Below, piece by piece: positions 1 through 64,000 of a stretch of 64,000 nucleotides of DNA. The DNA comes from Verrucomicrobiales bacterium (GTDB taxonomy: Bacteria; Verrucomicrobiota; Verrucomicrobiia; Verrucomicrobiales; V1-33): assembly GCA_028293125.1 (NCBI GenBank), contig JAQGPJ010000068.1, positions 62,001 to 126,000 of the forward strand. The letters run 5' to 3'. The position numbers were made by a program, and so were the translations under genes. Position 1 is the first letter of the stretch. Each line of letters opens with the position of its first letter. The notes beneath the pieces were generated by a model that ran no database searches, was not told the DNA's origin, and saw nothing but the letters and a program-made list of their open reading frames with translations.

Positions 1-203
1 GGAAAGCGCTGCTGATCGTGCTTGGAGTGATGATTGTGACCATCCCCGTCATCGCAGTACTGGTGGTCGCCAAAATCAAAGCCAACCAGCGGGACCGTGA
101 ACGGCGTCCAGCCCCTCCCCCGGCTGGAAACAACCCCGCTGAAAGCCCGCGGGCGGCGCGGAGCACGGACGAAGCCGGCCGTGAGCCGCCACCCCATGCC
201 TGA
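1..203 (+). CDS. C-terminal part of a small membrane protein (5' truncated)
   Basis: The reading frame is open to the window edge, so the start is not visible. The visible part begins with a strongly hydrophobic stretch (LLIVLGVMIVTIPVIAVLVV), typical of one transmembrane helix. A basic patch (KIKANQRDRERR) follows, then a Pro/Ala-rich polar tail. The basic residues after the helix suggest a cytosolic tail. The stop codon overlaps the start of the next gene (ATGCCTGA), so the two are probably translationally coupled. The family is not recognisable; it could also be a complete peptide starting at GTG 18. Confidence 0.5.
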   Translation, partial: KALLIVLGVMIVTIPVIAVLVVAKIKANQRDRERRPAPPPAGNNPAESPRAARSTDEAGREPPPHA

Positions 204-813
204 GCGGCGGTCCCGGCTTTTTGAACACCCGGATTTCCCGCCCCCGGGCGGAGGCTCCGGCTGGCATCCTCTGCATCTTCCCTGGCCGCATCTCATCAGC
301 ACGCCGGATCATGCCGTGCCACGTGTCCGCTGGACCCGGTGCGGTGCGGGAGCGCTCCTTTGGGAGATCCAAGCTCCTCCGCCACTCGCGGCGCGGAGCG
401 CGTTCAGAACGGCGGCTGACGGATTCACCGAAGGCCTGTGGACGCAGGATGTCGCGGAGTGCTTCATCGCGGACCCCGGCACAGGCCACTATACGGAATA
501 CAATCTCAGCCCGGCGGGAGCCTGGTGGGCCTGCCATTACACCGCACCCCGCCAGCGCAGCGATCCACAGCCGGACTGGCTCCGGGCCGGCATCGTAACC
601 GAAACCGGCTGGACGAAAACCGGCTGGACGGGCCGCATGATCTGCCCCCTTCCCCCGCCTGCAGCCACGCAAGCCGCGACGGGCCGCCCTGTCGTGAATT
701 TCACGGCGGTTGTGGCGATTCCGGACGCCCGCGCCTACTACAGTCTGGCCGCCATCGGTGGCGGTGAGCGCCCGGATTTTCACCGGCTCATGGGTTGGAG
801 AGAGCTGGAGTAA
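196..813 (+). CDS. DOMON-like (CBM9-like) domain protein
   Basis: This is a protein of about 205 residues. ATG 196 was chosen because it overlaps the upstream stop by 8 bases and removes an Arg-rich, unlikely N-terminus. The middle carries a pattern typical of the DOMON/CBM9-like family: 'GLWTQDVAECFIAD' followed by 'YTEYNLSPAGAWWACHY', as in MurB-associated DOMON-like proteins. Such beta-sandwich domains bind haem or sugars. The C-terminus has 'VNFTAVVAIPDARAYYSLAA', consistent with the last strands. No signal peptide is evident, so the location is unclear. The ligand cannot be read from sequence. It converges with the minus-strand secreted-protein gene, leaving only about 40 bases between them. 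Confidence 0.6.
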   Translation: MPERRSRLFEHPDFPPPGGGSGWHPLHLPWPHLISTPDHAVPRVRWTRCGAGALLWEIQAPPPLAARSAFRTAADGFTEGLWTQDVAECFIADPGTGHYTEYNLSPAGAWWACHYTAPRQRSDPQPDWLRAGIVTETGWTKTGWTGRMICPLPPPAATQAATGRPVVNFTAVVAIPDARAYYSLAAIGGGERPDFHRLMGWRELE

Positions 814-854
814 ACGGGCATCAGTCCTGCGGAGCCCGGAAGCCTGCTGCCGGT

Positions 855-3122
855 TCACTCCGCAGCCCGTGTGGACACGGCGCGCCACCAGGCGCGGGGA
901 CCAGCAGGCCGGGGGAGATTGACCTCATGGAAAGTCTCCGCGGGGGTGATGGTTGTGGTCCGGGAGACCGGAACGACGTTCCGCCAGGAGAGCAGATCCG
1001 TAGTGATCTGATAGAGGAAACTGTCCGCCGTGTCGCTAGGCCAGCCGTGATGGCTGAATCGGAACAGGGATCCGTTGAGGGCGGTGACAGGCGGCTGTCC
1101 GTATCTTTCCCCGAAGGCAAAGCTGGTGAAGGTCCCCGCCGTGGCCGGGCGGTTGGCCAGCCAGGTCCGGTAGTCCGGCAGTGCGGCGGGGGTGAAAATC
1201 TCCAGAGTCCATGACTGGAGCACCGCGGTCTGGGTGTCGGGCCGGTCGTCCATGACCCGGAGAGTCCAGATGCCGGCGGCGGCGCGGTCCGTGAGAACCG
1301 TCAGATCGGCGGCGGGCTGCAGGGCATCGGTGCAGGGCGGGCCGGACTGGGAAAACGGGCGCAGGGAGTGCGGGGAAAGCAGCGTCCGGCGGAAGTCCGC
1401 TCCATGCCGGAGGCGGGCTCCGTCCACCAGCGTCAGCGGTGGCAGCAGCAGAGCCGGCGGCGTCTCGAGAGTGAGGGTCAGCGTCTGGGTGTCGGGGTGC
1501 CTGAGGTCCAGCCAGATCCGGATTTCCTCAATGTTTCCGGGCGCTGTCAGGCTGATGGGAAAGGTGGCCGCGCCATGGTCGGGCACCGCCGCCGGTCCGG
1601 GAAAAGTGGCCACCGCCTGGGTGCGGCGGAAGAGCCGGGCCGGTTCGGTCAGCGGCAGAGGGACCGCGGTACCGAATGGCGGACGGGAGCGGAACTCCAG
1701 TGCCAGCCGGGCACAGGCCAGCCGGGGCAGGCTGAAAGCGCCCCCGGTCAGCAGTCCCGCCGGCGTCATGAGAAGGGTCTGCACCGGCCCATTGCCCATG
1801 GGTGGCTGCCATCCGGGATCCAAGGTGCCGTCAGGCTGGAGCCGCAGGATGGACCGCACGGGCCGGGTTCCACAGAGGGAGAAATCGCCGCCGGCGTAAA
1901 TCCGGTTCTGACCGTCCAGCGCCAAAGTCTGCACGGCGTCGTCCAGGACCGGCGGAGCGAAGGAGGGATCGGCTGATCCGTTTTCCAGCACCCGAGCCAG
2001 CCCATAGCGGGTCAGGCCGTTGACTTTGCTGAAGACTCCACCGGCCACCACGGAACCATCCGGCAGTGCCTGCAGGCAGCGGACTTCCAGATTGGTCCCG
2101 CTGTCGGCACCGGCCGGGGGTTTGAAGACCGGGCTGACAGTCCCGTCGGATTCAATCAGCGCCAGACGGTTGAAGGTGGTGACGGAACCGGCGGGACGGA
2201 AGAAATTCCCACCCAGCCAGAGCCGGCCATCGGGCCGCACCGCTGCGGCGCGCAGCCGGCCATTCAGAAAAGTCGGAGGTGTGAAGGTCAGGTCGCGGCT
2301 GCCGTCGGCGGACAGCCTGACCAGCCAGTCACTGACAGTATTGCCCTGACGCGAGCGTCCTCCGGCATAAATCCGTCCGTCCGGCAGCGGGACCAGCACC
2401 CGCACGTCCTCGGCTCCGGCGGGAAGCCCCGGGAGAAAGGCGGCATCCCGCTGGCCGGAGGACGTCAGTTTCACCAGGCAGGGCGCGGCGGCGGTGTCGA
2501 AATTCCGGAAAGCGCCGCCGGCCCAGACGGCGTTGCCCAGGGAGGCGAGAGTGTGAACGGCCCCGTCCGGTCCGGCGGCGTCAGGGCGGAAGGCGGGGTC
2601 CGGCATGCCGCCGGGCAGAATCCTGGCCAGCCGTGCCGCATTGGAAATTCCCCGGGCGCTGAGGAATTCCCCGGCCACCAGAAAGGAGCCATCGGCACGG
2701 AGCGCGAGAGCGGAGACAGGGCCGCCAAAACCGGGATCTGTAAAAGCCTCGTCCACCCGGCCCGGGGCGGTATCCGGCGGCTGGACGATGACCGCCGCCG
2801 GGCTGGACCAGCGCGCTCCGGCATCACTGAGGGCCACGGCGTGGTATTCCGCAGTGTCGTCCTCCATGACATTGTAAAGGGTCAGACGCGATGCCGCCGC
2901 GCCGGGAATCACCACTCCGTTTTTCCGCCACTCCCACCGCAGCGTTGGCTCAAATTCCGTGTCCGCCGCCAGCACCGCGGTGTGGCCAAAGGGAACAGCG
3001 GCCGGCAGCGGCTGCCGGGTGAAAACAGGAGGGCCGCCACCGCCGGCCCGCGCCTCCGGAAGTCCACCCGCGGAAACGAGGGCGGAGACGGCCAGGACGG
3101 CGATGGCGGCGGCGCGCCTCAC
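855..3122 (-). CDS. Secreted Ig-like / delta-60 repeat / P-domain protein
   Basis: A secreted protein of about 755 residues. The best start is GTG at 3122, overlapping the upstream stop as GTGA and directly followed by a signal peptide (MRRAAAIAVLAVSALVSAGG). Order of parts: an Ig-like domain (about residues 30-110, 'LRWEWRKNGVVIPGA', 'AEYHAVALSDAG'); at least five delta-60 type repeats of about 50 residues with the pattern 'LPDGRIYAGG' and 'DGT.DP.F'; then a proprotein-convertase P-domain-like sandwich ('IEEIRIWLDLRHPDTQTLTL', 'GIWTLRVMDDR', 'LQSWTLEIF'). Delta-60 repeats probably form a beta-propeller. The role is likely surface adhesion or matrix, which is inference. It is the last gene of the sigma/anti-sigma set upstream. 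An in-frame start at 3209 is possible but would overlap the neighbour by 91 bases. Confidence 0.75.
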   Translation of the reverse strand: MRRAAAIAVLAVSALVSAGGLPEARAGGGGPPVFTRQPLPAAVPFGHTAVLAADTEFEPTLRWEWRKNGVVIPGAAASRLTLYNVMEDDTAEYHAVALSDAGARWSSPAAVIVQPPDTAPGRVDEAFTDPGFGGPVSALALRADGSFLVAGEFLSARGISNAARLARILPGGMPDPAFRPDAAGPDGAVHTLASLGNAVWAGGAFRNFDTAAAPCLVKLTSSGQRDAAFLPGLPAGAEDVRVLVPLPDGRIYAGGRSRQGNTVSDWLVRLSADGSRDLTFTPPTFLNGRLRAAAVRPDGRLWLGGNFFRPAGSVTTFNRLALIESDGTVSPVFKPPAGADSGTNLEVRCLQALPDGSVVAGGVFSKVNGLTRYGLARVLENGSADPSFAPPVLDDAVQTLALDGQNRIYAGGDFSLCGTRPVRSILRLQPDGTLDPGWQPPMGNGPVQTLLMTPAGLLTGGAFSLPRLACARLALEFRSRPPFGTAVPLPLTEPARLFRRTQAVATFPGPAAVPDHGAATFPISLTAPGNIEEIRIWLDLRHPDTQTLTLTLETPPALLLPPLTLVDGARLRHGADFRRTLLSPHSLRPFSQSGPPCTDALQPAADLTVLTDRAAAGIWTLRVMDDRPDTQTAVLQSWTLEIFTPAALPDYRTWLANRPATAGTFTSFAFGERYGQPPVTALNGSLFRFSHHGWPSDTADSFLYQITTDLLSWRNVVPVSRTTTITPAETFHEVNLPRPAGPRAWWRAVSTRAAE

Positions 3123-6100
3123 TGTGGCCAGGAGGGCAGAACCCACTCCGCCCGCAGGCGGACGAAGCGTTTGGGCTGGGTGCCGTTGAGCGGCAGGGTC
3201 ACCCGCCAACGGTTGCCGCCCAGGGATTCCGCGTCCGTGACCCGTGTCCAGTTCTCCAGATCACTGGAGCGTTCCGCGACAAGCCGGGCGGTATTGGCGA
3301 AAACAGGGCTGCCATTGGCGGGGAAAGGGATTTGGAAGCCGGTGTTGAAGCGGTCCGACCAGAACGTGTATTGCAGTGCGGAGCCGTCCTGGGCCATGCT
3401 GAAGGCGGGCGCACGGCTGGCGGCGGGATCGGAGGTCAATGACCTTGCGGGGTCCAGGCCAAGGCAGAATTTGAGCAGATTGGACATGCCGTCGCCGGAG
3501 GGGTTGCGGTCCGGGCCGCTCTGAAGGGCATCCAGCCCGGCGCGGTTCATGGACCATGCATCGTAGGCGTCGCCCGGAAGCACGGCCACTGCCAGGCCGC
3601 CGAACTCATCGGCGGAGGCGGCTTGGAGGTAATACTCCCTGCCGCTCTCCGCTTGGAAAGTGAAGGAGCGGTCGCTGGTGGTGCGGAAATGGGACAGATA
3701 GGAGTTGGTGTCCGGATGGTTGGTGGCGGAAATGCCGGAAACCCGGCTCAGGCTCCGGAATCCACTCCCGGCACCGTTGGACTGATAGACAGCGGCGGCG
3801 AAAACGCGCGTGTAGGATCCCAGAATGCTCCCGCTGTCCAGAGGCTGGCGGAAAGGGTAAATCATACGGTAAATACCGGACTCCGGCGCGGTCCATTTCC
3901 ACCAGGCGCTGCGGTTGAGGGCGGGCTGCGAGGGGTCGGGCGGCGGTTCCCCCTCCTCGGCGCTGAAGCGGAAGCGGTTGTCGGCATCGCCATAGCGTGA
4001 CATGCCGGGAAGCCCCGCGTTTGCGAAATCATCGTTGGCCGCCGGAGGCGTCAGGTAACGGCGCATGGAGAACATCATTTTATCACTTAACAGGATGCCG
4101 GCGGTGGCTTGGACCATAATGAAATAGGTGCGGCCGGGCTGGGGAACAAAAAACGTGTCCCCATCCGCAGTGTGGGGATCCGCCGAGGCGACACGCGGTC
4201 CCTGAGGGCCATCCGCAAAGACCTCGCATCCCAGGGAGTATGCCGTTATTTCACAGCCGGCGGTTTCGGGAGGGGCGGTCCATGAATACCACAGGGCCTT
4301 TGCCAGTTTTTCGCTGACAGAGGGGCGGCTCAGAGCCCGCTCCGATGGTGAAACGGTTGCGGCAAAGATCGGGCATGCCGTCTGCAGAGGCAGCTGGGAC
4401 CCCAGGGAAATGGCATTGGCGGCGTCATCGCCCGGCACCGGATTTTTGGCGGGGGAGAACATCAGCCGCAGCCGCTGGCTGTAGGGCTTGCCGGACGTGG
4501 CATTGTCCGGCAGGCACCGGAACCAGTAAACCTCGCCTTTTTTGACCGGGGTGGGCAGAGGCTGGGCGGCATTGTCATGAACCATATACTGCACCCGGAT
4601 GTCGCCTCCTTTGGTGACCCGCAGGGCCGGTGCGCTGGTGAGCCAGGTGAAGGCGCCGTCGTCAGTGGCCGTCCAGGTGAATAAGTTGGTGTCGCCGGGC
4701 TCCTGCAGGGCCATGGCCTCACGGACAGTGCCCCCGGACCCCAGGCTGATCACATAGGTGTTGGGATGGGTGGTGCCGGTGATTCCTGAAGGGCTGAGAG
4801 CGGCATGCAGCTCATAATCAGCGGCGCGCCCCGCGAGGCAGAGCCAGTAGGTGACGGCGGAGCCAGTGACCGGAAACTGAAAATGCCCCGGGCCGAAGCT
4901 GTCGGGTCCGGTCCCCGTGACCGGCACCTCCGTGAAAAAGGCCGGATCCCCGCCGGAGAAAACCCGCAGGTCCATGATGTCGGACAGATCCCCGCCGGAC
5001 CAGGACAGGTAAACCGCGGCCGTGCCGCCGCCGCCGGAAGGCTGCCACTGGTGCCAGACCGTGGGAAGAGGATAGCCGGACTGGCGGGCGGGCGGGTCAC
5101 CCAGTTCGCGGGTGGATCCCAGCAGGGTGCCGGAAGCGGTGGCGGTCCGGTCTTTGCCCAATGGAGTGGCATTGGCGATGGCGTCATTGGGCGGAGCCGG
5201 CGGGCTGTTTTTGCGCAGGGTGAAACTGCCGCGCGCGGGCCATTCCCAGCCATTGATGCAAAGGGAATACAGGCCCGGAACAACCCAGAAATAACGCCGT
5301 CCCGCCGTGGCGAGGACCGGCGGCACGATCGCGGAGGGAAACATACCTGAAACAATGGGCACCAGGCTGCCGCCGTCGAATTCCACCCAGCCTGTTTCCT
5401 GACAGCTCCAGGTCCAGTACAGCTCAAAGCTTTGCGGCGCGTTGGTCGGAGGGGTGAGGGTGACCGGCAAAGGCCCCTGAATGGGCCAGGGAGTGCTGTA
5501 ATTGGAGGGCGGGCCTGTGTCCTCCAGGGGGCGGATGACCTGCAGGTCGTGGTATTGGACGGCATTGGCCGCCTGGTGGGCGGCGCCGGTCACCAGCAGG
5601 AAGGTTTCACCCGCCGACGCGGCGAACTGGTCATTGGCGGGAACCTCGCCGGCGGCGGTGATTTCCTGATTCCGGAAGGCGGCGGTGGCCGTCTGCTCAT
5701 AGGCGGAGGGGGAAATGGCGGCGCAAACATAATGGCCGTCCTCCGGGCAGGTCCACTCCCAGAACAGCGGAGCAAACAAAGTTCTGCCGCCGGGAGTGGT
5801 GAACGGGGCGTCCGCCGCCCGGACCGACCATCCGTTTCCGCCCCATGGACCCGCCGGGGACGTGCCATTCAGGGGAGTGAGCCGCCGGCGCGCCTCAAAG
5901 GAGGTGTTGTTGGCGATGCCGGCGGGACGGATGGCGAACCGGATATCGGGGTAGGGCGGGTAGGGATTGGTGACGCCGATCTGATAACGGGCATCCCGTC
6001 CGGCGTGAAAAAGACGCCGCCCGGTGGATGGCTGAGGGGGAGCCAGCCCCCCGTCGGAGGCGGTGACCATGGTGTCCAGGCTGTCCCCCTGATACACCTG

Positions 6101-6394
6101 AACCAAAGGCGCATAAACCATGATGTCCGATTCGGGGTGCATCTCCACCTCCCACCACCCATCATCCGGGGCGGTCCATTCCCACCAGACGGAGTTCTCC
6201 AGCGGATCGCCGAATTCGGAGGAGGCGATCAGCACTTTCTGACTGACTTCGACAGCCTCCCCGGAGCCGAGGCTGGTGCGGTTGGCGAAGAGATCGTTCG
6301 GCGGGACAAAGTCCAGCTGCGCGCGGACGGCGGTGCCGGAGGCCATGAGCGCTGTCACCATGGAAAGCAGGGGCAGGCGGAATAATGATTTCAT
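3119..6394 (-). CDS. Large secreted repeat protein with C-terminal TSP3-like module
   Basis: About 1,091 residues. Start chosen at ATG 6394 (MKSLFRLPLLSMVTALMASG), which gives a clear signal peptide; a longer form from 6532 would bury it. The protein has at least four units that begin with a Pro/Asn/Asp cap, 'PPNDLFANRTSLGSG', 'PPNDAIANATPLGK', 'GDDAANAISLGS', 'ANDDFANAGLPG'. Most are followed by a Trp-rich strand such as 'WWEWTAPDDGWWEVEM' or 'WWKWTAPESGIYRM'. This resembles bacterial pre-peptidase C-terminal-like sandwiches. The C-terminus carries the module common in verrucomicrobial exported proteins, 'NPSGDGMSNLLKFCLGLDP', and then 'AERSSDLENWTRVTD'. No catalytic residues are recognised. 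It lies 187 bases downstream of the anti-sigma gene on the same strand. Confidence 0.75.
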   Translation of the reverse strand: MKSLFRLPLLSMVTALMASGTAVRAQLDFVPPNDLFANRTSLGSGEAVEVSQKVLIASSEFGDPLENSVWWEWTAPDDGWWEVEMHPESDIMVYAPLVQVYQGDSLDTMVTASDGGLAPPQPSTGRRLFHAGRDARYQIGVTNPYPPYPDIRFAIRPAGIANNTSFEARRRLTPLNGTSPAGPWGGNGWSVRAADAPFTTPGGRTLFAPLFWEWTCPEDGHYVCAAISPSAYEQTATAAFRNQEITAAGEVPANDQFAASAGETFLLVTGAAHQAANAVQYHDLQVIRPLEDTGPPSNYSTPWPIQGPLPVTLTPPTNAPQSFELYWTWSCQETGWVEFDGGSLVPIVSGMFPSAIVPPVLATAGRRYFWVVPGLYSLCINGWEWPARGSFTLRKNSPPAPPNDAIANATPLGKDRTATASGTLLGSTRELGDPPARQSGYPLPTVWHQWQPSGGGGTAAVYLSWSGGDLSDIMDLRVFSGGDPAFFTEVPVTGTGPDSFGPGHFQFPVTGSAVTYWLCLAGRAADYELHAALSPSGITGTTHPNTYVISLGSGGTVREAMALQEPGDTNLFTWTATDDGAFTWLTSAPALRVTKGGDIRVQYMVHDNAAQPLPTPVKKGEVYWFRCLPDNATSGKPYSQRLRLMFSPAKNPVPGDDAANAISLGSQLPLQTACPIFAATVSPSERALSRPSVSEKLAKALWYSWTAPPETAGCEITAYSLGCEVFADGPQGPRVASADPHTADGDTFFVPQPGRTYFIMVQATAGILLSDKMMFSMRRYLTPPAANDDFANAGLPGMSRYGDADNRFRFSAEEGEPPPDPSQPALNRSAWWKWTAPESGIYRMIYPFRQPLDSGSILGSYTRVFAAAVYQSNGAGSGFRSLSRVSGISATNHPDTNSYLSHFRTTSDRSFTFQAESGREYYLQAASADEFGGLAVAVLPGDAYDAWSMNRAGLDALQSGPDRNPSGDGMSNLLKFCLGLDPARSLTSDPAASRAPAFSMAQDGSALQYTFWSDRFNTGFQIPFPANGSPVFANTARLVAERSSDLENWTRVTDAESLGGNRWRVTLPLNGTQPKRFVRLRAEWVLPSWPQ

Positions 6395-6581
6395 GATTGG
6401 GAAAACGGTGGCGGCTGACCTGTGAATGTTTCGCGGCAGGAAGCGCGGCCGGCGGAAAGGATGGATGGGAAGGCGCCGCGGAGGCGCTGGCAGGGAACCG
6501 TCGGGCATGAACGGGGACCGGAATCCGGACACGGTTGGCCGCAGGCCAAAAGGGCCGGCGCGGCAGTCATGCCGGGTCTTC

Positions 6582-8147
6582 TCAGGGTCCCTGCAGCACC
6601 ACCCGGCCGCTGGGAACCGTTGAACCGGTGGCCGGCTCCAGAGTCAGGAGGTAGCCTGAGGGGGCGACACCGGGACTGCCGAGATCGAACCACACGCGGC
6701 CATTGCCGCCCTCCAGCTGGGGAATGAGACCCACGCTGATGGGGGCCGCGGCGGCGGGATCCGTGATCCACAATTGATAGGTCTGTCCCGGGCCGGCTGT
6801 TTCCGTGGGCTGCAGGGATCCAGTGGCGTCCCCGGAGGCGAAAGTCCCGGTGGTGGAAAGGTTGGGCAGGTTCTGAAGAATGATGGAGCCGGAGCCCGTG
6901 GTTTCGTCAAAAATCGGATAACCGCGCGCGGGCAGGGTATTGGCGGCAATTTCCGTGGGAATGGTTGCGGAACTGCCGGGTTTGGAATCCTCCGCAGGGT
7001 GGGCGGGCGTTTCCTGGGGCTGGGCGGAGGGCGTGGTGGCCGTGGGATTCTCCACCATCTGCGGGACGGCGGTGTCCGGAGGCGTGAAGGTTTCGATATC
7101 GAAGCCGGCGGGCGCTTTTTTGCCGACATAGGTCCGGCCCTCCCCGGTGGGCTGCCAAACCAGGTCACTGAACTGATCGTAAAACCATCCCGCGCCCAGA
7201 TCCTGAAGTCCCCGGTAATGGGAGGCGTCCTCCACCGGGAAATCGAGGTGCTTGATCTGTGTACCCTCCGGAAGATTGAGAAGACCGGTGTTGGGCAGGC
7301 CCTTTTCGATCACGATATCCCCGCTCCACGACCCGTCACCGCCGGAGAGGACCAAGTCCTGCTCCGGCGGGGGCCGGCGGGGGGATTCAGGGGTTTGGGG
7401 GGACGGACCGGAGCCGTCAGAGGATGCCGTGGCGGCCAGGCTGCCACTGTTGTCACCGGTGATCCCGGCGGCGATGCTTTCGGCCACCCGGTCGGACAGC
7501 CGCATGGCGCCGAGACGGGCGGTCTGGCCGCGGGGAGCGGTGGGATCGGTCATTTCCACCACCACTGTGCGGGAAAGTCCGGCATAGGCTTGGAACCGCG
7601 CCTCGTTGGCGGCACGCAGTTTCGCCAGATCCCGCCGCAGCCGGGCCATGTCCTGCACGGCTGTCAGGGGGGCGGCCCGCAGCCGGGCGTTCCGGGCGGA
7701 GAGGGAGCGTTTCGTTTCATGGGGACCGGCTGAAGGGCCGGCGCTCCCGTCAGGGCCGGCACCGTCATCACCGGTGAAGGACGGTCCATCCTCCGGAATC
7801 CCCGCAGACTCCGGATGACGCGCCAGTCCTCCACCGGCGTCTCCATGCCGGTGCCATCCATGCGTGAGAAAATCATTGTGCTCCCAGGCCAGCAGCAGCG
7901 TCAGTCCCGCGGCGGCGGCCCATCCGGACCAGGCCGGGAGTGCTGGGAGCCGGCGGCCCCGCCGGGGGGGAGGGGCAGGCACCGCTCTCTGCGCCTCGAT
8001 CCGGAGCAGAGCGGCGGAAAGCACGGCCCGGCTGGGCTGGCCGGCATCGGGCGCGCGCCCGGCCAGCCGCGCCACGAGGTGCGGCGGTGCTCCGGCCAGG
8101 GCTTCGGAAGCCCCGGAAGGATCAGCGGGGGACGGGGAGGGCTTCAT
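6582..8147 (-). CDS. Anti-sigma factor with RskA-type C-terminal domain
   Basis: 521 residues. Its start codon overlaps the stop of the sigma-factor gene by 4 bases (ATGA), the usual arrangement for a sigma/anti-sigma pair. The N-terminal cytoplasmic part (about 1-75) is short and Ala/Pro-rich. A membrane helix follows ('WAAAAGLTLLLAWEH', about 75-90). A long extracytoplasmic region has a helical stretch ('MARLRRDLAKLRAANEARF'). The last about 110 residues match the anti-sigma-K (RskA) fold ('GQTYQLWITDPAAA', 'GYLLTLEPATGSTVPSG'). A canonical zinc HXXXCXXC anti-sigma motif was not found. Probable role: membrane tethering of the adjacent ECF sigma factor. Confidence 0.8.
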   Translation of the reverse strand: MKPSPSPADPSGASEALAGAPPHLVARLAGRAPDAGQPSRAVLSAALLRIEAQRAVPAPPPRRGRRLPALPAWSGWAAAAGLTLLLAWEHNDFLTHGWHRHGDAGGGLARHPESAGIPEDGPSFTGDDGAGPDGSAGPSAGPHETKRSLSARNARLRAAPLTAVQDMARLRRDLAKLRAANEARFQAYAGLSRTVVVEMTDPTAPRGQTARLGAMRLSDRVAESIAAGITGDNSGSLAATASSDGSGPSPQTPESPRRPPPEQDLVLSGGDGSWSGDIVIEKGLPNTGLLNLPEGTQIKHLDFPVEDASHYRGLQDLGAGWFYDQFSDLVWQPTGEGRTYVGKKAPAGFDIETFTPPDTAVPQMVENPTATTPSAQPQETPAHPAEDSKPGSSATIPTEIAANTLPARGYPIFDETTGSGSIILQNLPNLSTTGTFASGDATGSLQPTETAGPGQTYQLWITDPAAAAPISVGLIPQLEGGNGRVWFDLGSPGVAPSGYLLTLEPATGSTVPSGRVVLQGP

Positions 8148-8764
8148 GGAGCGTCATCAGTGAGCGCGGAGCGCAGTTTATCGAGGGCACGGCGGATGCG
8201 GGATTTCACAGTGCCCAGGGGCTGGCCCAGCCGGGTGGCAATCTCCTCATGCGTGGCGGGATGGAAAACGGCGATGTCCAGGGCCTGCCGCTCATCCGGC
8301 GTCAGCAGGGAGAGGGCCTGCTCCAGATCACCGCGTTGGCCGGGCAAATGGATTTCCGCCGCGAAGTCCGGATGGAGATGGGAGGAGACAAGCACCGGCC
8401 GCCGCCGCCGGGCGCGCAGGCGGTCGTGGATCAGACCGCGCAGAATCATGACCGCCCAGGTGAAGGGCTGGCTTTGCCGGGAATCGTATTCCGCCGCTTT
8501 GTTCCAAAAACGCACAAGGGCGTCCTGCAGCACCTCCTCGGCGTCCTCCATGCTGCCCAGGGCACGCACCGCCACCGCAAAAAGGGGACGGCTCCAGACT
8601 TCCCATAAATCGTGCAGAGCCTCCGTTTCGCCAAGGGCCATGCGGTGCAGGATGCCGGCCTCCTCCGCGGCGTCACGCCCATGACCCGTGGCCGGCGCGT
8701 CCAGCTGGAGGCGGAGAGGCTGGCGCGGGATCATGCGTTGGTCGATGGAGGCGGTGAAGGGCAT
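8144..8764 (-). CDS. ECF-family RNA polymerase sigma factor
   Basis: About 206 residues. ATG 8764 is preferred because a purine-rich GGAAGAGAGG lies upstream; ATG 8734 is an alternative. Region 2 is visible as 'LHDLWEVWSRPLFAVAVRAL', 'DAEEVLQDALVRFWNKA' and 'SQPFTWAVMILRGLIHDRLR'. Region 4 is visible as 'LTPDERQALDIAVFHPATHE' and the helix-turn-helix 'EIATRLGQPLGTVKSRIRRA'. Region 3 is absent, as in ECF factors. It would direct RNA polymerase to a specific regulon, which often includes its own operon; the two secreted proteins downstream are therefore likely targets (inference). Divergent from the SurA-like gene. Confidence 0.9.
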   Translation of the reverse strand: MPFTASIDQRMIPRQPLRLQLDAPATGHGRDAAEEAGILHRMALGETEALHDLWEVWSRPLFAVAVRALGSMEDAEEVLQDALVRFWNKAAEYDSRQSQPFTWAVMILRGLIHDRLRARRRRPVLVSSHLHPDFAAEIHLPGQRGDLEQALSLLTPDERQALDIAVFHPATHEEIATRLGQPLGTVKSRIRRALDKLRSALTDDAP

Positions 8765-9047
8765 CAGGGCGTCAGCCTCTCTTCCGCCCGGCGGGGCCGG
8801 TTGGATTTCCGCACCCCTGATTTTTTTGAATTTTCCGCGGTCCGCCCGGCGCATCCAGCGGGAAAACTTTGCCCGGCTCCGGATATTCCCTGGCCGGGCC
8901 GGCAGTGGACACGCTGCCCGGGCCTGTGGCGACGCATCCAATTGCATTCTATTCGGTGGAAATTCAGGCAAACGTGGCAAAAGTGAAGGCCTTCCGTTTC
9001 CTTGCAGGAGTGCCGGCCACGATGCCGGCATGCTCCGCTTCCCGCCG
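8765..9047. other. Divergent intergenic region, sigma factor / surA
   Basis: 283 bases between two divergent genes, so promoters for both must lie here. It holds an AT-richer stretch near 8818-8836 (tgatttttttgaatttt) and another at 8938-8963 (caattgcattctattcggtg). No confident -35/-10 pair and no RNA gene was identified. Confidence 0.4.
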
Positions 9048-10169
9048 ATGCCTATGAAAATGCACTCCACTTTACGCGCTGTCCTGCTGCTTCCGGGCTT
9101 GGCGGTGCTGGCTCCGCCGGCGTCCAGCCTGGGGGCCGGCAAAACACGGCCCGCTCCGTTGGCCGAATCCTCAGGGAGCATCACCGCTGTCAGGGTTCCG
9201 TCCGCCGCCGCCGTTCCGGAGACCCCCGATGTCCAGCCTGAAGGCTCCGGCCGCTCCAATGGAATCGTGGCCGTGGCCAACGGTCGTCCGATTCTGAAAT
9301 CCGAGCTTGAGGAAAAAATGGCCATGCTGGAAATGCAGGCCCGGGGCACGATCGGCAACCGTGCGGAGCTGGACAGGGAACTGGCCGATCTGCGCCGCAA
9401 AACCCTTGATGGACTCATCGAGCAGGAACTGATCCTGAAGGAGTTCGAGCCCTTTGCCGCCAGTTTTGGCGACAAGGTCAATGCCCTGACCGATGAGCAC
9501 ATCCGCACCCAGATCATCGGTGCCAAGTTCAATGGCGAGCGCACCCAGCTGGTGAAGGCCCTGACGTCCCAGGGGCTGACCTACAAGAAATTTTATGAAA
9601 TGCAGCGCAACGCCACCATCGTGTCCATCATGCGTGGTCAGAACACGCGTGACGTGGGTTATGTGACCTCCCAGGAAAAGGCGGCCTACCTGGCGGCGCA
9701 CGGCGAGGAGTTCCGTGAAGGTGACCAGATCAAGCTGTGGTCCATCACCATTCCCCAGATTGGAGAGGCTATCGGCGCCACTCCCGCCGTGCAGCAGGCG
9801 CTGGTCAAGGATATCCGCGCCAAGCTGCTGCGCGGCAGTGATTTCGGCACTCTGGCCAAAACCTACTCCCAGGACCTCAAAGCCGGCAACGGTGGCGACT
9901 GGGGTTTTATCACCCGCAAGGATTTCACCCAGCGGCTGGTGGACACCGTCTTTAAACTGCCTGTGAAAAAGGTGAGTGACATCATTGAGTACGAGGGCAG
10001 CTATTTTATTTTTTATGTCGAGGCCAGAAACCCCGGCAAAATGCGCCCCAAGGAGGAGGTGGAGCCCGCGCTGGAGCAGGCCGTGCTGGCGGAGAAGCGC
10101 CGGAAAGCCTATGATAAATGGATCAGCGGGCTGAAGGATAAGGCCACTATCCGTTATTACGACCGCTGA
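9048..10169 (+). CDS. surA: SurA/PpiC-type peptidyl-prolyl isomerase chaperone
   Basis: About 373 residues with a signal peptide ('LRAVLLLPGLAVLAPPASS'). Starts at ATG 9030, 9048, 9054 and 9060 are all in frame and none is decisive. The N-terminal SurA_N-like region begins with 'SNGIVAVANGRPILKSELEE', a hallmark of the family. A parvulin (PpiC) domain follows: 'IKLWSITIPQIG', 'LLRGSDFGTLAKTYSQDLKA', 'GNGGDWGFITRKDF'. The domain ends with 'FYVEARNPGKMRPKEEVEP'. SurA proteins assist folding of outer-membrane proteins in the periplasm. Only one PPIase domain is present, whereas E. coli SurA has two. pdxA follows by 5 bases, as in the surA-pdxA pairing seen in Proteobacteria. Confidence 0.85.
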   Translation: MPMKMHSTLRAVLLLPGLAVLAPPASSLGAGKTRPAPLAESSGSITAVRVPSAAAVPETPDVQPEGSGRSNGIVAVANGRPILKSELEEKMAMLEMQARGTIGNRAELDRELADLRRKTLDGLIEQELILKEFEPFAASFGDKVNALTDEHIRTQIIGAKFNGERTQLVKALTSQGLTYKKFYEMQRNATIVSIMRGQNTRDVGYVTSQEKAAYLAAHGEEFREGDQIKLWSITIPQIGEAIGATPAVQQALVKDIRAKLLRGSDFGTLAKTYSQDLKAGNGGDWGFITRKDFTQRLVDTVFKLPVKKVSDIIEYEGSYFIFYVEARNPGKMRPKEEVEPALEQAVLAEKRRKAYDKWISGLKDKATIRYYDR

Positions 10170-10174
10170 CCGCC

Positions 10175-11116
10175 GTGATTCCGCGCCCGCCGGTCATCGG
10201 CATCACCCTGGGGGATGCCGCCGGCATCGGCCCCGAAGTCACCCGCGGCGCCCTGGCCGGCGGAAAGCTGGATCCGCGGTTTGAATACCGCGTCATCGGA
10301 CGGTGCCCGCAGGCGGTGCCCGGACAGCCGGACGCGGTGACCGCACGGGCGGCGCTGGATTCATTGGAGGAATCCGTGCGCCTGTTGAAAACAGGGGAAC
10401 TGGCGGCGGTCGTCACCGCTCCCGTCAGCAAGGATCTGCTGGCTGCCCATGGTTTTGAATTTCCCGGCCAGACCGAATTTTATGCGGCGCGGTTCGGAGT
10501 CTCCGATTTTCAGATGTGCCTCACCGGTCCGCACCTTACAGTGGGACTGGTCACCATCCACGAGCCCCTGAGCCGTGTGCCCGGCCTGCTGACCACGGCA
10601 GAAATCGTGCGGCACGGCCGGCTGCTGGCGGATTTCTGCCGCCGCCGGGGAAGGAAAAACCCGCGCATCGCCGTTGCCGGGCTCAATCCCCACGCCGGCG
10701 AGAACGGGCGCATGGGCACGGAGGAGCAGACCACCATCCTGCCCGCGGTGGCGGAGCTGAATGCCGCGGAGGCGGAGCCGGTTTTTCACGGTCCGCTGCC
10801 GCCGGACACCCTGTTTTACAAAGCCGCCCGCGGCGCCTATGACGCGGTGCTGTGCATGTATCATGATCAGGGCCTGATTCCTCTGAAGCTGCTCGATTTT
10901 GACGAGGCTGTGAATCTGACGCTTGGCCTGCCGGTGATCCGCACCAGCCCGGACCACGGAACCGCCTTTGATATCGCCGGCCGAAACATGGCCAGCCCCG
11001 CCAGTATGACGGCGGCTCTGCGGCTCGCGGCGGAACTGGCGGCCCATGGGATCAGCGGTGGGGAATCAGGCTTTGATGCGGACCTCCCGGGGCAGGGTAT
11101 CGAAAATGCCTCCTGA
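10175..11116 (+). CDS. pdxA: 4-hydroxythreonine-4-phosphate dehydrogenase
   Basis: 313 residues (E. coli 329). The start is GTG 10175, five bases after the surA stop. PdxA oxidises 4-phosphohydroxy-L-threonine with NAD(P)+ in pyridoxal-phosphate synthesis (the DXP-dependent route) in the cytoplasm. Family signatures include 'IGITLGDAAGIGPEV' at the N-terminus, 'VVTAPVSKDLLAAHGFEFPG', 'MCLTGPHLTVGLVTIHEPL', 'GLNPHAGENGRMGTEE' and 'YHDQGLIPLKLLDFDEAVN' with the metal-binding histidine, followed by 'TSPDHGTAFDIAG'. It is probably cotranscribed with surA. Confidence 0.95.
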   Translation: MIPRPPVIGITLGDAAGIGPEVTRGALAGGKLDPRFEYRVIGRCPQAVPGQPDAVTARAALDSLEESVRLLKTGELAAVVTAPVSKDLLAAHGFEFPGQTEFYAARFGVSDFQMCLTGPHLTVGLVTIHEPLSRVPGLLTTAEIVRHGRLLADFCRRRGRKNPRIAVAGLNPHAGENGRMGTEEQTTILPAVAELNAAEAEPVFHGPLPPDTLFYKAARGAYDAVLCMYHDQGLIPLKLLDFDEAVNLTLGLPVIRTSPDHGTAFDIAGRNMASPASMTAALRLAAELAAHGISGGESGFDADLPGQGIENAS

Positions 11117-11363
11117 GCCCACGACGGGGAAAGCTTTGCAGAAACAGCAAAAAGTCCGGAAAAGAAGTTGCGAACCGGAAAAGGTCATTTATAATCGCCC
11201 CTCCTTCCTCGGACCCGCGTTCCCCGCTGAGCGCTCCGCATAGGATTTATCGGAACGCGGCGCCGGAAAAGTTGCTGCGAAAAAGTCTGGTGGACGCTTT
11301 GCCGTCCGGCGTTGGCTGTCCCGGTGAATCCCATGGTGAGGGGTAACCCAGTTTTCAGAAGCC
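11117..11363. other. Leader/promoter region of the str-S10-spc run
   Basis: 247 bases without a gene upstream of rpsL. The first third holds the pdxA 3' flank and the str promoter. Downstream of that lies GC-rich leader sequence with a short potential stem (ggacgctttgccgtcc, 11292-11307) that could take part in regulation. No Shine-Dalgarno sequence is visible directly before rpsL ATG 11364. Confidence 0.4.
11169..11196 (+). promoter_or_regulatory. Sigma-70-type promoter of the ribosomal operon
   Basis: TTGCGA at 11169-11174 and a perfect TATAAT at 11191-11196, separated by 16 bases, about 170 bases upstream of rpsL. This is the best housekeeping promoter match seen in the window and lies where the str operon promoter is expected. 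Transcription probably starts near 11203. Confidence 0.7.
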
Positions 11364-11777
11364 ATGCCCACCATTAATCAGCTTGTCACCAAAGGCCGCC
11401 GCGCGAAGGCGGAGAAGTCCAAGTCGCCTGCTCTGACGGATTGCCCGCAGCGCCGCGGGGTGTGTCTTCAGGTGATGACCCGCACCCCCAAAAAGCCGAA
11501 CTCGGCTCTCCGTAAAGTCGCCAAGGTCCGCCTGACCAACGGCTTTGAAGTCATCGCTTACATCGGCGGTGAAGGCCACAATCTCCAGGAGCACTCCATC
11601 GTCCTCGTCCGCGGCGGACGTGTGAAGGACTTGCCCGGTGTCCGTTACCACATCGTCCGTGGCTCGCTCGACTGCCTTGGCGTGGATAAACGCCGCCGCG
11701 GCCGTTCGAAATACGGCGCCAAGCGTCCGAAGCCCGGCCAGCCCGCAGCTCCCGTCAAGAAGGGCGGCAAGCGGTAA
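11364..11777 (+). CDS. rpsL: 30S ribosomal protein S12
   Basis: 137 residues (E. coli 124), with a Pro/Lys-rich C-terminal extension ([15 protein letters not shown]). S12 sits at the decoding centre of the small subunit. The two conserved loops are intact: '[14 protein letters not shown]' and '[17 protein letters not shown]'. Both lysines linked to streptomycin sensitivity (K42 and K87 in E. coli numbering) are present, and the Asp after the second one can be methylthiolated. First gene of the run. Confidence 0.98.
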
Positions 11778-11849
11778 TGCGCCACGCTGATTGATCCGAC
11801 CCACCCGCGTCTTCTCCCCTTTCCACCCATTTTTTACTGATTCCGTCCT

Positions 11850-12323
11850 ATGGCACGCAGAAAGCGAGTTTATAAGAAACCCGAACTCCGGGACTCCCGC
11901 TACGACAGCTCCGTGGTCGCCAAACTGGTGAACCGCCTCATGATTGATGGTTCCCGCTCCACTGCCGAGCGCATCGTTTACGCCGCCATCGACAAGGTCA
12001 ATGAGACCGCCCAGACCGTCGATCCTCTGGAAATCCTCACCCGCGCCGTGGAGAACGCCAAGCCCCGCTTGGAAGTGAAGAGCCGCCGCGTCGGTGGCGC
12101 CACCTATCAGGTGCCGCTGGAGGTCGCTCCCGACCGCTCCGAGTCCCTGGCCATGCGCTGGCTGATCAATTTCGCCCGCAAGAAGAAAGGCGTGCCGATG
12201 CACCTTGCCCTGGCCAACCAGATCCGCGACGCCAGCACCAACCAGGGTGACGCCGTCCGCAAGCGCGACGACGTGCACAAGATGGCCCAGGCCAACCGCG
12301 CCTTCGCCCACTTCCGCTGGTAA
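11850..12323 (+). CDS. rpsG: 30S ribosomal protein S7
   Basis: 157 residues, the usual bacterial length. S7 nucleates assembly of the 30S head and contacts E-site tRNA. Typical signatures are '[18 protein letters not shown]', '[20 protein letters not shown]', '[13 protein letters not shown]' and '[15 protein letters not shown]' at the end. The start is ATG 11850, preceded by a pyrimidine-rich leader with no Shine-Dalgarno sequence. Confidence 0.98.
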
Positions 12324-12399
12324 TTGTTTCATCCGGCCGGGCGGCCTCCACTCCGCACCGGCCATTTTTTTCCTACCCCACTTTTCCTCTCCTTCTCCA

Positions 12400-14571
12400 A
12401 TGGCTGATCCCCGCAACAGTCCCAACCGTCAATATCCGCTTGAGCGCACCCGAAACATCGGGATCTCCGCGCACATCGACGCCGGCAAAACCACCCTGAC
12501 GGAGCGTATTCTGTTCTACACCGGCATGATCCACCGCATCGGTGAGGTGCATGACGGCGCCGCCACCACGGACTGGATGGAGCAGGAGAAGGAGCGCGGG
12601 ATCACCATCACCTCCGCCGCCGTCACCACCAAGTGGAAGCAGCTCTCAAATGACGGGGTTTACAAAAATTTCGAGGGTGAGGACATGCGGGTGAACATCA
12701 TTGACACCCCCGGCCACGTGGACTTCACGGCCGAGGTGGAGCGCTCCCTGCGCGTGCTTGATGGTGTGATTCTGGTTTACTGCGGTGTTGCCGGCGTGCA
12801 GCCACAGTCCGAAACCGTCTGGCGCCAGGCCACGAAGTACTCCGTTCCCCGGATGGCCTTCGTCAACAAGATGGACCGCACCGGCGCCGACTTCAACAAA
12901 GTTGTCGAGGACATCCGCACCAAGCTCGGTGCCAATGCCCATGCGATCCTTATTCCCATCGGAGCCGAGGATCAGCTGAAAGGCGTGATCGACGTGGTCA
13001 GCAAGCAGTCGATCCTTTATTCGGACAACGACAAGCTCGGGTCCACCTACGAATACGGCCCCCTCACCGCCGATCAGCAGGTTATCGCCGACAAGGCCTA
13101 CAATGAACTGACCGCCGCTCTCTGTGATGTGGATGACGAGATCGGCATGATGTTCCTGGAGGAGCGCGATATCACCGTCAAGGATATCAAAGCCGCTCTC
13201 CGCCGCGCCGTGATCGCCAACAAGATCGTCCCCGTCGCCGGCGGTTCCGCTTTCAAAAACAAAGGGGTCCAGGCTCTGTTGGACGCGGTGGTGGATTACC
13301 TTCCCAACCCTCTCGACATTGAGCCCCAGATCGGTCACGATCCGGATGATCTGGAGAAGAAACTGGAAGTCTCCCCGGACGACAACGGCAAGTTCGTCAG
13401 CCTCGGATTCAAACTCTGGTCCGATAAATTCGTCGGCAAGCTCGTCTTCTTCCGCGTTTACCGCGGCAAAGTCACCAAGGGCGACCAGATTTACAACCCC
13501 CGCACCCGCAAACGTGAGCGGGTGGGCCGCCTGATCCAGATTCAGGCCAACCAGCACACCGATATCGAAACCTGCTATTCGGGTGATATCGCGGCCATTG
13601 TCGGCCTGAAGGAGCTCCGGACAGGAGACACCCTGTGCAATGAGAGCGCGGAAATCCTGCTCGAGCCCCCGACCTTCCCGGATCCCGTCATCTCCATGTC
13701 CATCGAGCCGAAGACCAAGGCCGACCAGGAGAAGATGGCGAACGCTCTCCAGCGTCTCTCCGATGAGGACCCGACTTTTGTGGTCCGCACGGATGAGGAG
13801 ACTGGTCAGACCATCATCGCCGGCATGGGCGAGCTGCACCTTGAAATCATCCGGGACCGCATGCTCCGCGAGTTCAAGGTGGAGGCCGAGTCCGGCAAGC
13901 CGCAGATCGCCTATCGTGAGTGCATCACGGTCCCCGCCGACGGCGAGGGCAAGCTGGTCAAGCAGTCCGGCGGACGCGGCCAGTATGGCCACGTGGTTCT
14001 GAAAATCTCTCCGAATGAGCGCGGCAAGGGTGTCACCACCGACAATAAGATCGTTGGCGGCGCCATTCCAAAGGAATACATCAAGCCCTCCCTGGACGGC
14101 ATCGTGGAGGCCACGCTCAACGGCATCATCGCCGGTTATCCGGTGATCGATGTGCACATCGATCTGGTGGACGGCTCCTTCCACGAAGTGGACTCCAACG
14201 AAAACGCCTTTAAAATGGCCGCCATCTTCGCCATGAAGAATGCCTTCGGGAAAGCCAAGTGCCAGCTGCTGGAGCCCATCATGGGCGTGGAGGTCACCAC
14301 CCCCGATGAATATCAGGGCGACATCATGGGCGACCTCAGCCGCCGCCGCGGACGCATCAACAGCATGGAGAGCCGTCAGAACGCCTCCATCGTGAAGGCC
14401 GAGGTGCCGCTGTCCGAAATGTTCGGTTACTCCACCGCTGTCCGCACCCTGTCCTCCGGACGCGCCTCCTACAGCATGGAGCCGAGCCACTTCGAAAGTG
14501 TTCCCAACAACATCGTCGAGCAGGTCGTCGAGGCGCGCGGCGGCAGCAACCGCCGCGGCGGTCAGCAGTAA
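12400..14571 (+). CDS. fusA: Elongation factor G
   Basis: 723 residues. ATG 12400 ([18 protein letters not shown]) is chosen; earlier in-frame starts lie inside rpsG. EF-G is the GTPase driving ribosomal translocation. All G motifs are present: 'AHIDAGKTT' (about 24-32), 'RGITITSAA', 'DTPGHVDF', 'NKMDRTGAD' and a G5 '[15 protein letters not shown]'. Domain II has '[15 protein letters not shown]'; domain IV has '[12 protein letters not shown]'; the C-terminal domain carries '[20 protein letters not shown]'. The next gene is rpsJ, so the tuf gene that usually follows fusA is absent. The leader is pyrimidine-rich. Confidence 0.98.
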
Positions 14572-14613
14572 TTCCCCGCTTCCGACCGTTCCCAATCCCC
14601 GCTTTTCAATATC

Positions 14614-14922
14614 ATGCAAAACCAGCGCATCCGCATCCGTCTCCGCGCCTATGATTTCCGTACCCTCGACCGCAGCGTCACGGAAATCGTTGATACCGCC
14701 AAGCGCACCGGCGCCCGCGTCGCCGGCCCTGTGCCGCTCCCGACCCGGATTGAGAAGTTCTCCGTGAACCGCTCCGTCCACGTGGACAAAAAATCCGCCG
14801 AGCAGTTCGAAATCCGCACTCACAAGCGCCTGCTCGACATCGTCGATCCCACCGCCCGCACCGTGGACGAGCTGAAAAAGCTCAACCTTCCCGCCGGCGT
14901 CGATATTTCCATCAAGATCTGA
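14614..14922 (+). CDS. rpsJ: 30S ribosomal protein S10
   Basis: 102 residues (E. coli 103). Recognised by '[16 protein letters not shown]', '[18 protein letters not shown]', '[20 protein letters not shown]' and '[11 protein letters not shown]'. S10 is part of the 30S head and, as NusE, of antitermination complexes. It marks the start of the S10 block, fused here directly to fusA with 42 bases between. Confidence 0.98.
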
Positions 14923-14999
14923 TTTAACCCGACGGCCCAGCGTCATCACCGGCACCGCCGCCGCTGCCGCAACCGCCGTCACCACCGCGCAATTTTATC

Positions 15000-15647
15000 A
15001 TGAGCCTCGGACTTTTAGGCAAAAAGCTGGGTATGACCCACATCTACGATGACAAGGGCAAGGCCGTTGCCGTCACCGTTGTGGATGTCAGTGAAAACCA
15101 GGTGATCCAGATCAAGAACACTGAAACCGACGGATACTCCGCGGTGCAGGTGGGCTTCATCGACAAACGTGAGGGACGCTCCACCAAGCCCGAAATCGGC
15201 CACTTCAAAAAGGCCGGTTCCGCCCCCAAATACCACGCCCGTGAATTCCGGGTGGAGCAGGGCAGCGCCCCCGCCGCCGGCACCACACTGGACACCACGC
15301 ACTTCGCCACCGGCCAATGGGTGGACGTGATCGGCACCAGCAAGGGCAAAGGCTTCGCCGGCGTCGTCAAGCGCTATGGATTCGGCGGTCTCCGCATGAC
15401 CCACGGCTCCATGATGCACCGCCGCACCGGCGCCATCGGCTGCCGTCTTACTCCCGGCCGCGTCTGGAAAAACCAGAAAATGCCCGGTCACATGGGCTGC
15501 GACCGCCGCACCACCCAGAATCTCCAGATCGTGGGCAGCCGCCCCGAGGACAATGTAATCTTTGTCAGCGGCAGCATCGCCGGGGCCAAAGGCAGCCTCG
15601 TGGTCATCCGTCCCGCCAAAAAACGCCCCGCTCCCGCGGCGCAGTAA
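15000..15647 (+). CDS. rplC: 50S ribosomal protein L3
   Basis: 215 residues (E. coli 209). Signatures include the N-terminal 'LGLLGKKLGMTHIYDD', then 'KGKGFAGVVKRYGFGG', 'THGSMMHRRTGAIG' and 'PGRVWKNQKMPGHMG'. L3 binds the 3' end of 23S rRNA and its loop reaches the peptidyl-transferase centre; it is an early assembly protein. A 77-base spacer separates it from rpsJ. Confidence 0.98.
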   Translation: MSLGLLGKKLGMTHIYDDKGKAVAVTVVDVSENQVIQIKNTETDGYSAVQVGFIDKREGRSTKPEIGHFKKAGSAPKYHAREFRVEQGSAPAAGTTLDTTHFATGQWVDVIGTSKGKGFAGVVKRYGFGGLRMTHGSMMHRRTGAIGCRLTPGRVWKNQKMPGHMGCDRRTTQNLQIVGSRPEDNVIFVSGSIAGAKGSLVVIRPAKKRPAPAAQ

Positions 15648-15679
15648 CTTCTAACTGACCTCCGCAAAGGACTGTTCTC

Positions 15680-16288
15680 ATGGAATCCTCAGTGCTCACT
15701 CTCGAAGCCGCCAAGGCTCTCAACATTTCCGTCATCGAAAACGGCCGCGGCACCCAGGCTGTGCATGACGCCGTGGTGGCCATGCGGGCCAACCGCCGCG
15801 CCGGCACCGCCTGCACGAAGACCCGCGGCGAAGTCGCCGGCAGCAACAAGAAGCTCTACCGTCAAAAGGGCACCGGTAACGCCCGTGCCGGCGAACGCCG
15901 ATCCCCCACCCGCTCCGGCGGTGGTGTGGCCCACGGCCCGAAGCCCCGCGACTACTCGAAGAAGGTCTCCAAAAAGACCCGCCGCCTGGCTTTCCGCAAG
16001 GCTTTCTCCGAGCGCATCAAGGCCGGTGATGTCTTCAATGTCAGCGACTTCAACGTCACCGACGGCAAGACCAAAAGCTTCATCAGCCTTCTCTCCGGAA
16101 TCACCGATTCCAACAAGGTGCTGGTTGTGGCCTCGGCTTTCGCCGCCGCCACCTTCCTCGCCGGACGCAACTATGGCGGCGCCCTCCTCATGAGCGCCAG
16201 CGAGGTGAACACCGAGCACCTGCTCAACTACAAGAAAATCATCGTCACCGCCGACGCGTTCGAAACCCTTTCCCGGAGGACCGCCTAA
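15680..16288 (+). CDS. rplD: 50S ribosomal protein L4
   Basis: 202 residues (E. coli 201). Typical extended-loop sequence 'ACTKTRGEVAGSNKKLYRQK' followed by 'GTGNARAGERRSPTRSGGG' lines the exit tunnel. The C-terminal globular part ends with 'LLNYKKIIVTADAFETL'. In E. coli, L4 autoregulates the S10 operon; whether that holds here is unknown, and no leader homologous to the E. coli S10 leader was seen. The stop overlaps the rplW start by one base (TAATG). Confidence 0.98.
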   Translation: MESSVLTLEAAKALNISVIENGRGTQAVHDAVVAMRANRRAGTACTKTRGEVAGSNKKLYRQKGTGNARAGERRSPTRSGGGVAHGPKPRDYSKKVSKKTRRLAFRKAFSERIKAGDVFNVSDFNVTDGKTKSFISLLSGITDSNKVLVVASAFAAATFLAGRNYGGALLMSASEVNTEHLLNYKKIIVTADAFETLSRRTA

Positions 16289-16569
16289 TGAAAGACGTCT
16301 ATTCTGTCATCAAAAACATCCGTCTGAGCGAGAAAGCCACGGTGCTTACCGAAACCCTCAACGAATACGTCTTCGAAGTTGATCCGAAGGCCAACAAGGT
16401 CTCCATCGCCGCCGCCATCAGCACCATCTTCGGCAAGAAGGTCACCGCTGTCCGCACGATGAACTACTTCGGCAAGGAACGCCGCCGGGGCCGCATCGCC
16501 GGCCGCACCAACCACTGGAAAAAAGCCATCGTCCGTCTCGCCGAAGGGGAGAAGATCGATCTGGTGTAA
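16288..16569 (+). CDS. rplW: 50S ribosomal protein L23
   Basis: 93 residues (E. coli 100). Begins 'MKDVYSVIKNIRLSEKATVL'; also has 'YVFEVDPKANKVSIAAAI' and 'VRTMNYFGKERRRGRIAGR'. L23 lies at the tunnel exit and docks SRP and trigger factor. It is one of the few genes here with a clear Shine-Dalgarno sequence (GGAGG upstream, within the end of rplD). Confidence 0.97.
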   Translation: MKDVYSVIKNIRLSEKATVLTETLNEYVFEVDPKANKVSIAAAISTIFGKKVTAVRTMNYFGKERRRGRIAGRTNHWKKAIVRLAEGEKIDLV

Positions 16570-16607
16570 TTGCCCCCCCGCCTTCAAGGCCAACCTGACT
16601 CATCATC

Positions 16608-17453
16608 ATGGCACTCAAAACTTTCCGTCCCTACACCCCCACCAACCGCTACAAGGAGTGGCCGGACCGCACCGGGCTTTCCAAAAAGAAGCCTGAAAAA
16701 TCCCTGCTCGACGTCAAGAAGCGCAGTGGCGGCCGCAACAACCAGGGGGTGATCACCTGCCGCCACATCGGCGGAGGCCATAAGCGCAAATACCGCATCA
16801 TCGACTTCAAGCGCGTCAAGCGTGACACCGTGGCTACGGTGGAGGCCATTGAGTATGATCCCGGCCGCAGCGCCCGCATTGCCCTCCTGAAATACGAGGA
16901 CGGTGTGAAAACCTACATTCTCGCCCCCAACGGTCTGGTGGCCGGCATGACAGTCACCGCCGGTGAGAAGGTGGCTCCTGAAGTCGGCAATGCCCTTCCT
17001 CTGCGCTCCATTCCTCTCGGCACCGCGGTGCACAACGTGGAGCTGAAGCCTGGCCAGGGCGGCCGCGTGGCCCGTTCCGCCGGCCAGTCCGTGATGCTGA
17101 ACAACCGTGAGGGCGACTACGCCCTCATGAAAATGCCCTCCGGCGAAATCCGCAAGATCCACGCCGAGTGCTACGCCACCATCGGCACTGTGGGCAACAG
17201 CGAGCACATGAACGTGGTCTCCGGCAAGGCGGGCCGCACCCGCTGGCTGGGGGTCCGTCCCACGGTCCGCGGCATGACGATGAACCCGGTTGACCACCCC
17301 AACGGCGGTGGTGAGGGCCGGTCCAAGTCCGGTGGCGGCCGCCAGCACCTGCTGAGCCCGTGGGGTCACGCCAAGGGCGAGAAGACCCGCAAGAAATATC
17401 ACAAAACGGACCGCTTCATCGTGCAGCGCCGCAATGCGAAGAAGGGCAAGTAA
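16608..17453 (+). CDS. rplB: 50S ribosomal protein L2
   Basis: 281 residues (E. coli 273). Signatures: '[20 protein letters not shown]', '[18 protein letters not shown]', '[19 protein letters not shown]' and '[20 protein letters not shown]'. The His of 'VDH', equivalent to the functionally important H229 of E. coli, is kept, while the second His of the usual HPH is Asn. L2 is central to subunit association and the peptidyl-transferase centre. Confidence 0.98.
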
Positions 17454-17502
17454 CCTTTTCAGCGCACGTCACGCCAAGCCAATCCCTTAATCGACAACCA
17501 TC

Positions 17503-17781
17503 ATGGGCAGATCACTCAAAAAAGGTCCTTTCATCAACCAGAAGCTGCTGGAGAAGATCGACAAAATGAACGAAAGCGGACAGAAGCGCCCCATCAAGAC
17601 CTGGGCCCGCTCGTCCACCGTATCCCCTGACTTTGTGGGCCACACCTTTCTTGTCCACAACGGCAAGGACTTCCCCAGCGTCTACGTCACGGAAAACATG
17701 GTGGGCCACCGCCTCGGGGAGTTCTCCCCCACCCGCACGTTCAAGGGCCACGGCGCCACGACCGTCAAGATCAGCAAGTAA
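17503..17781 (+). CDS. rpsS: 30S ribosomal protein S19
   Basis: 92 residues, the standard length. Recognised by '[19 protein letters not shown]', '[19 protein letters not shown]' and '[19 protein letters not shown]'. S19 forms a complex with S13 in the 30S head. The next gene in the run is not rplV, as would be usual, but an unrelated secreted protein. Confidence 0.98.
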
Positions 17782-17801
17782 TCCGCTTCACCGCCGCCGC
17801 C

Positions 17802-18656
17802 ATGCGCCTCTGTATTCCCAGCCTCTTTCCCCTCTGCGCCGCTGCGGCTTTCGCGGCTGCCGCCGTGACGGAAAGCATGGCGGGGGAGGAGCAGGCTCCA
17901 CAGGAGGCTGCGGCTCCCGCACCGGCTGCCGGAAGTCTTACTCCAACTTCCGATGCCGCACCGGCGGCGGCGCAGCCTCCCCCCCTGTCCCTCTCGGCCG
18001 CCGCCGACCGCCTGGCGGAGAGCGATGCCAAAGTGATGGAGCTGGAGACCCGGCTGCACTCCCTCGGCGAGGCCCTCGCGGCCTCCAACCGGGATTCGGA
18101 AGCCATGAGGGAGGAGTATGAGCGTCTGCGCCTTCAACTGGAGACGCTGGGCATCGCCGCCCTCAAGCCGGAGGTCCGCACCCTCCAAGTGCGCCTCATC
18201 AGCGCCCTCAACGACTACCGCTTGGCGGATCTGGACAAGAAGGCCCTCTCCGAAAGGCTGGCGGCTCTTTCCGACGCCGCTCTGACACTGCTCAGCGACC
18301 CCACCGACTCCAATGGGCGGAAACGCCTGCAGGATGAACTGGCGGCCGCCAACCGCGGTCTCCAGTCCGCCGCCCGCAACCACCAGAATCCTCCGGTGGC
18401 TCTGGACGCCGCCAAAGTGATTTCACTGAAAAGCGATCTGGGCCTTGCGGTCATCAACACAGGCCGCGACAGTGGCCTCCGCTCCGGTGCCCCGATGCGG
18501 ATCGTCCGCGGGGACCAGACCGTGGCCACCGGCCTTGTGGTCGATGTCCGCAACCGCATCGCCGGTATCCTTGTCACCTCCGCGGTCAGCCGCGGTCAGA
18601 TTCAGGTGGGTGACTCCGCCAAACCGGAAACGACTCTCACTAATTTACAGAAATAA
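17802..18656 (+). CDS. Secreted coiled-coil protein embedded in the S10 block
   Basis: 284 residues, not a ribosomal protein. Parts: a signal peptide ('LCIPSLFPLCAAAAFAAAAV'), a Pro/Ala-rich linker (about 28-66), a predicted coiled coil (about 67-130, 'AKVMELETRLHSLGEALAAS', 'REEYERLRLQLETLG'), and a beta-rich C-terminal domain (about 205-280) with 'LGLAVINTGRDSGLRSGAPM' and 'GLVVDVRNRIAGILVTSAV'. The C-terminal pattern resembles small beta-barrels in periplasmic proteins such as MreC, but no family is certain. It is colinear with spacings of 20 and 6 bases to rpsS and rplV, so it is almost surely cotranscribed with ribosomal genes. Its function is unknown. Confidence 0.85.
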   Translation: MRLCIPSLFPLCAAAAFAAAAVTESMAGEEQAPQEAAAPAPAAGSLTPTSDAAPAAAQPPPLSLSAAADRLAESDAKVMELETRLHSLGEALAASNRDSEAMREEYERLRLQLETLGIAALKPEVRTLQVRLISALNDYRLADLDKKALSERLAALSDAALTLLSDPTDSNGRKRLQDELAAANRGLQSAARNHQNPPVALDAAKVISLKSDLGLAVINTGRDSGLRSGAPMRIVRGDQTVATGLVVDVRNRIAGILVTSAVSRGQIQVGDSAKPETTLTNLQK

Positions 18657-18662
18657 CCAGTC

Positions 18663-19067
18663 ATGGACGTTAAAGCCATCTCCAAATATGTCCGCATCTC
18701 GCCGCTGAAAGCCCGCGATGTGGCCCGCGAAATCCAAGGTCTTCCGGTCTCCGCCGCTCTCAGCCTGCTGAATTTCACGCCCAAGAAAGCCGCTGTGCTT
18801 TTCACCAAGACGCTCAAGTCCGCGGTGGCCAACGCCGAGCACAACTTCAGTCTTGAGGCCAACAATCTCATCGTGAAGTCCGCTGTCGCCAACCTCGGCC
18901 CGGTGCACAAGCGCATGAAGCCCCTTGCCAAAGGCTCCTCCGCGGCCATCCGCAAGCCGATGAGCCACCTTCAGGTCATCGTTTCCGACGAAAAACCGCA
19001 GCCGAAAAAGAAGGACAAAACTGCGAAGAAACCCGCTGCCGCCGCCACCGCCGCCGCCGCGGAATAA
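18663..19067 (+). CDS. rplV: 50S ribosomal protein L22
   Basis: 134 residues (E. coli 110), with a Lys/Ala-rich C-terminal tail of about 25 residues (PKKKDKTAKKPAAAATAA). The core is typical: 'VRISPLKARDVAREIQGL', 'AALSLLNFTPKKAAVLFTKT', 'KSAVANAEHNF' and 'RMKPLAKGSSAAIRKPMSHL'. Its beta-hairpin lines the exit tunnel. It follows the embedded secreted-protein gene by 6 bases. Confidence 0.97.
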   Translation: MDVKAISKYVRISPLKARDVAREIQGLPVSAALSLLNFTPKKAAVLFTKTLKSAVANAEHNFSLEANNLIVKSAVANLGPVHKRMKPLAKGSSAAIRKPMSHLQVIVSDEKPQPKKKDKTAKKPAAAATAAAAE

Positions 19068-19104
19068 GCCCCTCCGGCCCTCAATCCATTACTGACATCA
19101 CTCC

Positions 19105-19935
19105 ATGGGACAGAAAATCAATCCGATCGGTTTCCGGCTCGCGGTCAACAAGGACTGGCGCTCGAAGTGGTACGCCACCAAAGCGGACTTCCCCGCCTTC
19201 CTGCACAGCGACCTGAAGATCCGCAACTATCTCAAAGGCAAGCTCCAGTTCGCCGCCCTGTCCCGCATCGTGATTGAGCGTGCCTGGAACAGCGTCCGCG
19301 TAACCCTCTTCACCGCCCGTCCGGGTCTGGTGATCGGCCGCAAGGGCTCCGAAATTGAGCGCATGAACGCCGACATCAGCGAGATGTGCGGCGGCAAGCA
19401 GGTCAAGATCGACATCTTTGAAATCAAGCAGCCGGAAATCGAGGCTCAGCTCATCGCTGAAAACGTCGCCACCCAGCTGGAGCGCCGTATCTCCTTCCGC
19501 CGCGCCATGAAGCGCGCCGTGCAGACCGCCATGGACTTCGGTGCCCTCGGCATCCGTATCCGCGCCGCCGGCCGTCTGGGCGGTGCCGATATCGCCCGTG
19601 CGGAATGGTACAAGGAAGGCAAAGTGCCTCTCCAGACCCTCCGCGTCCCTATCGACTACGGTTTCGCGGAGGCCCGCACGGTTTACGGCATCATCGGTGT
19701 CAAATGCTGGATCAACCGCCGCGTTCTTGCGGAGGGTGAAGTTCCTCCTCCTCCTCCTCCTCACGCCCGCCGTGACCGTCCGCGTGGTGACCGTCCCGGT
19801 GGTGGTGGTGGTCCTGGCGGCCGCGGCCGCGGCGGCCCCCGCGGTGGCGGTGGCGGTGGTGGTGGTGGTTTCGGCGGTGGCGACCGTGGCGGTCCCCGTC
19901 CAGGCGAATCCGCCCCGGCTCCGGCCAGAGCCTGA
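19105..19935 (+). CDS. rpsC: 30S ribosomal protein S3 with RGG-type C-terminal tail
   Basis: 276 residues (E. coli 233). The core is normal: 'MGQKINPIGFRLAVNKDWRS', KH domain 'VTLFTARPGLVIGRKGSEIE', and C-terminal domain 'ALGIRIRAAGRLGGADIARA', 'GIIGVKCWI'. After about residue 212 an unusual tail follows: a poly-Pro run (EVPPPPPPHARRDRPRGDRP), then Gly/Arg-rich repeats (GGRGRGGPRGGGGGGGGG) and an Ala/Pro end. S3 lies at the mRNA entry channel; an Arg/Gly-rich tail could touch mRNA, which is inference. Confidence 0.97.
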   Translation: MGQKINPIGFRLAVNKDWRSKWYATKADFPAFLHSDLKIRNYLKGKLQFAALSRIVIERAWNSVRVTLFTARPGLVIGRKGSEIERMNADISEMCGGKQVKIDIFEIKQPEIEAQLIAENVATQLERRISFRRAMKRAVQTAMDFGALGIRIRAAGRLGGADIARAEWYKEGKVPLQTLRVPIDYGFAEARTVYGIIGVKCWINRRVLAEGEVPPPPPPHARRDRPRGDRPGGGGGPGGRGRGGPRGGGGGGGGGFGGGDRGGPRPGESAPAPARA

Positions 19936-19985
19936 GTGCCCAGTAAAGTCCCTTTTTAACTTCCAACTTCTTTCTTTGTAATTTT

Positions 19986-20408
19986 ATGGCAATGCTCCCC
20001 AAGAGAGTGAAGCACCGCAAGACCATGCGGGGCAGCCGCGCCGGCAACGCCCAGCGCGGGACCAAAGTGGACTTCGGTGAATTCGGTCTTCAGACCTTGG
20101 AAAGGGGCTGGATCAAGAGCGCCCAGATCGAAGCCTGCCGTGTCGCCATCACCCGCAACCTGAAGCGCAAAGGCAAGGTCTTCATCCGTATCTTTCCCCA
20201 CAAGCCCGTCACCGCCCGTCCGCCGGAAACCCGTATGGGCAAGGGCAAAGGCGCTCCGGAATTCTGGGTGGCCGTGGTCCGTCCCGGCAACATGCTCTTC
20301 GAAACCGCCGGCATTCCGGAATCCCTCGCCCGCGAGTCCTTCCGTCTCGCCGCCCAGAAGCTCGGTGTCCGCTGCCGCTTCGTCCGCCGCAACCCCGCGG
20401 CTGTCTAA
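19986..20408 (+). CDS. rplP: 50S ribosomal protein L16
   Basis: 140 residues (E. coli 136). Signatures: '[18 protein letters not shown]', '[20 protein letters not shown]', '[20 protein letters not shown]' and '[19 protein letters not shown]'. L16 helps position A-site tRNA near the central protuberance. The second Met (19992) matches the usual family start slightly better. Confidence 0.97.
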
Positions 20409-20429
20409 TCCCTGATTCTTCCCGACCGT

Positions 20430-20633
20430 ATGAAAATCTCCGAAATCCGCGATCAGTCCATTGACGAGCTTCTTGAAAAGCGCCGTGAACTGAAGCAGGA
20501 GGCCTTCAACCTGCGCCTCCAGCAGCGCAGTGGCCAGCTGGAAAACCCGGCCCGCCTCACGATCATCCGCAAGGATATCGCCCGCATCGAAACTTCCCTC
20601 ACCAGCAAGCGCGCCGCCGCCCCCGCCAAGTAA
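20430..20633 (+). CDS. rpmC: 50S ribosomal protein L29
   Basis: 67 residues (E. coli 63). 'MKISEIRDQSIDELLEKRRE', 'LFNLRLQQ'-like 'AFNLRLQQRSGQLENPARL' and 'IRKDIARIET' are typical for this two-helix protein at the tunnel exit beside L23. The leader is pyrimidine-rich. Confidence 0.97.
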   Translation: MKISEIRDQSIDELLEKRRELKQEAFNLRLQQRSGQLENPARLTIIRKDIARIETSLTSKRAAAPAK

Positions 20634-20659
20634 GGCCCTGTCCCTCTTCACGCTCTCCC

Positions 20660-20938
20660 ATGTCCGAAGAATCCACCACTCCGCCGGAAGATAACCGGCC
20701 CGCGCGCAAAACCCGTGTCGGTGTTGTCCTGTCCGACAAAATGGACAAGACCATCGTCGTCGGCGTGGTCCGCCGCGTTCCCCATCCCAAGTTCCGCAAG
20801 ATCGTCAAGAAAACGACCAAGCTCTACGCCGCCGATGACGCTGGCGAGGCCAAGGTCGGCGACCGCGTCCGCGTGATGGAAACCCGCCCGCTGAGCAAGC
20901 TCAAGCGCTGGCGTCTGATCGAAGTTCTCAAGCACTAG
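20660..20938 (+). CDS. rpsQ: 30S ribosomal protein S17
   Basis: 92 residues (E. coli 84), with an acidic N-terminal extension of about 15 residues (MSEESTTPPEDNRPARK). The OB-fold core has 'GVVLSDKMDKTIVVGVVRRV', 'KFRKIVKKTTKLYAADD' and 'GDRVRVMETRPLSKLKRWRL'. It is a primary 16S rRNA-binding protein. Confidence 0.97.
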   Translation: MSEESTTPPEDNRPARKTRVGVVLSDKMDKTIVVGVVRRVPHPKFRKIVKKTTKLYAADDAGEAKVGDRVRVMETRPLSKLKRWRLIEVLKH

Positions 20939-20991
20939 TCAGTGCCTGAATCCCATACAACCAAGCCAAACCACATCCCAAACATAATACC

Positions 20992-21357
20992 ATGATTCAA
21001 ATGGAATCCAAGGTGCAGGTGGCGGACAACACGGGAGCCCGTGTTGCAAAGATGATCGGCGTGATCGGCAAGCGCACGCGCAGCGCCGGCATCGGCGATA
21101 TCATCACCGCCCACGTCCGCGAAGCCAACCCCACCGGTGCAGTCAAAAAAGGCGAGGTCGTCAAGGCCGTCGTCGTCCGCACCGCCGCCCCCATCCGCCG
21201 CGATGACGGATCGATCCTCAGGTTCGACTCCAACGCCATTGTCCTCATCGACAAAGATCAGAATCCCCGTGGGACCCGTATTTTCGGCCCTGTGGCCCGT
21301 GAACTCCGCGACCGGAATTTCATGAAGATTGTCTCCCTCGCCCCCGAAGTTCTCTGA
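20992..21357 (+). CDS. rplN: 50S ribosomal protein L14
   Basis: 121 residues (E. coli 123). '[17 protein letters not shown]', '[20 protein letters not shown]' and '[20 protein letters not shown]' are diagnostic. L14 sits at the subunit interface and binds silencing factor RsfS. It starts the spc-type block. Its leader is A-rich without Shine-Dalgarno. Confidence 0.98.
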
Positions 21358-21362
21358 TAACC

Positions 21363-21605
21363 ATGAAGACCCACGTCAAAAAAGGCGATTTCGTCACCGT
21401 GATTTCCGGCGGACACAAAGGGAAGACCGGCACCATTCTCGCGGTTCATCCCGCCAAGTCCCAAGTGATCATCCAGGGTGTGCATCTGATCAAGAAGCAC
21501 GTGAAGAAGACCCAGACGTCGGAAGGCGGCATCATTGAAAAAGAGGGCCCCGTCCACATCTCCAACGTCCGTCTGACCGAGGCTCCGGCCAAGGCCACCA
21601 AATAA
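21363..21605 (+). CDS. rplX: 50S ribosomal protein L24
   Basis: 80 residues, clearly shorter than E. coli L24 (104). The KOW motif is intact: '[20 protein letters not shown]', then '[20 protein letters not shown]' and '[10 protein letters not shown]'. L24 is an assembly initiator of the 50S subunit. The usual C-terminal extension is missing. Confidence 0.96.
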
Positions 21606-21625
21606 GCCCCTGAAACACCAAGGCA

Positions 21626-22204
21626 ATGGAACCGACACTCAAAGTTTTTTACAAGGAAAAAGTAGCCGAGCAGCTCAAGAGCAAGCTGGGAGTCCAGAAC
21701 ATCCACGACATTCCCCGCCTTGAAAAGGTGGTGGTGAACTGCTGCGTGGGCAAACAGGCGGACCGCAAGCAGGCGGTGGATGACGCCCTGAACGATGTGC
21801 AGGCGATCACCGGCCAGAAGGCGGTGATCACCAAATCGAAAAAGGCGGTCTCCAACTTCAAACTGCGTGAAGGTGAGCCCCTCGGCGTGAAGGTGACCCT
21901 TCGGGGACGCATCATGTGGGAGTTCCTGGAGAGGCTGATCAAGATGGCCCTTCCGGTGGTGCGCGACTTCCGCGGCGTCAGCCCCAAGGCCTTTGACGGC
22001 AAGGGAAACTACACGCTCGGAGTCACGGATCAATCGATCTTCCCTGAAGTCGAGATCGACAAGATCAAGCGCACGCTGGGTTTTGACATCTGCATTGTGA
22101 CCACCGCCACCAGCGATGACGCCGGCCGCGAACTGCTCCGTGCCCTCGGCATGCCGTTCCGCGACCACAAGCCGGCAGCCGCCCCGACCGGAGCCGCCGC
22201 TTAA
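21626..22204 (+). CDS. rplE: 50S ribosomal protein L5
   Basis: 192 residues (E. coli 179). Typical 'IPRLEKVVVNCCVGKQADRK', 'ITGQKAVITKSKKAVSNFKL', 'GEPLGVKVTLRGRIMWEFLE' and 'FPEVEIDKIKRTLGFDI'. L5 binds 5S rRNA. In most bacteria rpsN follows; here the next gene is rpsH. Confidence 0.97.
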   Translation: MEPTLKVFYKEKVAEQLKSKLGVQNIHDIPRLEKVVVNCCVGKQADRKQAVDDALNDVQAITGQKAVITKSKKAVSNFKLREGEPLGVKVTLRGRIMWEFLERLIKMALPVVRDFRGVSPKAFDGKGNYTLGVTDQSIFPEVEIDKIKRTLGFDICIVTTATSDDAGRELLRALGMPFRDHKPAAAPTGAAA

Positions 22205-22236
22205 TCCTTATTCCACCTTTTATCCTTTTTTAAATC

Positions 22237-22635
22237 ATGGCCGTCCTCACCGACCCCATCTCCGATTTCCTCACCCGCTGGAAGAATGCCAGCCGGGCCC
22301 GGAAGGAGGAGTTCTCCGCTCCCTTCAGCCGCATCAAAGCGGAAATCGCCCGCATCCTCCAGGAGGAGGGCTACATCTGGTCCTACGAAGTCGTCACCGG
22401 CAAGGGCCATCCGACCATCGTGGTCAAAACCAAAACCACCAATGGCCGTGCTGTCCTCACCAACCTGAAGCGCATGTCCAGCCCCGGTATGCGCCAGTAT
22501 GTGCCGGTGGAGGAAATCCCCCGTGTCCTTAACGGCCTCGGCATCTCCATCCTCAGCACCTCCAAAGGTCTGATGACCGGTTCCCAAGCCAAAAAACTGC
22601 GTGTCGGTGGCGAACTCCTCGCCATCGTCTGGTAA
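22237..22635 (+). CDS. rpsH: 30S ribosomal protein S8
   Basis: 132 residues (E. coli 130). 'DPISDFLTRWKNASRARKEE', 'KRMSSPGMRQYVPVEEIPRV' and 'GISILSTSKGLMTGSQAKKL' are clear family marks. S8 organises the central domain of 16S rRNA and autoregulates spc in E. coli. It follows rplE directly, with no rpsN. Confidence 0.97.
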   Translation: MAVLTDPISDFLTRWKNASRARKEEFSAPFSRIKAEIARILQEEGYIWSYEVVTGKGHPTIVVKTKTTNGRAVLTNLKRMSSPGMRQYVPVEEIPRVLNGLGISILSTSKGLMTGSQAKKLRVGGELLAIVW

Positions 22636-22664
22636 TCCCTCCAACTCCCACCCACACTCCGACC

Positions 22665-23201
22665 ATGTCCCGAGTTGGCAATAAATCCATTACCGTCCCC
22701 GCCAAGGTGACGATTGAAAACAAGGACGGCAGCGTCTCCGTCTCCGGCCCCAAAGGCAATCTCAGCTACGTGCTGCCGGAAGGCATCAGCCTGAAGCAGG
22801 AGGGCCCCACCCTATCCGTGATCCGCTCCAGCGACGAGCGCCGCCAACGCTCGCTGCACGGCACCTCCCAGCGCCTGATCACCAACATGATCACCGGCGT
22901 CAACGAGGGATTCGTCCGCAGTCTGGAAATCCACGGCACCGGTTTCCGTGCCGCCGTGAAGGGCGACAAGCTCGACCTCAGCCTTGGCTACAGCCATCCG
23001 CTGCTGCACGCCATCCCGTCCGACATCACCGTCACCGTGTCTGAAAACACGAAGATCAAGGTTGAGGGCATTGACAAGCAGCGCGTCGGCCAGTTTGCGG
23101 CCGATGTCCGCGGCTACTATCCGCCCGAGCCTTACAAAGGCAAGGGAGTCCGCTACACCGGCGAGCAGATCCGCCGCAAGGAAGGCAAGAAAGTGAAGTG
23201 A
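22665..23201 (+). CDS. rplF: 50S ribosomal protein L6
   Basis: 178 residues (E. coli 177). 'MSRVGNKSITVPAKVTIENK', 'LHGTSQRLITNMITGVNEGF' and 'GIDKQRVGQFAADVRGYYPP' plus 'PYKGKGVRYTGE' identify it. L6 lies near the sarcin-ricin loop, where GTPase factors bind. Confidence 0.98.
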   Translation: MSRVGNKSITVPAKVTIENKDGSVSVSGPKGNLSYVLPEGISLKQEGPTLSVIRSSDERRQRSLHGTSQRLITNMITGVNEGFVRSLEIHGTGFRAAVKGDKLDLSLGYSHPLLHAIPSDITVTVSENTKIKVEGIDKQRVGQFAADVRGYYPPEPYKGKGVRYTGEQIRRKEGKKVK

Positions 23202-23238
23202 TCCTTCACCTCCTCAAACTCTTACTCCATTTCAATAA

Positions 23239-23592
23239 ATGAAGGTTAACCGTAAAGAAGCAAGGCGCCGCATCCACACGCGCATCCGCCGCAAAGTGGC
23301 CGGCACCGCCGCGCGTCCGCGCCTGGCCGTCCATTTCTCCAATAAAAACGTCTATGCCCAGCTGATCGACGACGTCAGCGGCAAAACCATCGCCTCCGCC
23401 AGCACCAAGGATGCCGCTGTCAACGTTTCCAAGGCGAACGCTGAGACGGCCCTCAAAGTCGGCCAGCTGATCGCTGAGCGGGCCAGAGCCGCCTCCGTGG
23501 ACAACGTGGTCTTCGACCGCGGCGGCCACATCTATCATGGCAAGGTCAAAGCCCTGGCCGACGCCGCCCGCGAAGGCGGTCTCAAATTCTAA
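23239..23592 (+). CDS. rplR: 50S ribosomal protein L18
   Basis: 117 residues, the same as E. coli. '[20 protein letters not shown]', '[20 protein letters not shown]' and '[20 protein letters not shown]' are typical. L18 binds 5S rRNA in the central protuberance. Confidence 0.98.
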
Positions 23593-23603
23593 CGTTCCCT
23601 CAC

Positions 23604-24128
23604 ATGGCTGCAGACACTGTTTACACATCAGATTCGGCTCCCGAGGCCAGCAAGAGCGAGATCACCGAAAAGGTGGTCTTCATCAACCGCTGCGCCAAGG
23701 TGGTGAAGGGGGGGCGCCGTTTCAGCTTCAGCGCACTGGTTGTGGCGGGTGACCGTCAGGGCAGAGTGGGCTTCGGCTTCGGCAAAGCGAACGAGGTTTC
23801 CGACGCTATCAAAAAGGCCAGCGAAAGCTCCCGCAAGGGCATGGTCACGGTTTCCCTCCGGGAGAACACCGTGCCCCATGAGGTGCTGGGCGAATTCGGC
23901 GGCGGCAGGGTGCTTCTGAAGCCGGCCAGTCCCGGAACGGGCATCATCGCCGGCGGCGCGGTCCGCGCCGTCGTGGAGGCCGCGGGCGTGCGCGACATTC
24001 TCGCCAAAAGCCTGGGCTCCAAAAACCCCGCCAACGTGGTCAAGGCCACCCTCAGCGCGCTCACCCAGATGCGCACCCGTGAGCAGTTTCTCAGCGCCCG
24101 CGGCAAACTGAAATCCGACAAGGCTTAA
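23604..24128 (+). CDS. rpsE: 30S ribosomal protein S5
   Basis: 174 residues (E. coli 167). N-terminal extension of about 20 residues, then '[20 protein letters not shown]', '[20 protein letters not shown]', '[20 protein letters not shown]' and '[18 protein letters not shown]'. S5 is part of the mRNA entry helicase with S3 and S4. In most bacteria rpmD follows; here a GC-rich hairpin lies in the gap. Confidence 0.98.
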
Positions 24129-24143
24129 TCCGGGTCTCCTGAT

Positions 24144-24169
24144 CCGGCCGGCCCTTTTGGGCGGGCCGG
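24144..24169 (+). other. GC-rich hairpin between rpsE and rplO
   Basis: Inverted repeat ccggccggccc-tttt-gggcgggccgg, an 11-base stem with one mismatch. No U-tract follows, so it is more likely a processing or attenuation element than a full terminator. It occupies the place where rpmD is normally found. Confidence 0.55.
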
Positions 24170-24194
24170 AGGGGACCCATCCGCTCCAAGCAAT

Positions 24195-24656
24195 ATGCGA
24201 CTCAACACTCTTTCTCCCAACAAGGGAGCCAAGCACCGCACCAAACGCCTCGGCTGCGGTGAAAGCTCCGGCCACGGCAAGACCTCCGGCAAGGGTCACA
24301 AAGGTCAGAAGGCCCGCGCCGGCGGCACTGTCCGCCACGGCTTCGAAGGTGGTCAGATGCCCATCTACCGCCGCCTGCCCAAGAAGGGCTTCAACAACGT
24401 GGCCTTCGGCTACAAGTGGGCCGTGATCAACGTCGGCGACCTTGAGGCCGCCTTCGAGGACGGCATGGAAATCAACGAGGTAACCCTCCGGGAGGCCAAA
24501 TTCGTGAAGGGCCGCTGGGATGGTGTCAAAATTCTCGGCAATGGTGAGCTCACCAAAAAGTTCACTGTGAATGTGGACCGCATCAGCGCCTCCGCCAGAG
24601 AGAAGATTGAAAAAGCGGGCGGCAAAGTGGATGCCGGCACGCCCGCCGCTGAATAA
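24195..24656 (+). CDS. rplO: 50S ribosomal protein L15
   Basis: 153 residues (E. coli 144). 'MRLNTLSPNKGAKHRTKRLG', 'GCGESSGHGKTSGKGHKGQK' and 'FEGGQMPIYRRLPKKGFNN' are diagnostic of this late-assembly 50S protein. The C-terminus, with 'VNVDRISASAREKIEKAGGK', is normal. Confidence 0.98.
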   Translation: MRLNTLSPNKGAKHRTKRLGCGESSGHGKTSGKGHKGQKARAGGTVRHGFEGGQMPIYRRLPKKGFNNVAFGYKWAVINVGDLEAAFEDGMEINEVTLREAKFVKGRWDGVKILGNGELTKKFTVNVDRISASAREKIEKAGGKVDAGTPAAE

Positions 24657-24673
24657 TCAAACAGAACTCCTCC

Positions 24674-24703
24674 GGGCGGGCGCAACAAAAGTTGCGCCCG
24701 CCC
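24674..24703 (+). terminator. Perfect 13-bp hairpin between rplO and secY
   Basis: gggcgggcgcaac-aaaa-gttgcgcccgccc, a perfect 13-base stem with an AAAA loop. It is followed by tgttcctgtctgtcc, which is only moderately T-rich. It may be an attenuator that lowers secY-map expression relative to the ribosomal genes. Confidence 0.6.
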
Positions 24704-24749
24704 TGTTCCTGTCTGTCCATCCCGTTCCCCATTTCCGTATCAGCCGCCC

Positions 24750-26252
24750 ATGATCTCCGCGTTTGCCAACATTTTCAAAATTCCGGATCTCCGCTCCCGC
24801 ATTCTTTTCACCTTCGCCATGCTGGCGGTTGTGCGCATCGGCACAGCCATCACCATGCCGGGGGTGGATCCGTTGGTGGTGCAGGGATATTTGGAGTCCG
24901 CTGGCAGCCAGCAGAGCTCCACGGTGGCTACGCTGATCAATGCCTTCAGTGGCGGCGGTATCAAGGCCTGCGCGATTTTGGCGCTGGGCATCATGCCCTA
25001 CATCAGCGCCTCCATCATGGTGCAGCTGCTGACCGCAGTGGTGCCGCGCCTGAGCAAGCTCTCCAAGGAGACAGGAGGCCGCCAGAAGATCAATCAGTAC
25101 ACCCGCTACCTGACCATTTTCCTCTGCCTGGTTCAGGGGTATTTCCTGGCGCGCGGTCTGGTGTTTCCGGCGAACAATCCGCTGCTCCACGGGATGGATG
25201 AGTATCTCAAGTCCTCCCGCTCGCAGCTTGTCTTCAATCCTGGATTCGGTTTCTACTCCATGGCCGTGGTCACGCTGACCGCCGGCACTCTGTTCCTGAT
25301 GTGGCTGGGGGACCAGATCACCGAGCGGGGCATCGGCAACGGCACCTCGCTGATTATCTGCGTCAACATTCTCTCCGATCTGCCCAATGCCCTGGTGGGC
25401 ACCTTCACCCGCTACATCCAGCCCGGTGAGCCTCTGAAGGCGGCCCTTTTTGTGGGCATGGTCATCCTCTTCTTCATCTCCATCGCGGCGATTATTGTCC
25501 TCACCCAGGCGACCCGCAAGATCGCGGTCAATTACGCCAAACGCATGGTCGGCCGCAAGGTCATGGGCGGCCAGTCCACCCATCTGCCGTTGAAGTTGAA
25601 CTATTCCGGCGTGATGCCGATCATCTTCGCCTCCGCCATCATCTCCTTTCCGGCGGTGATCCTGCAGTATCTTTTCCCGCAGGCCCAGTGGGCGAATGAC
25701 TTCATGAACCTCATGAACCATCAGGGCCCCCTGCACTGGTTCATCTTCTTTGTCCTGATTTTCTTCTTCGCCTACTTCTGGGTGGCGACCATGTTCCAGC
25801 CGACCCAGATTTCCGAGGACCTGAAATCCAACGGCGGCTACATTCCCGGTATCCGTCCCGGCAAACCGACGGCGGACTTCCTGGACCACACCATGAGCCG
25901 CCTGACCTTCGCGGGCGCCATCTTCCTGACAGCGGTGGCCGTGATCCCCCAGATCATGTCCTACTACTGGCAGATTCCCGCCAACACCGCCCAGTTCTTC
26001 GGCGGCACCAGCATTCTGATTCTGGTGGGTGTGCTGTTGGACGTCATGCGTCAGGTGGAGACCCACCTCATCCAGCAGAATTACGACGGTTTCCTCAAGA
26101 AAGGCCGTATCCGCGGCCGTTATGAGGGGGATGGCACCATCCGTGAAGGCCTGACCGCCACCGCCTCCCGCATGGTCTGGATGTATGCCGCGCTGGGCCT
26201 GCTGGTCCTGATGGGTGTCAGCTATGCCATCTACCGCAAGACGGTGGGCTGA
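24750..26252 (+). CDS. secY: Preprotein translocase subunit SecY
   Basis: 500 residues (E. coli 443). SecY forms the protein-conducting channel of the Sec system in the inner membrane. Family marks: 'PGVDPLVVQGYL', 'LGIMPYISASIMVQLLTAVV', 'QITERGIGNGTSLIICVNIL', 'LPLKLNYSGVMPIIFASAII', 'QPTQISEDLKSNGGYIPGIR' and 'THLIQQNYDGFLKKGRIRGR'. After this usual end comes an extra stretch of about 40 residues with a probable additional membrane helix ('VWMYAALGLLVLMGVSYAIY'). A long loop between about residues 120 and 165 is also longer than in E. coli. Confidence 0.97.
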   Translation: MISAFANIFKIPDLRSRILFTFAMLAVVRIGTAITMPGVDPLVVQGYLESAGSQQSSTVATLINAFSGGGIKACAILALGIMPYISASIMVQLLTAVVPRLSKLSKETGGRQKINQYTRYLTIFLCLVQGYFLARGLVFPANNPLLHGMDEYLKSSRSQLVFNPGFGFYSMAVVTLTAGTLFLMWLGDQITERGIGNGTSLIICVNILSDLPNALVGTFTRYIQPGEPLKAALFVGMVILFFISIAAIIVLTQATRKIAVNYAKRMVGRKVMGGQSTHLPLKLNYSGVMPIIFASAIISFPAVILQYLFPQAQWANDFMNLMNHQGPLHWFIFFVLIFFFAYFWVATMFQPTQISEDLKSNGGYIPGIRPGKPTADFLDHTMSRLTFAGAIFLTAVAVIPQIMSYYWQIPANTAQFFGGTSILILVGVLLDVMRQVETHLIQQNYDGFLKKGRIRGRYEGDGTIREGLTATASRMVWMYAALGLLVLMGVSYAIYRKTVG

Positions 26253-26334
26253 TTTTTCCGATTCCGTTTTTGCTTTGCAGGTTTACCCTGATTTTCCACA
26301 GCCGCATACGGCCTAATCCCAATCACGCCACGCC

Positions 26335-27144
26335 ATGAAGCGCAGCAACGGCAACAACGGCATTGCCATCCGCAAAGGGGCAGAGCTGGATGGTTTGAGG
26401 CTGGCCGGCCACACTGCGGCTGAGGTGCTGGGGAAAGCGGCGGCCCTCATCCGTCCGGGTGTCAGCACCGGGGAGGTCGACGCCGCCGCGGCGCAGTTCA
26501 TGGCCGATGCCGGCTCCCGCAGTGCCTTTCTGGGCTACCGGGGATTCAGCGGCCATATCTGCATTTCCCTGAATGAGGAGGTGGTCCACGGCATTGGCCG
26601 GGCAGGCCGGATCATCCAGAATGGGGACATCGTCAAAATCGATGTCGGGGTGATCAAGAATGGCTGGATCGGTGACAACGCCACCTCCGTGCCCGTGGGA
26701 GCCATCCGTCCGGACGTGCATCAGCTGCTGAGAGCCACGGAGGAGTCCCTGCATGTCGCCATCAGCCACGCGGTGCCCGGCGGCATGCTGCGCAAACTCT
26801 GCGGCAGCGTGGAGGAGTTTGTGCGGCGCTTCAACTTCACGGTGGTCAGGCAGTTCGTGGGCCACGGTCTGGGCCGGAAGCTTCACGAAAAACCGGAGGT
26901 CCCCAATTTCGATTCCGGCAATATCAAAACCCGCCTCATGCCGGGCATGGTGCTGGCCATCGAGCCCATGGTGAATATGGGAACGGGGGAAGTGGAGGTC
27001 CTGGCCGACGGCTGGACGGCTGTGACGCGGGACCGCCGGCCCAGTTCCCACTTTGAGCACACGGTGCTCATCACGGAGGAGGGTCCGGAAATCCTGACTC
27101 CCCGCGCGCGCCTGACGCAGCCGATGGAGCCGGTTCCGGCCTGA
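26335..27144 (+). CDS. map: Type I methionine aminopeptidase
   Basis: 269 residues (E. coli 264). MAP removes the initiator Met from nascent proteins. The metal ligands are visible: the two Asp in 'VKIDVGVIKNGWIGDNATS', His in 'FVGHGLGRKLHEKPEVPNF', Glu in 'VLAIEPMVNMG' and Glu in 'HTVLITEEGPEILT'. The substrate His is in 'SLNEEVVHGIG'. It closes the ribosomal run; the usual infA-rpmJ-rpsM-rpsK-rpsD-rpoA-rplQ genes do not follow. Confidence 0.97.
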   Translation: MKRSNGNNGIAIRKGAELDGLRLAGHTAAEVLGKAAALIRPGVSTGEVDAAAAQFMADAGSRSAFLGYRGFSGHICISLNEEVVHGIGRAGRIIQNGDIVKIDVGVIKNGWIGDNATSVPVGAIRPDVHQLLRATEESLHVAISHAVPGGMLRKLCGSVEEFVRRFNFTVVRQFVGHGLGRKLHEKPEVPNFDSGNIKTRLMPGMVLAIEPMVNMGTGEVEVLADGWTAVTRDRRPSSHFEHTVLITEEGPEILTPRARLTQPMEPVPA

Positions 27145-27232
27145 TCGATCAACGCCTTGAGGCGCACGTCACGGCAGGCACTGCTCCCGCCGCAAAAGCC
27201 TGAGGGAGGAAATCCGCGGTCCGAGGTCAGGG

Positions 27233-27844
27233 TCAGCACTCCGCGGAGCCCAGCCGGACATTTGTTTCCTTCGCTTCGATGCCGGGGGCACCATTTTGCC
27301 CGCGCTCCGCCAGTATCTCCAAGGCGCGTTCGACGATGCCCTCCACCGGCCAAAGGCGGCCCAGCCCCTCATAACCGCAGGCGAGCAGACCGGCTTCCGG
27401 ACCGATGAACCGGTGCCCCCAGCCGGCAAGGGTTTCCACATTCCGCACCGTGGCCGGATGCGCCCACATCTTTCCATTCATGGCGGGGGCATGGAGAATG
27501 GGAGCACGGGTGGCCAGGCAAATGGCGCTGAGGGCATCATCCGCAAAACCGGCGGCCAGTTTGGCCAGGATATTGGCGGTGGCGGGGGCGATGAGCACCA
27601 GCGCGGCATTGTCCGCCAGGTGGATATGCCCGGGGCGCCACGACTGCTTTTCGTCGTAGAGCCCGGTGACCACGGAATTGCGCGTCAGGACCTGAAGGGT
27701 CAGCGGCGTGATGAACTCCTGGGCGTCACTGGTCATGACGGCGGTGACATCGCATCCGCGTTTGGTTAGCTGGCTGGCAATTTCAGCCGCCTTGTAGGCG
27801 GCGATGGAGCCGGTGATGCCGAGGAGGACACTGGGTTTCATCAT
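27233..27844 (-). CDS. coaC: Phosphopantothenoylcysteine decarboxylase (CoaC, stand-alone)
   Basis: 203 residues. This FMN protein decarboxylates 4'-phosphopantothenoyl-cysteine in coenzyme A synthesis. Motifs: 'LLGITGSIAAYKAAEIASQL' (flavin binding), the His of 'GHIHLADNAALVLIAPATAN', 'AAGFADDALSAICLATRAP', 'PAMNGKMW' (PXMNXXMW) and the active-site Cys in 'GLLACGYEGLGRLWPVE'. E. coli carries this as the N-terminal half of CoaBC; the CoaB synthetase half is missing here and must be encoded elsewhere. Third gene of the yicC-gmk-coaC set. Confidence 0.92.
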   Translation of the reverse strand: MMKPSVLLGITGSIAAYKAAEIASQLTKRGCDVTAVMTSDAQEFITPLTLQVLTRNSVVTGLYDEKQSWRPGHIHLADNAALVLIAPATANILAKLAAGFADDALSAICLATRAPILHAPAMNGKMWAHPATVRNVETLAGWGHRFIGPEAGLLACGYEGLGRLWPVEGIVERALEILAERGQNGAPGIEAKETNVRLGSAEC

Positions 27845-27871
27845 CCATGAACCGCTGGCTTGGGCCTGATT

Positions 27872-28486
27872 TCAAGGGCGCCGGGGCAGGGCGGGCAGAA
27901 GCAGTCGGGCGCTGCGGTGGCGCTCGGCGGTGATCACCGCCAGAAACCCGGCCAGATCCTCCTCCTTCGTGCGGCTGACGATGGTGTAGGCGTATTCCGG
28001 CCAGTGCCGCATTTCATCCAAGGCATTCAGCAGCCGCAACTGCAGTTCGGCCTCGCTTTCAGACTGGCGGCCTGCAAGCCGGGCGCGGAGCTCCTCCATG
28101 CCGCCGGGCATAATATACACATCCACCAGACTATGGCGGATGGCCGCGTCTTCGCAGGCCCGCAGTTGGGCCGCTCCCTGGGGATCGAGGTCCATGATCA
28201 CATCCTCCCCGGCGGCAAGGCGTGGCAGGACCTCGCTTTTCAAGGTGCCGTAACATCGGCCATGAACCTGGGCATGCTCCAGGAAATCACCGGCCTGAAT
28301 GCGCTGCTGGAACTCCTCATCCGTCAGGAAAAAGTAATCCCGCCCGTGAACCTCCCCCGGCCTTATGGCCCGCGTGGTGCAGGACACGGTGTAATAAAGC
28401 GGAGTGACCGCGCTGGCGCTCCGGCAAACCGTGGTTTTGCCCGAGCCTGAAGGGCCGGAGACGACGAGAAGGATACCGGTGCGCAT
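27872..28486 (-). CDS. gmk: Guanylate kinase
   Basis: 204 residues (E. coli 207). Phosphorylates GMP to GDP with ATP. P-loop 'VVSGPSGSGKTTVCRSA'; GMP-binding 'VSCTTRAIRPGEVHGRDYFF'; 'FLEHAQVHGRCYGTLKSEV'; 'DVIMDLDPQGAAQLR'; and the lid 'LAGRQSESEAELQLRLLNA'. The usual start of the GMP loop is slightly changed (TTRAIRPGE rather than TTRPPRPGE). It is preceded by a leader with the CCAATAAC-type repeats and lacks a Shine-Dalgarno sequence. Confidence 0.95.
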   Translation of the reverse strand: MRTGILLVVSGPSGSGKTTVCRSASAVTPLYYTVSCTTRAIRPGEVHGRDYFFLTDEEFQQRIQAGDFLEHAQVHGRCYGTLKSEVLPRLAAGEDVIMDLDPQGAAQLRACEDAAIRHSLVDVYIMPGGMEELRARLAGRQSESEAELQLRLLNALDEMRHWPEYAYTIVSRTKEEDLAGFLAVITAERHRSARLLLPALPRRP

Positions 28487-28515
28487 GGGGGAGGGGAGAG
28501 GGTTATTGGTTAATG

Positions 28516-28623
28516 GTTATTAGTTATTGGGGAGGATGCTGCAAAGGTGGGATGGGAGAAAGTTCGGAGGCAGCGGAGGCTGGGAAATAGTTTTTCCAGA
28601 GCCTGAGCCCAATAACTAATAAC
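28516..28623. repeat. 16-bp inverted repeat pair between gmk and yicC
   Basis: gttattagttattggg (28516-28531) and its exact complement cccaataactaataac (28608-28623), separated by 76 bases. Both arms extend imperfectly into further TTATTGG-type units. Related units occur at 34844-34862 (upstream of thiG) and near 49511-49519 (upstream of the AIM24 gene). Confidence 0.75.
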
Positions 28624-28663
28624 TAATAACCCCTCCCCCTTCCCCGCCGTGCCAGCGGCGGCG

Positions 28664-29545
28664 TCACTCCACATTCTGCACCTGCTCGCGGAGGCGTTCC
28701 ACTTCCGTTTTGCCGGCGACGACGAGGTGGGCGATGCCGGCGTGGCTGGCTTTGGCGCCCATGGTGTTGAGTTCGCGGTGCATTTCCTGGGTCAGAAAAT
28801 CGAGCGGGCGGCCGCTGGGATCGCGGCTGTCCATCAGGCGGTGGAACTCCAGCAGATGACCGGCGAGGCGGGAAATCTCCTCGGAAATATCACATCTGTC
28901 CGCGAAGAGGGCGATCTCCTTGACCAGTCGCTCGTCATTCAGCGGAAGGGGCAGGCCGATTTCCTCCAGCCGGCGGCGCAGGGCCTCGCGGTGCAGCATG
29001 GGCACGCGGGGAGCCTCGGCGGCGATGCGGGTGCAGAGATCCTGCAGGGTCTCCAGCCGGTTTGTCAGATCCTGCCGCAGATAGGCGCCCTCCCGCAGCC
29101 GGGCCTCATCCCAGGCGATGAGCGCCTGGGCCACCGCCTGAAGCACTAGGGGCTGGGTGACCTCCAGCGGCAGGGGCTCGGTGGCGGTGACCGTGAAAAC
29201 ACCGGGAGCCCGCAGCAGGGCATCGGCCGAGAGGGGAAGGGGAGTCGCCAGAGTCAAACTGAGCTTGGCCAGCGCGGCCGCGTATTCCACTGCCAGGGCC
29301 TCATCGACACGCAGGGCCGTGGAGGCGGCGGAGGTTGTGGATTCAAGATTGATGGAGGCGGAGAGCCGCCCGCGGGAAAGAGCACCGTTGAGCAGCTTGC
29401 GCACGCCGGCCTCCAGCGCCTGGCCGTCGCGCGGCAGCCGCAGGTCGATATCCGCCTGCTTGCGGTTCACGGAGGACAGTTCCGCCACGCAGCGGAGGCC
29501 CTCCCCGTCGGCTTCACCGCGTCCGAATCCTGTCATGCTCTTCAT
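28664..29545 (-). CDS. yicC: YicC family endoribonuclease
   Basis: 293 residues (E. coli 287). 'MKSMTGFGRGEADGEG' at the N-terminus, 'ELSSVNRKQADIDLRLPRD', then a long helical C-terminal half ending with the diagnostic 'GRPLDFLTQEMHRELNTMGA' and 'KASHAGIAHLVVAGKTEVER'. YicC proteins are RNA-degrading enzymes linked to stress survival. Neighbours gmk and coaC form a cluster conserved in many bacteria, although rpoZ, often included, is absent here. Confidence 0.95.
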   Translation of the reverse strand: MKSMTGFGRGEADGEGLRCVAELSSVNRKQADIDLRLPRDGQALEAGVRKLLNGALSRGRLSASINLESTTSAASTALRVDEALAVEYAAALAKLSLTLATPLPLSADALLRAPGVFTVTATEPLPLEVTQPLVLQAVAQALIAWDEARLREGAYLRQDLTNRLETLQDLCTRIAAEAPRVPMLHREALRRRLEEIGLPLPLNDERLVKEIALFADRCDISEEISRLAGHLLEFHRLMDSRDPSGRPLDFLTQEMHRELNTMGAKASHAGIAHLVVAGKTEVERLREQVQNVE

Positions 29546-29697
29546 ATGCCGCCCACCGTGGCGGGGCAGTGGAGGGTGACAATGGGAAAGGGGAAAATAA
29601 GGGTCGGAAAACCCGGATGCCGGCCTGCGGGAAAGATGCGGCGCTGAGCGGGCCGCCCTGCCTTGAAGGTTCCGGGAAACGGGTTCAGAGACAGCCC

Positions 29698-30066
29698 ATG
29701 CCCAACCTCCCGCCTGTCCGCGTTTACCTTTATCAAAACTGCAGCACCTGCCGTGATGCCTCGCGGTGGCTGGACGGGCAGGGCATTGAACGGGAGGAGA
29801 TCCCCATCCGCGAAAAGCCGCCCGGTGTGCCGGAGCTGCGGCGGATGCTGGAGATCAAAGGGGATCTGAAAAAACTCTTCAACACCTCGGGCATGGACTA
29901 CAGAGCCCAAGGGCTGAAGGACCGGCTGCCGGGGTTGACGGAGGATGAGGCGCTGGCCCTGCTGGCGGCGAACGGCAATCTGGTGAAGCGCCCGTTTCTG
30001 CTCACTGAGACGGGCGGCGCCGTCGGCTTCAAGCCGGAGGAATGGCGGAGACTGTTTGGCAACTAG
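29698..30066 (+). CDS. ArsC/Spx (YffB-like) family protein
   Basis: 122 residues from ATG 29698 (MPNLPPVRVYLYQNCSTCRD). A thioredoxin-fold member of the ArsC/Spx family with a CXXC (CSTC) motif, then 'IEREEIPIREKPPGVPELRR', 'LKKLFNTSGMDYRAQGLKDR' and 'GNLVKRPFLLTETGGAVGFK'. Whether it is a reductase or a regulator cannot be decided; no ars genes are nearby. Confidence 0.85.
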   Translation: MPNLPPVRVYLYQNCSTCRDASRWLDGQGIEREEIPIREKPPGVPELRRMLEIKGDLKKLFNTSGMDYRAQGLKDRLPGLTEDEALALLAANGNLVKRPFLLTETGGAVGFKPEEWRRLFGN

Positions 30067-30107
30067 GCGGAGGGAATTCAGAAGCTTCCAGCCGGGAAGT
30101 GCTCTGA

Positions 30108-30381
30108 AAAACCGGTCGGCTTGGGCCGGAGGATGTCAAAATCACCATGGAGAACGGCACGCTGAGCATCACCGGCGAGCGCCGTTTGGAGAGGGAGGAC
30201 AAAAACTCCGCACCATCTCACCGAGCGCGTTTACGGACGCTTCCTGCGCAGCTTCTCCCTGCCGGGGGGCAGCGATCCCTCCCAAGTGAACGCCCAGTTC
30301 AGGGACGGCCTGCTGAGCATCCGCATCGCCAAAAGCGAACAGGCCCGGCCCAGGCAGATCGAGATCAAGGTCGCGGCATGA
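30108..30381 (+). pseudogene. Hsp20/alpha-crystallin remnant, truncated and frameshifted
   Basis: The first frame reads 'LGPEDVKITMENGTLSITGE' and then 'RRLEREDK'. A one-base loss in an A5 run near 30200 shifts the frame, after which 'HHLTERVYGRFLRSFSLPGG', 'SDPSQVNAQFRDGLLSIRIA' and 'KSEQARPRQIEIKVAA' continue to a stop at 30381. Together they form the alpha-crystallin domain of small heat-shock proteins. The N-terminal part is missing (stop codon at 30105). The gene is dead unless the frameshift is a sequencing error, and even then it is truncated. Confidence 0.85.
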
Positions 30382-30447
30382 TCTCACGGGATGGACGCCG
30401 GCCTCTCCTCTTCGGCGCGGCTGAAAACCATCCCATTTCCCTGCGGT

Positions 30448-30487
30448 GGGCTGTCCGGGCTTTTCAAAGTCTGGACAGCCCGTCTTT
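30448..30487 (+). terminator. Intrinsic-terminator-like hairpin
   Basis: gggctgtccgggctttt / aaagtctggacagccc forms a stem of 15-16 pairs with G-U wobbles, followed by gtctttcgtt. It lies downstream of the hsp20 remnant and may once have served it. Confidence 0.6.
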
Positions 30488-30552
30488 CGTTACTGGATGC
30501 GGGCGGGTCCTGGAATCCGGTTTTGCAGCACCGCCAAAACCTGATAAAAACC

Positions 30553-30723
30553 ATGAAATTTAAACACAGGCCCCTGATCACCGCCATAGCCGCCGGCCGC
30601 GGCCTGGCTTCGCTGACCATCGGGGCCTCAGCTCCGGCTGGAGCATCCCCGGCACTGTCCGGAACCGGGAAACCGCCATTTCACAAAATCAGCCTGCCCT
30701 GTCCCCTGACTGATAGACGGTGA
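30553..30723 (+). CDS. Short signal-peptide-like reading frame (possible gene fragment)
   Basis: 56 codons from ATG 30553. It begins like an exported protein ('MKFKHRPLITAIAAGRGLAS', 'LTIGASAPAGASPAL') but stops soon after. It may be a truncated gene in a decayed stretch or a chance frame. No homologue is recognised. Confidence 0.25.
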   Translation: MKFKHRPLITAIAAGRGLASLTIGASAPAGASPALSGTGKPPFHKISLPCPLTDRR

Positions 30724-30858
30724 GCCCGCTGCGCGCGCTTGGAGCCCGGCCGTTCAGACGCCATGGGGCGGCCATGCGGACTCCCGGACAGAAACTCTGA
30801 AAACCGATGCCTCTCCTCGGCGGGCATGCCCGGCCATGGCAGTTCCGGCGCATTTCCC

Positions 30859-31122
30859 TCAGTTCATCCGGTTCAGCCGGGCGCGGCACCGCTGAATCTC
30901 CTCCCGGGAGAACCTCAGCCTGAACGCCCGCATGATCCGGGCCTCCAGAAGACGGACAAGCGGAGCCGGATCACCTTGGGGGAAACACTTCTGAAAGCGC
31001 TTCAGGGCGTCAAGCTCCTCCATGAACTGCTCATGGAAAAGGGCGGCGGAGCCGGAGCGCGCGAGTTCATCCCAGAGGAAGGCCATCATGCGCGCCCTGG
31101 CGGTCAGGGCCTCATTCATCAT
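30859..31122 (-). CDS. Small hypothetical protein
   Basis: 87 residues from ATG 31122 (MMNEALTARARMMAFLWDEL). It is rich in charged residues and probably all-helical ('FHEQFMEELDALKRFQKCFP', 'RAFRLRFSREEIQRCRARLN'). It has no signal peptide or membrane helix, and no family is recognised. An in-frame upstream start (31227) is less likely. Confidence 0.45.
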   Translation of the reverse strand: MMNEALTARARMMAFLWDELARSGSAALFHEQFMEELDALKRFQKCFPQGDPAPLVRLLEARIMRAFRLRFSREEIQRCRARLNRMN

Positions 31123-31434
31123 TCTGCGGGGGTGGTGCATACTTTTACGCGGGTGCGGCCCACAGTGGCCGTCCTGAAGAAAATGAAATTGCCAACGGGC
31201 CACTGGGCTGGATGGAAAACCCGACAACGGGGGATTGTTGAGTCAGCCGGTTCCACTCTCCGGCGCGGGGAGCAGGAACCGGCGCGCGGCGTCCAAAGCT
31301 CCGGGGGGCATGCCTTCATTTCATCCCATGCTGTCCGCCTGAAAAAGCCGCGCTTGGCGCAAAAGGCAAAGGCCCCCGGCCGGTGGTTTGAGGTCAATCC
31401 CTCAATCCGGAGACCGGAGGCTTGAAGCCTGCGC

Positions 31435-32430
31435 TCAGAGGCCGCCTGCGGAGCGGCGGCGGGAGAAAAGCGCCAGCCCGAGAAAGCCTCCCATGGTGAG
31501 GAGCCCGGCGGGCTCGGGGGCGGACACCAGATTGATCTCGCCCGTGAACTTTCCGTCCATCATGGTGGCGTTCTTCCCGATGTTCCAGTTGTTGGCGATC
31601 AGCGTGCCGTTGATGTTGGCGTTCTGGTTCACATCGGCGGCGGGGGCCAGGATGGTCCCCTTGAACATGGTGTTGATATTGAGGGTCTGGGCGGAGTCGT
31701 CACCCTTTTCACCGCTCGCCTGATCCACAAAGTTCCAGAGAATTCTGCCGTCGTCCGCGGAGTTGGTGGAGAGGCCCCAGTCCACGGTGTGGCCCAGCAC
31801 GTTGACCACGATGGTCTCCCCGCCGGTGCCGCCGCTGAAGCTGAGGTTGTTGATGGAGCCGAGCATGGAGCCGTCAACGGTGTAAACCTTCAGACCTTTT
31901 CCGTTAACGGTGTTCTGGTCGAGATCGACCTTGACGCTCACCTCCTTCGGGTCCAGCGAGATGGCCACGCTGTCCATTTTGGCCAGTTCCGAGGAGAGTT
32001 TGACGAGGTTTTCGACCGTCGGTGCCAAGTCAAAGGACTTATTGTAAATATTGCCGTTTTTGGCCACCAGATTTTCGTTGGTGTAGGCGCCTCCGATGTA
32101 AATGTCGCCGGAGTTGGCGCGCACCGCGGCTTCGTTTCCTTGGCCGCCGTCCACGGTGTCATTGCCGCCGATATAGAGATCGGCATTCTCGGGAATTGGG
32201 CTGCCGGGTGTGGACGTGCCCTTCACCAGACGGACATCGTAGTTGGTGCCGGAGAAGTTTCCCTGCACCACCACCGAGCCTTGGGCCTGCCCGCCGTAGG
32301 GGGCGTCGGCGTTGCCGATGATGAAGACGTTGGTGTTGCCGGCGATCCCCAGGGCGGAGGTCACCGCCGCCGGAGCCGCCGCAAGGGTGCCAAGGAGCAA
32401 AAGGGCGGGAAGAAATCTGGGTGGGTTCAT
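31435..32430 (-). CDS. Choice-of-anchor-A-type PEP-CTERM exported protein
   Basis: About 331 residues, start ATG 32430 (MNPPRFLPALLLLGTLAAAP, signal peptide). The middle contains the choice-of-anchor A pattern: 'ADLYIGGNDTVDGGQGNEAA', 'VVNVLGHTVDWG', 'ILWNFVDQASG', 'FKGTILAPAADVNQNANING' and 'LIANNWNIG'. The C-terminus is a PEP-CTERM sorting signal: 'APEPAGLLTMGGFLGLALFS' followed by RRR. Such proteins are processed by an exosortase, which is not in this window, and anchored or released with the exopolysaccharide. Upstream lies an unusually AT-rich region with repeated TGCATTTT units. Confidence 0.85.
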   Translation of the reverse strand: MNPPRFLPALLLLGTLAAAPAAVTSALGIAGNTNVFIIGNADAPYGGQAQGSVVVQGNFSGTNYDVRLVKGTSTPGSPIPENADLYIGGNDTVDGGQGNEAAVRANSGDIYIGGAYTNENLVAKNGNIYNKSFDLAPTVENLVKLSSELAKMDSVAISLDPKEVSVKVDLDQNTVNGKGLKVYTVDGSMLGSINNLSFSGGTGGETIVVNVLGHTVDWGLSTNSADDGRILWNFVDQASGEKGDDSAQTLNINTMFKGTILAPAADVNQNANINGTLIANNWNIGKNATMMDGKFTGEINLVSAPEPAGLLTMGGFLGLALFSRRRSAGGL

Positions 32431-32892
32431 GGGGCGGAGATTTTTCGGATGTTTGGAGACAGAGGGTTTTAATGCATTTTGGGGGCCAAACCCTGCATTT
32501 TGATTAAAACCATTCATTATGAATGGATTATGCATTTTTAAGTTTTCCGGCGCGGATCCGGATAACGGATTTGCGTTGTAAATGCATGGGGATTGCAATC
32601 ATTGCGTGCCTGTTCCGGCACACCGCCAGATCCCCGCGCATGACGGCGGTCCGGCCCCGCAGGACTCCCAAAGCTGAGGCGCCCCAGCTGCGGCCAATAC
32701 CGGAGGCCCTCCCTGAAGGAGGGAAAAGGAGGGGCTTGCCTGACACAGTTCATCCATGTCCATGATCCCGGAAATGGTCCGCAGGCAGGGTGTCCCCCGT
32801 CGGCGCGATCGCTATTGAAACCATGCCCAAACCCGCGTGGAATCCAATGCCGCATCCAAATCGGGGCGCAGCCCCTTGACGTGAACCCGCCC
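32431..32892. promoter_or_regulatory. Intergenic region with TGCATTTT repeats and an imperfect palindrome
   Basis: Divergent region between the PEP-CTERM gene (-) and the cytochrome gene (+). It holds TGCATTTT copies near 32474, 32493 and 32532, ATGCAT near 32581, and the near-palindrome ccattcattatgaatgg around 32511-32527. These AT-rich repeats stand out from the GC-rich surroundings and may be regulatory. The rest, 32600-32892, shows no gene. Confidence 0.45.
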
Positions 32893-33465
32893 ATGAAAAC
32901 CCCCAAGCCGCCTGTTGCCGGATTAGCATTGATTGCCGTGGCCGTGATTGCCGGGCAAATTTTTCTGATTCCACCCGCCGGTTCCAATCTGATGGGCCAG
33001 ACCTCGAATCCAGCCCCGGATAAAACCATTAAGGAACTTACAGATGAAATCGTTCGGCTGCAGGGATTGCTGCCCGACCAGTCCCATGCGATGGCGGATG
33101 TGGGTTACCATATGTCCCACGCCTGGTTTGCGGCGAAGGCGAAAAACTGGCCTCTCGCCAAATTCAACGTGGACGAAACCATGAGCCATATCGGATGGGC
33201 CGTGCGCATAAAACCCATACGCAAAGGCCCTGACAACAGCGATTTCCCGCTTCAGCCTTATGCGGATGCCATTTCCGGCGGTCCTATTCCGGAAATGCAG
33301 ACGGCCATCAGGAATGCGGACCTCCCGGCGTTTGAAAAGAGCTATCAGGCGGCCCTGACCGCGTGCTACGCCTGCCATGTGGCCAGCGCAAAGCCCTATT
33401 TGAAATTGAAGCCTCCGGCAATGCCGGACAGCGGAATCATTGATTATCAGCCTGACTCCCCGTAA
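32893..33465 (+). CDS. Exported single-haem c-type cytochrome-like protein
   Basis: 190 residues from ATG 32893 (MKTPKPPVAGLALIAVAVIA, an N-terminal signal or anchor helix). One CXXCH haem-binding site occurs near the C-terminus ('AALTACYACHVASAKPYL'). The helical body ('QSHAMADVGYHMSHAWFAAK', 'MQTAIRNADLPAFEKSYQAA') resembles four-helix cytochromes of the c' type, where the haem motif is also C-terminal. A role as periplasmic electron carrier is likely but unproven. No oxidase genes are nearby. Confidence 0.7.
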   Translation: MKTPKPPVAGLALIAVAVIAGQIFLIPPAGSNLMGQTSNPAPDKTIKELTDEIVRLQGLLPDQSHAMADVGYHMSHAWFAAKAKNWPLAKFNVDETMSHIGWAVRIKPIRKGPDNSDFPLQPYADAISGGPIPEMQTAIRNADLPAFEKSYQAALTACYACHVASAKPYLKLKPPAMPDSGIIDYQPDSP

Positions 33466-33615
33466 TCCGCCATGTCACCTGAAACCAGCGGACCGCCTTT
33501 GATCCGCCGCCTGATACTCACCCACACCACTTTCATGACCTGTGTTCCGGCTGTCAGGTAGAGATTGTTCGTCCGCACGGTGCTGACACCCTGCCCCCTG
33601 CCCTTTAAGCCGGTC

Positions 33616-33950
33616 ATGATGTTAAAACTCAGGCGGTGTATTGTGGTTGGAGCTTCGGCGGGCGGTGTGGAGGCGCTGAAGCAGGTGGCGGCCGGTCTGC
33701 CAGCGGACCTGGCGGTGCCCGTTTTTGGGGTGCTGCACATTCCCCCTGAGGACCAAGCCTGCTGGCTGAGATTCTGGACGGCGTCTGCCGTTTCCCGGTG
33801 TGCTGTCCCCGCCACGGCGAGGAAATCCGCGGCGGGACTGTGTACTCGCTTTTGCCGGTTTCACCAAGTATGGTCTTCAGTATCCACTGAGTCCCGAGCG
33901 AATCCTTCCTCCCCTGGGCTCCGATGAATGGCGGATCCGATTGGAAGCTC
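33616..33950 (+). pseudogene. cheB-like methylesterase remnant
   Basis: The N-terminus is typical of CheB: 'RRCIVVGASAGGVEALKQVA' with the catalytic-Ser motif GASAGG, then 'VFGVLHIPPED'. A frameshift near 33760 moves the frame to 'LAEILDGVCRFPV' and 'HGEEIRGGTVYSL', a match to the next CheB block. Another change restores a frame reading 'LSPERILPPLGSDEWRI'. The rest of the enzyme is missing. No other chemotaxis genes are nearby. The right end is approximate. Confidence 0.75.
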
Positions 33951-34028
33951 CCGGTCGGGCATCATCGGGAAAACCGATGGGCCGGGACCGGAGCCGGGAC
34001 TTCAAACGCCCCCGTCCTCAGTGCCCTT

Positions 34029-34805
34029 TCAGGACGGAAACAGAAACCCGGTCAGCGGACTGGTGGCGGAGGCCTCCCGGCGGGGGGCGGGCAGGCCGAG
34101 TTCATAGGCGGTGCGTCCGGCCTCCACCGCCTGCCGGAAGGCCTGGGCCATGCGCACGGGATTGGACGCGATGGCCATCGCGGTGTTGATCAGCACGGCG
34201 TCGGCTCCCATCTCCATGGCTTCGGCGGCGTGGCTGGGGGCTCCGATGCCGGCATCAATGACCACCGGCACCGTGGCCTGCTCGATGATGATTTCGATCT
34301 GCCGCCGGGTTTCAATGCCCCGGTTGGAGCCGATGGGCGCGCCCAGTGGCATGACGGTGGCGGTGCCAATATCCTGCAGGCGCTTGGCCAACACGGGATC
34401 GGCGTTGATATAGGGCAGCACCACAAAGCCCTCGCGCACCAGGATTTCAGCGGCTTTGAAGGTTTCCACCGGATCCGGCAGCAGGTAGCGGGGATCAGGA
34501 TGAATTTCCAGCTTCACCCAGTTCGGCAGGCCGGCGGTGACCGCCAGACGGGCCAGGCGCACGGCCTCCTCCGCGGTGTTGGCGCCGCTGGTGTTGGGCA
34601 GCAGGAGGTATTTTGCCGGATCGATGAAGTCGAGGATATTGGCGAAGGGATCGCCTTTTCCCGAAAGGTCCGCCCGCCGCAGGGCCACGGTCACAATCTC
34701 CGTGCCCGAGGCCTCCAGCGCGTCCTGCATGCTCTCCATGGAGGAAAACTTGCCGGTGCCGGCAAGCAGGCGGGAGGAGAAGGTGCGGTCGGCGATCCTG
34801 AGCAT
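34029..34805 (-). CDS. thiG: Thiazole synthase
   Basis: 258 residues (E. coli 256). ThiG condenses deoxyxylulose phosphate, dehydroglycine and the ThiS thiocarboxylate into the thiazole of thiamine. Family marks: '[16 protein letters not shown]', 'EIVTVALRR', '[20 protein letters not shown]', the Schiff-base Lys region '[17 protein letters not shown]', '[20 protein letters not shown]', '[13 protein letters not shown]' and '[20 protein letters not shown]'. thiH lies 3 kb away on the other strand; thiS and thiF are not in the window. The leader has a CCAATAAC repeat and no Shine-Dalgarno sequence. Confidence 0.95.
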
Positions 34806-34843
34806 GGTGGTTGGGGGAGGGGTGAAGAGGGTTATGGGTGGGT

Positions 34844-34862
34844 GGTTATTGGTTATTGGGGG
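34844..34862. repeat. GGTTATTGGTTATTGGGGG leader repeat
   Basis: A direct repeat of GGTTATT units in the 5' leader of thiG. It is related to the inverted-repeat arms at 28516-28623 and to caatcagccaataaccaacc near 49514. Confidence 0.6.
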
Positions 34863-35099
34863 AAGGCGGCATTGAAATTGGGCTCAGCCTGGGTGAGTGG
34901 GGCTCTTGAGGGAAAGGGATCGGTGACGGACTGTTTTTCCGTTCACGCTGGAAGCCTGTTTTGATTGACTCCGGGGCGGGTGTGGCGGCGCGTCCCACCA
35001 TGAGACCTGTGCGGGAAAGAGCCAGTCCCGGAGCGGGTCCGGTGGATATCCGTTTTATGCTCCCCACAACAAACCGTGAAAGGACTGCGCCCATTCTCA
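34863..35099. other. Gene-free spacer thiG/chdC
   Basis: About 237 bases between the thiG leader and the 3' end of the chdC gene. I see no gene, RNA or clear terminator in it. Confidence 0.4.
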
Positions 35100-35939
35100 C
35101 TAAAGCATCAGGCGGCGGAAGAGCTCGTCCAGCGGCAGCTGCAGGCCGATGAAAAACTCGCCGAACTCCGCGAACCGGGTGCTGACCTCATCGAAGCGCA
35201 TTTCATACACGATGGCTTTGATGTCGAAGGTGTTGTGGGCGAAAAGCGTGACTCCCCACTCCTGGTCGTCCAGGCCGGTGGAGCCGGTGATCAGCTGGCG
35301 GACTTTTCCGGAGTATTTGCGGCCGGTGATGGCGTGTCCGCCCATCAGCGTTTTGCGCTCGTCATGAGGCAGGGCATACCAGTTGTTCACCTCCCCCCGG
35401 CGCTTGCTCATGGGGTAGAAACAGAAGACCGGCCAGTCCGGCATATTCGGGTTGGTGCGGTCCTGACGGTATTTGGCCATGTGCTGGCGGTAGGTGGCCA
35501 GTTCCGCCTCCATTTCCGGAGTGCCCGGCGTCAGGGACTTCTCCTGCACCATGCGGGCGGTGTACTCCTCCTCGGTGGTGAAGTATTCCGTCCACTCCGT
35601 CATGGACAGGTAGCTGTAAACCGGGGTCAGCACGTCCGCCCCCAGAGCCACGCCCAGCTTTTTCGAAAAGGCGTCGGCGGTCTGAAGGTCGGGGGTGAGC
35701 AGCATCAACCCCAGGTCCGCCTTGGGGCTGACCATGCTGAAGGTGAGAAGCTGGGTGCGGTCGGTGGCGCGGATGTCCTGCACCAGGCGGGAGAACTCCG
35801 TTTTGGCCCGCAGCCGCTCCTCGCCGCCCATGGCTTCCCACAGGCCGCGCTCAATGCGGTAAAAAAGATGGATTGCATGCCAGCCTTCCGGCGGCACAAT
35901 CGGGGGAGGAGGCTGGGGCAGGGCAATGTGTTCGCTCAC
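35100..35939 (-). CDS. chdC: Coproheme decarboxylase (HemQ, chlorite-dismutase family)
   Basis: 279 residues. The C-terminal half matches the Firmicutes-type HemQ: 'FCFYPMSKRRGEVNNWYALP' (with the Tyr involved in decarboxylation), 'GGHAITGRKYSGKVRQLITG' (with the haem-ligand His), 'LDDQEWGVTLFAHNTFDIKA' and 'YEMRFDEVSTRFAEFGEFF'. The enzyme converts iron-coproporphyrin III to haem b by two oxidative decarboxylations, the last step of the coproporphyrin-dependent pathway. A true chlorite dismutase is unlikely, because the distal Arg context of Cld is absent. The N-terminus has a Pro-rich stretch of about 15 residues. Confidence 0.9.
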   Translation of the reverse strand: MSEHIALPQPPPPIVPPEGWHAIHLFYRIERGLWEAMGGEERLRAKTEFSRLVQDIRATDRTQLLTFSMVSPKADLGLMLLTPDLQTADAFSKKLGVALGADVLTPVYSYLSMTEWTEYFTTEEEYTARMVQEKSLTPGTPEMEAELATYRQHMAKYRQDRTNPNMPDWPVFCFYPMSKRRGEVNNWYALPHDERKTLMGGHAITGRKYSGKVRQLITGSTGLDDQEWGVTLFAHNTFDIKAIVYEMRFDEVSTRFAEFGEFFIGLQLPLDELFRRLML

Positions 35940-36070
35940 GGCGGGTCAGGGGGCGGAGGGTGGTGGGAAAAGGGAAAGAGAGGGAGCAGCGGTCTGGAGG
36001 CAAGCAGGAATGCGGGGCATCGGCATGAGGCGTTCGCTCCTCCGGAAGGGGGACGCAAAATGCCGTTCTC

Positions 36071-37168
36071 CTACAGCTGATGGTCGCGGACTTCAAAGAG
36101 TCCCAGGCGCTTCCATCCCTCCTCGCGGGCACTGTAGTCCGTGCTCTCGCTGATCTCCACGGACCAGCGTCGCAGCCCGCTCAGGGCGTAGGACATGTAG
36201 GAGGCCTTGTCGAGAAAACCGAGCGAGCAGTAAAGAACGCCGTCCGTGGGGGACGCGACCTCCGCTCCGCTGTTCACGGATTCCAGCTTGCCCTGATTCA
36301 CCTTCAGCACCAGCACGTCGCCGGTGATCTGCCCGTCGGAATCCAGGAAAAGGAAGCGGAGAAAGCCGGTTTTGGAGGCTCCGGGATCAATGCTGAATTT
36401 GACCTCCGGCAGCAGGGCCGATGGATATCGGGACACCTCCGGCAACAGGGTGTCCACCATGCTCACCCGGTCGGAGGTTTTGGTGGGCCGCCACAGGGTG
36501 TCGATTTTGGTGATCGTGGCCACATTCCCCTTCATGGGCAGGGATGGAACCGCCTGGGCGCTGGAATCCGCCGACGCCGGGCGCCCGGCATACAGGGAGG
36601 AGGAAAAAATGCCCGCCATGATCAGCATGACCGCCAGCACGGCGGCGATACCCAGCTTTTCGGTTTTGGAGGTATGCCACCAGCTGCGGGAAGCGGAGGT
36701 GCCGGCCGCCGGAGTGGGTGCGGGGGCGGTGACTTCCGGGGGGGCCTCCGCTTCCCGGCGTGGCCGGGCAGGACGCATTTCCTCCACCTCCTCCTCATTC
36801 TTTTTTCCCTCCTGCCTGGCGGCGGCGGGGTCACGGGCCGCAGCCCGGGACGGGGCAACAGGACCTTGAGAAGGCAGGGAATCCGGCTGCGGCTCATCAA
36901 GCTCAAAATCCTCATCATCCGGACGGGGGGACGGGGCGGGCGAGGGGCGGTTTTTCGGGGAGGAGGAAACGCCGGGATTGGACTCAAAGCTGAAGGCGCT
37001 GGAAGGCGGCGTGATGGGGGAGCGGCGGACGGGTCTCTCCTGCGGCTCCTCCCCCTCCGGGGTTTCCCCGGCGGCGGGACGGCTGTTTTCAAAAAAACCA
37101 TCCGAGGCTCCGGAGTCGTCCGGGTTTCTGCGGAAGGGAATGCCGGAGGGATCTTGAGGATTGGCCAT
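36071..37168 (-). CDS. Single-pass membrane protein with disordered cytoplasmic region
   Basis: 365 residues. The first about 160 residues are Pro/Ser/Glu-rich and probably disordered. A membrane helix follows ('LGIAAVLAVMLIMAGIFSSS', about 172-191). The remaining about 170 residues form a probable periplasmic beta domain ('KFSIDPGASKTGFLRFLFLD', 'QITGDVLVLKVNQGKLESV', 'GLRRWSVEISESTDYSAREE'). No family or catalytic motif is recognised. It is divergent from the ferredoxin gene. Confidence 0.7.
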   Translation of the reverse strand: MANPQDPSGIPFRRNPDDSGASDGFFENSRPAAGETPEGEEPQERPVRRSPITPPSSAFSFESNPGVSSSPKNRPSPAPSPRPDDEDFELDEPQPDSLPSQGPVAPSRAAARDPAAARQEGKKNEEEVEEMRPARPRREAEAPPEVTAPAPTPAAGTSASRSWWHTSKTEKLGIAAVLAVMLIMAGIFSSSLYAGRPASADSSAQAVPSLPMKGNVATITKIDTLWRPTKTSDRVSMVDTLLPEVSRYPSALLPEVKFSIDPGASKTGFLRFLFLDSDGQITGDVLVLKVNQGKLESVNSGAEVASPTDGVLYCSLGFLDKASYMSYALSGLRRWSVEISESTDYSAREEGWKRLGLFEVRDHQL

Positions 37169-37357
37169 GCCTGGAGCGGAGCTGAAGGGTGCGGAAAAAA
37201 TCAGTCGGAGGGCGTCCGGCGGAAAGGAGGGTCCCAGTTATATCCGGCCCGCCGCCCATTACAAACAGGGAATTCACAGAGCTCCGGCTCAAAAACCGAT
37301 TGCATCCCCGCCCTCCGACTTTAAGGGTCCATGTTCCTCCCACTCACTTGCGAAAAA

Positions 37358-37594
37358 ATGGCTGACAGAGACAACAAGAACGCGGAAAACACGCCCGGAA
37401 AATTTTTCGTCGATGACCAGTGCATCGACTGCGACCTCTGCCGTGAAACGGCTCCGTCCAACTTCACCCGTCAGGACGACGCCGGTTATTCCTTCGTTTA
37501 CAAGCAGCCCGAGACCCCTGAGGAAATCTCCGCCTGCGAGGAGGCGATGCAGGGCTGCCCTGTCGAGGCTATTGGCAACGACGGCGACGAATAG
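37358..37594 (+). CDS. Single [4Fe-4S] cluster ferredoxin
   Basis: 78 residues from ATG 37358 (MADRDNKNAENTPGKFFVDD). Cys22, Cys25 and Cys28 (CIDCDLC) with Cys67 (GCPVEAI) form one [4Fe-4S] site, as in Bacillus-type ferredoxins; Cys60 is extra. It is a small acidic cytosolic electron carrier. It lies directly upstream of thiH, a radical-SAM enzyme needing low-potential electrons, so it could serve as its reductant (inference). Confidence 0.9.
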   Translation: MADRDNKNAENTPGKFFVDDQCIDCDLCRETAPSNFTRQDDAGYSFVYKQPETPEEISACEEAMQGCPVEAIGNDGDE

Positions 37595-37602
37595 ACCCGA
37601 CG

Positions 37603-37630
37603 GTGATTTGATTTCGATTTTGATTTGATC
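37603..37630. repeat. Short GATTT tandem repeat
   Basis: tgatttgatttcgattttgatttgat, a degenerate array of GATTTX units between the ferredoxin and thiH. Probably a simple-sequence tract; no function is seen. Confidence 0.5.
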
Positions 37631-37831
37631 CGCTTCAGACCGGCACGCCGGTTTTTCTGAGTGGAGCGTCAACCTTCCGCTTCCGCCGCCGGCCCAACCC
37701 TTTTCGAAGGGACGGGCGCGGCGGCGGAAGCTTTTTTTGCGCGCGCAAAGTCCAAGCCGGCCCCGCCGTCGGACCGATGTTCCCGTTGCCAATCCCCTTG
37801 CGCCGCCGCCCGGCGGGATGTTGGTGGGGAT

Positions 37832-38965
37832 GTGAGCTTTGTGGAGTCCTTCAATATGTTGCCCCAGGGGAAACCGGCCTTGCTGCGGCGGTTCGAGTCC
37901 ATGCTGGAACCGGTGGCCCCGGAGAGGCTGGAGCGCATGGCGCAGGAGTCCATGCGCGTGACGCGGCGGCATTTCGGCAGAACCATGCGGCTTTTCGCGC
38001 CGGTCTATGTCAGCAACGAGTGCGTCAACAACTGTGCCTATTGCGGATTTTCGCGGGACAATCCCATTCTCCGGGTCACCCTGACCATCGATCAGGTGGT
38101 GAAGGAGGCGCGGCACCTGGCGGTGGAGGGTTTCCGGCATGTGCTGCTGGTGGCCGGCGAGCACCCGAAATTTGTCAGCGACGGTTATCTGGAGGAGTGC
38201 ATCCGCGCCATCAAGGGCTTCATCCCCACCGTGGCCATCGAGGTGGGACCCATGGAGGCGCCCGAGTATGAGCGCATGGTGGCGGCGGGGGCTGAGGGGC
38301 TGGTGGTGTACCAGGAAACCTATCAGCGGGAGACCTATGCCCGCCTGCACACCGCCGGGCCGAAGAAAAATTTCGACTGGCGGCTGGAGTGCCCGGAGCG
38401 CGGGTATGAGGGCGGCTTCCGGCGGATCGGTATCGGGGCGCTTTTCGGTCTCGCTCCATGGCGGGAGGAGGCCGTGGCCCTGGCGGCGCATCTGGAATGG
38501 CTGCAGCGCCATTGCTGGAAGGCCAGCTACACCGTTGCCATGCCGCGCATGAGACCGGCGGCGGGGGGATTTGTGCCGGAATTCGGCTTCACCGATGCAG
38601 AGTTCGTGCAGTTGCTCTGCGCCTTCCGCCTCTGTTTTCCCCAAGTCGGGATCGTGCTCAGCACGCGGGAGACTCCGGCCCTGCGGGATGCCGTCCTGCC
38701 GCTGGGGGTCACCTCCATGAGCGCCGGCAGCCACACGGAGCCCGGCGGCTACACCGGCCAGGGGAAGGACGATCTGCACATCACCCGCAAAGGGCGCCGG
38801 GTGGAGCTGGAGGAGAAATCCGTTGAGGACCGCGCCACTGGCCAGTTTGACATCGCCGACGAGCGCACTCCCCGGGAAATCGAGGTTCTGCTGCGCCGGC
38901 TGGGCCTGGACCCGGTCTGGAAGGACTGGGACGAGGCCATTCTGGACAACGCGCCGGCTGCCTGA
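37832..38965 (+). CDS. thiH: 2-iminoacetate synthase (ThiH, radical SAM)
   Basis: 377 residues from GTG 37832 (SFVESFNMLPQGKPALLRRF), equal to E. coli ThiH. A GGTGGGGA stretch lies just before this GTG. The frame also stays open to GTG 37661, which would add 57 residues including CSRCQSPC. ThiH cleaves tyrosine to dehydroglycine for thiazole synthesis. The radical-SAM motif CXXXCXXC is clear ('SNECVNNCAYCGFS'). Other marks are 'EGFRHVLLVAGEHPKFVSD', 'VVYQETYQRETYARLH', 'GIGALFGLAPWREEA', 'LSTRETPALRDAVLPLG' and the C-terminal 'DPVWKDWDEAI'. It partners with thiG (34029-34805). Confidence 0.92.
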   Translation: MSFVESFNMLPQGKPALLRRFESMLEPVAPERLERMAQESMRVTRRHFGRTMRLFAPVYVSNECVNNCAYCGFSRDNPILRVTLTIDQVVKEARHLAVEGFRHVLLVAGEHPKFVSDGYLEECIRAIKGFIPTVAIEVGPMEAPEYERMVAAGAEGLVVYQETYQRETYARLHTAGPKKNFDWRLECPERGYEGGFRRIGIGALFGLAPWREEAVALAAHLEWLQRHCWKASYTVAMPRMRPAAGGFVPEFGFTDAEFVQLLCAFRLCFPQVGIVLSTRETPALRDAVLPLGVTSMSAGSHTEPGGYTGQGKDDLHITRKGRRVELEEKSVEDRATGQFDIADERTPREIEVLLRRLGLDPVWKDWDEAILDNAPAA

Positions 38966-39214
38966 AAACCGGGGTGCAGTCCTGCTGGGAATCCGGATTT
39001 TGCAAGCCTGGCTTCACCGCCGGTATTTGTGCTTTGCCCGGGCCATGAGCCGTTTGGTGAGGCGGTCAAGTCTTGGGCGCGGATGCTGGCGGTCAGATCT
39101 GCCGGCCAGGAGGTTCCGTTAATTTTGAATTGACCAGTTTTCTCCAAAATCTGTAGCCATGGAGAGTATAGTTCTCCCCTTATATTTCCTTAACCGTCCA
39201 CCTCCCCCCATACC
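38966..39214. other. Intergenic region thiH / PEP-CTERM gene
   Basis: 249 bases. It holds TTGACC at 39130-39135 without a convincing -10, and a small inverted repeat (ggaga-gtatagt-tctcc, 39161-39177) some 38 bases upstream of the next gene, which may be an operator. Otherwise nothing is seen. Confidence 0.35.
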
Positions 39215-40021
39215 ATGAAGTGCCGCCGCATCCCCGCTTCCCTTTTGTTTTACTGGACCGCTGCCGGTCTGAGTGCCGGCCATGCCAGCGCCGCCGCCGT
39301 GCTGGCGGTGGACTTTGGCCGCAACGACAGCCTGGCCCTCGGGGTTGCGGGGACGACGGGGGGCAGCGCTCTGAAGCCGGGATTTCAGGGATTTTACCTC
39401 ACTGGGTCGACCTCGGGGGGCAATTTCACCGGCGTCGCCAGCCTCACCTATGGCGGGATTGATTCCATTTATGCCGCCGCCAGCAGCATCACGGTGTCCA
39501 TCCAAGGCGATCCCAACACCGCCGCCGGAAGCATGGGCGGTCGTGACCGCAACAATCCACTGGACAATGGAGCCTTCACCTACGGGGACATGCTGCGCGA
39601 CGGGATCGCGCGCACCCGGCTGACCAACTCGGCGGGTGACTACAGCCTGAAGCTGAGCGGCCTGGTGCCGGGGAGCTCCTTTTCCCTGACACTGTGGACT
39701 GCCAGCAGCGGGTCGGACTCCAACACCACCTACACCTGGTACGACACCTCCATCGGCTCGGCATCCCTGGGCTCCATTTACAACGGACCGCAGTCCGGGG
39801 GCAACCCGCTGACCGCCACCTCCAATCTGGATTTCTCCATCACCTCCAACGTGACCGCCAATGGCGACGGTGAAATTCTGCTGGGAGTCATCGTGGACAG
39901 CAACAGCGCCACCGCCGCCTTTATCAACGGGTTTGAACTGAATGCCATTCCCGAGCCCTCCGCCGCGCTGCTGCTGGCCGGTCTCTCCATGGCCGCCGGT
40001 TTCCGCCGCCGCCGGGCCTGA
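39215..40021 (+). CDS. PEP-CTERM exported protein
   Basis: 268 residues. N-terminal signal peptide (MKCRRIPASLLFYWTAAGLS). The body is a low-complexity Gly/Ser/Thr/Asn-rich beta protein ('VLAVDFGRNDSLALG', 'YSLKLSGLVPGSSFSLTLWT', 'DGEILLGVIVDSNSATAAFI'), probably a sandwich domain. The C-terminus is a PEP-CTERM tail: 'IPEPSAALLLAGLSMAAGF' followed by RRRR. It is likely exported and sorted by an exosortase, with its function in the outer matrix unknown. Confidence 0.8.
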   Translation: MKCRRIPASLLFYWTAAGLSAGHASAAAVLAVDFGRNDSLALGVAGTTGGSALKPGFQGFYLTGSTSGGNFTGVASLTYGGIDSIYAAASSITVSIQGDPNTAAGSMGGRDRNNPLDNGAFTYGDMLRDGIARTRLTNSAGDYSLKLSGLVPGSSFSLTLWTASSGSDSNTTYTWYDTSIGSASLGSIYNGPQSGGNPLTATSNLDFSITSNVTANGDGEILLGVIVDSNSATAAFINGFELNAIPEPSAALLLAGLSMAAGFRRRRA

Positions 40022-40102
40022 GAATATTCAAAGCCGCCGGAGGCTGCCTCCAGGCTGTGCCCCGGTGACGGGAAACCTGAAACAGGAGTCCGGAAGCGAA
40101 TC

Positions 40103-40140
40103 CGTTTCCAGTTTCCCGTTTCAGTTTCAGTTCCAGTTCC
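40103..40140. repeat. Degenerate GTTTCA/GTTCC tandem tract
   Basis: gtttccagtttcccgtttcagtttcagttccagttcc, roughly six-base units repeated about six times, in the gap between a PEP-CTERM gene and rlmB. A simple-sequence tract of unknown role. Confidence 0.5.
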
Positions 40141-40240
40141 CGTCATCCGGCCGCCGCGCTTTGCCAGTCATGAGGGGAGGAAGTGCTGAAGCGGTGCAAA
40201 TCCGCTTTTCAGGCGGCCTTGGCCGCCTCATGGATACGAC

Positions 40241-40849
40241 ATGAAGTCCCCCCGTCCCGCCCGCGCCTCCGCCACCCCCCCCGGTACCGCCCCCCGTCAG
40301 GGCCAGGAGGTGCGCCGTCATCAGCACACCGATTACGGAAAAGCGCCCGGCATCGGCAATGAGGACGACCTTTACCGGATTGTGAAGGATCAAAAAGCGC
40401 CGCTGATCCTGATTCTGGATGGCGTGACGGATCCCCACAATCTGGGAGCCTGCCTCCGCACGGCGGACGGTGCCGGGGTTCACGCGGTGGTGGCACCCAA
40501 GGACCGGGCCGCCACTCTCACGGAAACCGTGCGGCACATCGCCTGCGGCGGAGCTGAAAGTGTGCCCTTCATCCAAGTCACCAACCTGGCCCGGACCATG
40601 GAGAAACTCCAAGCGCTGGGACTGTGGCTGGTGGGCTTGGCTGACAAAGGCGGGAAGCCCGTCTATGATCTGGACCTGAAAGGCCCCATCGGCGTGGTGC
40701 TGGGAGCGGAGGGGCCGGGTATGCGGCGTCTCACGGGGGAAAAGTGTGACTTTCTGGCCCGCATCCCCATGCAGGGCAAGGTGGAGTGCCTCAATGTCTC
40801 CGTGGCCACCGGTGTCGTGCTTTTCGAATGCGTCCGCCAGCGGCGGTAG
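40241..40849 (+). CDS. rlmB: TrmH/SPOUT 23S rRNA 2'-O-methyltransferase (RlmB-like)
   Basis: 202 residues. The three SPOUT motifs are clear: '[20 protein letters not shown]' (motif 1), '[15 protein letters not shown]' (motif 2) and '[16 protein letters not shown]' (motif 3), forming the knotted SAM-binding fold. RlmB methylates G2251 in the P-loop of 23S rRNA. The N-terminal RNA-binding domain of E. coli RlmB (about 75 residues) is replaced by a short basic Pro/Arg-rich stretch, so substrate choice may differ. An intrinsic terminator follows. Confidence 0.85.
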
Positions 40850-40877
40850 ACTTCTGTAAAACCAGTTCTCCGGACAG

Positions 40878-40899
40878 CGGGGCAGGGGGCCCCGTTTTT
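40878..40899 (+). terminator. Intrinsic terminator of rlmB
   Basis: CGGGGC-agggg-GCCCCG stem followed by TTTTT, 28 bases after the rlmB stop. A textbook Rho-independent terminator. Confidence 0.85.
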
Positions 40900-41013
40900 C
40901 CAATCACCGTCGTTCCTGTGGAAAACCGGTGCCGCTTTGGCTTGGCCGGATGGGCTCTGAGGCGTGGCCCTTCTCCTTCGGGGAGAGAGCGGGATGAAGG
41001 AAAAAGGGAAGGA

Positions 41014-41452
41014 GTGGCGGCACCTTCATAAGCCGGATTCTGTCCCCCGCCGGTCGCCCGGCGGATCAACGGCCATTCCTCTAAGCCTGGCTTCGCAGCC
41101 TGACTTCCCGGCCTTGCGGCCGGGTGCAACCAACCCGGGATTATCCCTGCAGCCTGAGCTGCCGGGGCCAGGCAGGCGGCCTGTTTTCCCTGTTTGTCTT
41201 GCACCGCGCAGGGTTTTTCGTGCCCCCGGCCTTGCGGCGCGGGGCGGTGGGCTCTTACCCCGCCTTTTCACCCTTGCCCCCCGGCCTTGCGGCGGGGAGG
41301 CGGTTTGTTTTCTGTGACACTTTCCGTCGGCGATGGCTTTCGCCCTCCGCCGCCCGCGTTCATCACGCGGCACGCTGCCTTGTGGTGTCCGGACTTTCCT
41401 CCGGAGCGGCATCCGGGGACGCTGCTCCGGCGACCGTTTCGGGTGCCGCCGT
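41014..41452 (-). ncRNA. rnpB: RNase P RNA, bacterial type A
   Basis: Read on the minus strand. The P1 helix is formed by GGCGGCACC near the 5' end (41450-41442) and GGTGCCGCC near the 3' end (41024-41016). The 5' conserved core gaggaaagtccggacacc and the 3' core acagaatccggcttat are present. Also present are 'gggtgaaaaggcggggtaag' with 'agcccaccgc', and 'ggtgcaagacaaacaggga', matching conserved E. coli segments. Three hairpins capped by GCAA tetraloops (about 41278-41302, 41223-41244, 41108-41123) fit P9/P12, P14 and P18. The length, about 440 nt, is long for the class. It is the catalytic RNA that matures tRNA 5' ends. Confidence 0.95.
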
Positions 41453-41456
41453 TGTC

Positions 41457-41484
41457 AGTATGCCACACCCGCCCGGGTGCGCAA
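41457..41484 (-). promoter_or_regulatory. Promoter of rnpB
   Basis: On the minus strand, TTGCGC (41484-41479), 16 bases, then CATACT (41462-41457), placing the start about 7 bases downstream near 41450, which matches the predicted 5' end of RNase P RNA. Confidence 0.6.
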
Positions 41485-41757
41485 GGAAAGCCTTGGAGAA
41501 GAAGCGCGCCGCAAAATGGGAAGCCGGACCGAACGGCAGTCGGAAAACGGGAATGGGTCCACCACTGCTTTCCTTCGAAAAGCGCCGAGGATTTTTTAAT
41601 AAAGACACAAGTGAAATCTTTTTGATTTTTTCTTTTTGGAATAAAAAAACCCTGTCCAATGGTGGCGCTCCCACGTGCCTCGGGTCGTTCACGTTCACAT
41701 CCGTGTTCCGGACCGTGAAAACCATCTGTCGCCGTAATAAGCCCAAATTATTCACTC
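41485..41757. other. Intergenic region rnpB / terC
   Basis: 273 bases. It holds an AT-rich stretch at 41595-41650 (tttttaataaagac...ttttctttttggaataaaaaa) likely to contain the terC promoter and leader. No further gene is recognised. Confidence 0.4.
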
Positions 41758-42741
41758 ATGCCTCCCACTCCCACTCCATCATTCAATCCTTTTGCCGGGA
41801 TCTCCACCCTGGAGGTATTTGCCTTTATCATCCCCTTTGTGCTGGCCATCTGGGTGGACCTGCGCGCCCACCGCAGCGGTCACGCCGTGACCATGAAGGA
41901 TGCGGCCATGTGGTCCGCCATCTGGGTGGCCTGCGCCATGGCGTTCGGGGCCTTTATCTGGAAGGAACGCAGCGCGGAGGCCGCCAGCCTCTACTTCACC
42001 GGCTATGTGCTGGAGAAAGCTCTGGCGGTGGACAATCTGTTCGCCTTTTTCCTGATTTTTAAATCCTTCGGCCTGACCCTGGAGGCCAATCAGCCCCTGC
42101 AGCACCGCATTCTCTATTGGGGTATTCTGGGAGCCATTGTGTTCCGGATCGTCTTCCTGGGAGCCGGCGCGCTGCTGCTCAATCTCGGACCCTTTGTGCT
42201 GATCGCCTTCGCGGCGGTCGTCCTGTGGACGGTTTATAAAATGTGGCGCAGCGGTGACTCCGACGAGGAGGTGGACTATTCCAACCACTGGTCGGTGAAC
42301 ATGGTGAAAAAATTCGCCACCGTGAATCCCTCCATCGAGTCCCACCGGTTTTTCCATAACGGCGTCACCCCGCTGTTCCTGTGTCTGGTCTGTATTGAAA
42401 TCTGCGACCTGATTTTCGCCTTCGACTCCATGCCGGTGATCGTGGCCGTGGTGCAGGATCCCTATCTCATGATCACCTCCAGTCTGTGGGCCGCCGCCGG
42501 TCTGCGCAGTCTTTACTTCCTGCTGATCGCGGCCCAGAACAAGTTCTGGGCTCTGGACAAGGCGGTGATGCTGCTGCTGGTGTTTGTCTCCCTGAAGCTG
42601 ATCGGCGCCGCTTTCAAATTCCATCTGCCGAATGCTGTCAGCCTCACCATCGTTCTCCTGATTCTCGCCGGCGGCATCGTCTGGTCTCTGAAGTTCCCCA
42701 AACCGGAGGAGCCCGAGGCCCTGCCGGAACCCAGGGTGTGA
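41758..42741 (+). CDS. terC: TerC family integral membrane protein
   Basis: 327 residues (E. coli 346). A polytopic inner-membrane protein with about eight or nine helices. TerC/Alx hallmarks: 'YFTGYVLEKALAVDNLFAF' with acidic residues inside the membrane, 'GILGAIVFRIVFLGAGALLL', 'HRFFHNGVTPLFLCLVCIEI' and 'DLIFAFDSMPVIVAVVQDPY', then 'NKFWALDKAVMLLLVFVSLK'. TerC-type proteins export or sense metal ions (Mn2+ in characterised cases) and are core to tellurite and stress resistance. It opens the Ter island; two terminator-like hairpins follow, so it is probably a separate unit. Confidence 0.92.
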   Translation: MPPTPTPSFNPFAGISTLEVFAFIIPFVLAIWVDLRAHRSGHAVTMKDAAMWSAIWVACAMAFGAFIWKERSAEAASLYFTGYVLEKALAVDNLFAFFLIFKSFGLTLEANQPLQHRILYWGILGAIVFRIVFLGAGALLLNLGPFVLIAFAAVVLWTVYKMWRSGDSDEEVDYSNHWSVNMVKKFATVNPSIESHRFFHNGVTPLFLCLVCIEICDLIFAFDSMPVIVAVVQDPYLMITSSLWAAAGLRSLYFLLIAAQNKFWALDKAVMLLLVFVSLKLIGAAFKFHLPNAVSLTIVLLILAGGIVWSLKFPKPEEPEALPEPRV

Positions 42742-42761
42742 CCGTATCCTGATTCCCCTCC

Positions 42762-42835
42762 CCCCGCCTTTCATCCGGCGGGGAATTACTGCCCGGAGCG
42801 GTTGGCGTTCATGGCCGGCCGCTCCGGGTCTTCTG
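42762..42835 (+). terminator. Tandem hairpins downstream of terC
   Basis: CCCCGCC...GGCGGGG (42762-42783) and CCCGGAGCGG...CCGCTCCGGG (42792-42828), the second followed by tcttctgt. Likely terminator of terC. Confidence 0.65.
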
Positions 42836-42924
42836 TATAAAAATGCCTGTTCATCCGCCTGCTTTCCCGGCTTCATGTCCGGCTCCCACTTTCGGCAGGC
42901 AGTAAATGAAATCACGGGTGCCGC

Positions 42925-42952
42925 TTGCCATTTGTTATAAATTCCTGATAAC
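42925..42952 (+). promoter_or_regulatory. Putative promoter of the terY arm
   Basis: TTGCCA at 42925-42930, 16 bases, GATAAC at 42947-42952, about 30 bases before the VWA gene, in an AT-richer stretch after the terC terminator. A moderate match only. Confidence 0.4.
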
Positions 42953-42982
42953 ATCCGGGAAATTCCCACGCCTTTCCCTCCC

Positions 42983-43624
42983 ATGAGACGATTGCCAGTC
43001 TATCTGCTGCTCGACACCTCCGGCTCCATGAAGGGTGAGCCGCTGGAGTCCGTGAAAACCGGCATCCATGCTATGCTGGGCGGGCTGCGTCAGGATCCCC
43101 ATGCGCTGGAGTCCCTTTATCTTTCCATCATCACCTTCGACCGCGAGGTGAAAACCGTCCTGCCGCTGACCAGCCTGCAGGCGCTGCAGCTGCCGGTCAT
43201 CACCTGCCCGGAATCCGGCCCCACCCATCTGGGCGAGGCGCTGGAAGTGCTGTGCCAGCGGGTGAAATCGGAGGTGGTGCTTTCCACTCAGGAAGGTCAA
43301 GGCGACTGGAGACCGCTGCTCTTTGTGATGACGGACGGGGTGCCCTCGGACCTTCAGCTTTACCGGGAGATGATCCCCCGTGTGCGCAGCGCGGGATTCG
43401 CCTCCATCATCGCCTGTGCCGCCGGTCCCAAAGCCCGTCAGGAGGACCTGAAGCCGCTGGCGGATCAGGTGGTGACCCTGGAGACCATGGACGGCAACGG
43501 GTTTGTCAGCTTTTTCCGCTGGGTGTCCGCCAGTGTGGCCGCGGGCACCGCGGAGCCGGGCGGCGGAACCGCGCCCCCGCCCGCGCTGCCCCCGCCCCCG
43601 CCGGAGATCAATCTGGTGTTCTGA
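42983..43624 (+). CDS. terY: TerY-like VWA domain protein
   Basis: 213 residues. A von Willebrand factor A domain with a complete MIDAS: DXSXS in 'LLDTSGSMKGEPLESVKTGI', a Thr in 'CPESGPTHLGEALEVL', and Asp in 'VMTDGVPSDLQ'. A Pro-rich tail ends the protein. TerY proteins are metal-dependent adaptors that associate with the kinase and PP2C of the Ter system. Its N-terminus closely resembles that of the second VWA protein (47069-48103), suggesting duplication. First gene of a six- or seven-gene run. Confidence 0.9.
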   Translation: MRRLPVYLLLDTSGSMKGEPLESVKTGIHAMLGGLRQDPHALESLYLSIITFDREVKTVLPLTSLQALQLPVITCPESGPTHLGEALEVLCQRVKSEVVLSTQEGQGDWRPLLFVMTDGVPSDLQLYREMIPRVRSAGFASIIACAAGPKARQEDLKPLADQVVTLETMDGNGFVSFFRWVSASVAAGTAEPGGGTAPPPALPPPPPEINLVF

Positions 43625-43670
43625 GCCTGCCGCCATTCCAAATCCTCAAGGCCCCCCTTATTTCCTTCCC

Positions 43671-45530
43671 ATGTCCGCCGATCTGGCCTTCTCCAAAAAC
43701 CGCAGGCCCGGTCAGCTGCTGCTGCGTTTTCTGGACTCGGGACATGCGCTTTTTGCCGCGGAGCCGGGCCGGCTGTTGGGGCCGCTGATCCGCTTTCTAC
43801 GGGAGTTCCATCAGTCCGGGCAGGCGCACGGGGCCGTGATGCCAGGCCGGCTGCTGGTGCTGCCCGGGGGGGATTGGGATCTGGAGTTTTTCAAAAACCG
43901 CGCCGGCTCGCCGGATGCACTGGAGCTGGAGGTTTATTATCCGGACGGCGGCGGGGCGACGGCCCCGGATTTGGCTTTGGAAATCCGCCAGCGCCGGGAC
44001 ATCCGGGCTTTGGCGGCGGTCGTGCACCTGATCATCACCGATCACCCGCCGGCCCGGCGGACGAGGCGGGTGCGGAAACTTGCGGATCATCCGCTGGCCC
44101 AGGCTTGGCCGGCGGCGTTCATTGGCCTTGTGGACCGTGTGCTGGACGCCGGCCCGGATGATCCGCTGACGGCGCTGACGGATTGGATGCAGGCTCTGGG
44201 CGTGGAGGAGCCGCCCATGCCCCCGGCGGTTGCCGTACCGCCTGCCTCCGATGACGGCCTGCCATCGGTGCCGCTTCCCAATGGCATGATGGGCCGGCCC
44301 TACGCGGTGGAGCTGCCGGCCTTGGAGGAGTTCGCCGGTGGTGCGGCGGAAGGGGCGGCAGGGATGAAAATCACGGGCGGGCTTCCGGAGGGATTGCACT
44401 TTGATGACGGACTGCTCACCGGCACGCCGCGCCAGGCTGGGGAATTTGAAATAGTCCTCCACCTCCCGTCTGCCGGAGGAGGCTCCCCTGCCGGAAGGCG
44501 GATGCTGCAGCTGATGGTGAATCCCAGCCCGCAGTCGCTGTGGAAGAATCTGCCGTCCGATCCCGGTGCCCTGTTTGCCAGACCGGACACCGATACAAGG
44601 TTTCTGACCGGGCCGGGTTCCGGCGGGGAGGGGCGGTTAACGGTTATCGGAGCCAGCCGGCGGGGCCGGTCCCATGCCCATGTGGGCGGGTTCCGGGATG
44701 ACGATCTGGGCATGGCGTGGCATCCGGGCAGTGGATGGTATGTCCTGACGGTGGCCGACGGAGCGGGCAGCGCGCGGTTTTCCCGCGAGGGCGCGCGGAC
44801 GGCCTGCGCGGTGGTGCAGGCTTATTTTTCGGAACTGGAAAAGGACGGTGCCGGTGAATCCCTGGCAAAACGGACGGAGGCCCACGCCCAGTGTCCGGAC
44901 GATGCGTCCGCCGCCCAGGTTTTGAAGTCGGAGCTCTGCCGGCATTTCGAGGCCGCGGCGCTTCTGGCCCGGCGGAGTCTGGAGGCCACCGCTCAGAAAA
45001 ACCGGGCGGAACTGCGCGACTTCCATACCACTCTCATTACCGTCCTGCTGCATCCGCTGGCGGACGGGCAATGGTTTGCGGCGGCTTTTTCCATTGGCGA
45101 CGGCGCGGCGGCGGTCATTGGCCTGCCGGGCGCGGTGTCCGGCCTGCTGCTCACGCGGGCCGACAGCGGTGAATTCGCCGGACAGACGGTTTTTCTCACC
45201 TTGGACCAGTCGCTGGCCACGCCGGAAGCCGTGGCCGCCCGCGTCCGGATGGCGGTTCTGCCGGGTTTTAAGGCTTTGTTTCTGGTGACGGACGGTGTTT
45301 CCGATCCGTGGTTCCCCTCCGACACCGCATTGGCGGACCCCGCCGGCTGGTCGCGGCTGTGGGGGGAAATCCAGCCCCTGCTGCTGAACGCCCATGACTC
45401 CCCGCAGGCGCAGGCGGAGGCCCTCCTGCATTGGATGGAGTTTCACTCGCCCGGCCATCATGATGACCGTACCATGGTGCTGGCCATGTCCCCGCTCTCC
45501 CTTTCATCCCCCGCCCCGCCCCGCGCATGA
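43671..45530 (+). CDS. Degenerate kinase-like + Ig-like + PP2C phosphatase fusion
   Basis: 619 residues from ATG 43671 (MSADLAFSKNRRPGQLLLRF). The C-terminal half (about 330-610) is a PP2C-type phosphatase: 'HVGGFRDDDLGMAW', 'YVLTVADGAGSARFSREGAR', 'AAFSIGDGAAAVIG', 'LFLVTDGVSDPWFPSD' and 'HDDRTMVLAM' supply the Asp metal ligands. Residues about 195-285 look like a putative Ig (He_PIG) domain ('LPEGLHFDDGLLTGTPRQAG'). The first about 190 residues resemble a kinase C-lobe without catalytic residues ('FHQSGQAHGAVMPGRLLVLP' at the catalytic loop, 'QRRDIRALAAVVHLIITDHP'). PP2C is certain; the pseudokinase is inference. It overlaps the next gene by 4 bases. Confidence 0.85.
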   Translation: MSADLAFSKNRRPGQLLLRFLDSGHALFAAEPGRLLGPLIRFLREFHQSGQAHGAVMPGRLLVLPGGDWDLEFFKNRAGSPDALELEVYYPDGGGATAPDLALEIRQRRDIRALAAVVHLIITDHPPARRTRRVRKLADHPLAQAWPAAFIGLVDRVLDAGPDDPLTALTDWMQALGVEEPPMPPAVAVPPASDDGLPSVPLPNGMMGRPYAVELPALEEFAGGAAEGAAGMKITGGLPEGLHFDDGLLTGTPRQAGEFEIVLHLPSAGGGSPAGRRMLQLMVNPSPQSLWKNLPSDPGALFARPDTDTRFLTGPGSGGEGRLTVIGASRRGRSHAHVGGFRDDDLGMAWHPGSGWYVLTVADGAGSARFSREGARTACAVVQAYFSELEKDGAGESLAKRTEAHAQCPDDASAAQVLKSELCRHFEAAALLARRSLEATAQKNRAELRDFHTTLITVLLHPLADGQWFAAAFSIGDGAAAVIGLPGAVSGLLLTRADSGEFAGQTVFLTLDQSLATPEAVAARVRMAVLPGFKALFLVTDGVSDPWFPSDTALADPAGWSRLWGEIQPLLLNAHDSPQAQAEALLHWMEFHSPGHHDDRTMVLAMSPLSLSSPAPPRA

Positions 45531-47044
45531 GCAGCATCCGGCTTCAGGCCACTGACGGCACGTTTTTCGAGTTTGACGACTCGGCACCCGCCGGCTCCGG
45601 AGGCATGAAGGAGGTGTTCTTCTCCAAGGACCGCCGGCATGTGGTGGGGTGGTACCGGAAGAAGCCCGACGCCAACGCCATGGAGCGGTTGAAAACCATC
45701 ACCGGCGTTTACCGGGACCGCATCTTCAGCCAGGAAGGCGGCACCTACTGGGAATCCCTGTTCTGCTGGCCCAGCCACGTCATCGAGGCCCAGGGATTCG
45801 TGGGCGTGGTGATGCCCGCCTATCAGCCGCACTTCTTTTTTGCCCACGGCTCGAAAAACGAGGATTTCCTCGGCATCCGGGGCAAGGAGAAGGAGGGCAA
45901 ATGGTTCGCCTCCGCCAGTCACCAGCAGCGGCATCTGGACCAGCGGGAGCGCGGGTCGTGGCTGAGCTACTTCACGGTCTGCATCAAGATCGCCCGCGCG
46001 GTCAAACGGCTGCACATGGCCGGCCTGGCGCATTCCGATCTGTCCTATAAAAACGTGCTGCTCGATCCCGCGGGCGGAAATGCCTGCCTTATCGACCTCG
46101 ATACCCTGGTGGTGCCCGGCAAGTTCCCGCCGGATGTGGCCGGCACACCGGACTTCATCGCTCCCGAGGTGCTGCGCACGATGAAGCTGCCCAACGGCAC
46201 AGCCGGCAAGTGCCTGCCCTGCATTGAAACCGACCGCCATGCCCTGGCGGTGCTGGTGTATATGTATCTGCTCTACCGGCACCCTCTGCGCGGACGAAAG
46301 GTCCACGACGACGATCCGCAGCGGGACGAGGAACTGGGCATGGGGGAAAAAGCGCTTTTTGTGGAACACCCCACCGATCCCTCCAACCGCCCCGATCCCG
46401 CGCCGGCGAGGCCGGGCGTGGCGCCTTTTGGGGATGTGGAGAGCATCCCCTTCACGGTCTGCGGACCTTTGCTGAAGGAGGTTTTCGAGCGCGCGTTTGT
46501 GACCGGTCTGCACGACCCCGCGCAGCGTCCCTCGGCGGACGACATGGAGCGCGCCCTGGTGAGGACGGTGGATCTGATGCAGCCCTGCGCCAATCCGGGC
46601 TGTGACCAGAAGTGGTTCGTTTTTGACAACACCACGCCGCCCTGCTGCCCCTTCTGCGGCACGGCGGCGGCCGGTCCGGTGCCCATGCTGGGCTTCCACT
46701 CCCAGCGTGCGGAGGACGGTCCGTTCCTCCCCGACCAGCACCGCCTGATGGTTTACCACAACCAGTATCTGTATCCCTGGCATGTCTCCCGCCTGGTCTT
46801 TCCCAATGAGAGGGTGACCCCGGAGCAGCGGCGGCCGGTGGGATACTTTGTGTTTCACGGCGGCCAGTGGATGCTGGTGAACCAGACCCTGACGGGATTG
46901 AAGGACATCACCTCCGCCGAGGCCCGGCCTGTCCCTCCCGGCTCTTCGATTGTGCTGGCAAACGGACAAAAACTCCTGCTCAGTCCAGAGGCGGGAGGCC
47001 GTCTGGCGCATGTCATGATGACGGGTTTTCCGCCCGCTGCCTGA
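45527..47044 (+). CDS. Ser/Thr protein kinase with zinc ribbon and FHA-like tail
   Basis: 505 residues. Kinase domain (about 15-345): Gly-rich 'APAGSGGMKEVFF', catalytic 'HMAGLAHSDLSYKNVLLD' (HSD in place of HRD), 'CLIDLDTLVV' (DLD in place of DFG), 'TPDFIAPEVL' and 'ETDRHALAVLVYMYLLYRHP'. A zinc-ribbon-like Cys cluster follows ('CANPGCDQKW', 'CCPFCG', about 349-382). The last about 100 residues ('GYFVFHGGQWMLVNQTLTGL', 'PPGSSIVLANGQKLLLSP') resemble an FHA or similar beta domain. With the neighbouring VWA and PP2C proteins it forms the kinase-phosphatase-VWA triad known from Ter systems. It should be active, as the catalytic Asp and Asn are present. Confidence 0.9.
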   Translation: MSSIRLQATDGTFFEFDDSAPAGSGGMKEVFFSKDRRHVVGWYRKKPDANAMERLKTITGVYRDRIFSQEGGTYWESLFCWPSHVIEAQGFVGVVMPAYQPHFFFAHGSKNEDFLGIRGKEKEGKWFASASHQQRHLDQRERGSWLSYFTVCIKIARAVKRLHMAGLAHSDLSYKNVLLDPAGGNACLIDLDTLVVPGKFPPDVAGTPDFIAPEVLRTMKLPNGTAGKCLPCIETDRHALAVLVYMYLLYRHPLRGRKVHDDDPQRDEELGMGEKALFVEHPTDPSNRPDPAPARPGVAPFGDVESIPFTVCGPLLKEVFERAFVTGLHDPAQRPSADDMERALVRTVDLMQPCANPGCDQKWFVFDNTTPPCCPFCGTAAAGPVPMLGFHSQRAEDGPFLPDQHRLMVYHNQYLYPWHVSRLVFPNERVTPEQRRPVGYFVFHGGQWMLVNQTLTGLKDITSAEARPVPPGSSIVLANGQKLLLSPEAGGRLAHVMMTGFPPAA

Positions 47045-47068
47045 ATTTCAACCTCCAGCCATGCTGTT

Positions 47069-48103
47069 ATGCGCCGCCTGCCCATCTACGTTTTGCTCGA
47101 CTGCTCGGAATCCATGATTGGCACCGGCATGACCGGCGTTCAGGCCGGCATCGGCACCATGATCCGCACCCTGCAGCGCAATCCCCACGCGCTGGAGACC
47201 GCGTGGCTCTCCTTCATCACTTTTGACAGCCGGGCGGAGCTGAAAACCCCCCTGCAGCCGCTCGACGAGGTGCAGGTGCCCAAACTGAAAGTGCGTCCCG
47301 GCACCGCCTTCGGCAGCGCCCTGCTGCTGCTGGGCGAGCGCATGCTCCAGGAGGTCCGCCGCAATCAGCCGGGGGCCAAGGGCGACTTCCGCCCTATCGT
47401 GGTGCTCATCACCGATGGTCAGCCCAGCGATGACTGGAGGCCGGCGCTCAAAGCCCTGCACGAGTCGGTGCCGGTGGGGAATTTCTACGCCATCGGGGCC
47501 GGGGATGACATCGATTTCGACGGCCTCCGGGAGGTCACCGATATTGTCCTGAACCTGCAGCAGACCGATGACCAGGGCTGGGCGAAGCTGTTTGTCTGGA
47601 TCAGCGACACCCTCGGCACCGCCAGCATGGGCACGGCGGAGGGAGATGAGAAAGCCGCGATGCTGGCCCGGTTGCCGGACTCCATTGAAAAAGTGGAGGA
47701 CGGGCACTGGAGTTCAGGCGCGGAACGGGGAGGACCGCCGCGGCAGTTGTTTCTCTATGGCCTGTGCGGCGTGAAGCGCCTGCCCTACCTGATGCGTTAT
47801 GGATACGATCCGCAGTATGGGGTTTACCATCCCACCGCCGCCCACAAGCTGGACCGGGAGAACGCCGATTTCAGCGGTCGCGGGCAGAGTCTGGCGCCGG
47901 TGGACTCCCGCGAGGTCGATGGCTGTCCGGACTGCCCGCACTGCGGCAGCGAGGGGGCGGGATCGTGCGGCAACTGCGGTGCCGTGTTCTGCGGCGGAGC
48001 CCGGGGCGAGGATGGCCGGAGTGTCTGTCCCGGGTGCGGTGCCCAGCTCACCACCCGCAAGGATGGCGGTGACGGCTTCAAGATCCGCGCCAGCGAGGGC
48101 TGA
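47069..48103 (+). CDS. VWA domain protein with C-terminal zinc ribbon (TerY-type)
   Basis: 344 residues. VWA domain (1-about 200) with MIDAS 'LLDCSESMIGTGMTGVQAGI', Thr in 'VRPGTAFGSALLLL', Asp in 'LITDGQPSDDWR'. The C-terminal part has a cluster of CXXC pairs ('CPDCPHCGSEGAGSCGNCGA', 'CPGCGAQL') that should bind two zinc ions. A linker holds 'QLFLYGLCGVKRLPYLMRYG'. It is probably a phosphoprotein-binding or metal-sensing adaptor paired with the upstream kinase, 25 bases away. Confidence 0.88.
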   Translation: MRRLPIYVLLDCSESMIGTGMTGVQAGIGTMIRTLQRNPHALETAWLSFITFDSRAELKTPLQPLDEVQVPKLKVRPGTAFGSALLLLGERMLQEVRRNQPGAKGDFRPIVVLITDGQPSDDWRPALKALHESVPVGNFYAIGAGDDIDFDGLREVTDIVLNLQQTDDQGWAKLFVWISDTLGTASMGTAEGDEKAAMLARLPDSIEKVEDGHWSSGAERGGPPRQLFLYGLCGVKRLPYLMRYGYDPQYGVYHPTAAHKLDRENADFSGRGQSLAPVDSREVDGCPDCPHCGSEGAGSCGNCGAVFCGGARGEDGRSVCPGCGAQLTTRKDGGDGFKIRASEG

Positions 48104-48156
48104 CCGCGTATCGCATTCCATTCCATTTTTTGTGATCATTCCCATTCCTTTTGAGC

Positions 48157-49458
48157 ATGGAGATTCTGAAACGCGGGCAACGGCTGGGGCTTGAGGCTTT
48201 TTCCCCCGGAGGTCGGCTGGGAATCGCTCTGGAAATCACGCTGCCGGGCGCGGTGCTGGATTATTCCTGCTTCGGTCTGGACGGGCAGGGCCGGCTTTCG
48301 GACGAGCGGTATTTCATTTTTTATAACCAGAAAATTTCCCCCTGCGGCGGCATCGCCCTGGGCGGCGGTCCGGGGGAGTTTGTCATCGATTTGGCCAAAA
48401 TTCCCGCCGCCATCGAGAGGCTGGTTTTTGTGGCCACCATCGACGGGACCGGGGAGATGCGGCAGGTCCAGTCCGGGCACTGGAGGCTGAGTGACGCGCA
48501 GGGGCGGGGACTGGCGGAGTTTCCGCTGAGAGGTCAGGAATTCGGCGGAGAGAAAGCCCTGATCGCCGGGGAGCTCTATCAGCGCGGCGGCTGGCGGATC
48601 ACCGCCACGGGGCAGGGATTCGAGGGCGGACTTGGAGCGCTGCTGAAGCATTTTGGAGGAGAGGAGGCCGCGGATGCGCCTCCTTCCGCGCCTCCACCTC
48701 CGCCTCCGCCTCCGCCTTTGCCAGCTCCGGCGGCGGCAGCCCCCGTTAGGGTTTCGTTGGAGAAAAAGCTGGAGAAGGCGGCCCCGCATCTTCTGAGCCT
48801 GGCCAAGCCGCTGAAGGTTTCATTGGAGAAGCGCCGGCTGGAGGAGACGGTGGCCTGCGTGGCCCTGGTGCTGGACACCTCCGGCTCCATGTACGGCCAG
48901 TATAAAAACGGGGATGTGCAGACGGTGGTGGACCGCATCTTTCCGCTGGCGGTGCATTTCGATGACAACGGCGCTCTGGACACCTGGGCCTTTGCGGAGA
49001 AGCAGCAGGCGCTGCCCGCCGTCACCGCCGCGAATATCCGGAACTACATTACAGAAGGATCCGGGGACTGGACCCAATGGCGCGGAAAGCTGGGCCGGGC
49101 CATCAACAACGAGCCACCAGTCATCCAGGAGATCATGGAGCACTACCGGCATTCGAAGCTGCCCGCGTATGTCATCTTCATCAGCGATGGCGGGGTGTCC
49201 TCCACAGGCCGAGAAATCGCGCGCCTGCTGACCGAGGCCTCCAGCCTGCCTATCTTCTGGCAATTCGTGGGCATCGGCGGCGCCAATTACGGCGTCCTTG
49301 AAAAGCTGGACACCATGGGCGGCCGCATGGTGGACAACTGCGGTTTCTTCGCCCTCGATGACATTCGCGGCGTCAGTGAGCAGGAGCTTTACGAACGGCT
49401 GCTGCATGAGTTCCCCCAATGGCTCCAGGCGGCCCGGGCCAAAAATATTCTGCCCTGA
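48157..49458 (+). CDS. TerD-VWA fusion protein (TerF-like)
   Basis: 433 residues from ATG 48157 (MEILKRGQRLGLEAFSPGGR). The N-terminal TerD-type domain (about 1-165) has 'DYSCFGLDGQGRLSDERYFI' and 'GGWRITATGQGFEGGLGALL'. A poly-Pro linker follows (about 172-185), then a VWA domain (about 225-425) with 'LVLDTSGSMYGQYKNGDVQT', 'WRGKLGRAINNEPPV' and 'VIFISDGGVSSTG'. This is the TerF arrangement. Its N-terminal domain and that of the TerA protein (59709) share 'LLKHFGGE' at the same place, so they are paralogous. Role: probably Ca2+ binding scaffold. Confidence 0.9.
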   Translation: MEILKRGQRLGLEAFSPGGRLGIALEITLPGAVLDYSCFGLDGQGRLSDERYFIFYNQKISPCGGIALGGGPGEFVIDLAKIPAAIERLVFVATIDGTGEMRQVQSGHWRLSDAQGRGLAEFPLRGQEFGGEKALIAGELYQRGGWRITATGQGFEGGLGALLKHFGGEEAADAPPSAPPPPPPPPPLPAPAAAAPVRVSLEKKLEKAAPHLLSLAKPLKVSLEKRRLEETVACVALVLDTSGSMYGQYKNGDVQTVVDRIFPLAVHFDDNGALDTWAFAEKQQALPAVTAANIRNYITEGSGDWTQWRGKLGRAINNEPPVIQEIMEHYRHSKLPAYVIFISDGGVSSTGREIARLLTEASSLPIFWQFVGIGGANYGVLEKLDTMGGRMVDNCGFFALDDIRGVSEQELYERLLHEFPQWLQAARAKNILP

Positions 49459-49544
49459 TCCACCGCAGGGCGCCGCCGGCCCGCCCGTCCGGGGCCACCC
49501 TCCGCATCACCCATCAATCAGCCAATAACCAACCTCCCCTCACC

Positions 49545-50249
49545 ATGCCTGAATTCTCTGTCGTCGGCAACGTGGACCCCTTTCTGCATGTCAGCCTGAA
49601 AAGGGGCGAAAGCATCTATGCCGAGCGCGGCGCCATGGTCTCCATGGACGCCACCCTGGATCTCAAAGGGGAGATGCGCGGCGGGCTGCTCAGCGGCCTG
49701 GCCCGGAGAATGACCAGCGGCGAGTCCTTCTTCCAACAAACGCTGGAGGCGGCGCGCGGGGAAGGCGACGCTCTGTTCGCGCCCACGCTGCCGGGGGATG
49801 TGATGGTGCTGGAGTGCGGTGCCCGGCAGTTCCGGCTGAATGACGGAGCTTTTCTGGCGGCCGAGACCACCCTGGATATCAAGATCAAAAATCAGGGCAT
49901 CGGCCAGGCGCTGTTCGGCGGGACCGGCGGCTTTTTTATCATGGAGACCAGTGGCCGGGGCAAGCTGGCGATCTCCGCCTTTGGAGCCATCTTCGCGCTG
50001 GATGTGAAACCCGGCAGTGACGCCATCGTGGACAACACCCACGTGGTGGCCTGGGACGCCGGGCTGACTTACAACATCAGCCACGCCACCGCCCAGCGCG
50101 GCTTCTTCAGCGGGCTGGTGAACTCCGTGACCAGCGGCGAGGGCCTGGTCAACCGCTTCAGCGGCTCCGGCCAGGTCATGGTCGCCTCCCGCAACAAAAC
50201 CGGCTTCGCCGGCTGGCTGGCCAGTCTGATCGGTCAGGGCAGCCGGTGA
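49545..50249 (+). CDS. AIM24/TIGR00266 family protein
   Basis: 234 residues from ATG 49545 (MPEFSVVGNVDPFLHVSLKR). Family marks: 'GESIYAERGAMVSMDATLDL', 'GDVMVLECGARQFRLNDGAF', 'GKLAISAFGAIFALDVKPG' and 'VVAWDAGLTYNI', a double beta-roll fold related to tryptophan-RNA-binding attenuator folds. Members are often found next to Ter genes. Their biochemical function is unknown; a role in membrane or stress assembly is likely. The leader has 'ccaataacc' and no Shine-Dalgarno sequence. Confidence 0.88.
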   Translation: MPEFSVVGNVDPFLHVSLKRGESIYAERGAMVSMDATLDLKGEMRGGLLSGLARRMTSGESFFQQTLEAARGEGDALFAPTLPGDVMVLECGARQFRLNDGAFLAAETTLDIKIKNQGIGQALFGGTGGFFIMETSGRGKLAISAFGAIFALDVKPGSDAIVDNTHVVAWDAGLTYNISHATAQRGFFSGLVNSVTSGEGLVNRFSGSGQVMVASRNKTGFAGWLASLIGQGSR

Positions 50250-50325
50250 CTGTTTTCATTTTTGCATGGGCGGGAAATCATGTGGATACCTCCGGCAATG
50301 GCAGGAGGTTTCTTTCTCAATTCTC

Positions 50326-50709
50326 ATGATATCATTCACCGAAACGATCAGGCGGATGGAGGAGTGGAGAGCCCAGCTTGAAGATTCATTCCGTCGATCC
50401 GGCTCCAGTCCTGAAGCTGTCGCATGGAAGGACGAATGCGTAAACGCCATCAAACTGCTGAAGTTTGCGGAGCCGCATGGCATCAGCGGTTTTATGAAGG
50501 TTTATGAGCTGCCGGATATGAGCCTTAACTTTGGGGAATATCACATCATGTGGGACGATGAGGGCTCCAGTCCTCAGCATTGGAAGGAACCGTTGTTTGA
50601 TGGAGAACCGGCGAGTCCCTCCATTGGTGATTTGGTTCTCTGCCACACTCCAACCTCACGGCGGTTGGCCGGGTGGAATGCGCCCCCTGCGGAATCCGAC
50701 AGCGGCTGA
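50326..50709 (+). CDS. Hypothetical protein at the island centre
   Basis: 127 residues from ATG 50326 (MISFTETIRRMEEWRAQLED). Predicted helical N-terminus and acidic C-terminus ('MKVYELPDMSLNFGEYHIMW'). GC content appears lower and codon use differs from the neighbours, which may indicate recent arrival. It could start at 50266. No family is recognised. Confidence 0.5.
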   Translation: MISFTETIRRMEEWRAQLEDSFRRSGSSPEAVAWKDECVNAIKLLKFAEPHGISGFMKVYELPDMSLNFGEYHIMWDDEGSSPQHWKEPLFDGEPASPSIGDLVLCHTPTSRRLAGWNAPPAESDSG

Positions 50710-50752
50710 ACCAGGCGACAACACATTCAATCCTCTAGGCTCCACGCCTGCC

Positions 50753-51856
50753 TCACCGGCTCCGCCTGCGGCGCAGGGCGGCCAGGCTGAGGCCGAGGAC
50801 GGCGCTGAGGGTGGCGGAGGGCTCGGGCACGGCGCGCAGGGAGATATTGTCGAAGGCGATGGCGGAGTCGGCCCCGTTTTTTATGCCGATGATCTCCAGC
50901 AGGGCCGAATCCCCGCCGGCGGTCCAGGACGCGCTCAGGCGGTGAAAGGGATCGGTGCCGCTCACGGCATCGATAAAGCTGTCCATCAGGCTGACGCCGC
51001 CGAGCTTCACCTGGAGGTGTCCCTGGGCATAGTTTTGACGGGAGTTGTAATCCAGCTCCAGCAGATACTGCTGGCCGGCGGTCAGGCCGGTGAGGGTCTG
51101 CGACAGGCTGCCGTCGTTCTGGATAAAGGCGGCGGTGCTGCCGTCAGGGATGGCGCCGGTGGGGGTGAAGGGATTGTTGCCCGCGAAGTTGAAGCCGGTC
51201 GAGCCGGTGGCGGTCCAGCCCGCGATGGTGCCCTCATACCCCGGAAAAGCATACGAGGTGCCGGATTCGAAGCTGGGATTCCAGATGTTCACATAATCGG
51301 CCGACTGGCTGAAAAGCAGCATGCTGTCCAAGGCCAAGGTGCCGTCCTGACCATTGGGCACGGTGTTGACGATGCTCAGTGGTCCTGAAGCGGAGCCGGC
51401 AATGAACGAGGCGCTGAAAGGCTGCCACGGCGAGCCCGGGGCCACGGTCGCGCCGGACAGAAGAGTCTGGACATCATACGTGACGCTGAACACCGGCACG
51501 CCGGGAGTGCTGCGGCCCCGGAACCAGCCCTGATAGACATACCGCTGTCCGGCAATCAGCCCGCTGATGGTCTGGCTGAGGCTGCCGGCTCCCTGAATGA
51601 AAGCGAGGCGGCTGCCATCCACCCGGGTGTCATCGGAAAAAGGATAACCGGCGCCATCCGGCCCATTGATGCCGGTGCCGCCGGTGGAGGTCCAGCCGGT
51701 GATGGGATTGCCGGGACCGGAATATCCGGGGAACGTCGTGAAGGCATCCGCATGGAAACTGGGATTCACGATCGCGACACTCATCACTCCGGCCATGGAG
51801 GAAAGAGGGGCCAGCAAAAGGGCGGAAATTCCGGTGGAGGCAAGTTTGAGACGCAT
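50753..51856 (-). CDS. PEP-CTERM exported protein with two repeated sandwich domains
   Basis: 367 residues. Signal peptide (MRLKLASTGISALLLAPLSS). Two homologous halves: 'VAIVNPSFHADAFTTFPGY' and 'VNIWNPSFESGTSYAFPGYE' both start a domain with 'ITGWTSTGG' / 'IAGWTATGST' and 'SLSQTISGLIAGQRYVYQGW' / 'SLSQTLTGLTAGQQYLLELD'. The C-terminus is a PEP-CTERM tail ('VPEPSATLSAVLGLSLAAL', then RRRR). It is probably a surface matrix protein unrelated to Ter function that separates the two arms. Confidence 0.85.
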   Translation of the reverse strand: MRLKLASTGISALLLAPLSSMAGVMSVAIVNPSFHADAFTTFPGYSGPGNPITGWTSTGGTGINGPDGAGYPFSDDTRVDGSRLAFIQGAGSLSQTISGLIAGQRYVYQGWFRGRSTPGVPVFSVTYDVQTLLSGATVAPGSPWQPFSASFIAGSASGPLSIVNTVPNGQDGTLALDSMLLFSQSADYVNIWNPSFESGTSYAFPGYEGTIAGWTATGSTGFNFAGNNPFTPTGAIPDGSTAAFIQNDGSLSQTLTGLTAGQQYLLELDYNSRQNYAQGHLQVKLGGVSLMDSFIDAVSGTDPFHRLSASWTAGGDSALLEIIGIKNGADSAIAFDNISLRAVPEPSATLSAVLGLSLAALRRRRSR

Positions 51857-52057
51857 GGGATGCGGAGAGGTTGGGGTGGGAGAGTTGGTTTTAATTAAAA
51901 AACGTAAACCACACCAGCGGATGATGTGTCAAACTTTATCCTGCCTGAGCGGCAGGCCGGCGTCTGGTGATAGCGGATTCCAAGCAGTGGATAACGTCAG
52001 GCGGAAATTCCTGTGAGGATTCTGCCGGAACCCGTTACGGTTCTGGAACCGTTCCTG

Positions 52058-52957
52058 TCAGGCCGTGGCACTGACTTCCACAGAACGGTGCAGGGCCTCC
52101 CGGTGCAGCAGGCGGCGGGCCCATTCCCCGTGGCAGGCGGGTTCCAGCATGTCCCCGTTGGAGCCGAAGACGGCGGGGGCGGCGGGGTCCAGGATGAGGC
52201 GGGCCTCGGCGACCTCCGCCGGATCCGGAGCATAGGCTTGCCAGATGGTGTGAACCTGCCGCGGATGGATGGCGGTTTTGGCGAAGAGGCCGCGGTGCAT
52301 GTCGCCGGCGACCTCGCGCTCCAGCGTTTCATGATCGCTGATGCGGTCGCAGACCGGGGCGCAGAGGCGGACCCCGTAGGCGCTGAAGGCTTCCAGCAGG
52401 CCGTCAATGACCCGCCCGGCGGGGGTTTCATAAACAGTGCGGCCCAGAGGGCGGCGCAGGCCGCCGAGCAGGGAGAACAGATCGTTGACCCCAATGCGGG
52501 CTCCCGCAATCACCGGCGGATGGGCCGCGCAGGCCTGGGCCAGTTCGCGGCGGCCCACGGGATCCAACGCCTCACGGGTTTCCATGATCGGCAGAATCGG
52601 GTGCAGTCCGAAGCTTTTCTCAATCCACTGGTGAATGGAGGCCACGGTGGCTTTGGGCAGGATGAAGCCGGCGACCTTTCCGGCGGGCAGATTCTCCAGC
52701 AGCCATCCAAAAGCCTCCCCATCGGCTGGACGCACGAAGATGGTGCGGGGAGCGGCGGGCAGTTCCGCCAGAACCCGCACCAGAGCGGCGGCGGCGGCCT
52801 GACGGTTGTCAGGGCGCACGGCGTCCTCCAGACAGACGGCGATGGAGCATACGCCAAGATCGCGTTCCCCGGACAGCACGGCGGCCAGATCGGGACGGTC
52901 CGCCGGCACATAAAGCATCGGAGCCAGCATCGGAAGATCGTCGAGCAGTCGGTTCAT
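52058..52957 (-). CDS. HpcH/HpaI (CitE-like) aldolase/lyase
   Basis: 299 residues from ATG 52957 (MNRLLDDLPMLAPMLYVPAD). TIM-barrel lyase of the citrate-lyase-beta family: 'LYVPADRPDLAAVL', 'SIAVCLEDAVRPDNRQAA', 'IFVRPADGEAFGWL', 'AGFILPKATVASIHQWIE', 'ILPIMETREALDP' and 'RIGVNDLFSLLGG'. The acidic metal ligands are present. In Ter islands such a gene accompanies ATP-grasp, phosphoribosyltransferase and HAD genes and is thought to act in making a nucleoside-like metabolite; the exact substrate is unknown. Last gene of the minus arm, 47 bases after the previous one. Confidence 0.85.
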   Translation of the reverse strand: MNRLLDDLPMLAPMLYVPADRPDLAAVLSGERDLGVCSIAVCLEDAVRPDNRQAAAAALVRVLAELPAAPRTIFVRPADGEAFGWLLENLPAGKVAGFILPKATVASIHQWIEKSFGLHPILPIMETREALDPVGRRELAQACAAHPPVIAGARIGVNDLFSLLGGLRRPLGRTVYETPAGRVIDGLLEAFSAYGVRLCAPVCDRISDHETLEREVAGDMHRGLFAKTAIHPRQVHTIWQAYAPDPAEVAEARLILDPAAPAVFGSNGDMLEPACHGEWARRLLHREALHRSVEVSATA

Positions 52958-53004
52958 GAGGGACAGGAGGAAAGGAGAGAAGGAAAGAGAAGCGGGAGGG
53001 AAAA

Positions 53005-54093
53005 TCAGGCTGAGGCGATGACCGCCACGGCGTCGAAAGCAAGATCCGCATCGGTGCGCACCGGCACCTGGCGGAGACCGGCCAGCCGGTGGATCAGACC
53101 GGCGTCGGTGGGATTGGCGGCGGGGCCGAGCCACACCACCTCCGGCTTGCGGCGCAGCAGCACGCGGACGGTTTCGCCGATGCCGAGTTTGATGCGGTTG
53201 CGGTCCGTCATGCCGTGGCGGGCCAGCATTTGATCCAGACACTGCTCCGTCTCCGCACGTCGTTCCGGGCCGCCGCTGGCGTTGGCGGGCGGGGTCGTTG
53301 GGACGGGAATTTTTGCCAGACGGGCGCGCATTTCCCGGATAAACCAGCGGCTGAGATCATAGCGGCGCAGGGAATCCAGCGGCACACAGCCATGGAATTC
53401 CCCGCTGTGCTCCTCCCCGGCGGGCAGCACGCTGCGCGAAACCAGACCGGACAGGGTGCCGCCCAGCAGGGTGGAGGGAATCAGATAGTCCCCGCTGCTG
53501 GCGGCGAACTCCGCCGCCCCGCACACATCCAGCGGCACCCACAGGCCGGACCGCAGACCGGCGGGCGACTCCGCGCAGCCACCCAGTGAATGATGGAGCT
53601 CGCGGGCGATGGTGCCCTTGCCTGTCCAGCCGTCCACAAAGCGCAGGCTGGCCGGCGCATGGCGCTCCATGATCCAGCGCAGGGCGGCATAGTCCACTCC
53701 CCGGTCGCGGATCACGGAGATGGAGTAGTGGGCCACCCGCAGCCAGGGCGCGGTTTCCCGCAGCCGGTGCCACAGCAGCACGCCGACGGGGGTGCCGGCG
53801 CGGGCAATGGACACCACCGTCAGCTCCCCATCCACCGCGCTGGCGGCCATGGCGGCGGCCAGGGTGGATATATCCTCAGCCATGCGGACTCCATTGGCGC
53901 CAAGGCATTCGCGGAAAAGCCGCAGACGGCCGCGCGTGGGGGCGTCCTCCGGTCCTATCATCTCGCTGTAATGCCGCTGGCCACTCTGGATCAGGCGCTC
54001 GCGCTCATCGAGAGCCGTCGTGGCGAGGGTGAGACGGCGCATCAGGAACGCCACTTCGGCAGGATGGTAACTTCCGGGGAAAGATTCGATCAT
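53005..54093 (-). CDS. StiP-like protein with PRTase-like and PELOTA domains
   Basis: 362 residues from ATG 54093 (MIESFPGSYHPAEVAFLMRR), which overlaps the upstream stop by 4 bases. The N-terminal and central part matches the Ter-associated PRTase-like/StiP family ('ERLIQSGQRHYSEMIGPEDA', 'VVSIARAGTPVGVLLWHRLR', 'HYSISVIRDRGVDYAALRWI', 'RFVDGWTGKGTIARELHHSL'). The C-terminal about 65 residues fit a PELOTA RNA-binding domain ('RIKLGIGETVRVLLRRKPEV', 'NPTDAGLIHRLAGL'). The name StiP comes from proteins called cysteine proteases, but the reaction is not firmly known. Confidence 0.82.
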   Translation of the reverse strand: MIESFPGSYHPAEVAFLMRRLTLATTALDERERLIQSGQRHYSEMIGPEDAPTRGRLRLFRECLGANGVRMAEDISTLAAAMAASAVDGELTVVSIARAGTPVGVLLWHRLRETAPWLRVAHYSISVIRDRGVDYAALRWIMERHAPASLRFVDGWTGKGTIARELHHSLGGCAESPAGLRSGLWVPLDVCGAAEFAASSGDYLIPSTLLGGTLSGLVSRSVLPAGEEHSGEFHGCVPLDSLRRYDLSRWFIREMRARLAKIPVPTTPPANASGGPERRAETEQCLDQMLARHGMTDRNRIKLGIGETVRVLLRRKPEVVWLGPAANPTDAGLIHRLAGLRQVPVRTDADLAFDAVAVIASA

Positions 54094-54851
54094 ACAGCAA
54101 CAGCAGAAACCGCGCTGGCCGGCCAGGAAAGGTCGAGGGTGGAGCCGGTCGGCGTGGCCAGCAGGCCGCCGAGGCGCATGAATTCCAGATCCAGCGGCAT
54201 ATCGCCCATGCAGAGCAGAGGAGGCTGCCCGGCGAACCAGCGGCGCTGCACCTCCAGGGTGGCACCGCGCTTGCCCACCCCGGGCGGCAGGACCTGCAGC
54301 TCCGATCCCAGCACCTCCACGCGGCAGTCCAGCCAGTCCATGGCCGCGATCATGTCGCGGGCCTCCGGGGTGCGCCACCACTCCACGGTGGCTTTGGCCA
54401 CCAGATAGGCGGGCAGTCCGCCGGGACCGGGCACCAGCCGGGCGCGGGCCAGACCCCGGCTCTTTTCCGCCAGCCAGGCGCAGAAGTCATGCAGCCGGCT
54501 TTCCCAGGGGGCCAGCCGCTCCGTCATGACCGCCTCCCACTCCGGGTCGGGCAGGCCGTCCCAGCCGAGGATGATGGCGCCATTGGCCACCACCGCGGGG
54601 CCGCGCAGATGCAGGCCGGTCACCTCCACGCGGGCGAAGGAGTCCATGTCCCGCGCCGTCACCGGCACGAGGGCGAAGGAGTGGGCCAGAGCCGCCAGCA
54701 GGCGGTGCGTGGCCGCCCTCATCCAGCTCGAGGGCTGGCGCGAGCCGTCCTCCAGCGCATTCCAAGTGGCGGCGACCGCATCGTCCGCCTGCCAGGCGCG
54801 GGTGAAGAGCGTGCTGTCCAGATCCGTGGCGATCCAGTCTTTCATCATCAT
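54090..54851 (-). CDS. HAD-superfamily hydrolase
   Basis: 253 residues. The start is one of three ATGs (54851, 54848, 54845); 54851 overlaps the upstream stop as ATGA. Haloacid dehalogenase fold with the nucleophile motif DXDXT in 'WIATDLDSTLFTRAW', the Thr of motif 2 in 'LVPVTARDMDSFARV', and a C-terminal 'PLLCMGDMPLDLEFMRLGGL' carrying the metal-binding Asp pair. Probably a phosphatase acting on a phosphorylated intermediate made by the neighbouring ATP-grasp and PRTase. Confidence 0.88.
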   Translation of the reverse strand: MMMKDWIATDLDSTLFTRAWQADDAVAATWNALEDGSRQPSSWMRAATHRLLAALAHSFALVPVTARDMDSFARVEVTGLHLRGPAVVANGAIILGWDGLPDPEWEAVMTERLAPWESRLHDFCAWLAEKSRGLARARLVPGPGGLPAYLVAKATVEWWRTPEARDMIAAMDWLDCRVEVLGSELQVLPPGVGKRGATLEVQRRWFAGQPPLLCMGDMPLDLEFMRLGGLLATPTGSTLDLSWPASAVSAVAV

Positions 54852-55984
54852 AAGCGTATTTCCAGCCGGGGGATGAGCCGGACCGGATGGTCCGGAGCGG
54901 GCTCCGCATCCTCCAGGCAAAGCACCACCCGGTCGTAGCCGTGGTCCTCCGGCACATTGTAGAGAAACTCCGCGTGGCCCTCTCCGGACAGCGCATCAAA
55001 GGCCCGGATGTGCCCGATGGCGCCGCCGGGCAGAATGGGCGAGCGGGTGGTGGCCTGCACCCAAGCTTCGGCTCCCCGCTCCTCAAAAGCCTCGGCCAGC
55101 AGCAGGGGCTGGAATCCGTATTCCCCATTGCCCAGCACCAGGATTTTCTCGCCGTCACGCGCCTTCAGGTCCCAGGCCGCCGGCAGCGGCTGCGGGGTCC
55201 GGGCCCCATGGCGGATGCCGCGCCGGGCGGTGACCCGGCTGTCCAGACGGTCCACCGCGGCGGGGAAGTCCATGGGCTGGCCATCCTCCTCAAAAGCAAA
55301 GTGTCCCTCCGCCAAGGACTCGATGCCGGCGAAGGCGCTGTCGTGCTCCCCGCCCTGGTTCCAGCGCAGGATCACCGCCAGCCAGGCCTTGAAAGGAATG
55401 CCGTCCGGCCCCCGCCAGGCTTTCAGAGTTTGAATCAGCCCGGCGGCGGTTTTGGCCGTGGTGGCCTCGTCGTCCACCACCACCACCTGCCGGGCGGTGC
55501 GCAGCAGATGGTCAGGATCGTCCTCCGGGGAGGGCAGGTGAATGACATGGGCCGTGGCGTGGGAGTGGCTTTCCGCGAACTCAAACGCCCGGGGGCCGCC
55601 GGTGGAGCGGCGGGTGCTTTCCAGATAGAGTCCGGTTCCGCCCTGCGCGAGAAATTCCCGGAACACCGCCTGGCCCAGGGTGGTGGCGGTTTCGGCCATG
55701 CCGATAAAAACCGCCGGCCCGTCCGTCAAATGCGGTCCCACTTTCGCGGCCATCGCCGCCGACACCCGGCGCAGGTCCGCCGGGCGGACCGGGCAGTGAC
55801 GGCCCAGCACCTGACTGACAAAAAGGAACCGCCGTTTGGCGTTGTTGCGCACCGCGAGGTCGCACAGACCGCGGAGGGGCAGGTCCTCGCGGGCCATTTG
55901 CAGCGAAAACTTTCCGCCGGGCAGACGGGCTTCATAAAAACCGGGCGGCCCTTCGCGCCATTCGGTGGGCAAAGGGCGGCTCAT
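54848..55984 (-). CDS. Phosphoribosyltransferase-like protein (TRSP family)
   Basis: 378 residues. The PRPP-binding loop is recognisable as 'QVVVVDDEATTAKTAAGLIQ', and the N-terminal half has 'PAVFIGMAETATTLGQAVFR'. The C-terminal domain ('GEKILVLGNGEYGFQPLLLA') fits the TRSP domain of Ter-associated PRTases. The predicted role is to attach or move a phosphoribosyl group to the product. It overlaps both neighbours by 4 bases, so the module is strictly cotranslated. Confidence 0.85.
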   Translation of the reverse strand: MSRPLPTEWREGPPGFYEARLPGGKFSLQMAREDLPLRGLCDLAVRNNAKRRFLFVSQVLGRHCPVRPADLRRVSAAMAAKVGPHLTDGPAVFIGMAETATTLGQAVFREFLAQGGTGLYLESTRRSTGGPRAFEFAESHSHATAHVIHLPSPEDDPDHLLRTARQVVVVDDEATTAKTAAGLIQTLKAWRGPDGIPFKAWLAVILRWNQGGEHDSAFAGIESLAEGHFAFEEDGQPMDFPAAVDRLDSRVTARRGIRHGARTPQPLPAAWDLKARDGEKILVLGNGEYGFQPLLLAEAFEERGAEAWVQATTRSPILPGGAIGHIRAFDALSGEGHAEFLYNVPEDHGYDRVVLCLEDAEPAPDHPVRLIPRLEIRL

Positions 55985-57096
55985 GACGGGAGGGAGGGCA
56001 CAGTGAAAACCTCCGGGCGCTCCTGCACCCGCACCGGCAGTTCCGGCTCCGGAATTTCCGGCAGCGGCTCACCGGAATCGAGAAGCGCCACGCGGATGGC
56101 CCACAGGGCCAGATTGAGTCCCGCCAGCCTGATATACGGCAGACCGCCCGACATGCGGCCATTGATCTCCAGCAGGCAGGGCCGCTCCGGCAGCTCCGCC
56201 CGCGTGCGGAACTGCACGTTGAACAATCCGCCCAGATGGAAATGCCGCGCCAGCAGCCGCACCATGAACTCAATGCCCGGTTCGGGGGCCAGCAGCTGGG
56301 ACTGGCCCTCCTGCACCAGCAGGGTGCGGGAGGTGCCGGTGAGACGCACGCGGCCATTGAGCGGCTTGCGCCGGCACACCATGGCCAGCACTTCGCCGGC
56401 GTGGGCCAGGACATCCACGCTGAACTCACTGCCGTCCAGATACTCCATCACCAGCAGTTCCGGAAAGGAGTCCGCCGGCTGGAGGATGGATTGCAGTTCC
56501 GCTTTGGAGATGCGGTGCACCTCGCTGCGCAGCAGCCGCTTCTGCGGCGTCATGGCGTCGTCCAGAATATAAAAGCCCTGCCCGAAGGTGCCGGTGGCCG
56601 GTTTGAAGCAGACGGGCAGGCCTTCGCTTTCCAATTGCGCGCAGGCGGCGGCGAACTCCTCCCACGTGCGCACCCGGTGAAAGTGGTGAACGGCCACGCC
56701 CTCCGGCACTTGGGCGAGAAAGCGGCCCTTGTCCTCCAGCAGCCGCAGGGTGGGGCCGTCCCCGGCCAGCACCAGTCGGACCCCCAGAGCCTCAAAAGAC
56801 TTCCGATGGTCCGCGATCACATCGCGCATGCGGCCCGGCACAAAGACCTGCACCCGGTGCTCCCGGCAGAAGGTCAGACACCAGTCCGCATAATCCGCCG
56901 CCGTCAGGCCCGCAGGCTCGACGGCGGCGGTGTCACAGACCGCCAGAGGCGCAAAATCCCGCGCCGTGTGGCTGCCGATCAGATGAAGACCCGGCCCCCA
57001 GTCCTCCCGGAGCTGGCGCAGCACTCCGTGAATGCTGGAGAAGGATTTGTTGAACCAGACACGGACAGAAGCGTGCGGTAAGGGGGAAACGGGCAT
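55981..57096 (-). CDS. ATP-grasp ligase
   Basis: 371 residues from ATG 57096 (MPVSPLPHASVRVWFNKSFS). Conserved ATP-grasp features: 'LRLLEDKGRFLAQVPE', 'EGLPVCFKPATGTFGQGFYI' (Lys of the B domain), 'ELLVMEYLDGSEFSVDVLAH' and the metal-binding end 'ERPCLLEINGRMSGGLPYIR'. Such enzymes join an acid to an amine or other nucleophile with ATP. In Ter islands it is coupled to PRTase and HAD genes, as here. Confidence 0.88.
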   Translation of the reverse strand: MPVSPLPHASVRVWFNKSFSSIHGVLRQLREDWGPGLHLIGSHTARDFAPLAVCDTAAVEPAGLTAADYADWCLTFCREHRVQVFVPGRMRDVIADHRKSFEALGVRLVLAGDGPTLRLLEDKGRFLAQVPEGVAVHHFHRVRTWEEFAAACAQLESEGLPVCFKPATGTFGQGFYILDDAMTPQKRLLRSEVHRISKAELQSILQPADSFPELLVMEYLDGSEFSVDVLAHAGEVLAMVCRRKPLNGRVRLTGTSRTLLVQEGQSQLLAPEPGIEFMVRLLARHFHLGGLFNVQFRTRAELPERPCLLEINGRMSGGLPYIRLAGLNLALWAIRVALLDSGEPLPEIPEPELPVRVQERPEVFTVPSLPS

Positions 57097-57113
57097 GGAC
57101 AGGAGGAACGGTC

Positions 57114-57698
57114 TCAGAGAGCCGCCTGCATGGCGGGCATCAGGTGCTGGAAGGTCTTGCCCGAGGTGTTGTCCCCGATGGCGTGCATCTTCCACTCGCC
57201 GCTGTGCAGATAGACCTTGGCCATGATCATGGCCGTGTGGTCGCCGGTGCAGCTCAGGTCATAGCGCGCCAGCTCGGTGCCGGTGGCACCGTCCACCACC
57301 CGGCAGTAGGCATTCTCGATCTGGCTGAAGTTCTGGCCTGTGAAGCTGTTGACGACAAAGAGGATGGACTTCGCCACGTCCGGCACGCGGCTCAGCTCCA
57401 CGAGGATCTGCTCGTCGTCGCCATCGCCCGCACCCGTGCGGTTGTCGCCGCTGTGCTTGATGCTGCCGTCCTTGCTGGCCAGCTGACCGAAATAGACTAC
57501 GTCCAGCGGGTTTTTGGCCTCGTCAAACAGCACGCAGGAGGCGTCGAGGTCGATTTCCTGATCCTTGGCTCCGAGGCCGAAGAACCCCTTGGTCTTTTTG
57601 GCATCCCAGCCCAGCCCCATCACGATCCGGGAGAGTCCGGCGGCGCCGGCCTCCTTGGTGAGGGAGATTTTCTGTCCTTTTTGAAGATTAATAGGCAT
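57114..57698 (-). CDS. TerD family protein (TerZ-like)
   Basis: 194 residues. The TerD fold, a Ca2+-binding beta-sandwich, is shown by 'IVMGLGWDAKK', 'IDLDASCVLFDE', '[19 protein letters not shown]' and 'CRVVDGATGTELARYDLSCT'. It has an extra loop ('TKGFFGLGAKDQEIDLDASC'), as in TerZ. It lies 17 bases upstream of the ATP-grasp start, joining the Ca2+ part to the biosynthetic module. Confidence 0.9.
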   Translation of the reverse strand: MPINLQKGQKISLTKEAGAAGLSRIVMGLGWDAKKTKGFFGLGAKDQEIDLDASCVLFDEAKNPLDVVYFGQLASKDGSIKHSGDNRTGAGDGDDEQILVELSRVPDVAKSILFVVNSFTGQNFSQIENAYCRVVDGATGTELARYDLSCTGDHTAMIMAKVYLHSGEWKMHAIGDNTSGKTFQHLMPAMQAAL

Positions 57699-57746
57699 GG
57701 CCGTCCAGGTTGAGGCGGAAATAAAAAGAATGAATGGGAGAGAGGA

Positions 57747-58322
57747 TCACACGTTGACCCCGTAACTTTTGGCCATGGCGGCCAGACCGCCGGCGAAGCC
57801 CTGGCCCACGGCGCGGAATTTCCACTCGGTGCCATTGCGGTAAACCTCGCCGAAGATCAGCGCTGTCTCCACGCTGAAGTCCTCGCTCAGGTCGTAGCGC
57901 ACGATCTCGCTGTTGTCCGCCGCGTTGACCACGCGCACAAAAGCCTGGCTGACCATGCCGAAGTTCTGCCGGCGGGCCTCCGCCTCGTGGATGGTCACCG
58001 TCAGGGCGATCTTGTCCACGGTGGCGGCCACGGCGGCCAGATTGACAGTGATCTGCTCGTCATCGCCGTCCCCGGCACCGGTCAGGTTGTCGCCCAGATG
58101 CTTCACGGAGCCGTCGGCGGAGGCGGCCTGGTTGAAGAAGATGAAATCACCGTCGCTGGAGACCTTGCCGTCGGATTTGAGCAGGAAGGCGCTGGCGTCG
58201 AGGTCGAAGGCCGCGCCGTCCGTGGCGCGGGTGTCCCAGCCGAGGCCGATCACGATGTTGGTGAGTCCGGGAGCGGACTTGGTCAGCGAAACGTTGCCGC
58301 CTTTGGTGAGGGAGATAGCCAT
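57747..58322 (-). CDS. terD: TerD family Ca2+-binding protein
   Basis: 191 residues from ATG 58322 ([20 protein letters not shown]), matching E. coli TerD (192). Signatures: '[20 protein letters not shown]', '[20 protein letters not shown]', '[19 protein letters not shown]' and '[20 protein letters not shown]'. The '[13 protein letters not shown]' segment supplies most Ca2+ ligands. Cytoplasmic, possibly membrane-associated through TerC and TerB. Confidence 0.95.
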
Positions 58323-58416
58323 ATCTGGATTGAGTTGGGTTTGATTGTTGTGGTTGCTGAGGAAAAAGTGAATGCGGGGAATGAGTCCGCGGGAGCCGGG
58401 TGGGTTGCCGGTCTGT

Positions 58417-59709
58417 TTATTTGGACCCCTTGCTCCATTGGAAGCCGAAGCCGTAGTGGCCATCGGCCTCCCGGTGGCCTTTGCTGAAATAGCGGGTCTC
58501 CTTCACCAGCTCGACCCCCTGCGCGGTGCGGGTGATCATGGCGATGGCGCAGAAGGTGGCCCCGGTGGTCGGAGAGTCCAGACGCACCAGGGTTTCGCTG
58601 CCGTCCGACTCCTTGAAGGTCAGCCGGGCATTGACGGTGCTGAAGTTGGCCACCCCCTCGTAAACAAAGGCATAGACCAGCACCCGCTCAATCAGGTCGG
58701 GCCGGAGGATATAAAGGTTCTCGCCGTCCGTGGCCTGGCCGCTGCGGTCGTCCTTGTCGAGGTGGATGAAGGGAGGCGCAGTCCGGCTGCCGAAACTGCC
58801 GCCCAGCGCCTGGATGCAGCCTTTGGAGCCGTCGCGGGTCACATACAGGCAGCCGAGGTCCAGATCCGCCTCCTGACTGCCGCCGAAGAAGGATTTTTTG
58901 AGATTACGGTCCCAGTTGAGATTGATGTGGATGACCTCCTGGCCGGGACTCTTCCGCAGGCTGATGGTCTTGCGCTCGCCGGGTTTTTCCAGTGTCAGCT
59001 TTTTAAGGGAAAGAGGAGCCTGAGGAACCGGTGGTGGTGCCGCCGGCAGCGGGAGCGGCGGCATATTGACGGGCACCGGCGGTGGGCCTGCCGGGATGGG
59101 GGGAATCGGCGGCATGGAGGGCGGAATGGCCGGTGGGGGCTGGGGCGGCGGCGCGCCGCCCGGCTTCTGCTCCTCCAGGATTTCCCCGCCGAAGTGTTTC
59201 AGCAGCCCCCCGAGGCCGGCAGCGAACCCCTGGCCGGTGGCGGCGAAGCGCCAGCCGTCCTTCCAGTAAAGCTCGGCCAGCATCAGGGCCTTCTCGTCCT
59301 TGTAGTCGCCGGCCTGGGGCTGGAACTCCGCGATGTCCGTGCCGCCCGACGACAGCCGGACGCCGCCGCCGGTGATCTGCCGCATGGAGCCGTTGCCGTC
59401 CACCGTGGCGGTGAACACAAGGCGTTTGATTTTGTCAGGCAGTTTGGAGAAATCGGCCTCGAACACTTGGCGCGCCTTCCCTGACGGCCCTTTGGCCGTC
59501 AGGGAGCCGCAGGGGGACTGGGGCTGATTGTAAAAGACGAAATACCGGTCATCCGAGAGCTTCCCCTCCGCATCCAGCCCGAAACAGCTTACGTCCACCT
59601 CCGGATTGCCGGAAAGCTCCAGGGACACCGACAGGGTGACGGCGGGGGCCGCCGCCGTAATGCCAAGGCTGGCCAGGGAGGCTTTCTGGCCGCGCGTGAA
59701 TGGTTTCAT
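58417..59709 (-). CDS. terA: TerA-like protein: two TerD-type domains with Pro-rich linker
   Basis: 430 residues. The N-terminal TerD-type domain (1-about 175) has '[20 protein letters not shown]' and '[18 protein letters not shown]'. A Pro-rich linker follows (about 185-240, '[15 protein letters not shown]'). The C-terminal domain is typical of TerA: '[14 protein letters not shown]', '[20 protein letters not shown]', '[20 protein letters not shown]' and '[16 protein letters not shown]'. The N-terminal domain is closer to that of the TerF-like protein than to the small TerDs. Confidence 0.9.
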
Positions 59710-59796
59710 GCTGTTGGAATACGGGCAGGTGGTTGGGATCCCGGAGGGAAGGTCGGGAAAGGAAGGAAATGAGGCCGGAGAGGGACAAGCGGCCTG

Positions 59797-60252
59797 CTAG
59801 AGATCGAACTCCGAAGCCGCGATTCCCAAGGCGTGGCAGGCCTCCTTCACCGCTTTCTTCTCGTCGGCGTCGAAGTTTCCGTCCGATCCGCCGATGATGA
59901 TGCCGATCTGAACCAGGGCCCGGCCTTGGTCGGGCTTGCTCTTGAGTTTGCTGATGGCCTGGATGGCCTCGATTTTGCCGAAATCATAGTCGGCGGTGAG
60001 CTTGTCGCAGTAGTGGTCGAACTTGCTCTTCAGCTCCGCGGCCGGAAAGATGCGCAGGGTGTCGTTCTGGGTGATCAGGCTGGCGATTTTGGCTTTCTCC
60101 GGTCCGCTGATGCTGCCGTCGGCGGCGGCGATCATGGCACACATGGCCATGGTGCCGTTGGCGAAGTCCGCATTTTTGAATTTTCCAATGTTGGTCTGCA
60201 ATGAGGAGTTCATTGCGGAGACTTTGTCTTTCAGATTATCCCAGAGGCTCAT
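59797..60252 (-). CDS. terB: TerB family protein
   Basis: 151 residues, the same as E. coli TerB. All-helical metal-binding protein with 'AMIAAADGSISGPEKAKIAS', 'FDHYCDKLTADYDFGKIEAI' and 'GIIIGGSDGNFDADEKKAVK', the two DGXXXXXE motifs of the family. TerB binds TerC at the membrane in characterised systems. First of the minus Ter run after yqiJK. Confidence 0.95.
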   Translation of the reverse strand: MSLWDNLKDKVSAMNSSLQTNIGKFKNADFANGTMAMCAMIAAADGSISGPEKAKIASLITQNDTLRIFPAAELKSKFDHYCDKLTADYDFGKIEAIQAISKLKSKPDQGRALVQIGIIIGGSDGNFDADEKKAVKEACHALGIAASEFDL

Positions 60253-60496
60253 GTCGGTGGTGGTGTGGATGGGGCGGGGTGGCCGGGTGATTTGAAGGCG
60301 GTGACCGCCTTGGATTTTGTTTCAGATTCCCGAAATTATTTCCGGTATTTCATTTGACTCGATTGTTCGCCCAGTGGCCGTGACTGACGCGCCAAATGGG
60401 TGAATGTCAAACCTCCTATAGGCATGGGCGGGATGCGGCGCACCAGCGGATTAGGAAGTTTTAAGCGGCGCCCGCAGGCTGTCTGCAAAGCTCGGT
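60253..60496. promoter_or_regulatory. terB upstream region with an AAGGCGGT palindrome
   Basis: 244 bases between yqiK and terB. It holds the perfect inverted repeat AAGGCGGT-G-ACCGCCTT at 60295-60311, 43 bases upstream of the terB start, and an AT-rich stretch (60315-60360) that could carry the promoter. The palindrome may be an operator or, less likely, a hairpin in the leader. Confidence 0.5.
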
Positions 60497-62227
60497 TCAG
60501 GAGTGTGCCAGGGATTGGAGTTCAGGTGGTTCGGGCGGTTTGGATGGTGCGGGCAGCAGCGCGTTGCTGATGCCCGCAGGGGTGGGGCTGGCAATGCCCA
60601 GCTGCTTCAGAAGGTCATCGACGATGGGAAGCTGCACGCGGTGGCGCAGCAGGGCATTCACCAACTGGTCCGGCACGTTGCCGCCGCCGGCTTCCCCGCC
60701 GCCGTCGCCCGCTGAGCCATTGCCTCCACCGCCATAGCCGCCAATAAGAGGCCCGTTGGTGCTGATGACACGGACGCTCTCGATGTTCTCCAGAGGCTTC
60801 ATGCTGGCGGCGATCAGCGCCGGCGCAACCTGGGCCAGGACGGTCCTCATTTCATAGGCCATGACGTTCTCGCCAAGCATGTTCTTGGCTTCGTTGATGG
60901 CCCGCGCACCGTAGGCCTCGGCTTCGAATTTTTTGCGGTCGGCATCGGCCTTGATAATGACGGATTCCGCTTCGGCGCGGGCCGCAGTCAGCCGGGCCAG
61001 GGCCAGGTCCTCGGCGGCCTTCTTCTCAGCCTCGGCGGCGACGGTCACCTTGGTGGCCTCGCGCTCGGCCTCCTGACGGGCGGAGATGACCTCCACCTCG
61101 CGGCGGCGGTTGGCCTCGGCGACCATGCGCACGGTGATCACGTTCTCCTCTTCACGGACCTTTTCCGCCAAGGCCTTGGAGGCGTCGGCCTCGGCCTTGG
61201 ACTTGGCCTCGCTCTTTTCAGCGATGGTGATGGCGGCCTCCTGCTGGGACATCTCCACGGCCTGCCGGCGGGCGATGTCGGCGGTTTCGATCTGGCGCTT
61301 CTTCTCCATTTGGGACTGCTCCAGCTCGCGCTCCTTGTTGATGTTCTGAAGGGCGATCTGTTTGGCGGCCAGAATGGAGGACTCCTCGGCCTCCCGGTGG
61401 CGCATGGCCTGTTCGGTCTTGATCAGCGACTCCTGCTCGGCACGGCGCATGGAGACTTCGCGTTCCTGGCTGAGGCGGGCGAACTCCCCCTGCTGGCGGA
61501 TCGTCAGGGACTGCTGCTCGGCCTCCAGGTTTTTCTGCTCAATGCGGATGCGGGTCTCCTGCTCGATCTTGTTGCGCTCCTCGCGCTTGGCCTCGGTGAT
61601 GCGGGCGATGTTGGCCAGGCCCTGGGCATCAAAGGAGTTGGTGGCGTTGAAATACTCCACGCTGGTCTGGTCGAGGCCGGTCAGGGACACGGACTCCAGT
61701 TCCAAACCGTTCTTGGCCAGATCCTCGGCCACGGTGGTCTGCACGCTCTGGACAAAATCGGCGCGCTTCTCATGCAGGGTCTGCATGTCCATGCCGGCGG
61801 CCACAGCCCGCAGGGCGTCCACGAACTTGCCTTGGAGAATCTCCCGCAGCTCCTCGGGGTGCAGCGTTTTGCCCCCGAAGCTCTGGGCCGCCTGGGCGAT
61901 GGCCTCGGTGTCCTTTTTCACGCGGACAAAGAACTCCGCCTTCACGTCCGCGCGGATGCGGTCGAGGGTGATCAGGGCCTCATTGTTGGCGCGCTCCACC
62001 TGCAGGCGCAAGGTCATCATGTTCACCGGCGTGATCTGCTGGAAGATGGGCAGCACGATGGCCCCGCCGTCCGCGATGACCTTCTGTCCGCCCAAGCCGG
62101 TGCGCACAAAGGCGCTCTCCTTGCTCGCCCTCACGTAAAACCGCGAGGCGATGCTGAGCATGATCACGATCAGGGCAAAGGCGGCGGCGCCGCTGAGCAC
62201 GGCGGGTTGTTTGACGAGTTCCATCAT
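60497..62227 (-). CDS. yqiK: Flotillin-like SPFH protein (YqiK)
   Basis: 576 residues (E. coli YqiK 553). N-terminal membrane helix ('AAAFALIVIMLSIASRFYV', about 14-32), an SPFH/band-7 domain (about 35-200, 'SAFVRTGLGGQKVIADGGAI', 'VKAEFFVRVKKDTEAIAQAA'), then a long Glu/Ala/Lys coiled coil (about 205-475) with repeated 'AEAEKKAAEDLALARLTAAR'. The C-terminus is a Gly/Pro-rich tail. Flotillins organise membrane microdomains. Encoded with YqiJ upstream, and the same strand continues into terB. Confidence 0.9.
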   Translation of the reverse strand: MMELVKQPAVLSGAAAFALIVIMLSIASRFYVRASKESAFVRTGLGGQKVIADGGAIVLPIFQQITPVNMMTLRLQVERANNEALITLDRIRADVKAEFFVRVKKDTEAIAQAAQSFGGKTLHPEELREILQGKFVDALRAVAAGMDMQTLHEKRADFVQSVQTTVAEDLAKNGLELESVSLTGLDQTSVEYFNATNSFDAQGLANIARITEAKREERNKIEQETRIRIEQKNLEAEQQSLTIRQQGEFARLSQEREVSMRRAEQESLIKTEQAMRHREAEESSILAAKQIALQNINKERELEQSQMEKKRQIETADIARRQAVEMSQQEAAITIAEKSEAKSKAEADASKALAEKVREEENVITVRMVAEANRRREVEVISARQEAEREATKVTVAAEAEKKAAEDLALARLTAARAEAESVIIKADADRKKFEAEAYGARAINEAKNMLGENVMAYEMRTVLAQVAPALIAASMKPLENIESVRVISTNGPLIGGYGGGGNGSAGDGGGEAGGGNVPDQLVNALLRHRVQLPIVDDLLKQLGIASPTPAGISNALLPAPSKPPEPPELQSLAHS

Positions 62228-62243
62228 TGGGGGAAAAGTGTGG

Positions 62244-63008
62244 TTAGGAGTAAACTTTCGGAGAAAGGTCCGGATTCGTGTTCAGCCTGCCCCGGAAAAA
62301 CCCGGTGGCGGGATCGCGGCCCAGCAGCAGGACCTCGCCGCCCTGGCTGACGGGTTCACCGGTGACCCGGCACATGACGTAATGCGGGCGCCGGTCCGGA
62401 CCGGTGACGCGCACCTCCGCGGCGCGGTCCTCGGTGGCGGTGCCGATGGTCACCACGCCCACCCAGCCCACGAGATGCTCCGGCGGAAAAGCGCTGGTCT
62501 CATCCTTCGGCCACACGCGTCCCAGGAGGCGGTTGAGGAACCTCATCACCAACAGAGCCGGGAAAAAGACCGCCGCCGCCGCCCACAGCTCCACCAGCAC
62601 CGGGGATCCGGAAAGCAGCAGCGCCTGCTGGAGAGTCATGCCTCCGATGCTGAAGGCCGCCAGAAAAACGCAGAGGGAAACCAGCACCGGCACCCGCCCG
62701 ATCCCCAGCCAGGCGAACATGGAGGCGAAAAAGCCGCCCCCGGCCTCAGTACCACTGTCGGCGTCCCCGTGGCCATGGCCGCCGCTGTCCGCTTGGCCGC
62801 CGGTGTCGGGACTGTCAGCCATCCCGGGCCCGTGGCCCCCTGCCGGCGCATCCGGCCCGGAGGAGTCCGGCAGGTGCAGCAGATCGCTGAGCCATTCGGA
62901 AAACCCAAGGCCCATCATCAGGCTCACGGCCTCGAGCAGGGCAAAGCACAGCAGTGTCACAAACGCCGCGGCAAAAACGGTGTTGTGAGGTGCGAGCAGC
63001 CAGTCCAT
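62244..63008 (-). CDS. yqiJ: YqiJ family membrane protein
   Basis: 254 residues from ATG 63008 (MDWLLAPHNTVFAAAFVTLL). About three membrane helices; a His/Gly/Asp-rich cytoplasmic loop ('HGPGMADSPDTGGQADSGGH') sits between helices 1 and 2. The C-terminal OB-fold-like domain has 'HLVGWVGVVTIGTATEDRAA' and 'PHYVMCRVTGEPVSQGGEVL', as in NfeD-type proteins. YqiJ/NfeD proteins are the usual partners of flotillins. It is 16 bases upstream of yqiK. Confidence 0.88.
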   Translation of the reverse strand: MDWLLAPHNTVFAAAFVTLLCFALLEAVSLMMGLGFSEWLSDLLHLPDSSGPDAPAGGHGPGMADSPDTGGQADSGGHGHGDADSGTEAGGGFFASMFAWLGIGRVPVLVSLCVFLAAFSIGGMTLQQALLLSGSPVLVELWAAAAVFFPALLVMRFLNRLLGRVWPKDETSAFPPEHLVGWVGVVTIGTATEDRAAEVRVTGPDRRPHYVMCRVTGEPVSQGGEVLLLGRDPATGFFRGRLNTNPDLSPKVYS

Positions 63009-63260
63009 GGGAAGCGGGTGAGCTGAAACGCTAACCGCAAGTCCGCCTTCTGCCAATATAAATGACCGGCTAAATTGTACGACGTCCGGATTTTCCTGAA
63101 GGAGGCCGACCTGCGGTCATCCCCGTCATGCTCAAAATGCCAGTGGCCTGCCAATAAATCCCGGTCGGCATCCTGTAGCTAACTGAAAAAAATCCGCAGG
63201 CTCCGGCTGAGGGATTATGATAAGGATGCGGGTCTGCGCAGTGTGGTTGGGACTTGGCTC
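63009..63260. other. Intergenic region between yqiJ and the CBS protease
   Basis: About 252 bases. No gene or RNA found. It should hold the yqiJ promoter; TATATT on the minus strand near 63055-63060 is a weak -10 candidate. Confidence 0.35.
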
Positions 63261-64000
63261 TCAGGCCCTCAAAGGCCTTGCCGCCAGCGGGGTTTGGCGG
63301 CGCGAGAGAGCCTTGCGGGTCATCAGCAGCTCCAAGACATTTTCCGAGGTCACCAGCCCCACCAGACGGCCCTGATCGATCACCGGCATCAGGGTCAGGG
63401 CGGGATCCCGCAGGGTGTGCATCACTCCATCCAGCGCGTCCGACGGCGCACAGTGCGGGGGATCGGGGCGCATGAAGCTGGAGACCGGGCCGGGGGTTTC
63501 GTTTTCGAGAACGCGGAACACATCCTGCCGGCTGACAATGCCGATGAGTTCTCCGTCCTCCCGCACCACAGGGAAGTCACCCTGAAACCCCTTGATGATC
63601 AGCTTCACCGTCTGCTGCACCGTCTGATCCGGGCTCAGCACATGGAATTCCGTCATCATGGCGTCGCGCGCGCTCAGGCCCGTCAGCACGGAATCCTCCT
63701 CCGCGTCCTCGGCCTCATTGGAGGCGCCGATCCACACGAACAGAGCGATGAAGATCAGCATGTAGAGTTTCGGCACCAGGATGCCCACCAGCACAAAAAT
63801 CACCGCCACCCCCTGGCCGATGGTGGCCGCGATCCGCGTGGCGCGGGCGTGAGGCATGCGCATGGCCAGCAGTGACCGCAGCACCCGGCCGCCGTCCATG
63901 GGAAAAGCCGGCAGCAGGTTGAACAGAATCATGGTGCCATTGAAGATCATCAACGCCCGCAGGAAGCTTCCGGAGACGACATACAGATGGTCCTGGATCA
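63261..64000 (-). CDS. Site-2-protease family protein with CBS pair (5' part outside)
   Basis: At least 246 residues; the N-terminus lies beyond the window, so the HEXXH motif is not seen. The visible part has the second metal-binding motif of M50 proteases, 'FNLLPAFPMDGGRVLRSLLA' (NXXPXXXXDG), two membrane helices ('VAVIFVLVGILVPKLYMLI'), then two CBS domains (about residues 90-215 of the visible part, 'MMTEFHVLSPDQTVQQTVKL', 'LIGIVSRQDVFRVLEN', 'LVGLVTSENVLELLMTRKAL'). Such proteins resemble SpoIVFB/RIP metalloproteases gated by nucleotide binding to the CBS pair. Confidence 0.85.
   Translation of the reverse strand, partial: IQDHLYVVSGSFLRALMIFNGTMILFNLLPAFPMDGGRVLRSLLAMRMPHARATRIAATIGQGVAVIFVLVGILVPKLYMLIFIALFVWIGASNEAEDAEEDSVLTGLSARDAMMTEFHVLSPDQTVQQTVKLIIKGFQGDFPVVREDGELIGIVSRQDVFRVLENETPGPVSSFMRPDPPHCAPSDALDGVMHTLRDPALTLMPVIDQGRLVGLVTSENVLELLMTRKALSRRQTPLAARPLRA

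Follow-up and report, generated by a model that had tools for sequence, protein, structure and literature searches.

The linkage of kinase, PP2C phosphatase, and vWA genes is already known (PMC7159879). In E. coli K-12, yegL-pphC-yegI forms the same vWA-PP2C-kinase gene set as the locus described here, and the Klebsiella variicola plasmid pKv8917 carries a similar operon with vWA, TerD, vWA, TerY_C, PP2C, and kinase side by side. The kinase of this plasmid triad (L156:7180-8679) carries the annotation "lipopolysaccharide kinase InaA family protein", but is probably a misnamed TerY-P protein kinase. Pseudomonas encodes PP2C-kinase fusions, in which the PP2C is N-terminal to the kinase domain (PMC1262709). 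Pseudokinases can have non-catalytic roles, and the bacterial families ActPs1-3, GLW, CP1, DYD, and DLHK have lost the catalytic motifs and retained the fold (PMC12599244). In Bacillus subtilis, the PP2C-family phosphatase RsbU is controlled through its N-terminal regulatory domain by a partner protein, RsbT, whose binding to RsbU switches the phosphatase on (PMC12143880).

We analyzed a window of 64,000 nucleotides from a Verrucomicrobiales bacterium (contig JAQGPJ010000068.1) that encodes a PP2C of the same operon type, P0001. The P0001 ORF (43671-45530, +) is a single, uninterrupted frame that starts with the ATG at 43671 and specifies 619 amino acids, with a kinase-like domain (residues ~14-177), an Ig-like beta-sandwich (~197-286), and a PP2C phosphatase (~320-605) in order from the N- to the C-terminus. 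An assembly artefact or an erroneous gene fusion was excluded, as orthologues with the same architecture occur in several independent genomes, including a single-contig genome of 8.2 Mb. The full-length model (pLDDT 82.5, pTM 0.58) consists of three separate domains, and a Foldseek search with it returned PP2Cs first, then Ig/cadherin-like sandwiches, and then PpkA and PknB.

The upstream operon partner of P0001 is a TerY/YegL-like vWA protein (42983-43624, +; Pfam VWA, E 4e-11), which is 34% identical to E. coli YegL over 121 amino acids (E 4e-16). Downstream lies P0002, a divergent protein kinase with a zinc ribbon and a C-terminal domain (45527-47044, +; Pkinase, E 2e-8), whose ATG overlaps the stop codon of P0001 (ATGA). 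It is followed by TerY, with a vWA and a metal-binding TerY_C domain (47069-48103, +; Pfam TerY_C, E 7e-12), and by a TerF-like protein with TerD and vWA domains (48151-49458, +; vWA-TerF-like, E 7e-77; TerD, E 6e-29). Further along, the minus strand carries ter biosynthetic genes (PRTase_2/TRSP, ATPgrasp_Ter, StiP-PELOTA, and C-C_Bond_Lyase) and genes for two TerD proteins. With vWA, PP2C, and kinase genes adjoining one another and the genes for TerD, TerY_C, and ter biosynthesis close by, the P0001 locus represents a complete ter-type stress system that includes a vWA-phosphatase-kinase (TerY-P) triad. Several other features were seen in this part of the window. At 52061-58502 (-), C-C_Bond_Lyase, StiP with PELOTA, PRTase_2/TRSP, ATPgrasp_Ter, and TerD make up a complete-looking biosynthetic module, an additional TerD ORF lies at 58420-59796, and a flotillin/SPFH protein is encoded near the ter genes at 60500-62281 (-). 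By eye, PEP-CTERM-like sorting signals end the proteins encoded at 39215-40021 (+) and 50753-51856 (-).

The first-pass annotation, made from the sequence alone, had placed a putative Ig domain and a full PP2C after the N-terminal part, and both were borne out by the strands of the model, Foldseek, the PP2C_2 match, and intact motifs. The PP2C domain (44628-45485, +) matched Pfam PP2C_2 at residues 331-573 (E 9.7e-36, 123.7 bits against a cut-off of 24) and had PP2Cs as its Foldseek matches. Its motifs RDDD, DGAGSA, TDG, and HDDRT are intact, and the metal-binding residues D343, D344, D363, D541, D598, and D599 are invariant across 16 relatives. By score and metal-binding Asp residues, this part is a member of the PP2C (PPM) phosphatases, with predicted metal-dependent Ser/Thr phosphatase activity. 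The preceding beta-sandwich (44259-44528, +) has about seven strands in the model and gave Foldseek matches to dystroglycan, SraP, and Rib domains. Since the Pfam He_PIG score at residues 206-264 (18.4 bits) was below the cut-off of 24 and a beta-sandwich was predicted, we label this He_PIG/cadherin-like domain only as "Ig-like". The Ig and PP2C part of the plasmid protein is 36% identical to P0001 over residues 200-603, and E. coli PphC, which lacks the Ig domain, gives a profile match with an E of 5e-16.

The N-terminal 190 residues had been read as keeping the layout of a kinase C-lobe. Pfam recognized no kinase family, or anything else, in residues 1-190 of P0001, and a Pfam kinase match was absent for every member of the domain family examined; nor did Pfam, NCBIfam, and PADLOC provide a credible family match to the domain. 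These negative results would be expected if the domain were unrelated to kinases and the likeness only a chance one between helical domains. When related genomes were searched with P0001, however, bona fide Ser/Thr kinases were retrieved, and BLASTP aligned residues 19-179 in register with two Akkermansia-type Ser/Thr kinases, beginning ahead of helix E and running to helix I (E 4e-6 and 5e-7, as single-comparison values). We then used a profile of nine orthologous N-termini, shortened forms included (A2). Against the PDB, A2 gave 97 matches at E <= 1, of which the best 60 were all protein kinases or kinase-fold proteins, including RNase L; PknE (E 0.0014) and PpkA (E 0.0029) were the best, and the alignments spanned the C-lobe from helix D to I. 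In a search of 289 genomes of the window's order, A2 found matches in 83. Twelve loci (L125-L136) were strong orthologues, and all 18 further loci examined were kinase ORFs, one of them a full-length pseudokinase (L138).

The orthologue profile scored 27-34 bits on these 18 kinase ORFs, whereas none of 60 column-shuffled profiles exceeded 7.1 bits and the reversed one scored 0.5 bits. The profile-profile comparison proposed by the first-pass annotation, run with hhalign, gave 96.4% (E 1e-9, 164 columns) against Ser/Thr kinases and 0.1% against a vWA control; most kinases in the hhalign and shuffling comparisons had themselves been retrieved with A2, a bias from which the concordant PDB search is free. 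An AlphaFold2 model on A2 (residues 1-190) was confident (pLDDT 85.5, pTM 0.83) and consisted only of helices, plus short strands at the expected location of beta7/8. The best 50 Foldseek matches of this model in the PDB were all protein kinases (probability 0.98-1.00), with a TM-score by query of up to 0.63 for Staphylococcus Stk1/PknB. The fold was thus not one unrelated to kinases, the outcome that had been named as refuting the earlier reading. The Foldseek E values (1.7e-3 or worse) and the rmsd, mostly 4-8 A, leave some room for a chance likeness, but the listed profile and fold matches, kinases throughout, the 18 kinase loci, the hhalign contrast with the vWA control, and the failed shuffled and reversed controls make it extremely improbable, and as far as sequence and model go, we regard it as refuted. 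The N-terminal domain of P0001 is, by sequence register and predicted fold, a homologue of the kinase C-lobe, although it extends over residues ~14-177 (43710-44201, +), from helix D to helix I, and not over all 190 residues. Duplication of the adjacent kinase P0002 was considered as its closest source and rejected, because hhalign against the P0002 family gave only 2% over 31 columns; in sequence, the domain resembles the PknB/PpkA type, unlike the neighboring kinase.

With PknB/PpkA-type Ser/Thr kinases, P0001 shares the C-lobe fold, the helix D-I register, the HRD His, and the helix-F Asp; unlike them, it lacks the N-lobe, HRD Asp, DFG Asp, and catalytic Lys and Asn, and is fused to a PP2C. 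The string FHQSGQAHGAVMPGRLLVL, previously described as catalytic-loop-like but lacking the Asp, is present. In the BLASTP and hmmalign registers, the catalytic-loop remnant HGAVMPGR (residues 53-60; 43827-43850, +) aligns with HRDIKPGN of kinases, so that HGA stands in the HRD register, with the His kept and the Arg, Asp, Lys, and Asn lost. H53, G54, A55, V56, and R60 are invariant in seven full forms. The string DLEFF, which had been likened to DFG, is also present, but in the BLASTP register the DFG Asp corresponds to E72 and not to D70; the remnant is EFF (residues 72-74; 43884-43892, +), without the Asp and Gly, and the Asp position is occupied by E, D, A, or G among the orthologues. RRDIRALAAVVHLIITDHP, compared earlier to the alpha-F region, is likewise found in the ORF. 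The equivalent of the helix-F Asp, D110 (43998-44000, +), and the HRD His, H53, are invariant in 9/9 N-terminal orthologues, including the shortened ones. Both residues are parts of the structural core of the C-lobe. In the activation-segment/P+1 region, the full forms carry a lineage-specific motif, YYPDG (residues 89-93; 43935-43949, +), in which Y90, P91, and G93 are invariant in seven full forms; this segment is a candidate interaction surface.

No N-lobe, with its Gly-rich loop and VAIK Lys, was found in P0001 or any orthologue, and the full forms all begin at one position, helix D. A cryptic N-lobe upstream was ruled out, as the DNA there is taken up by the last part of the vWA gene and a spacer of 46 bp. 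With the N-lobe, HRD Asp, catalytic Lys and Asn, and DFG Asp all missing, P0001 lacks what defines an active Hanks-type kinase. The suggestion of a dead kinase attached to a phosphatase therefore holds as to kinase homology and the loss of catalytic residues, but the domain is an isolated C-lobe, short of a whole pseudokinase and predicted to be catalytically dead. As in the bacterial pseudokinase families, the catalytic motifs are lost and the fold is retained, but, unlike in those families, half of the fold is missing (PMC12599244). The text of that 2025 review mentions no C-lobe-only domains, PP2C fusions, or Verrucomicrobia. The Pseudomonas fusions likewise join a PP2C and a kinase-derived domain in one chain, whereas in P0001 a dead half-kinase precedes the PP2C, and the kinase has a gene of its own (PMC1262709). 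We found no description of a half-kinase PP2C in the open-licence literature searched. Thus, of the new regulatory arrangement proposed earlier, the operon and PP2C-kinase fusions are known, and the part that appears to be new is a dead C-lobe, devoid of an N-lobe, joined to this PP2C. With these qualifications, the reading of P0001 as a pseudokinase-Ig-PP2C fusion is supported.

The distribution of this architecture was examined by scanning 84,980 species genomes with the Ig-PP2C part, from which 80 loci were kept. A P0002-type kinase gene is downstream in 80/80 and a vWA or TerY gene upstream in nearly all. TerY-P phosphatases of this kind otherwise occur in vWA-PP2C-kinase operons of many phyla without the C-lobe; in Bacteroidota, Pseudomonadota, Nitrospirota, and others, they begin instead with a short stretch that is helical or of low complexity. 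Unlike P0001, every plasmid, enterobacterial, Bacteroidota, and E. coli K-12 form examined lacks the C-lobe. Relatives of the PP2C without it are present on more than 2,200 sequenced plasmids, mainly enterobacterial; on 2,208 plasmids, no locus reached a query coverage of 80%, and the best matches listed spanned only the Ig-PP2C part. Within the window's order, the C-lobe form occurs across several families. Because the 13 C-lobe-bearing PP2Cs formed one clade (SH-aLRT 98) in a quick tree, the C-lobe was acquired once, within the Verrucomicrobiales lineage of the window. This clade splits into six full forms (SH-aLRT 98) and seven shortened forms (SH-aLRT 100), the latter without the activation-segment region and hence without YYPDG. 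The shortened forms were not recognizable as kinases alone: a profile of four of them reached only 9.3 bits, and one of all seven gave a single weak kinase match (16.5 bits). Their link to kinases is drawn from their homology to the full forms (hhalign 97%, E 1e-10). A TerY-P phosphatase without a C-lobe was also found in another genome of the order (G234, locus L098); it groups with Bacteroidota, suggesting horizontal transfer.

Selection on the C-lobe was compared with that on the PP2C by per-domain Nei-Gojobori estimates of omega for each pair. Omega was 0.03 for the C-lobe and 0.06 for the PP2C in L018/G051, 0.06 and 0.07 in L018/L017, and 0.18 and 0.30 in P0001/L015, with dS at about 1 in the last two pairs; amino-acid identity in P0001/L015 was 73% for the C-lobe and 65% for the PP2C. 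Purifying selection on the C-lobe is therefore at least as strong as that on the PP2C in the closest pairs, which argues that the domain is maintained and does not drift. Between more distant relatives, it is the C-lobe that changes more quickly. The loss of the N-lobe and all catalytic residues, together with the shorter, more eroded version in the sister clade, might point to a decaying vestige of an earlier kinase-phosphatase fusion with no role of its own. We consider this distinctly unlikely, given the strong selection in close pairs, the compact and confident model, the invariance of the non-catalytic motifs HGAV and YxPxG, and the persistence of the domain in several families of the order.

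The preservation of the fragment under selection suggests, instead, that a dead kinase piece has been reused to steer a phosphatase. In the proposal that we favor, a PP2C of a TerY-P stress operon would have gained a PknB/PpkA-type C-lobe at its N-terminus in the ancestor of the lineage, and the fragment, judging from sequence and model, would have shed the N-lobe and all catalytic residues and stayed as a folded helical module. This C-lobe may serve as a docking or regulatory domain, in which the surface of helices D to I and the conserved YYPDG would bind the neighboring active kinase or its substrates, and thereby bring the PP2C to a phospho-substrate or gate its activity. The Ig-like domain could act as a spacer or a second binding site, and translational coupling with the kinase gene would keep phosphatase and kinase in proportion. 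We give this proposal as a whole, a single gain followed by a docking or regulatory role, an even chance. The unfailing presence of the kinase gene downstream and the ATGA overlap in the window favor docking, while the deletion of the activation-segment region in the sister clade and the faster evolution of the C-lobe in distant pairs weigh against it. The highly conserved operon suggests that the phosphatase counteracts the kinase encoded beside it, and specific binding of the C-lobe to that kinase is plausible from the same context. As to the narrower reading, that the free-standing C-lobe is a selected adaptor coupling the phosphatase to its cognate kinase or the substrates of that kinase in a self-contained writer-eraser complex, we are slightly inclined to doubt it. 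The C-lobe is inessential to the core mechanism, as it is absent from the majority of TerY-P phosphatases, which presumably function without it.

The C-lobe might also be a dominant-negative decoy or allosteric inhibitor folded onto its own PP2C until a partner releases it; the neighboring kinase would then play no specific role. RsbU, a working analogue for P0001, shows that partners can control bacterial PP2C-family phosphatases via N-terminal regulatory domains (PMC12143880). Unlike RsbU, P0001 has an Ig-like domain between the N-terminal part and the PP2C. The N-terminal fold of RsbU is unrelated to the kinase C-lobe. The full-length model has no confident inter-domain packing, with its pTM of 0.58 and a pLDDT below 50 in the linker at residues 183-196, and we regard an inhibitor of this type as rather unlikely. 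The fusion provides a direct entry point for studying how ter-operon phosphatases reach their targets. Pseudokinases are usually treated as whole bilobal domains; if the C-lobe alone has been retained by selection, half of the fold can act as a protein-interaction module.

The full-length pseudokinase retrieved with A2 (L138:1075-2238, +) belongs to a genome of the window's family and has HGS in place of HRD and GGF in place of DFG. It is less degraded than the PP2C-linked C-lobe, is unfused to a PP2C, and carries a hydrophobic C-terminal segment that is probably membrane-spanning.
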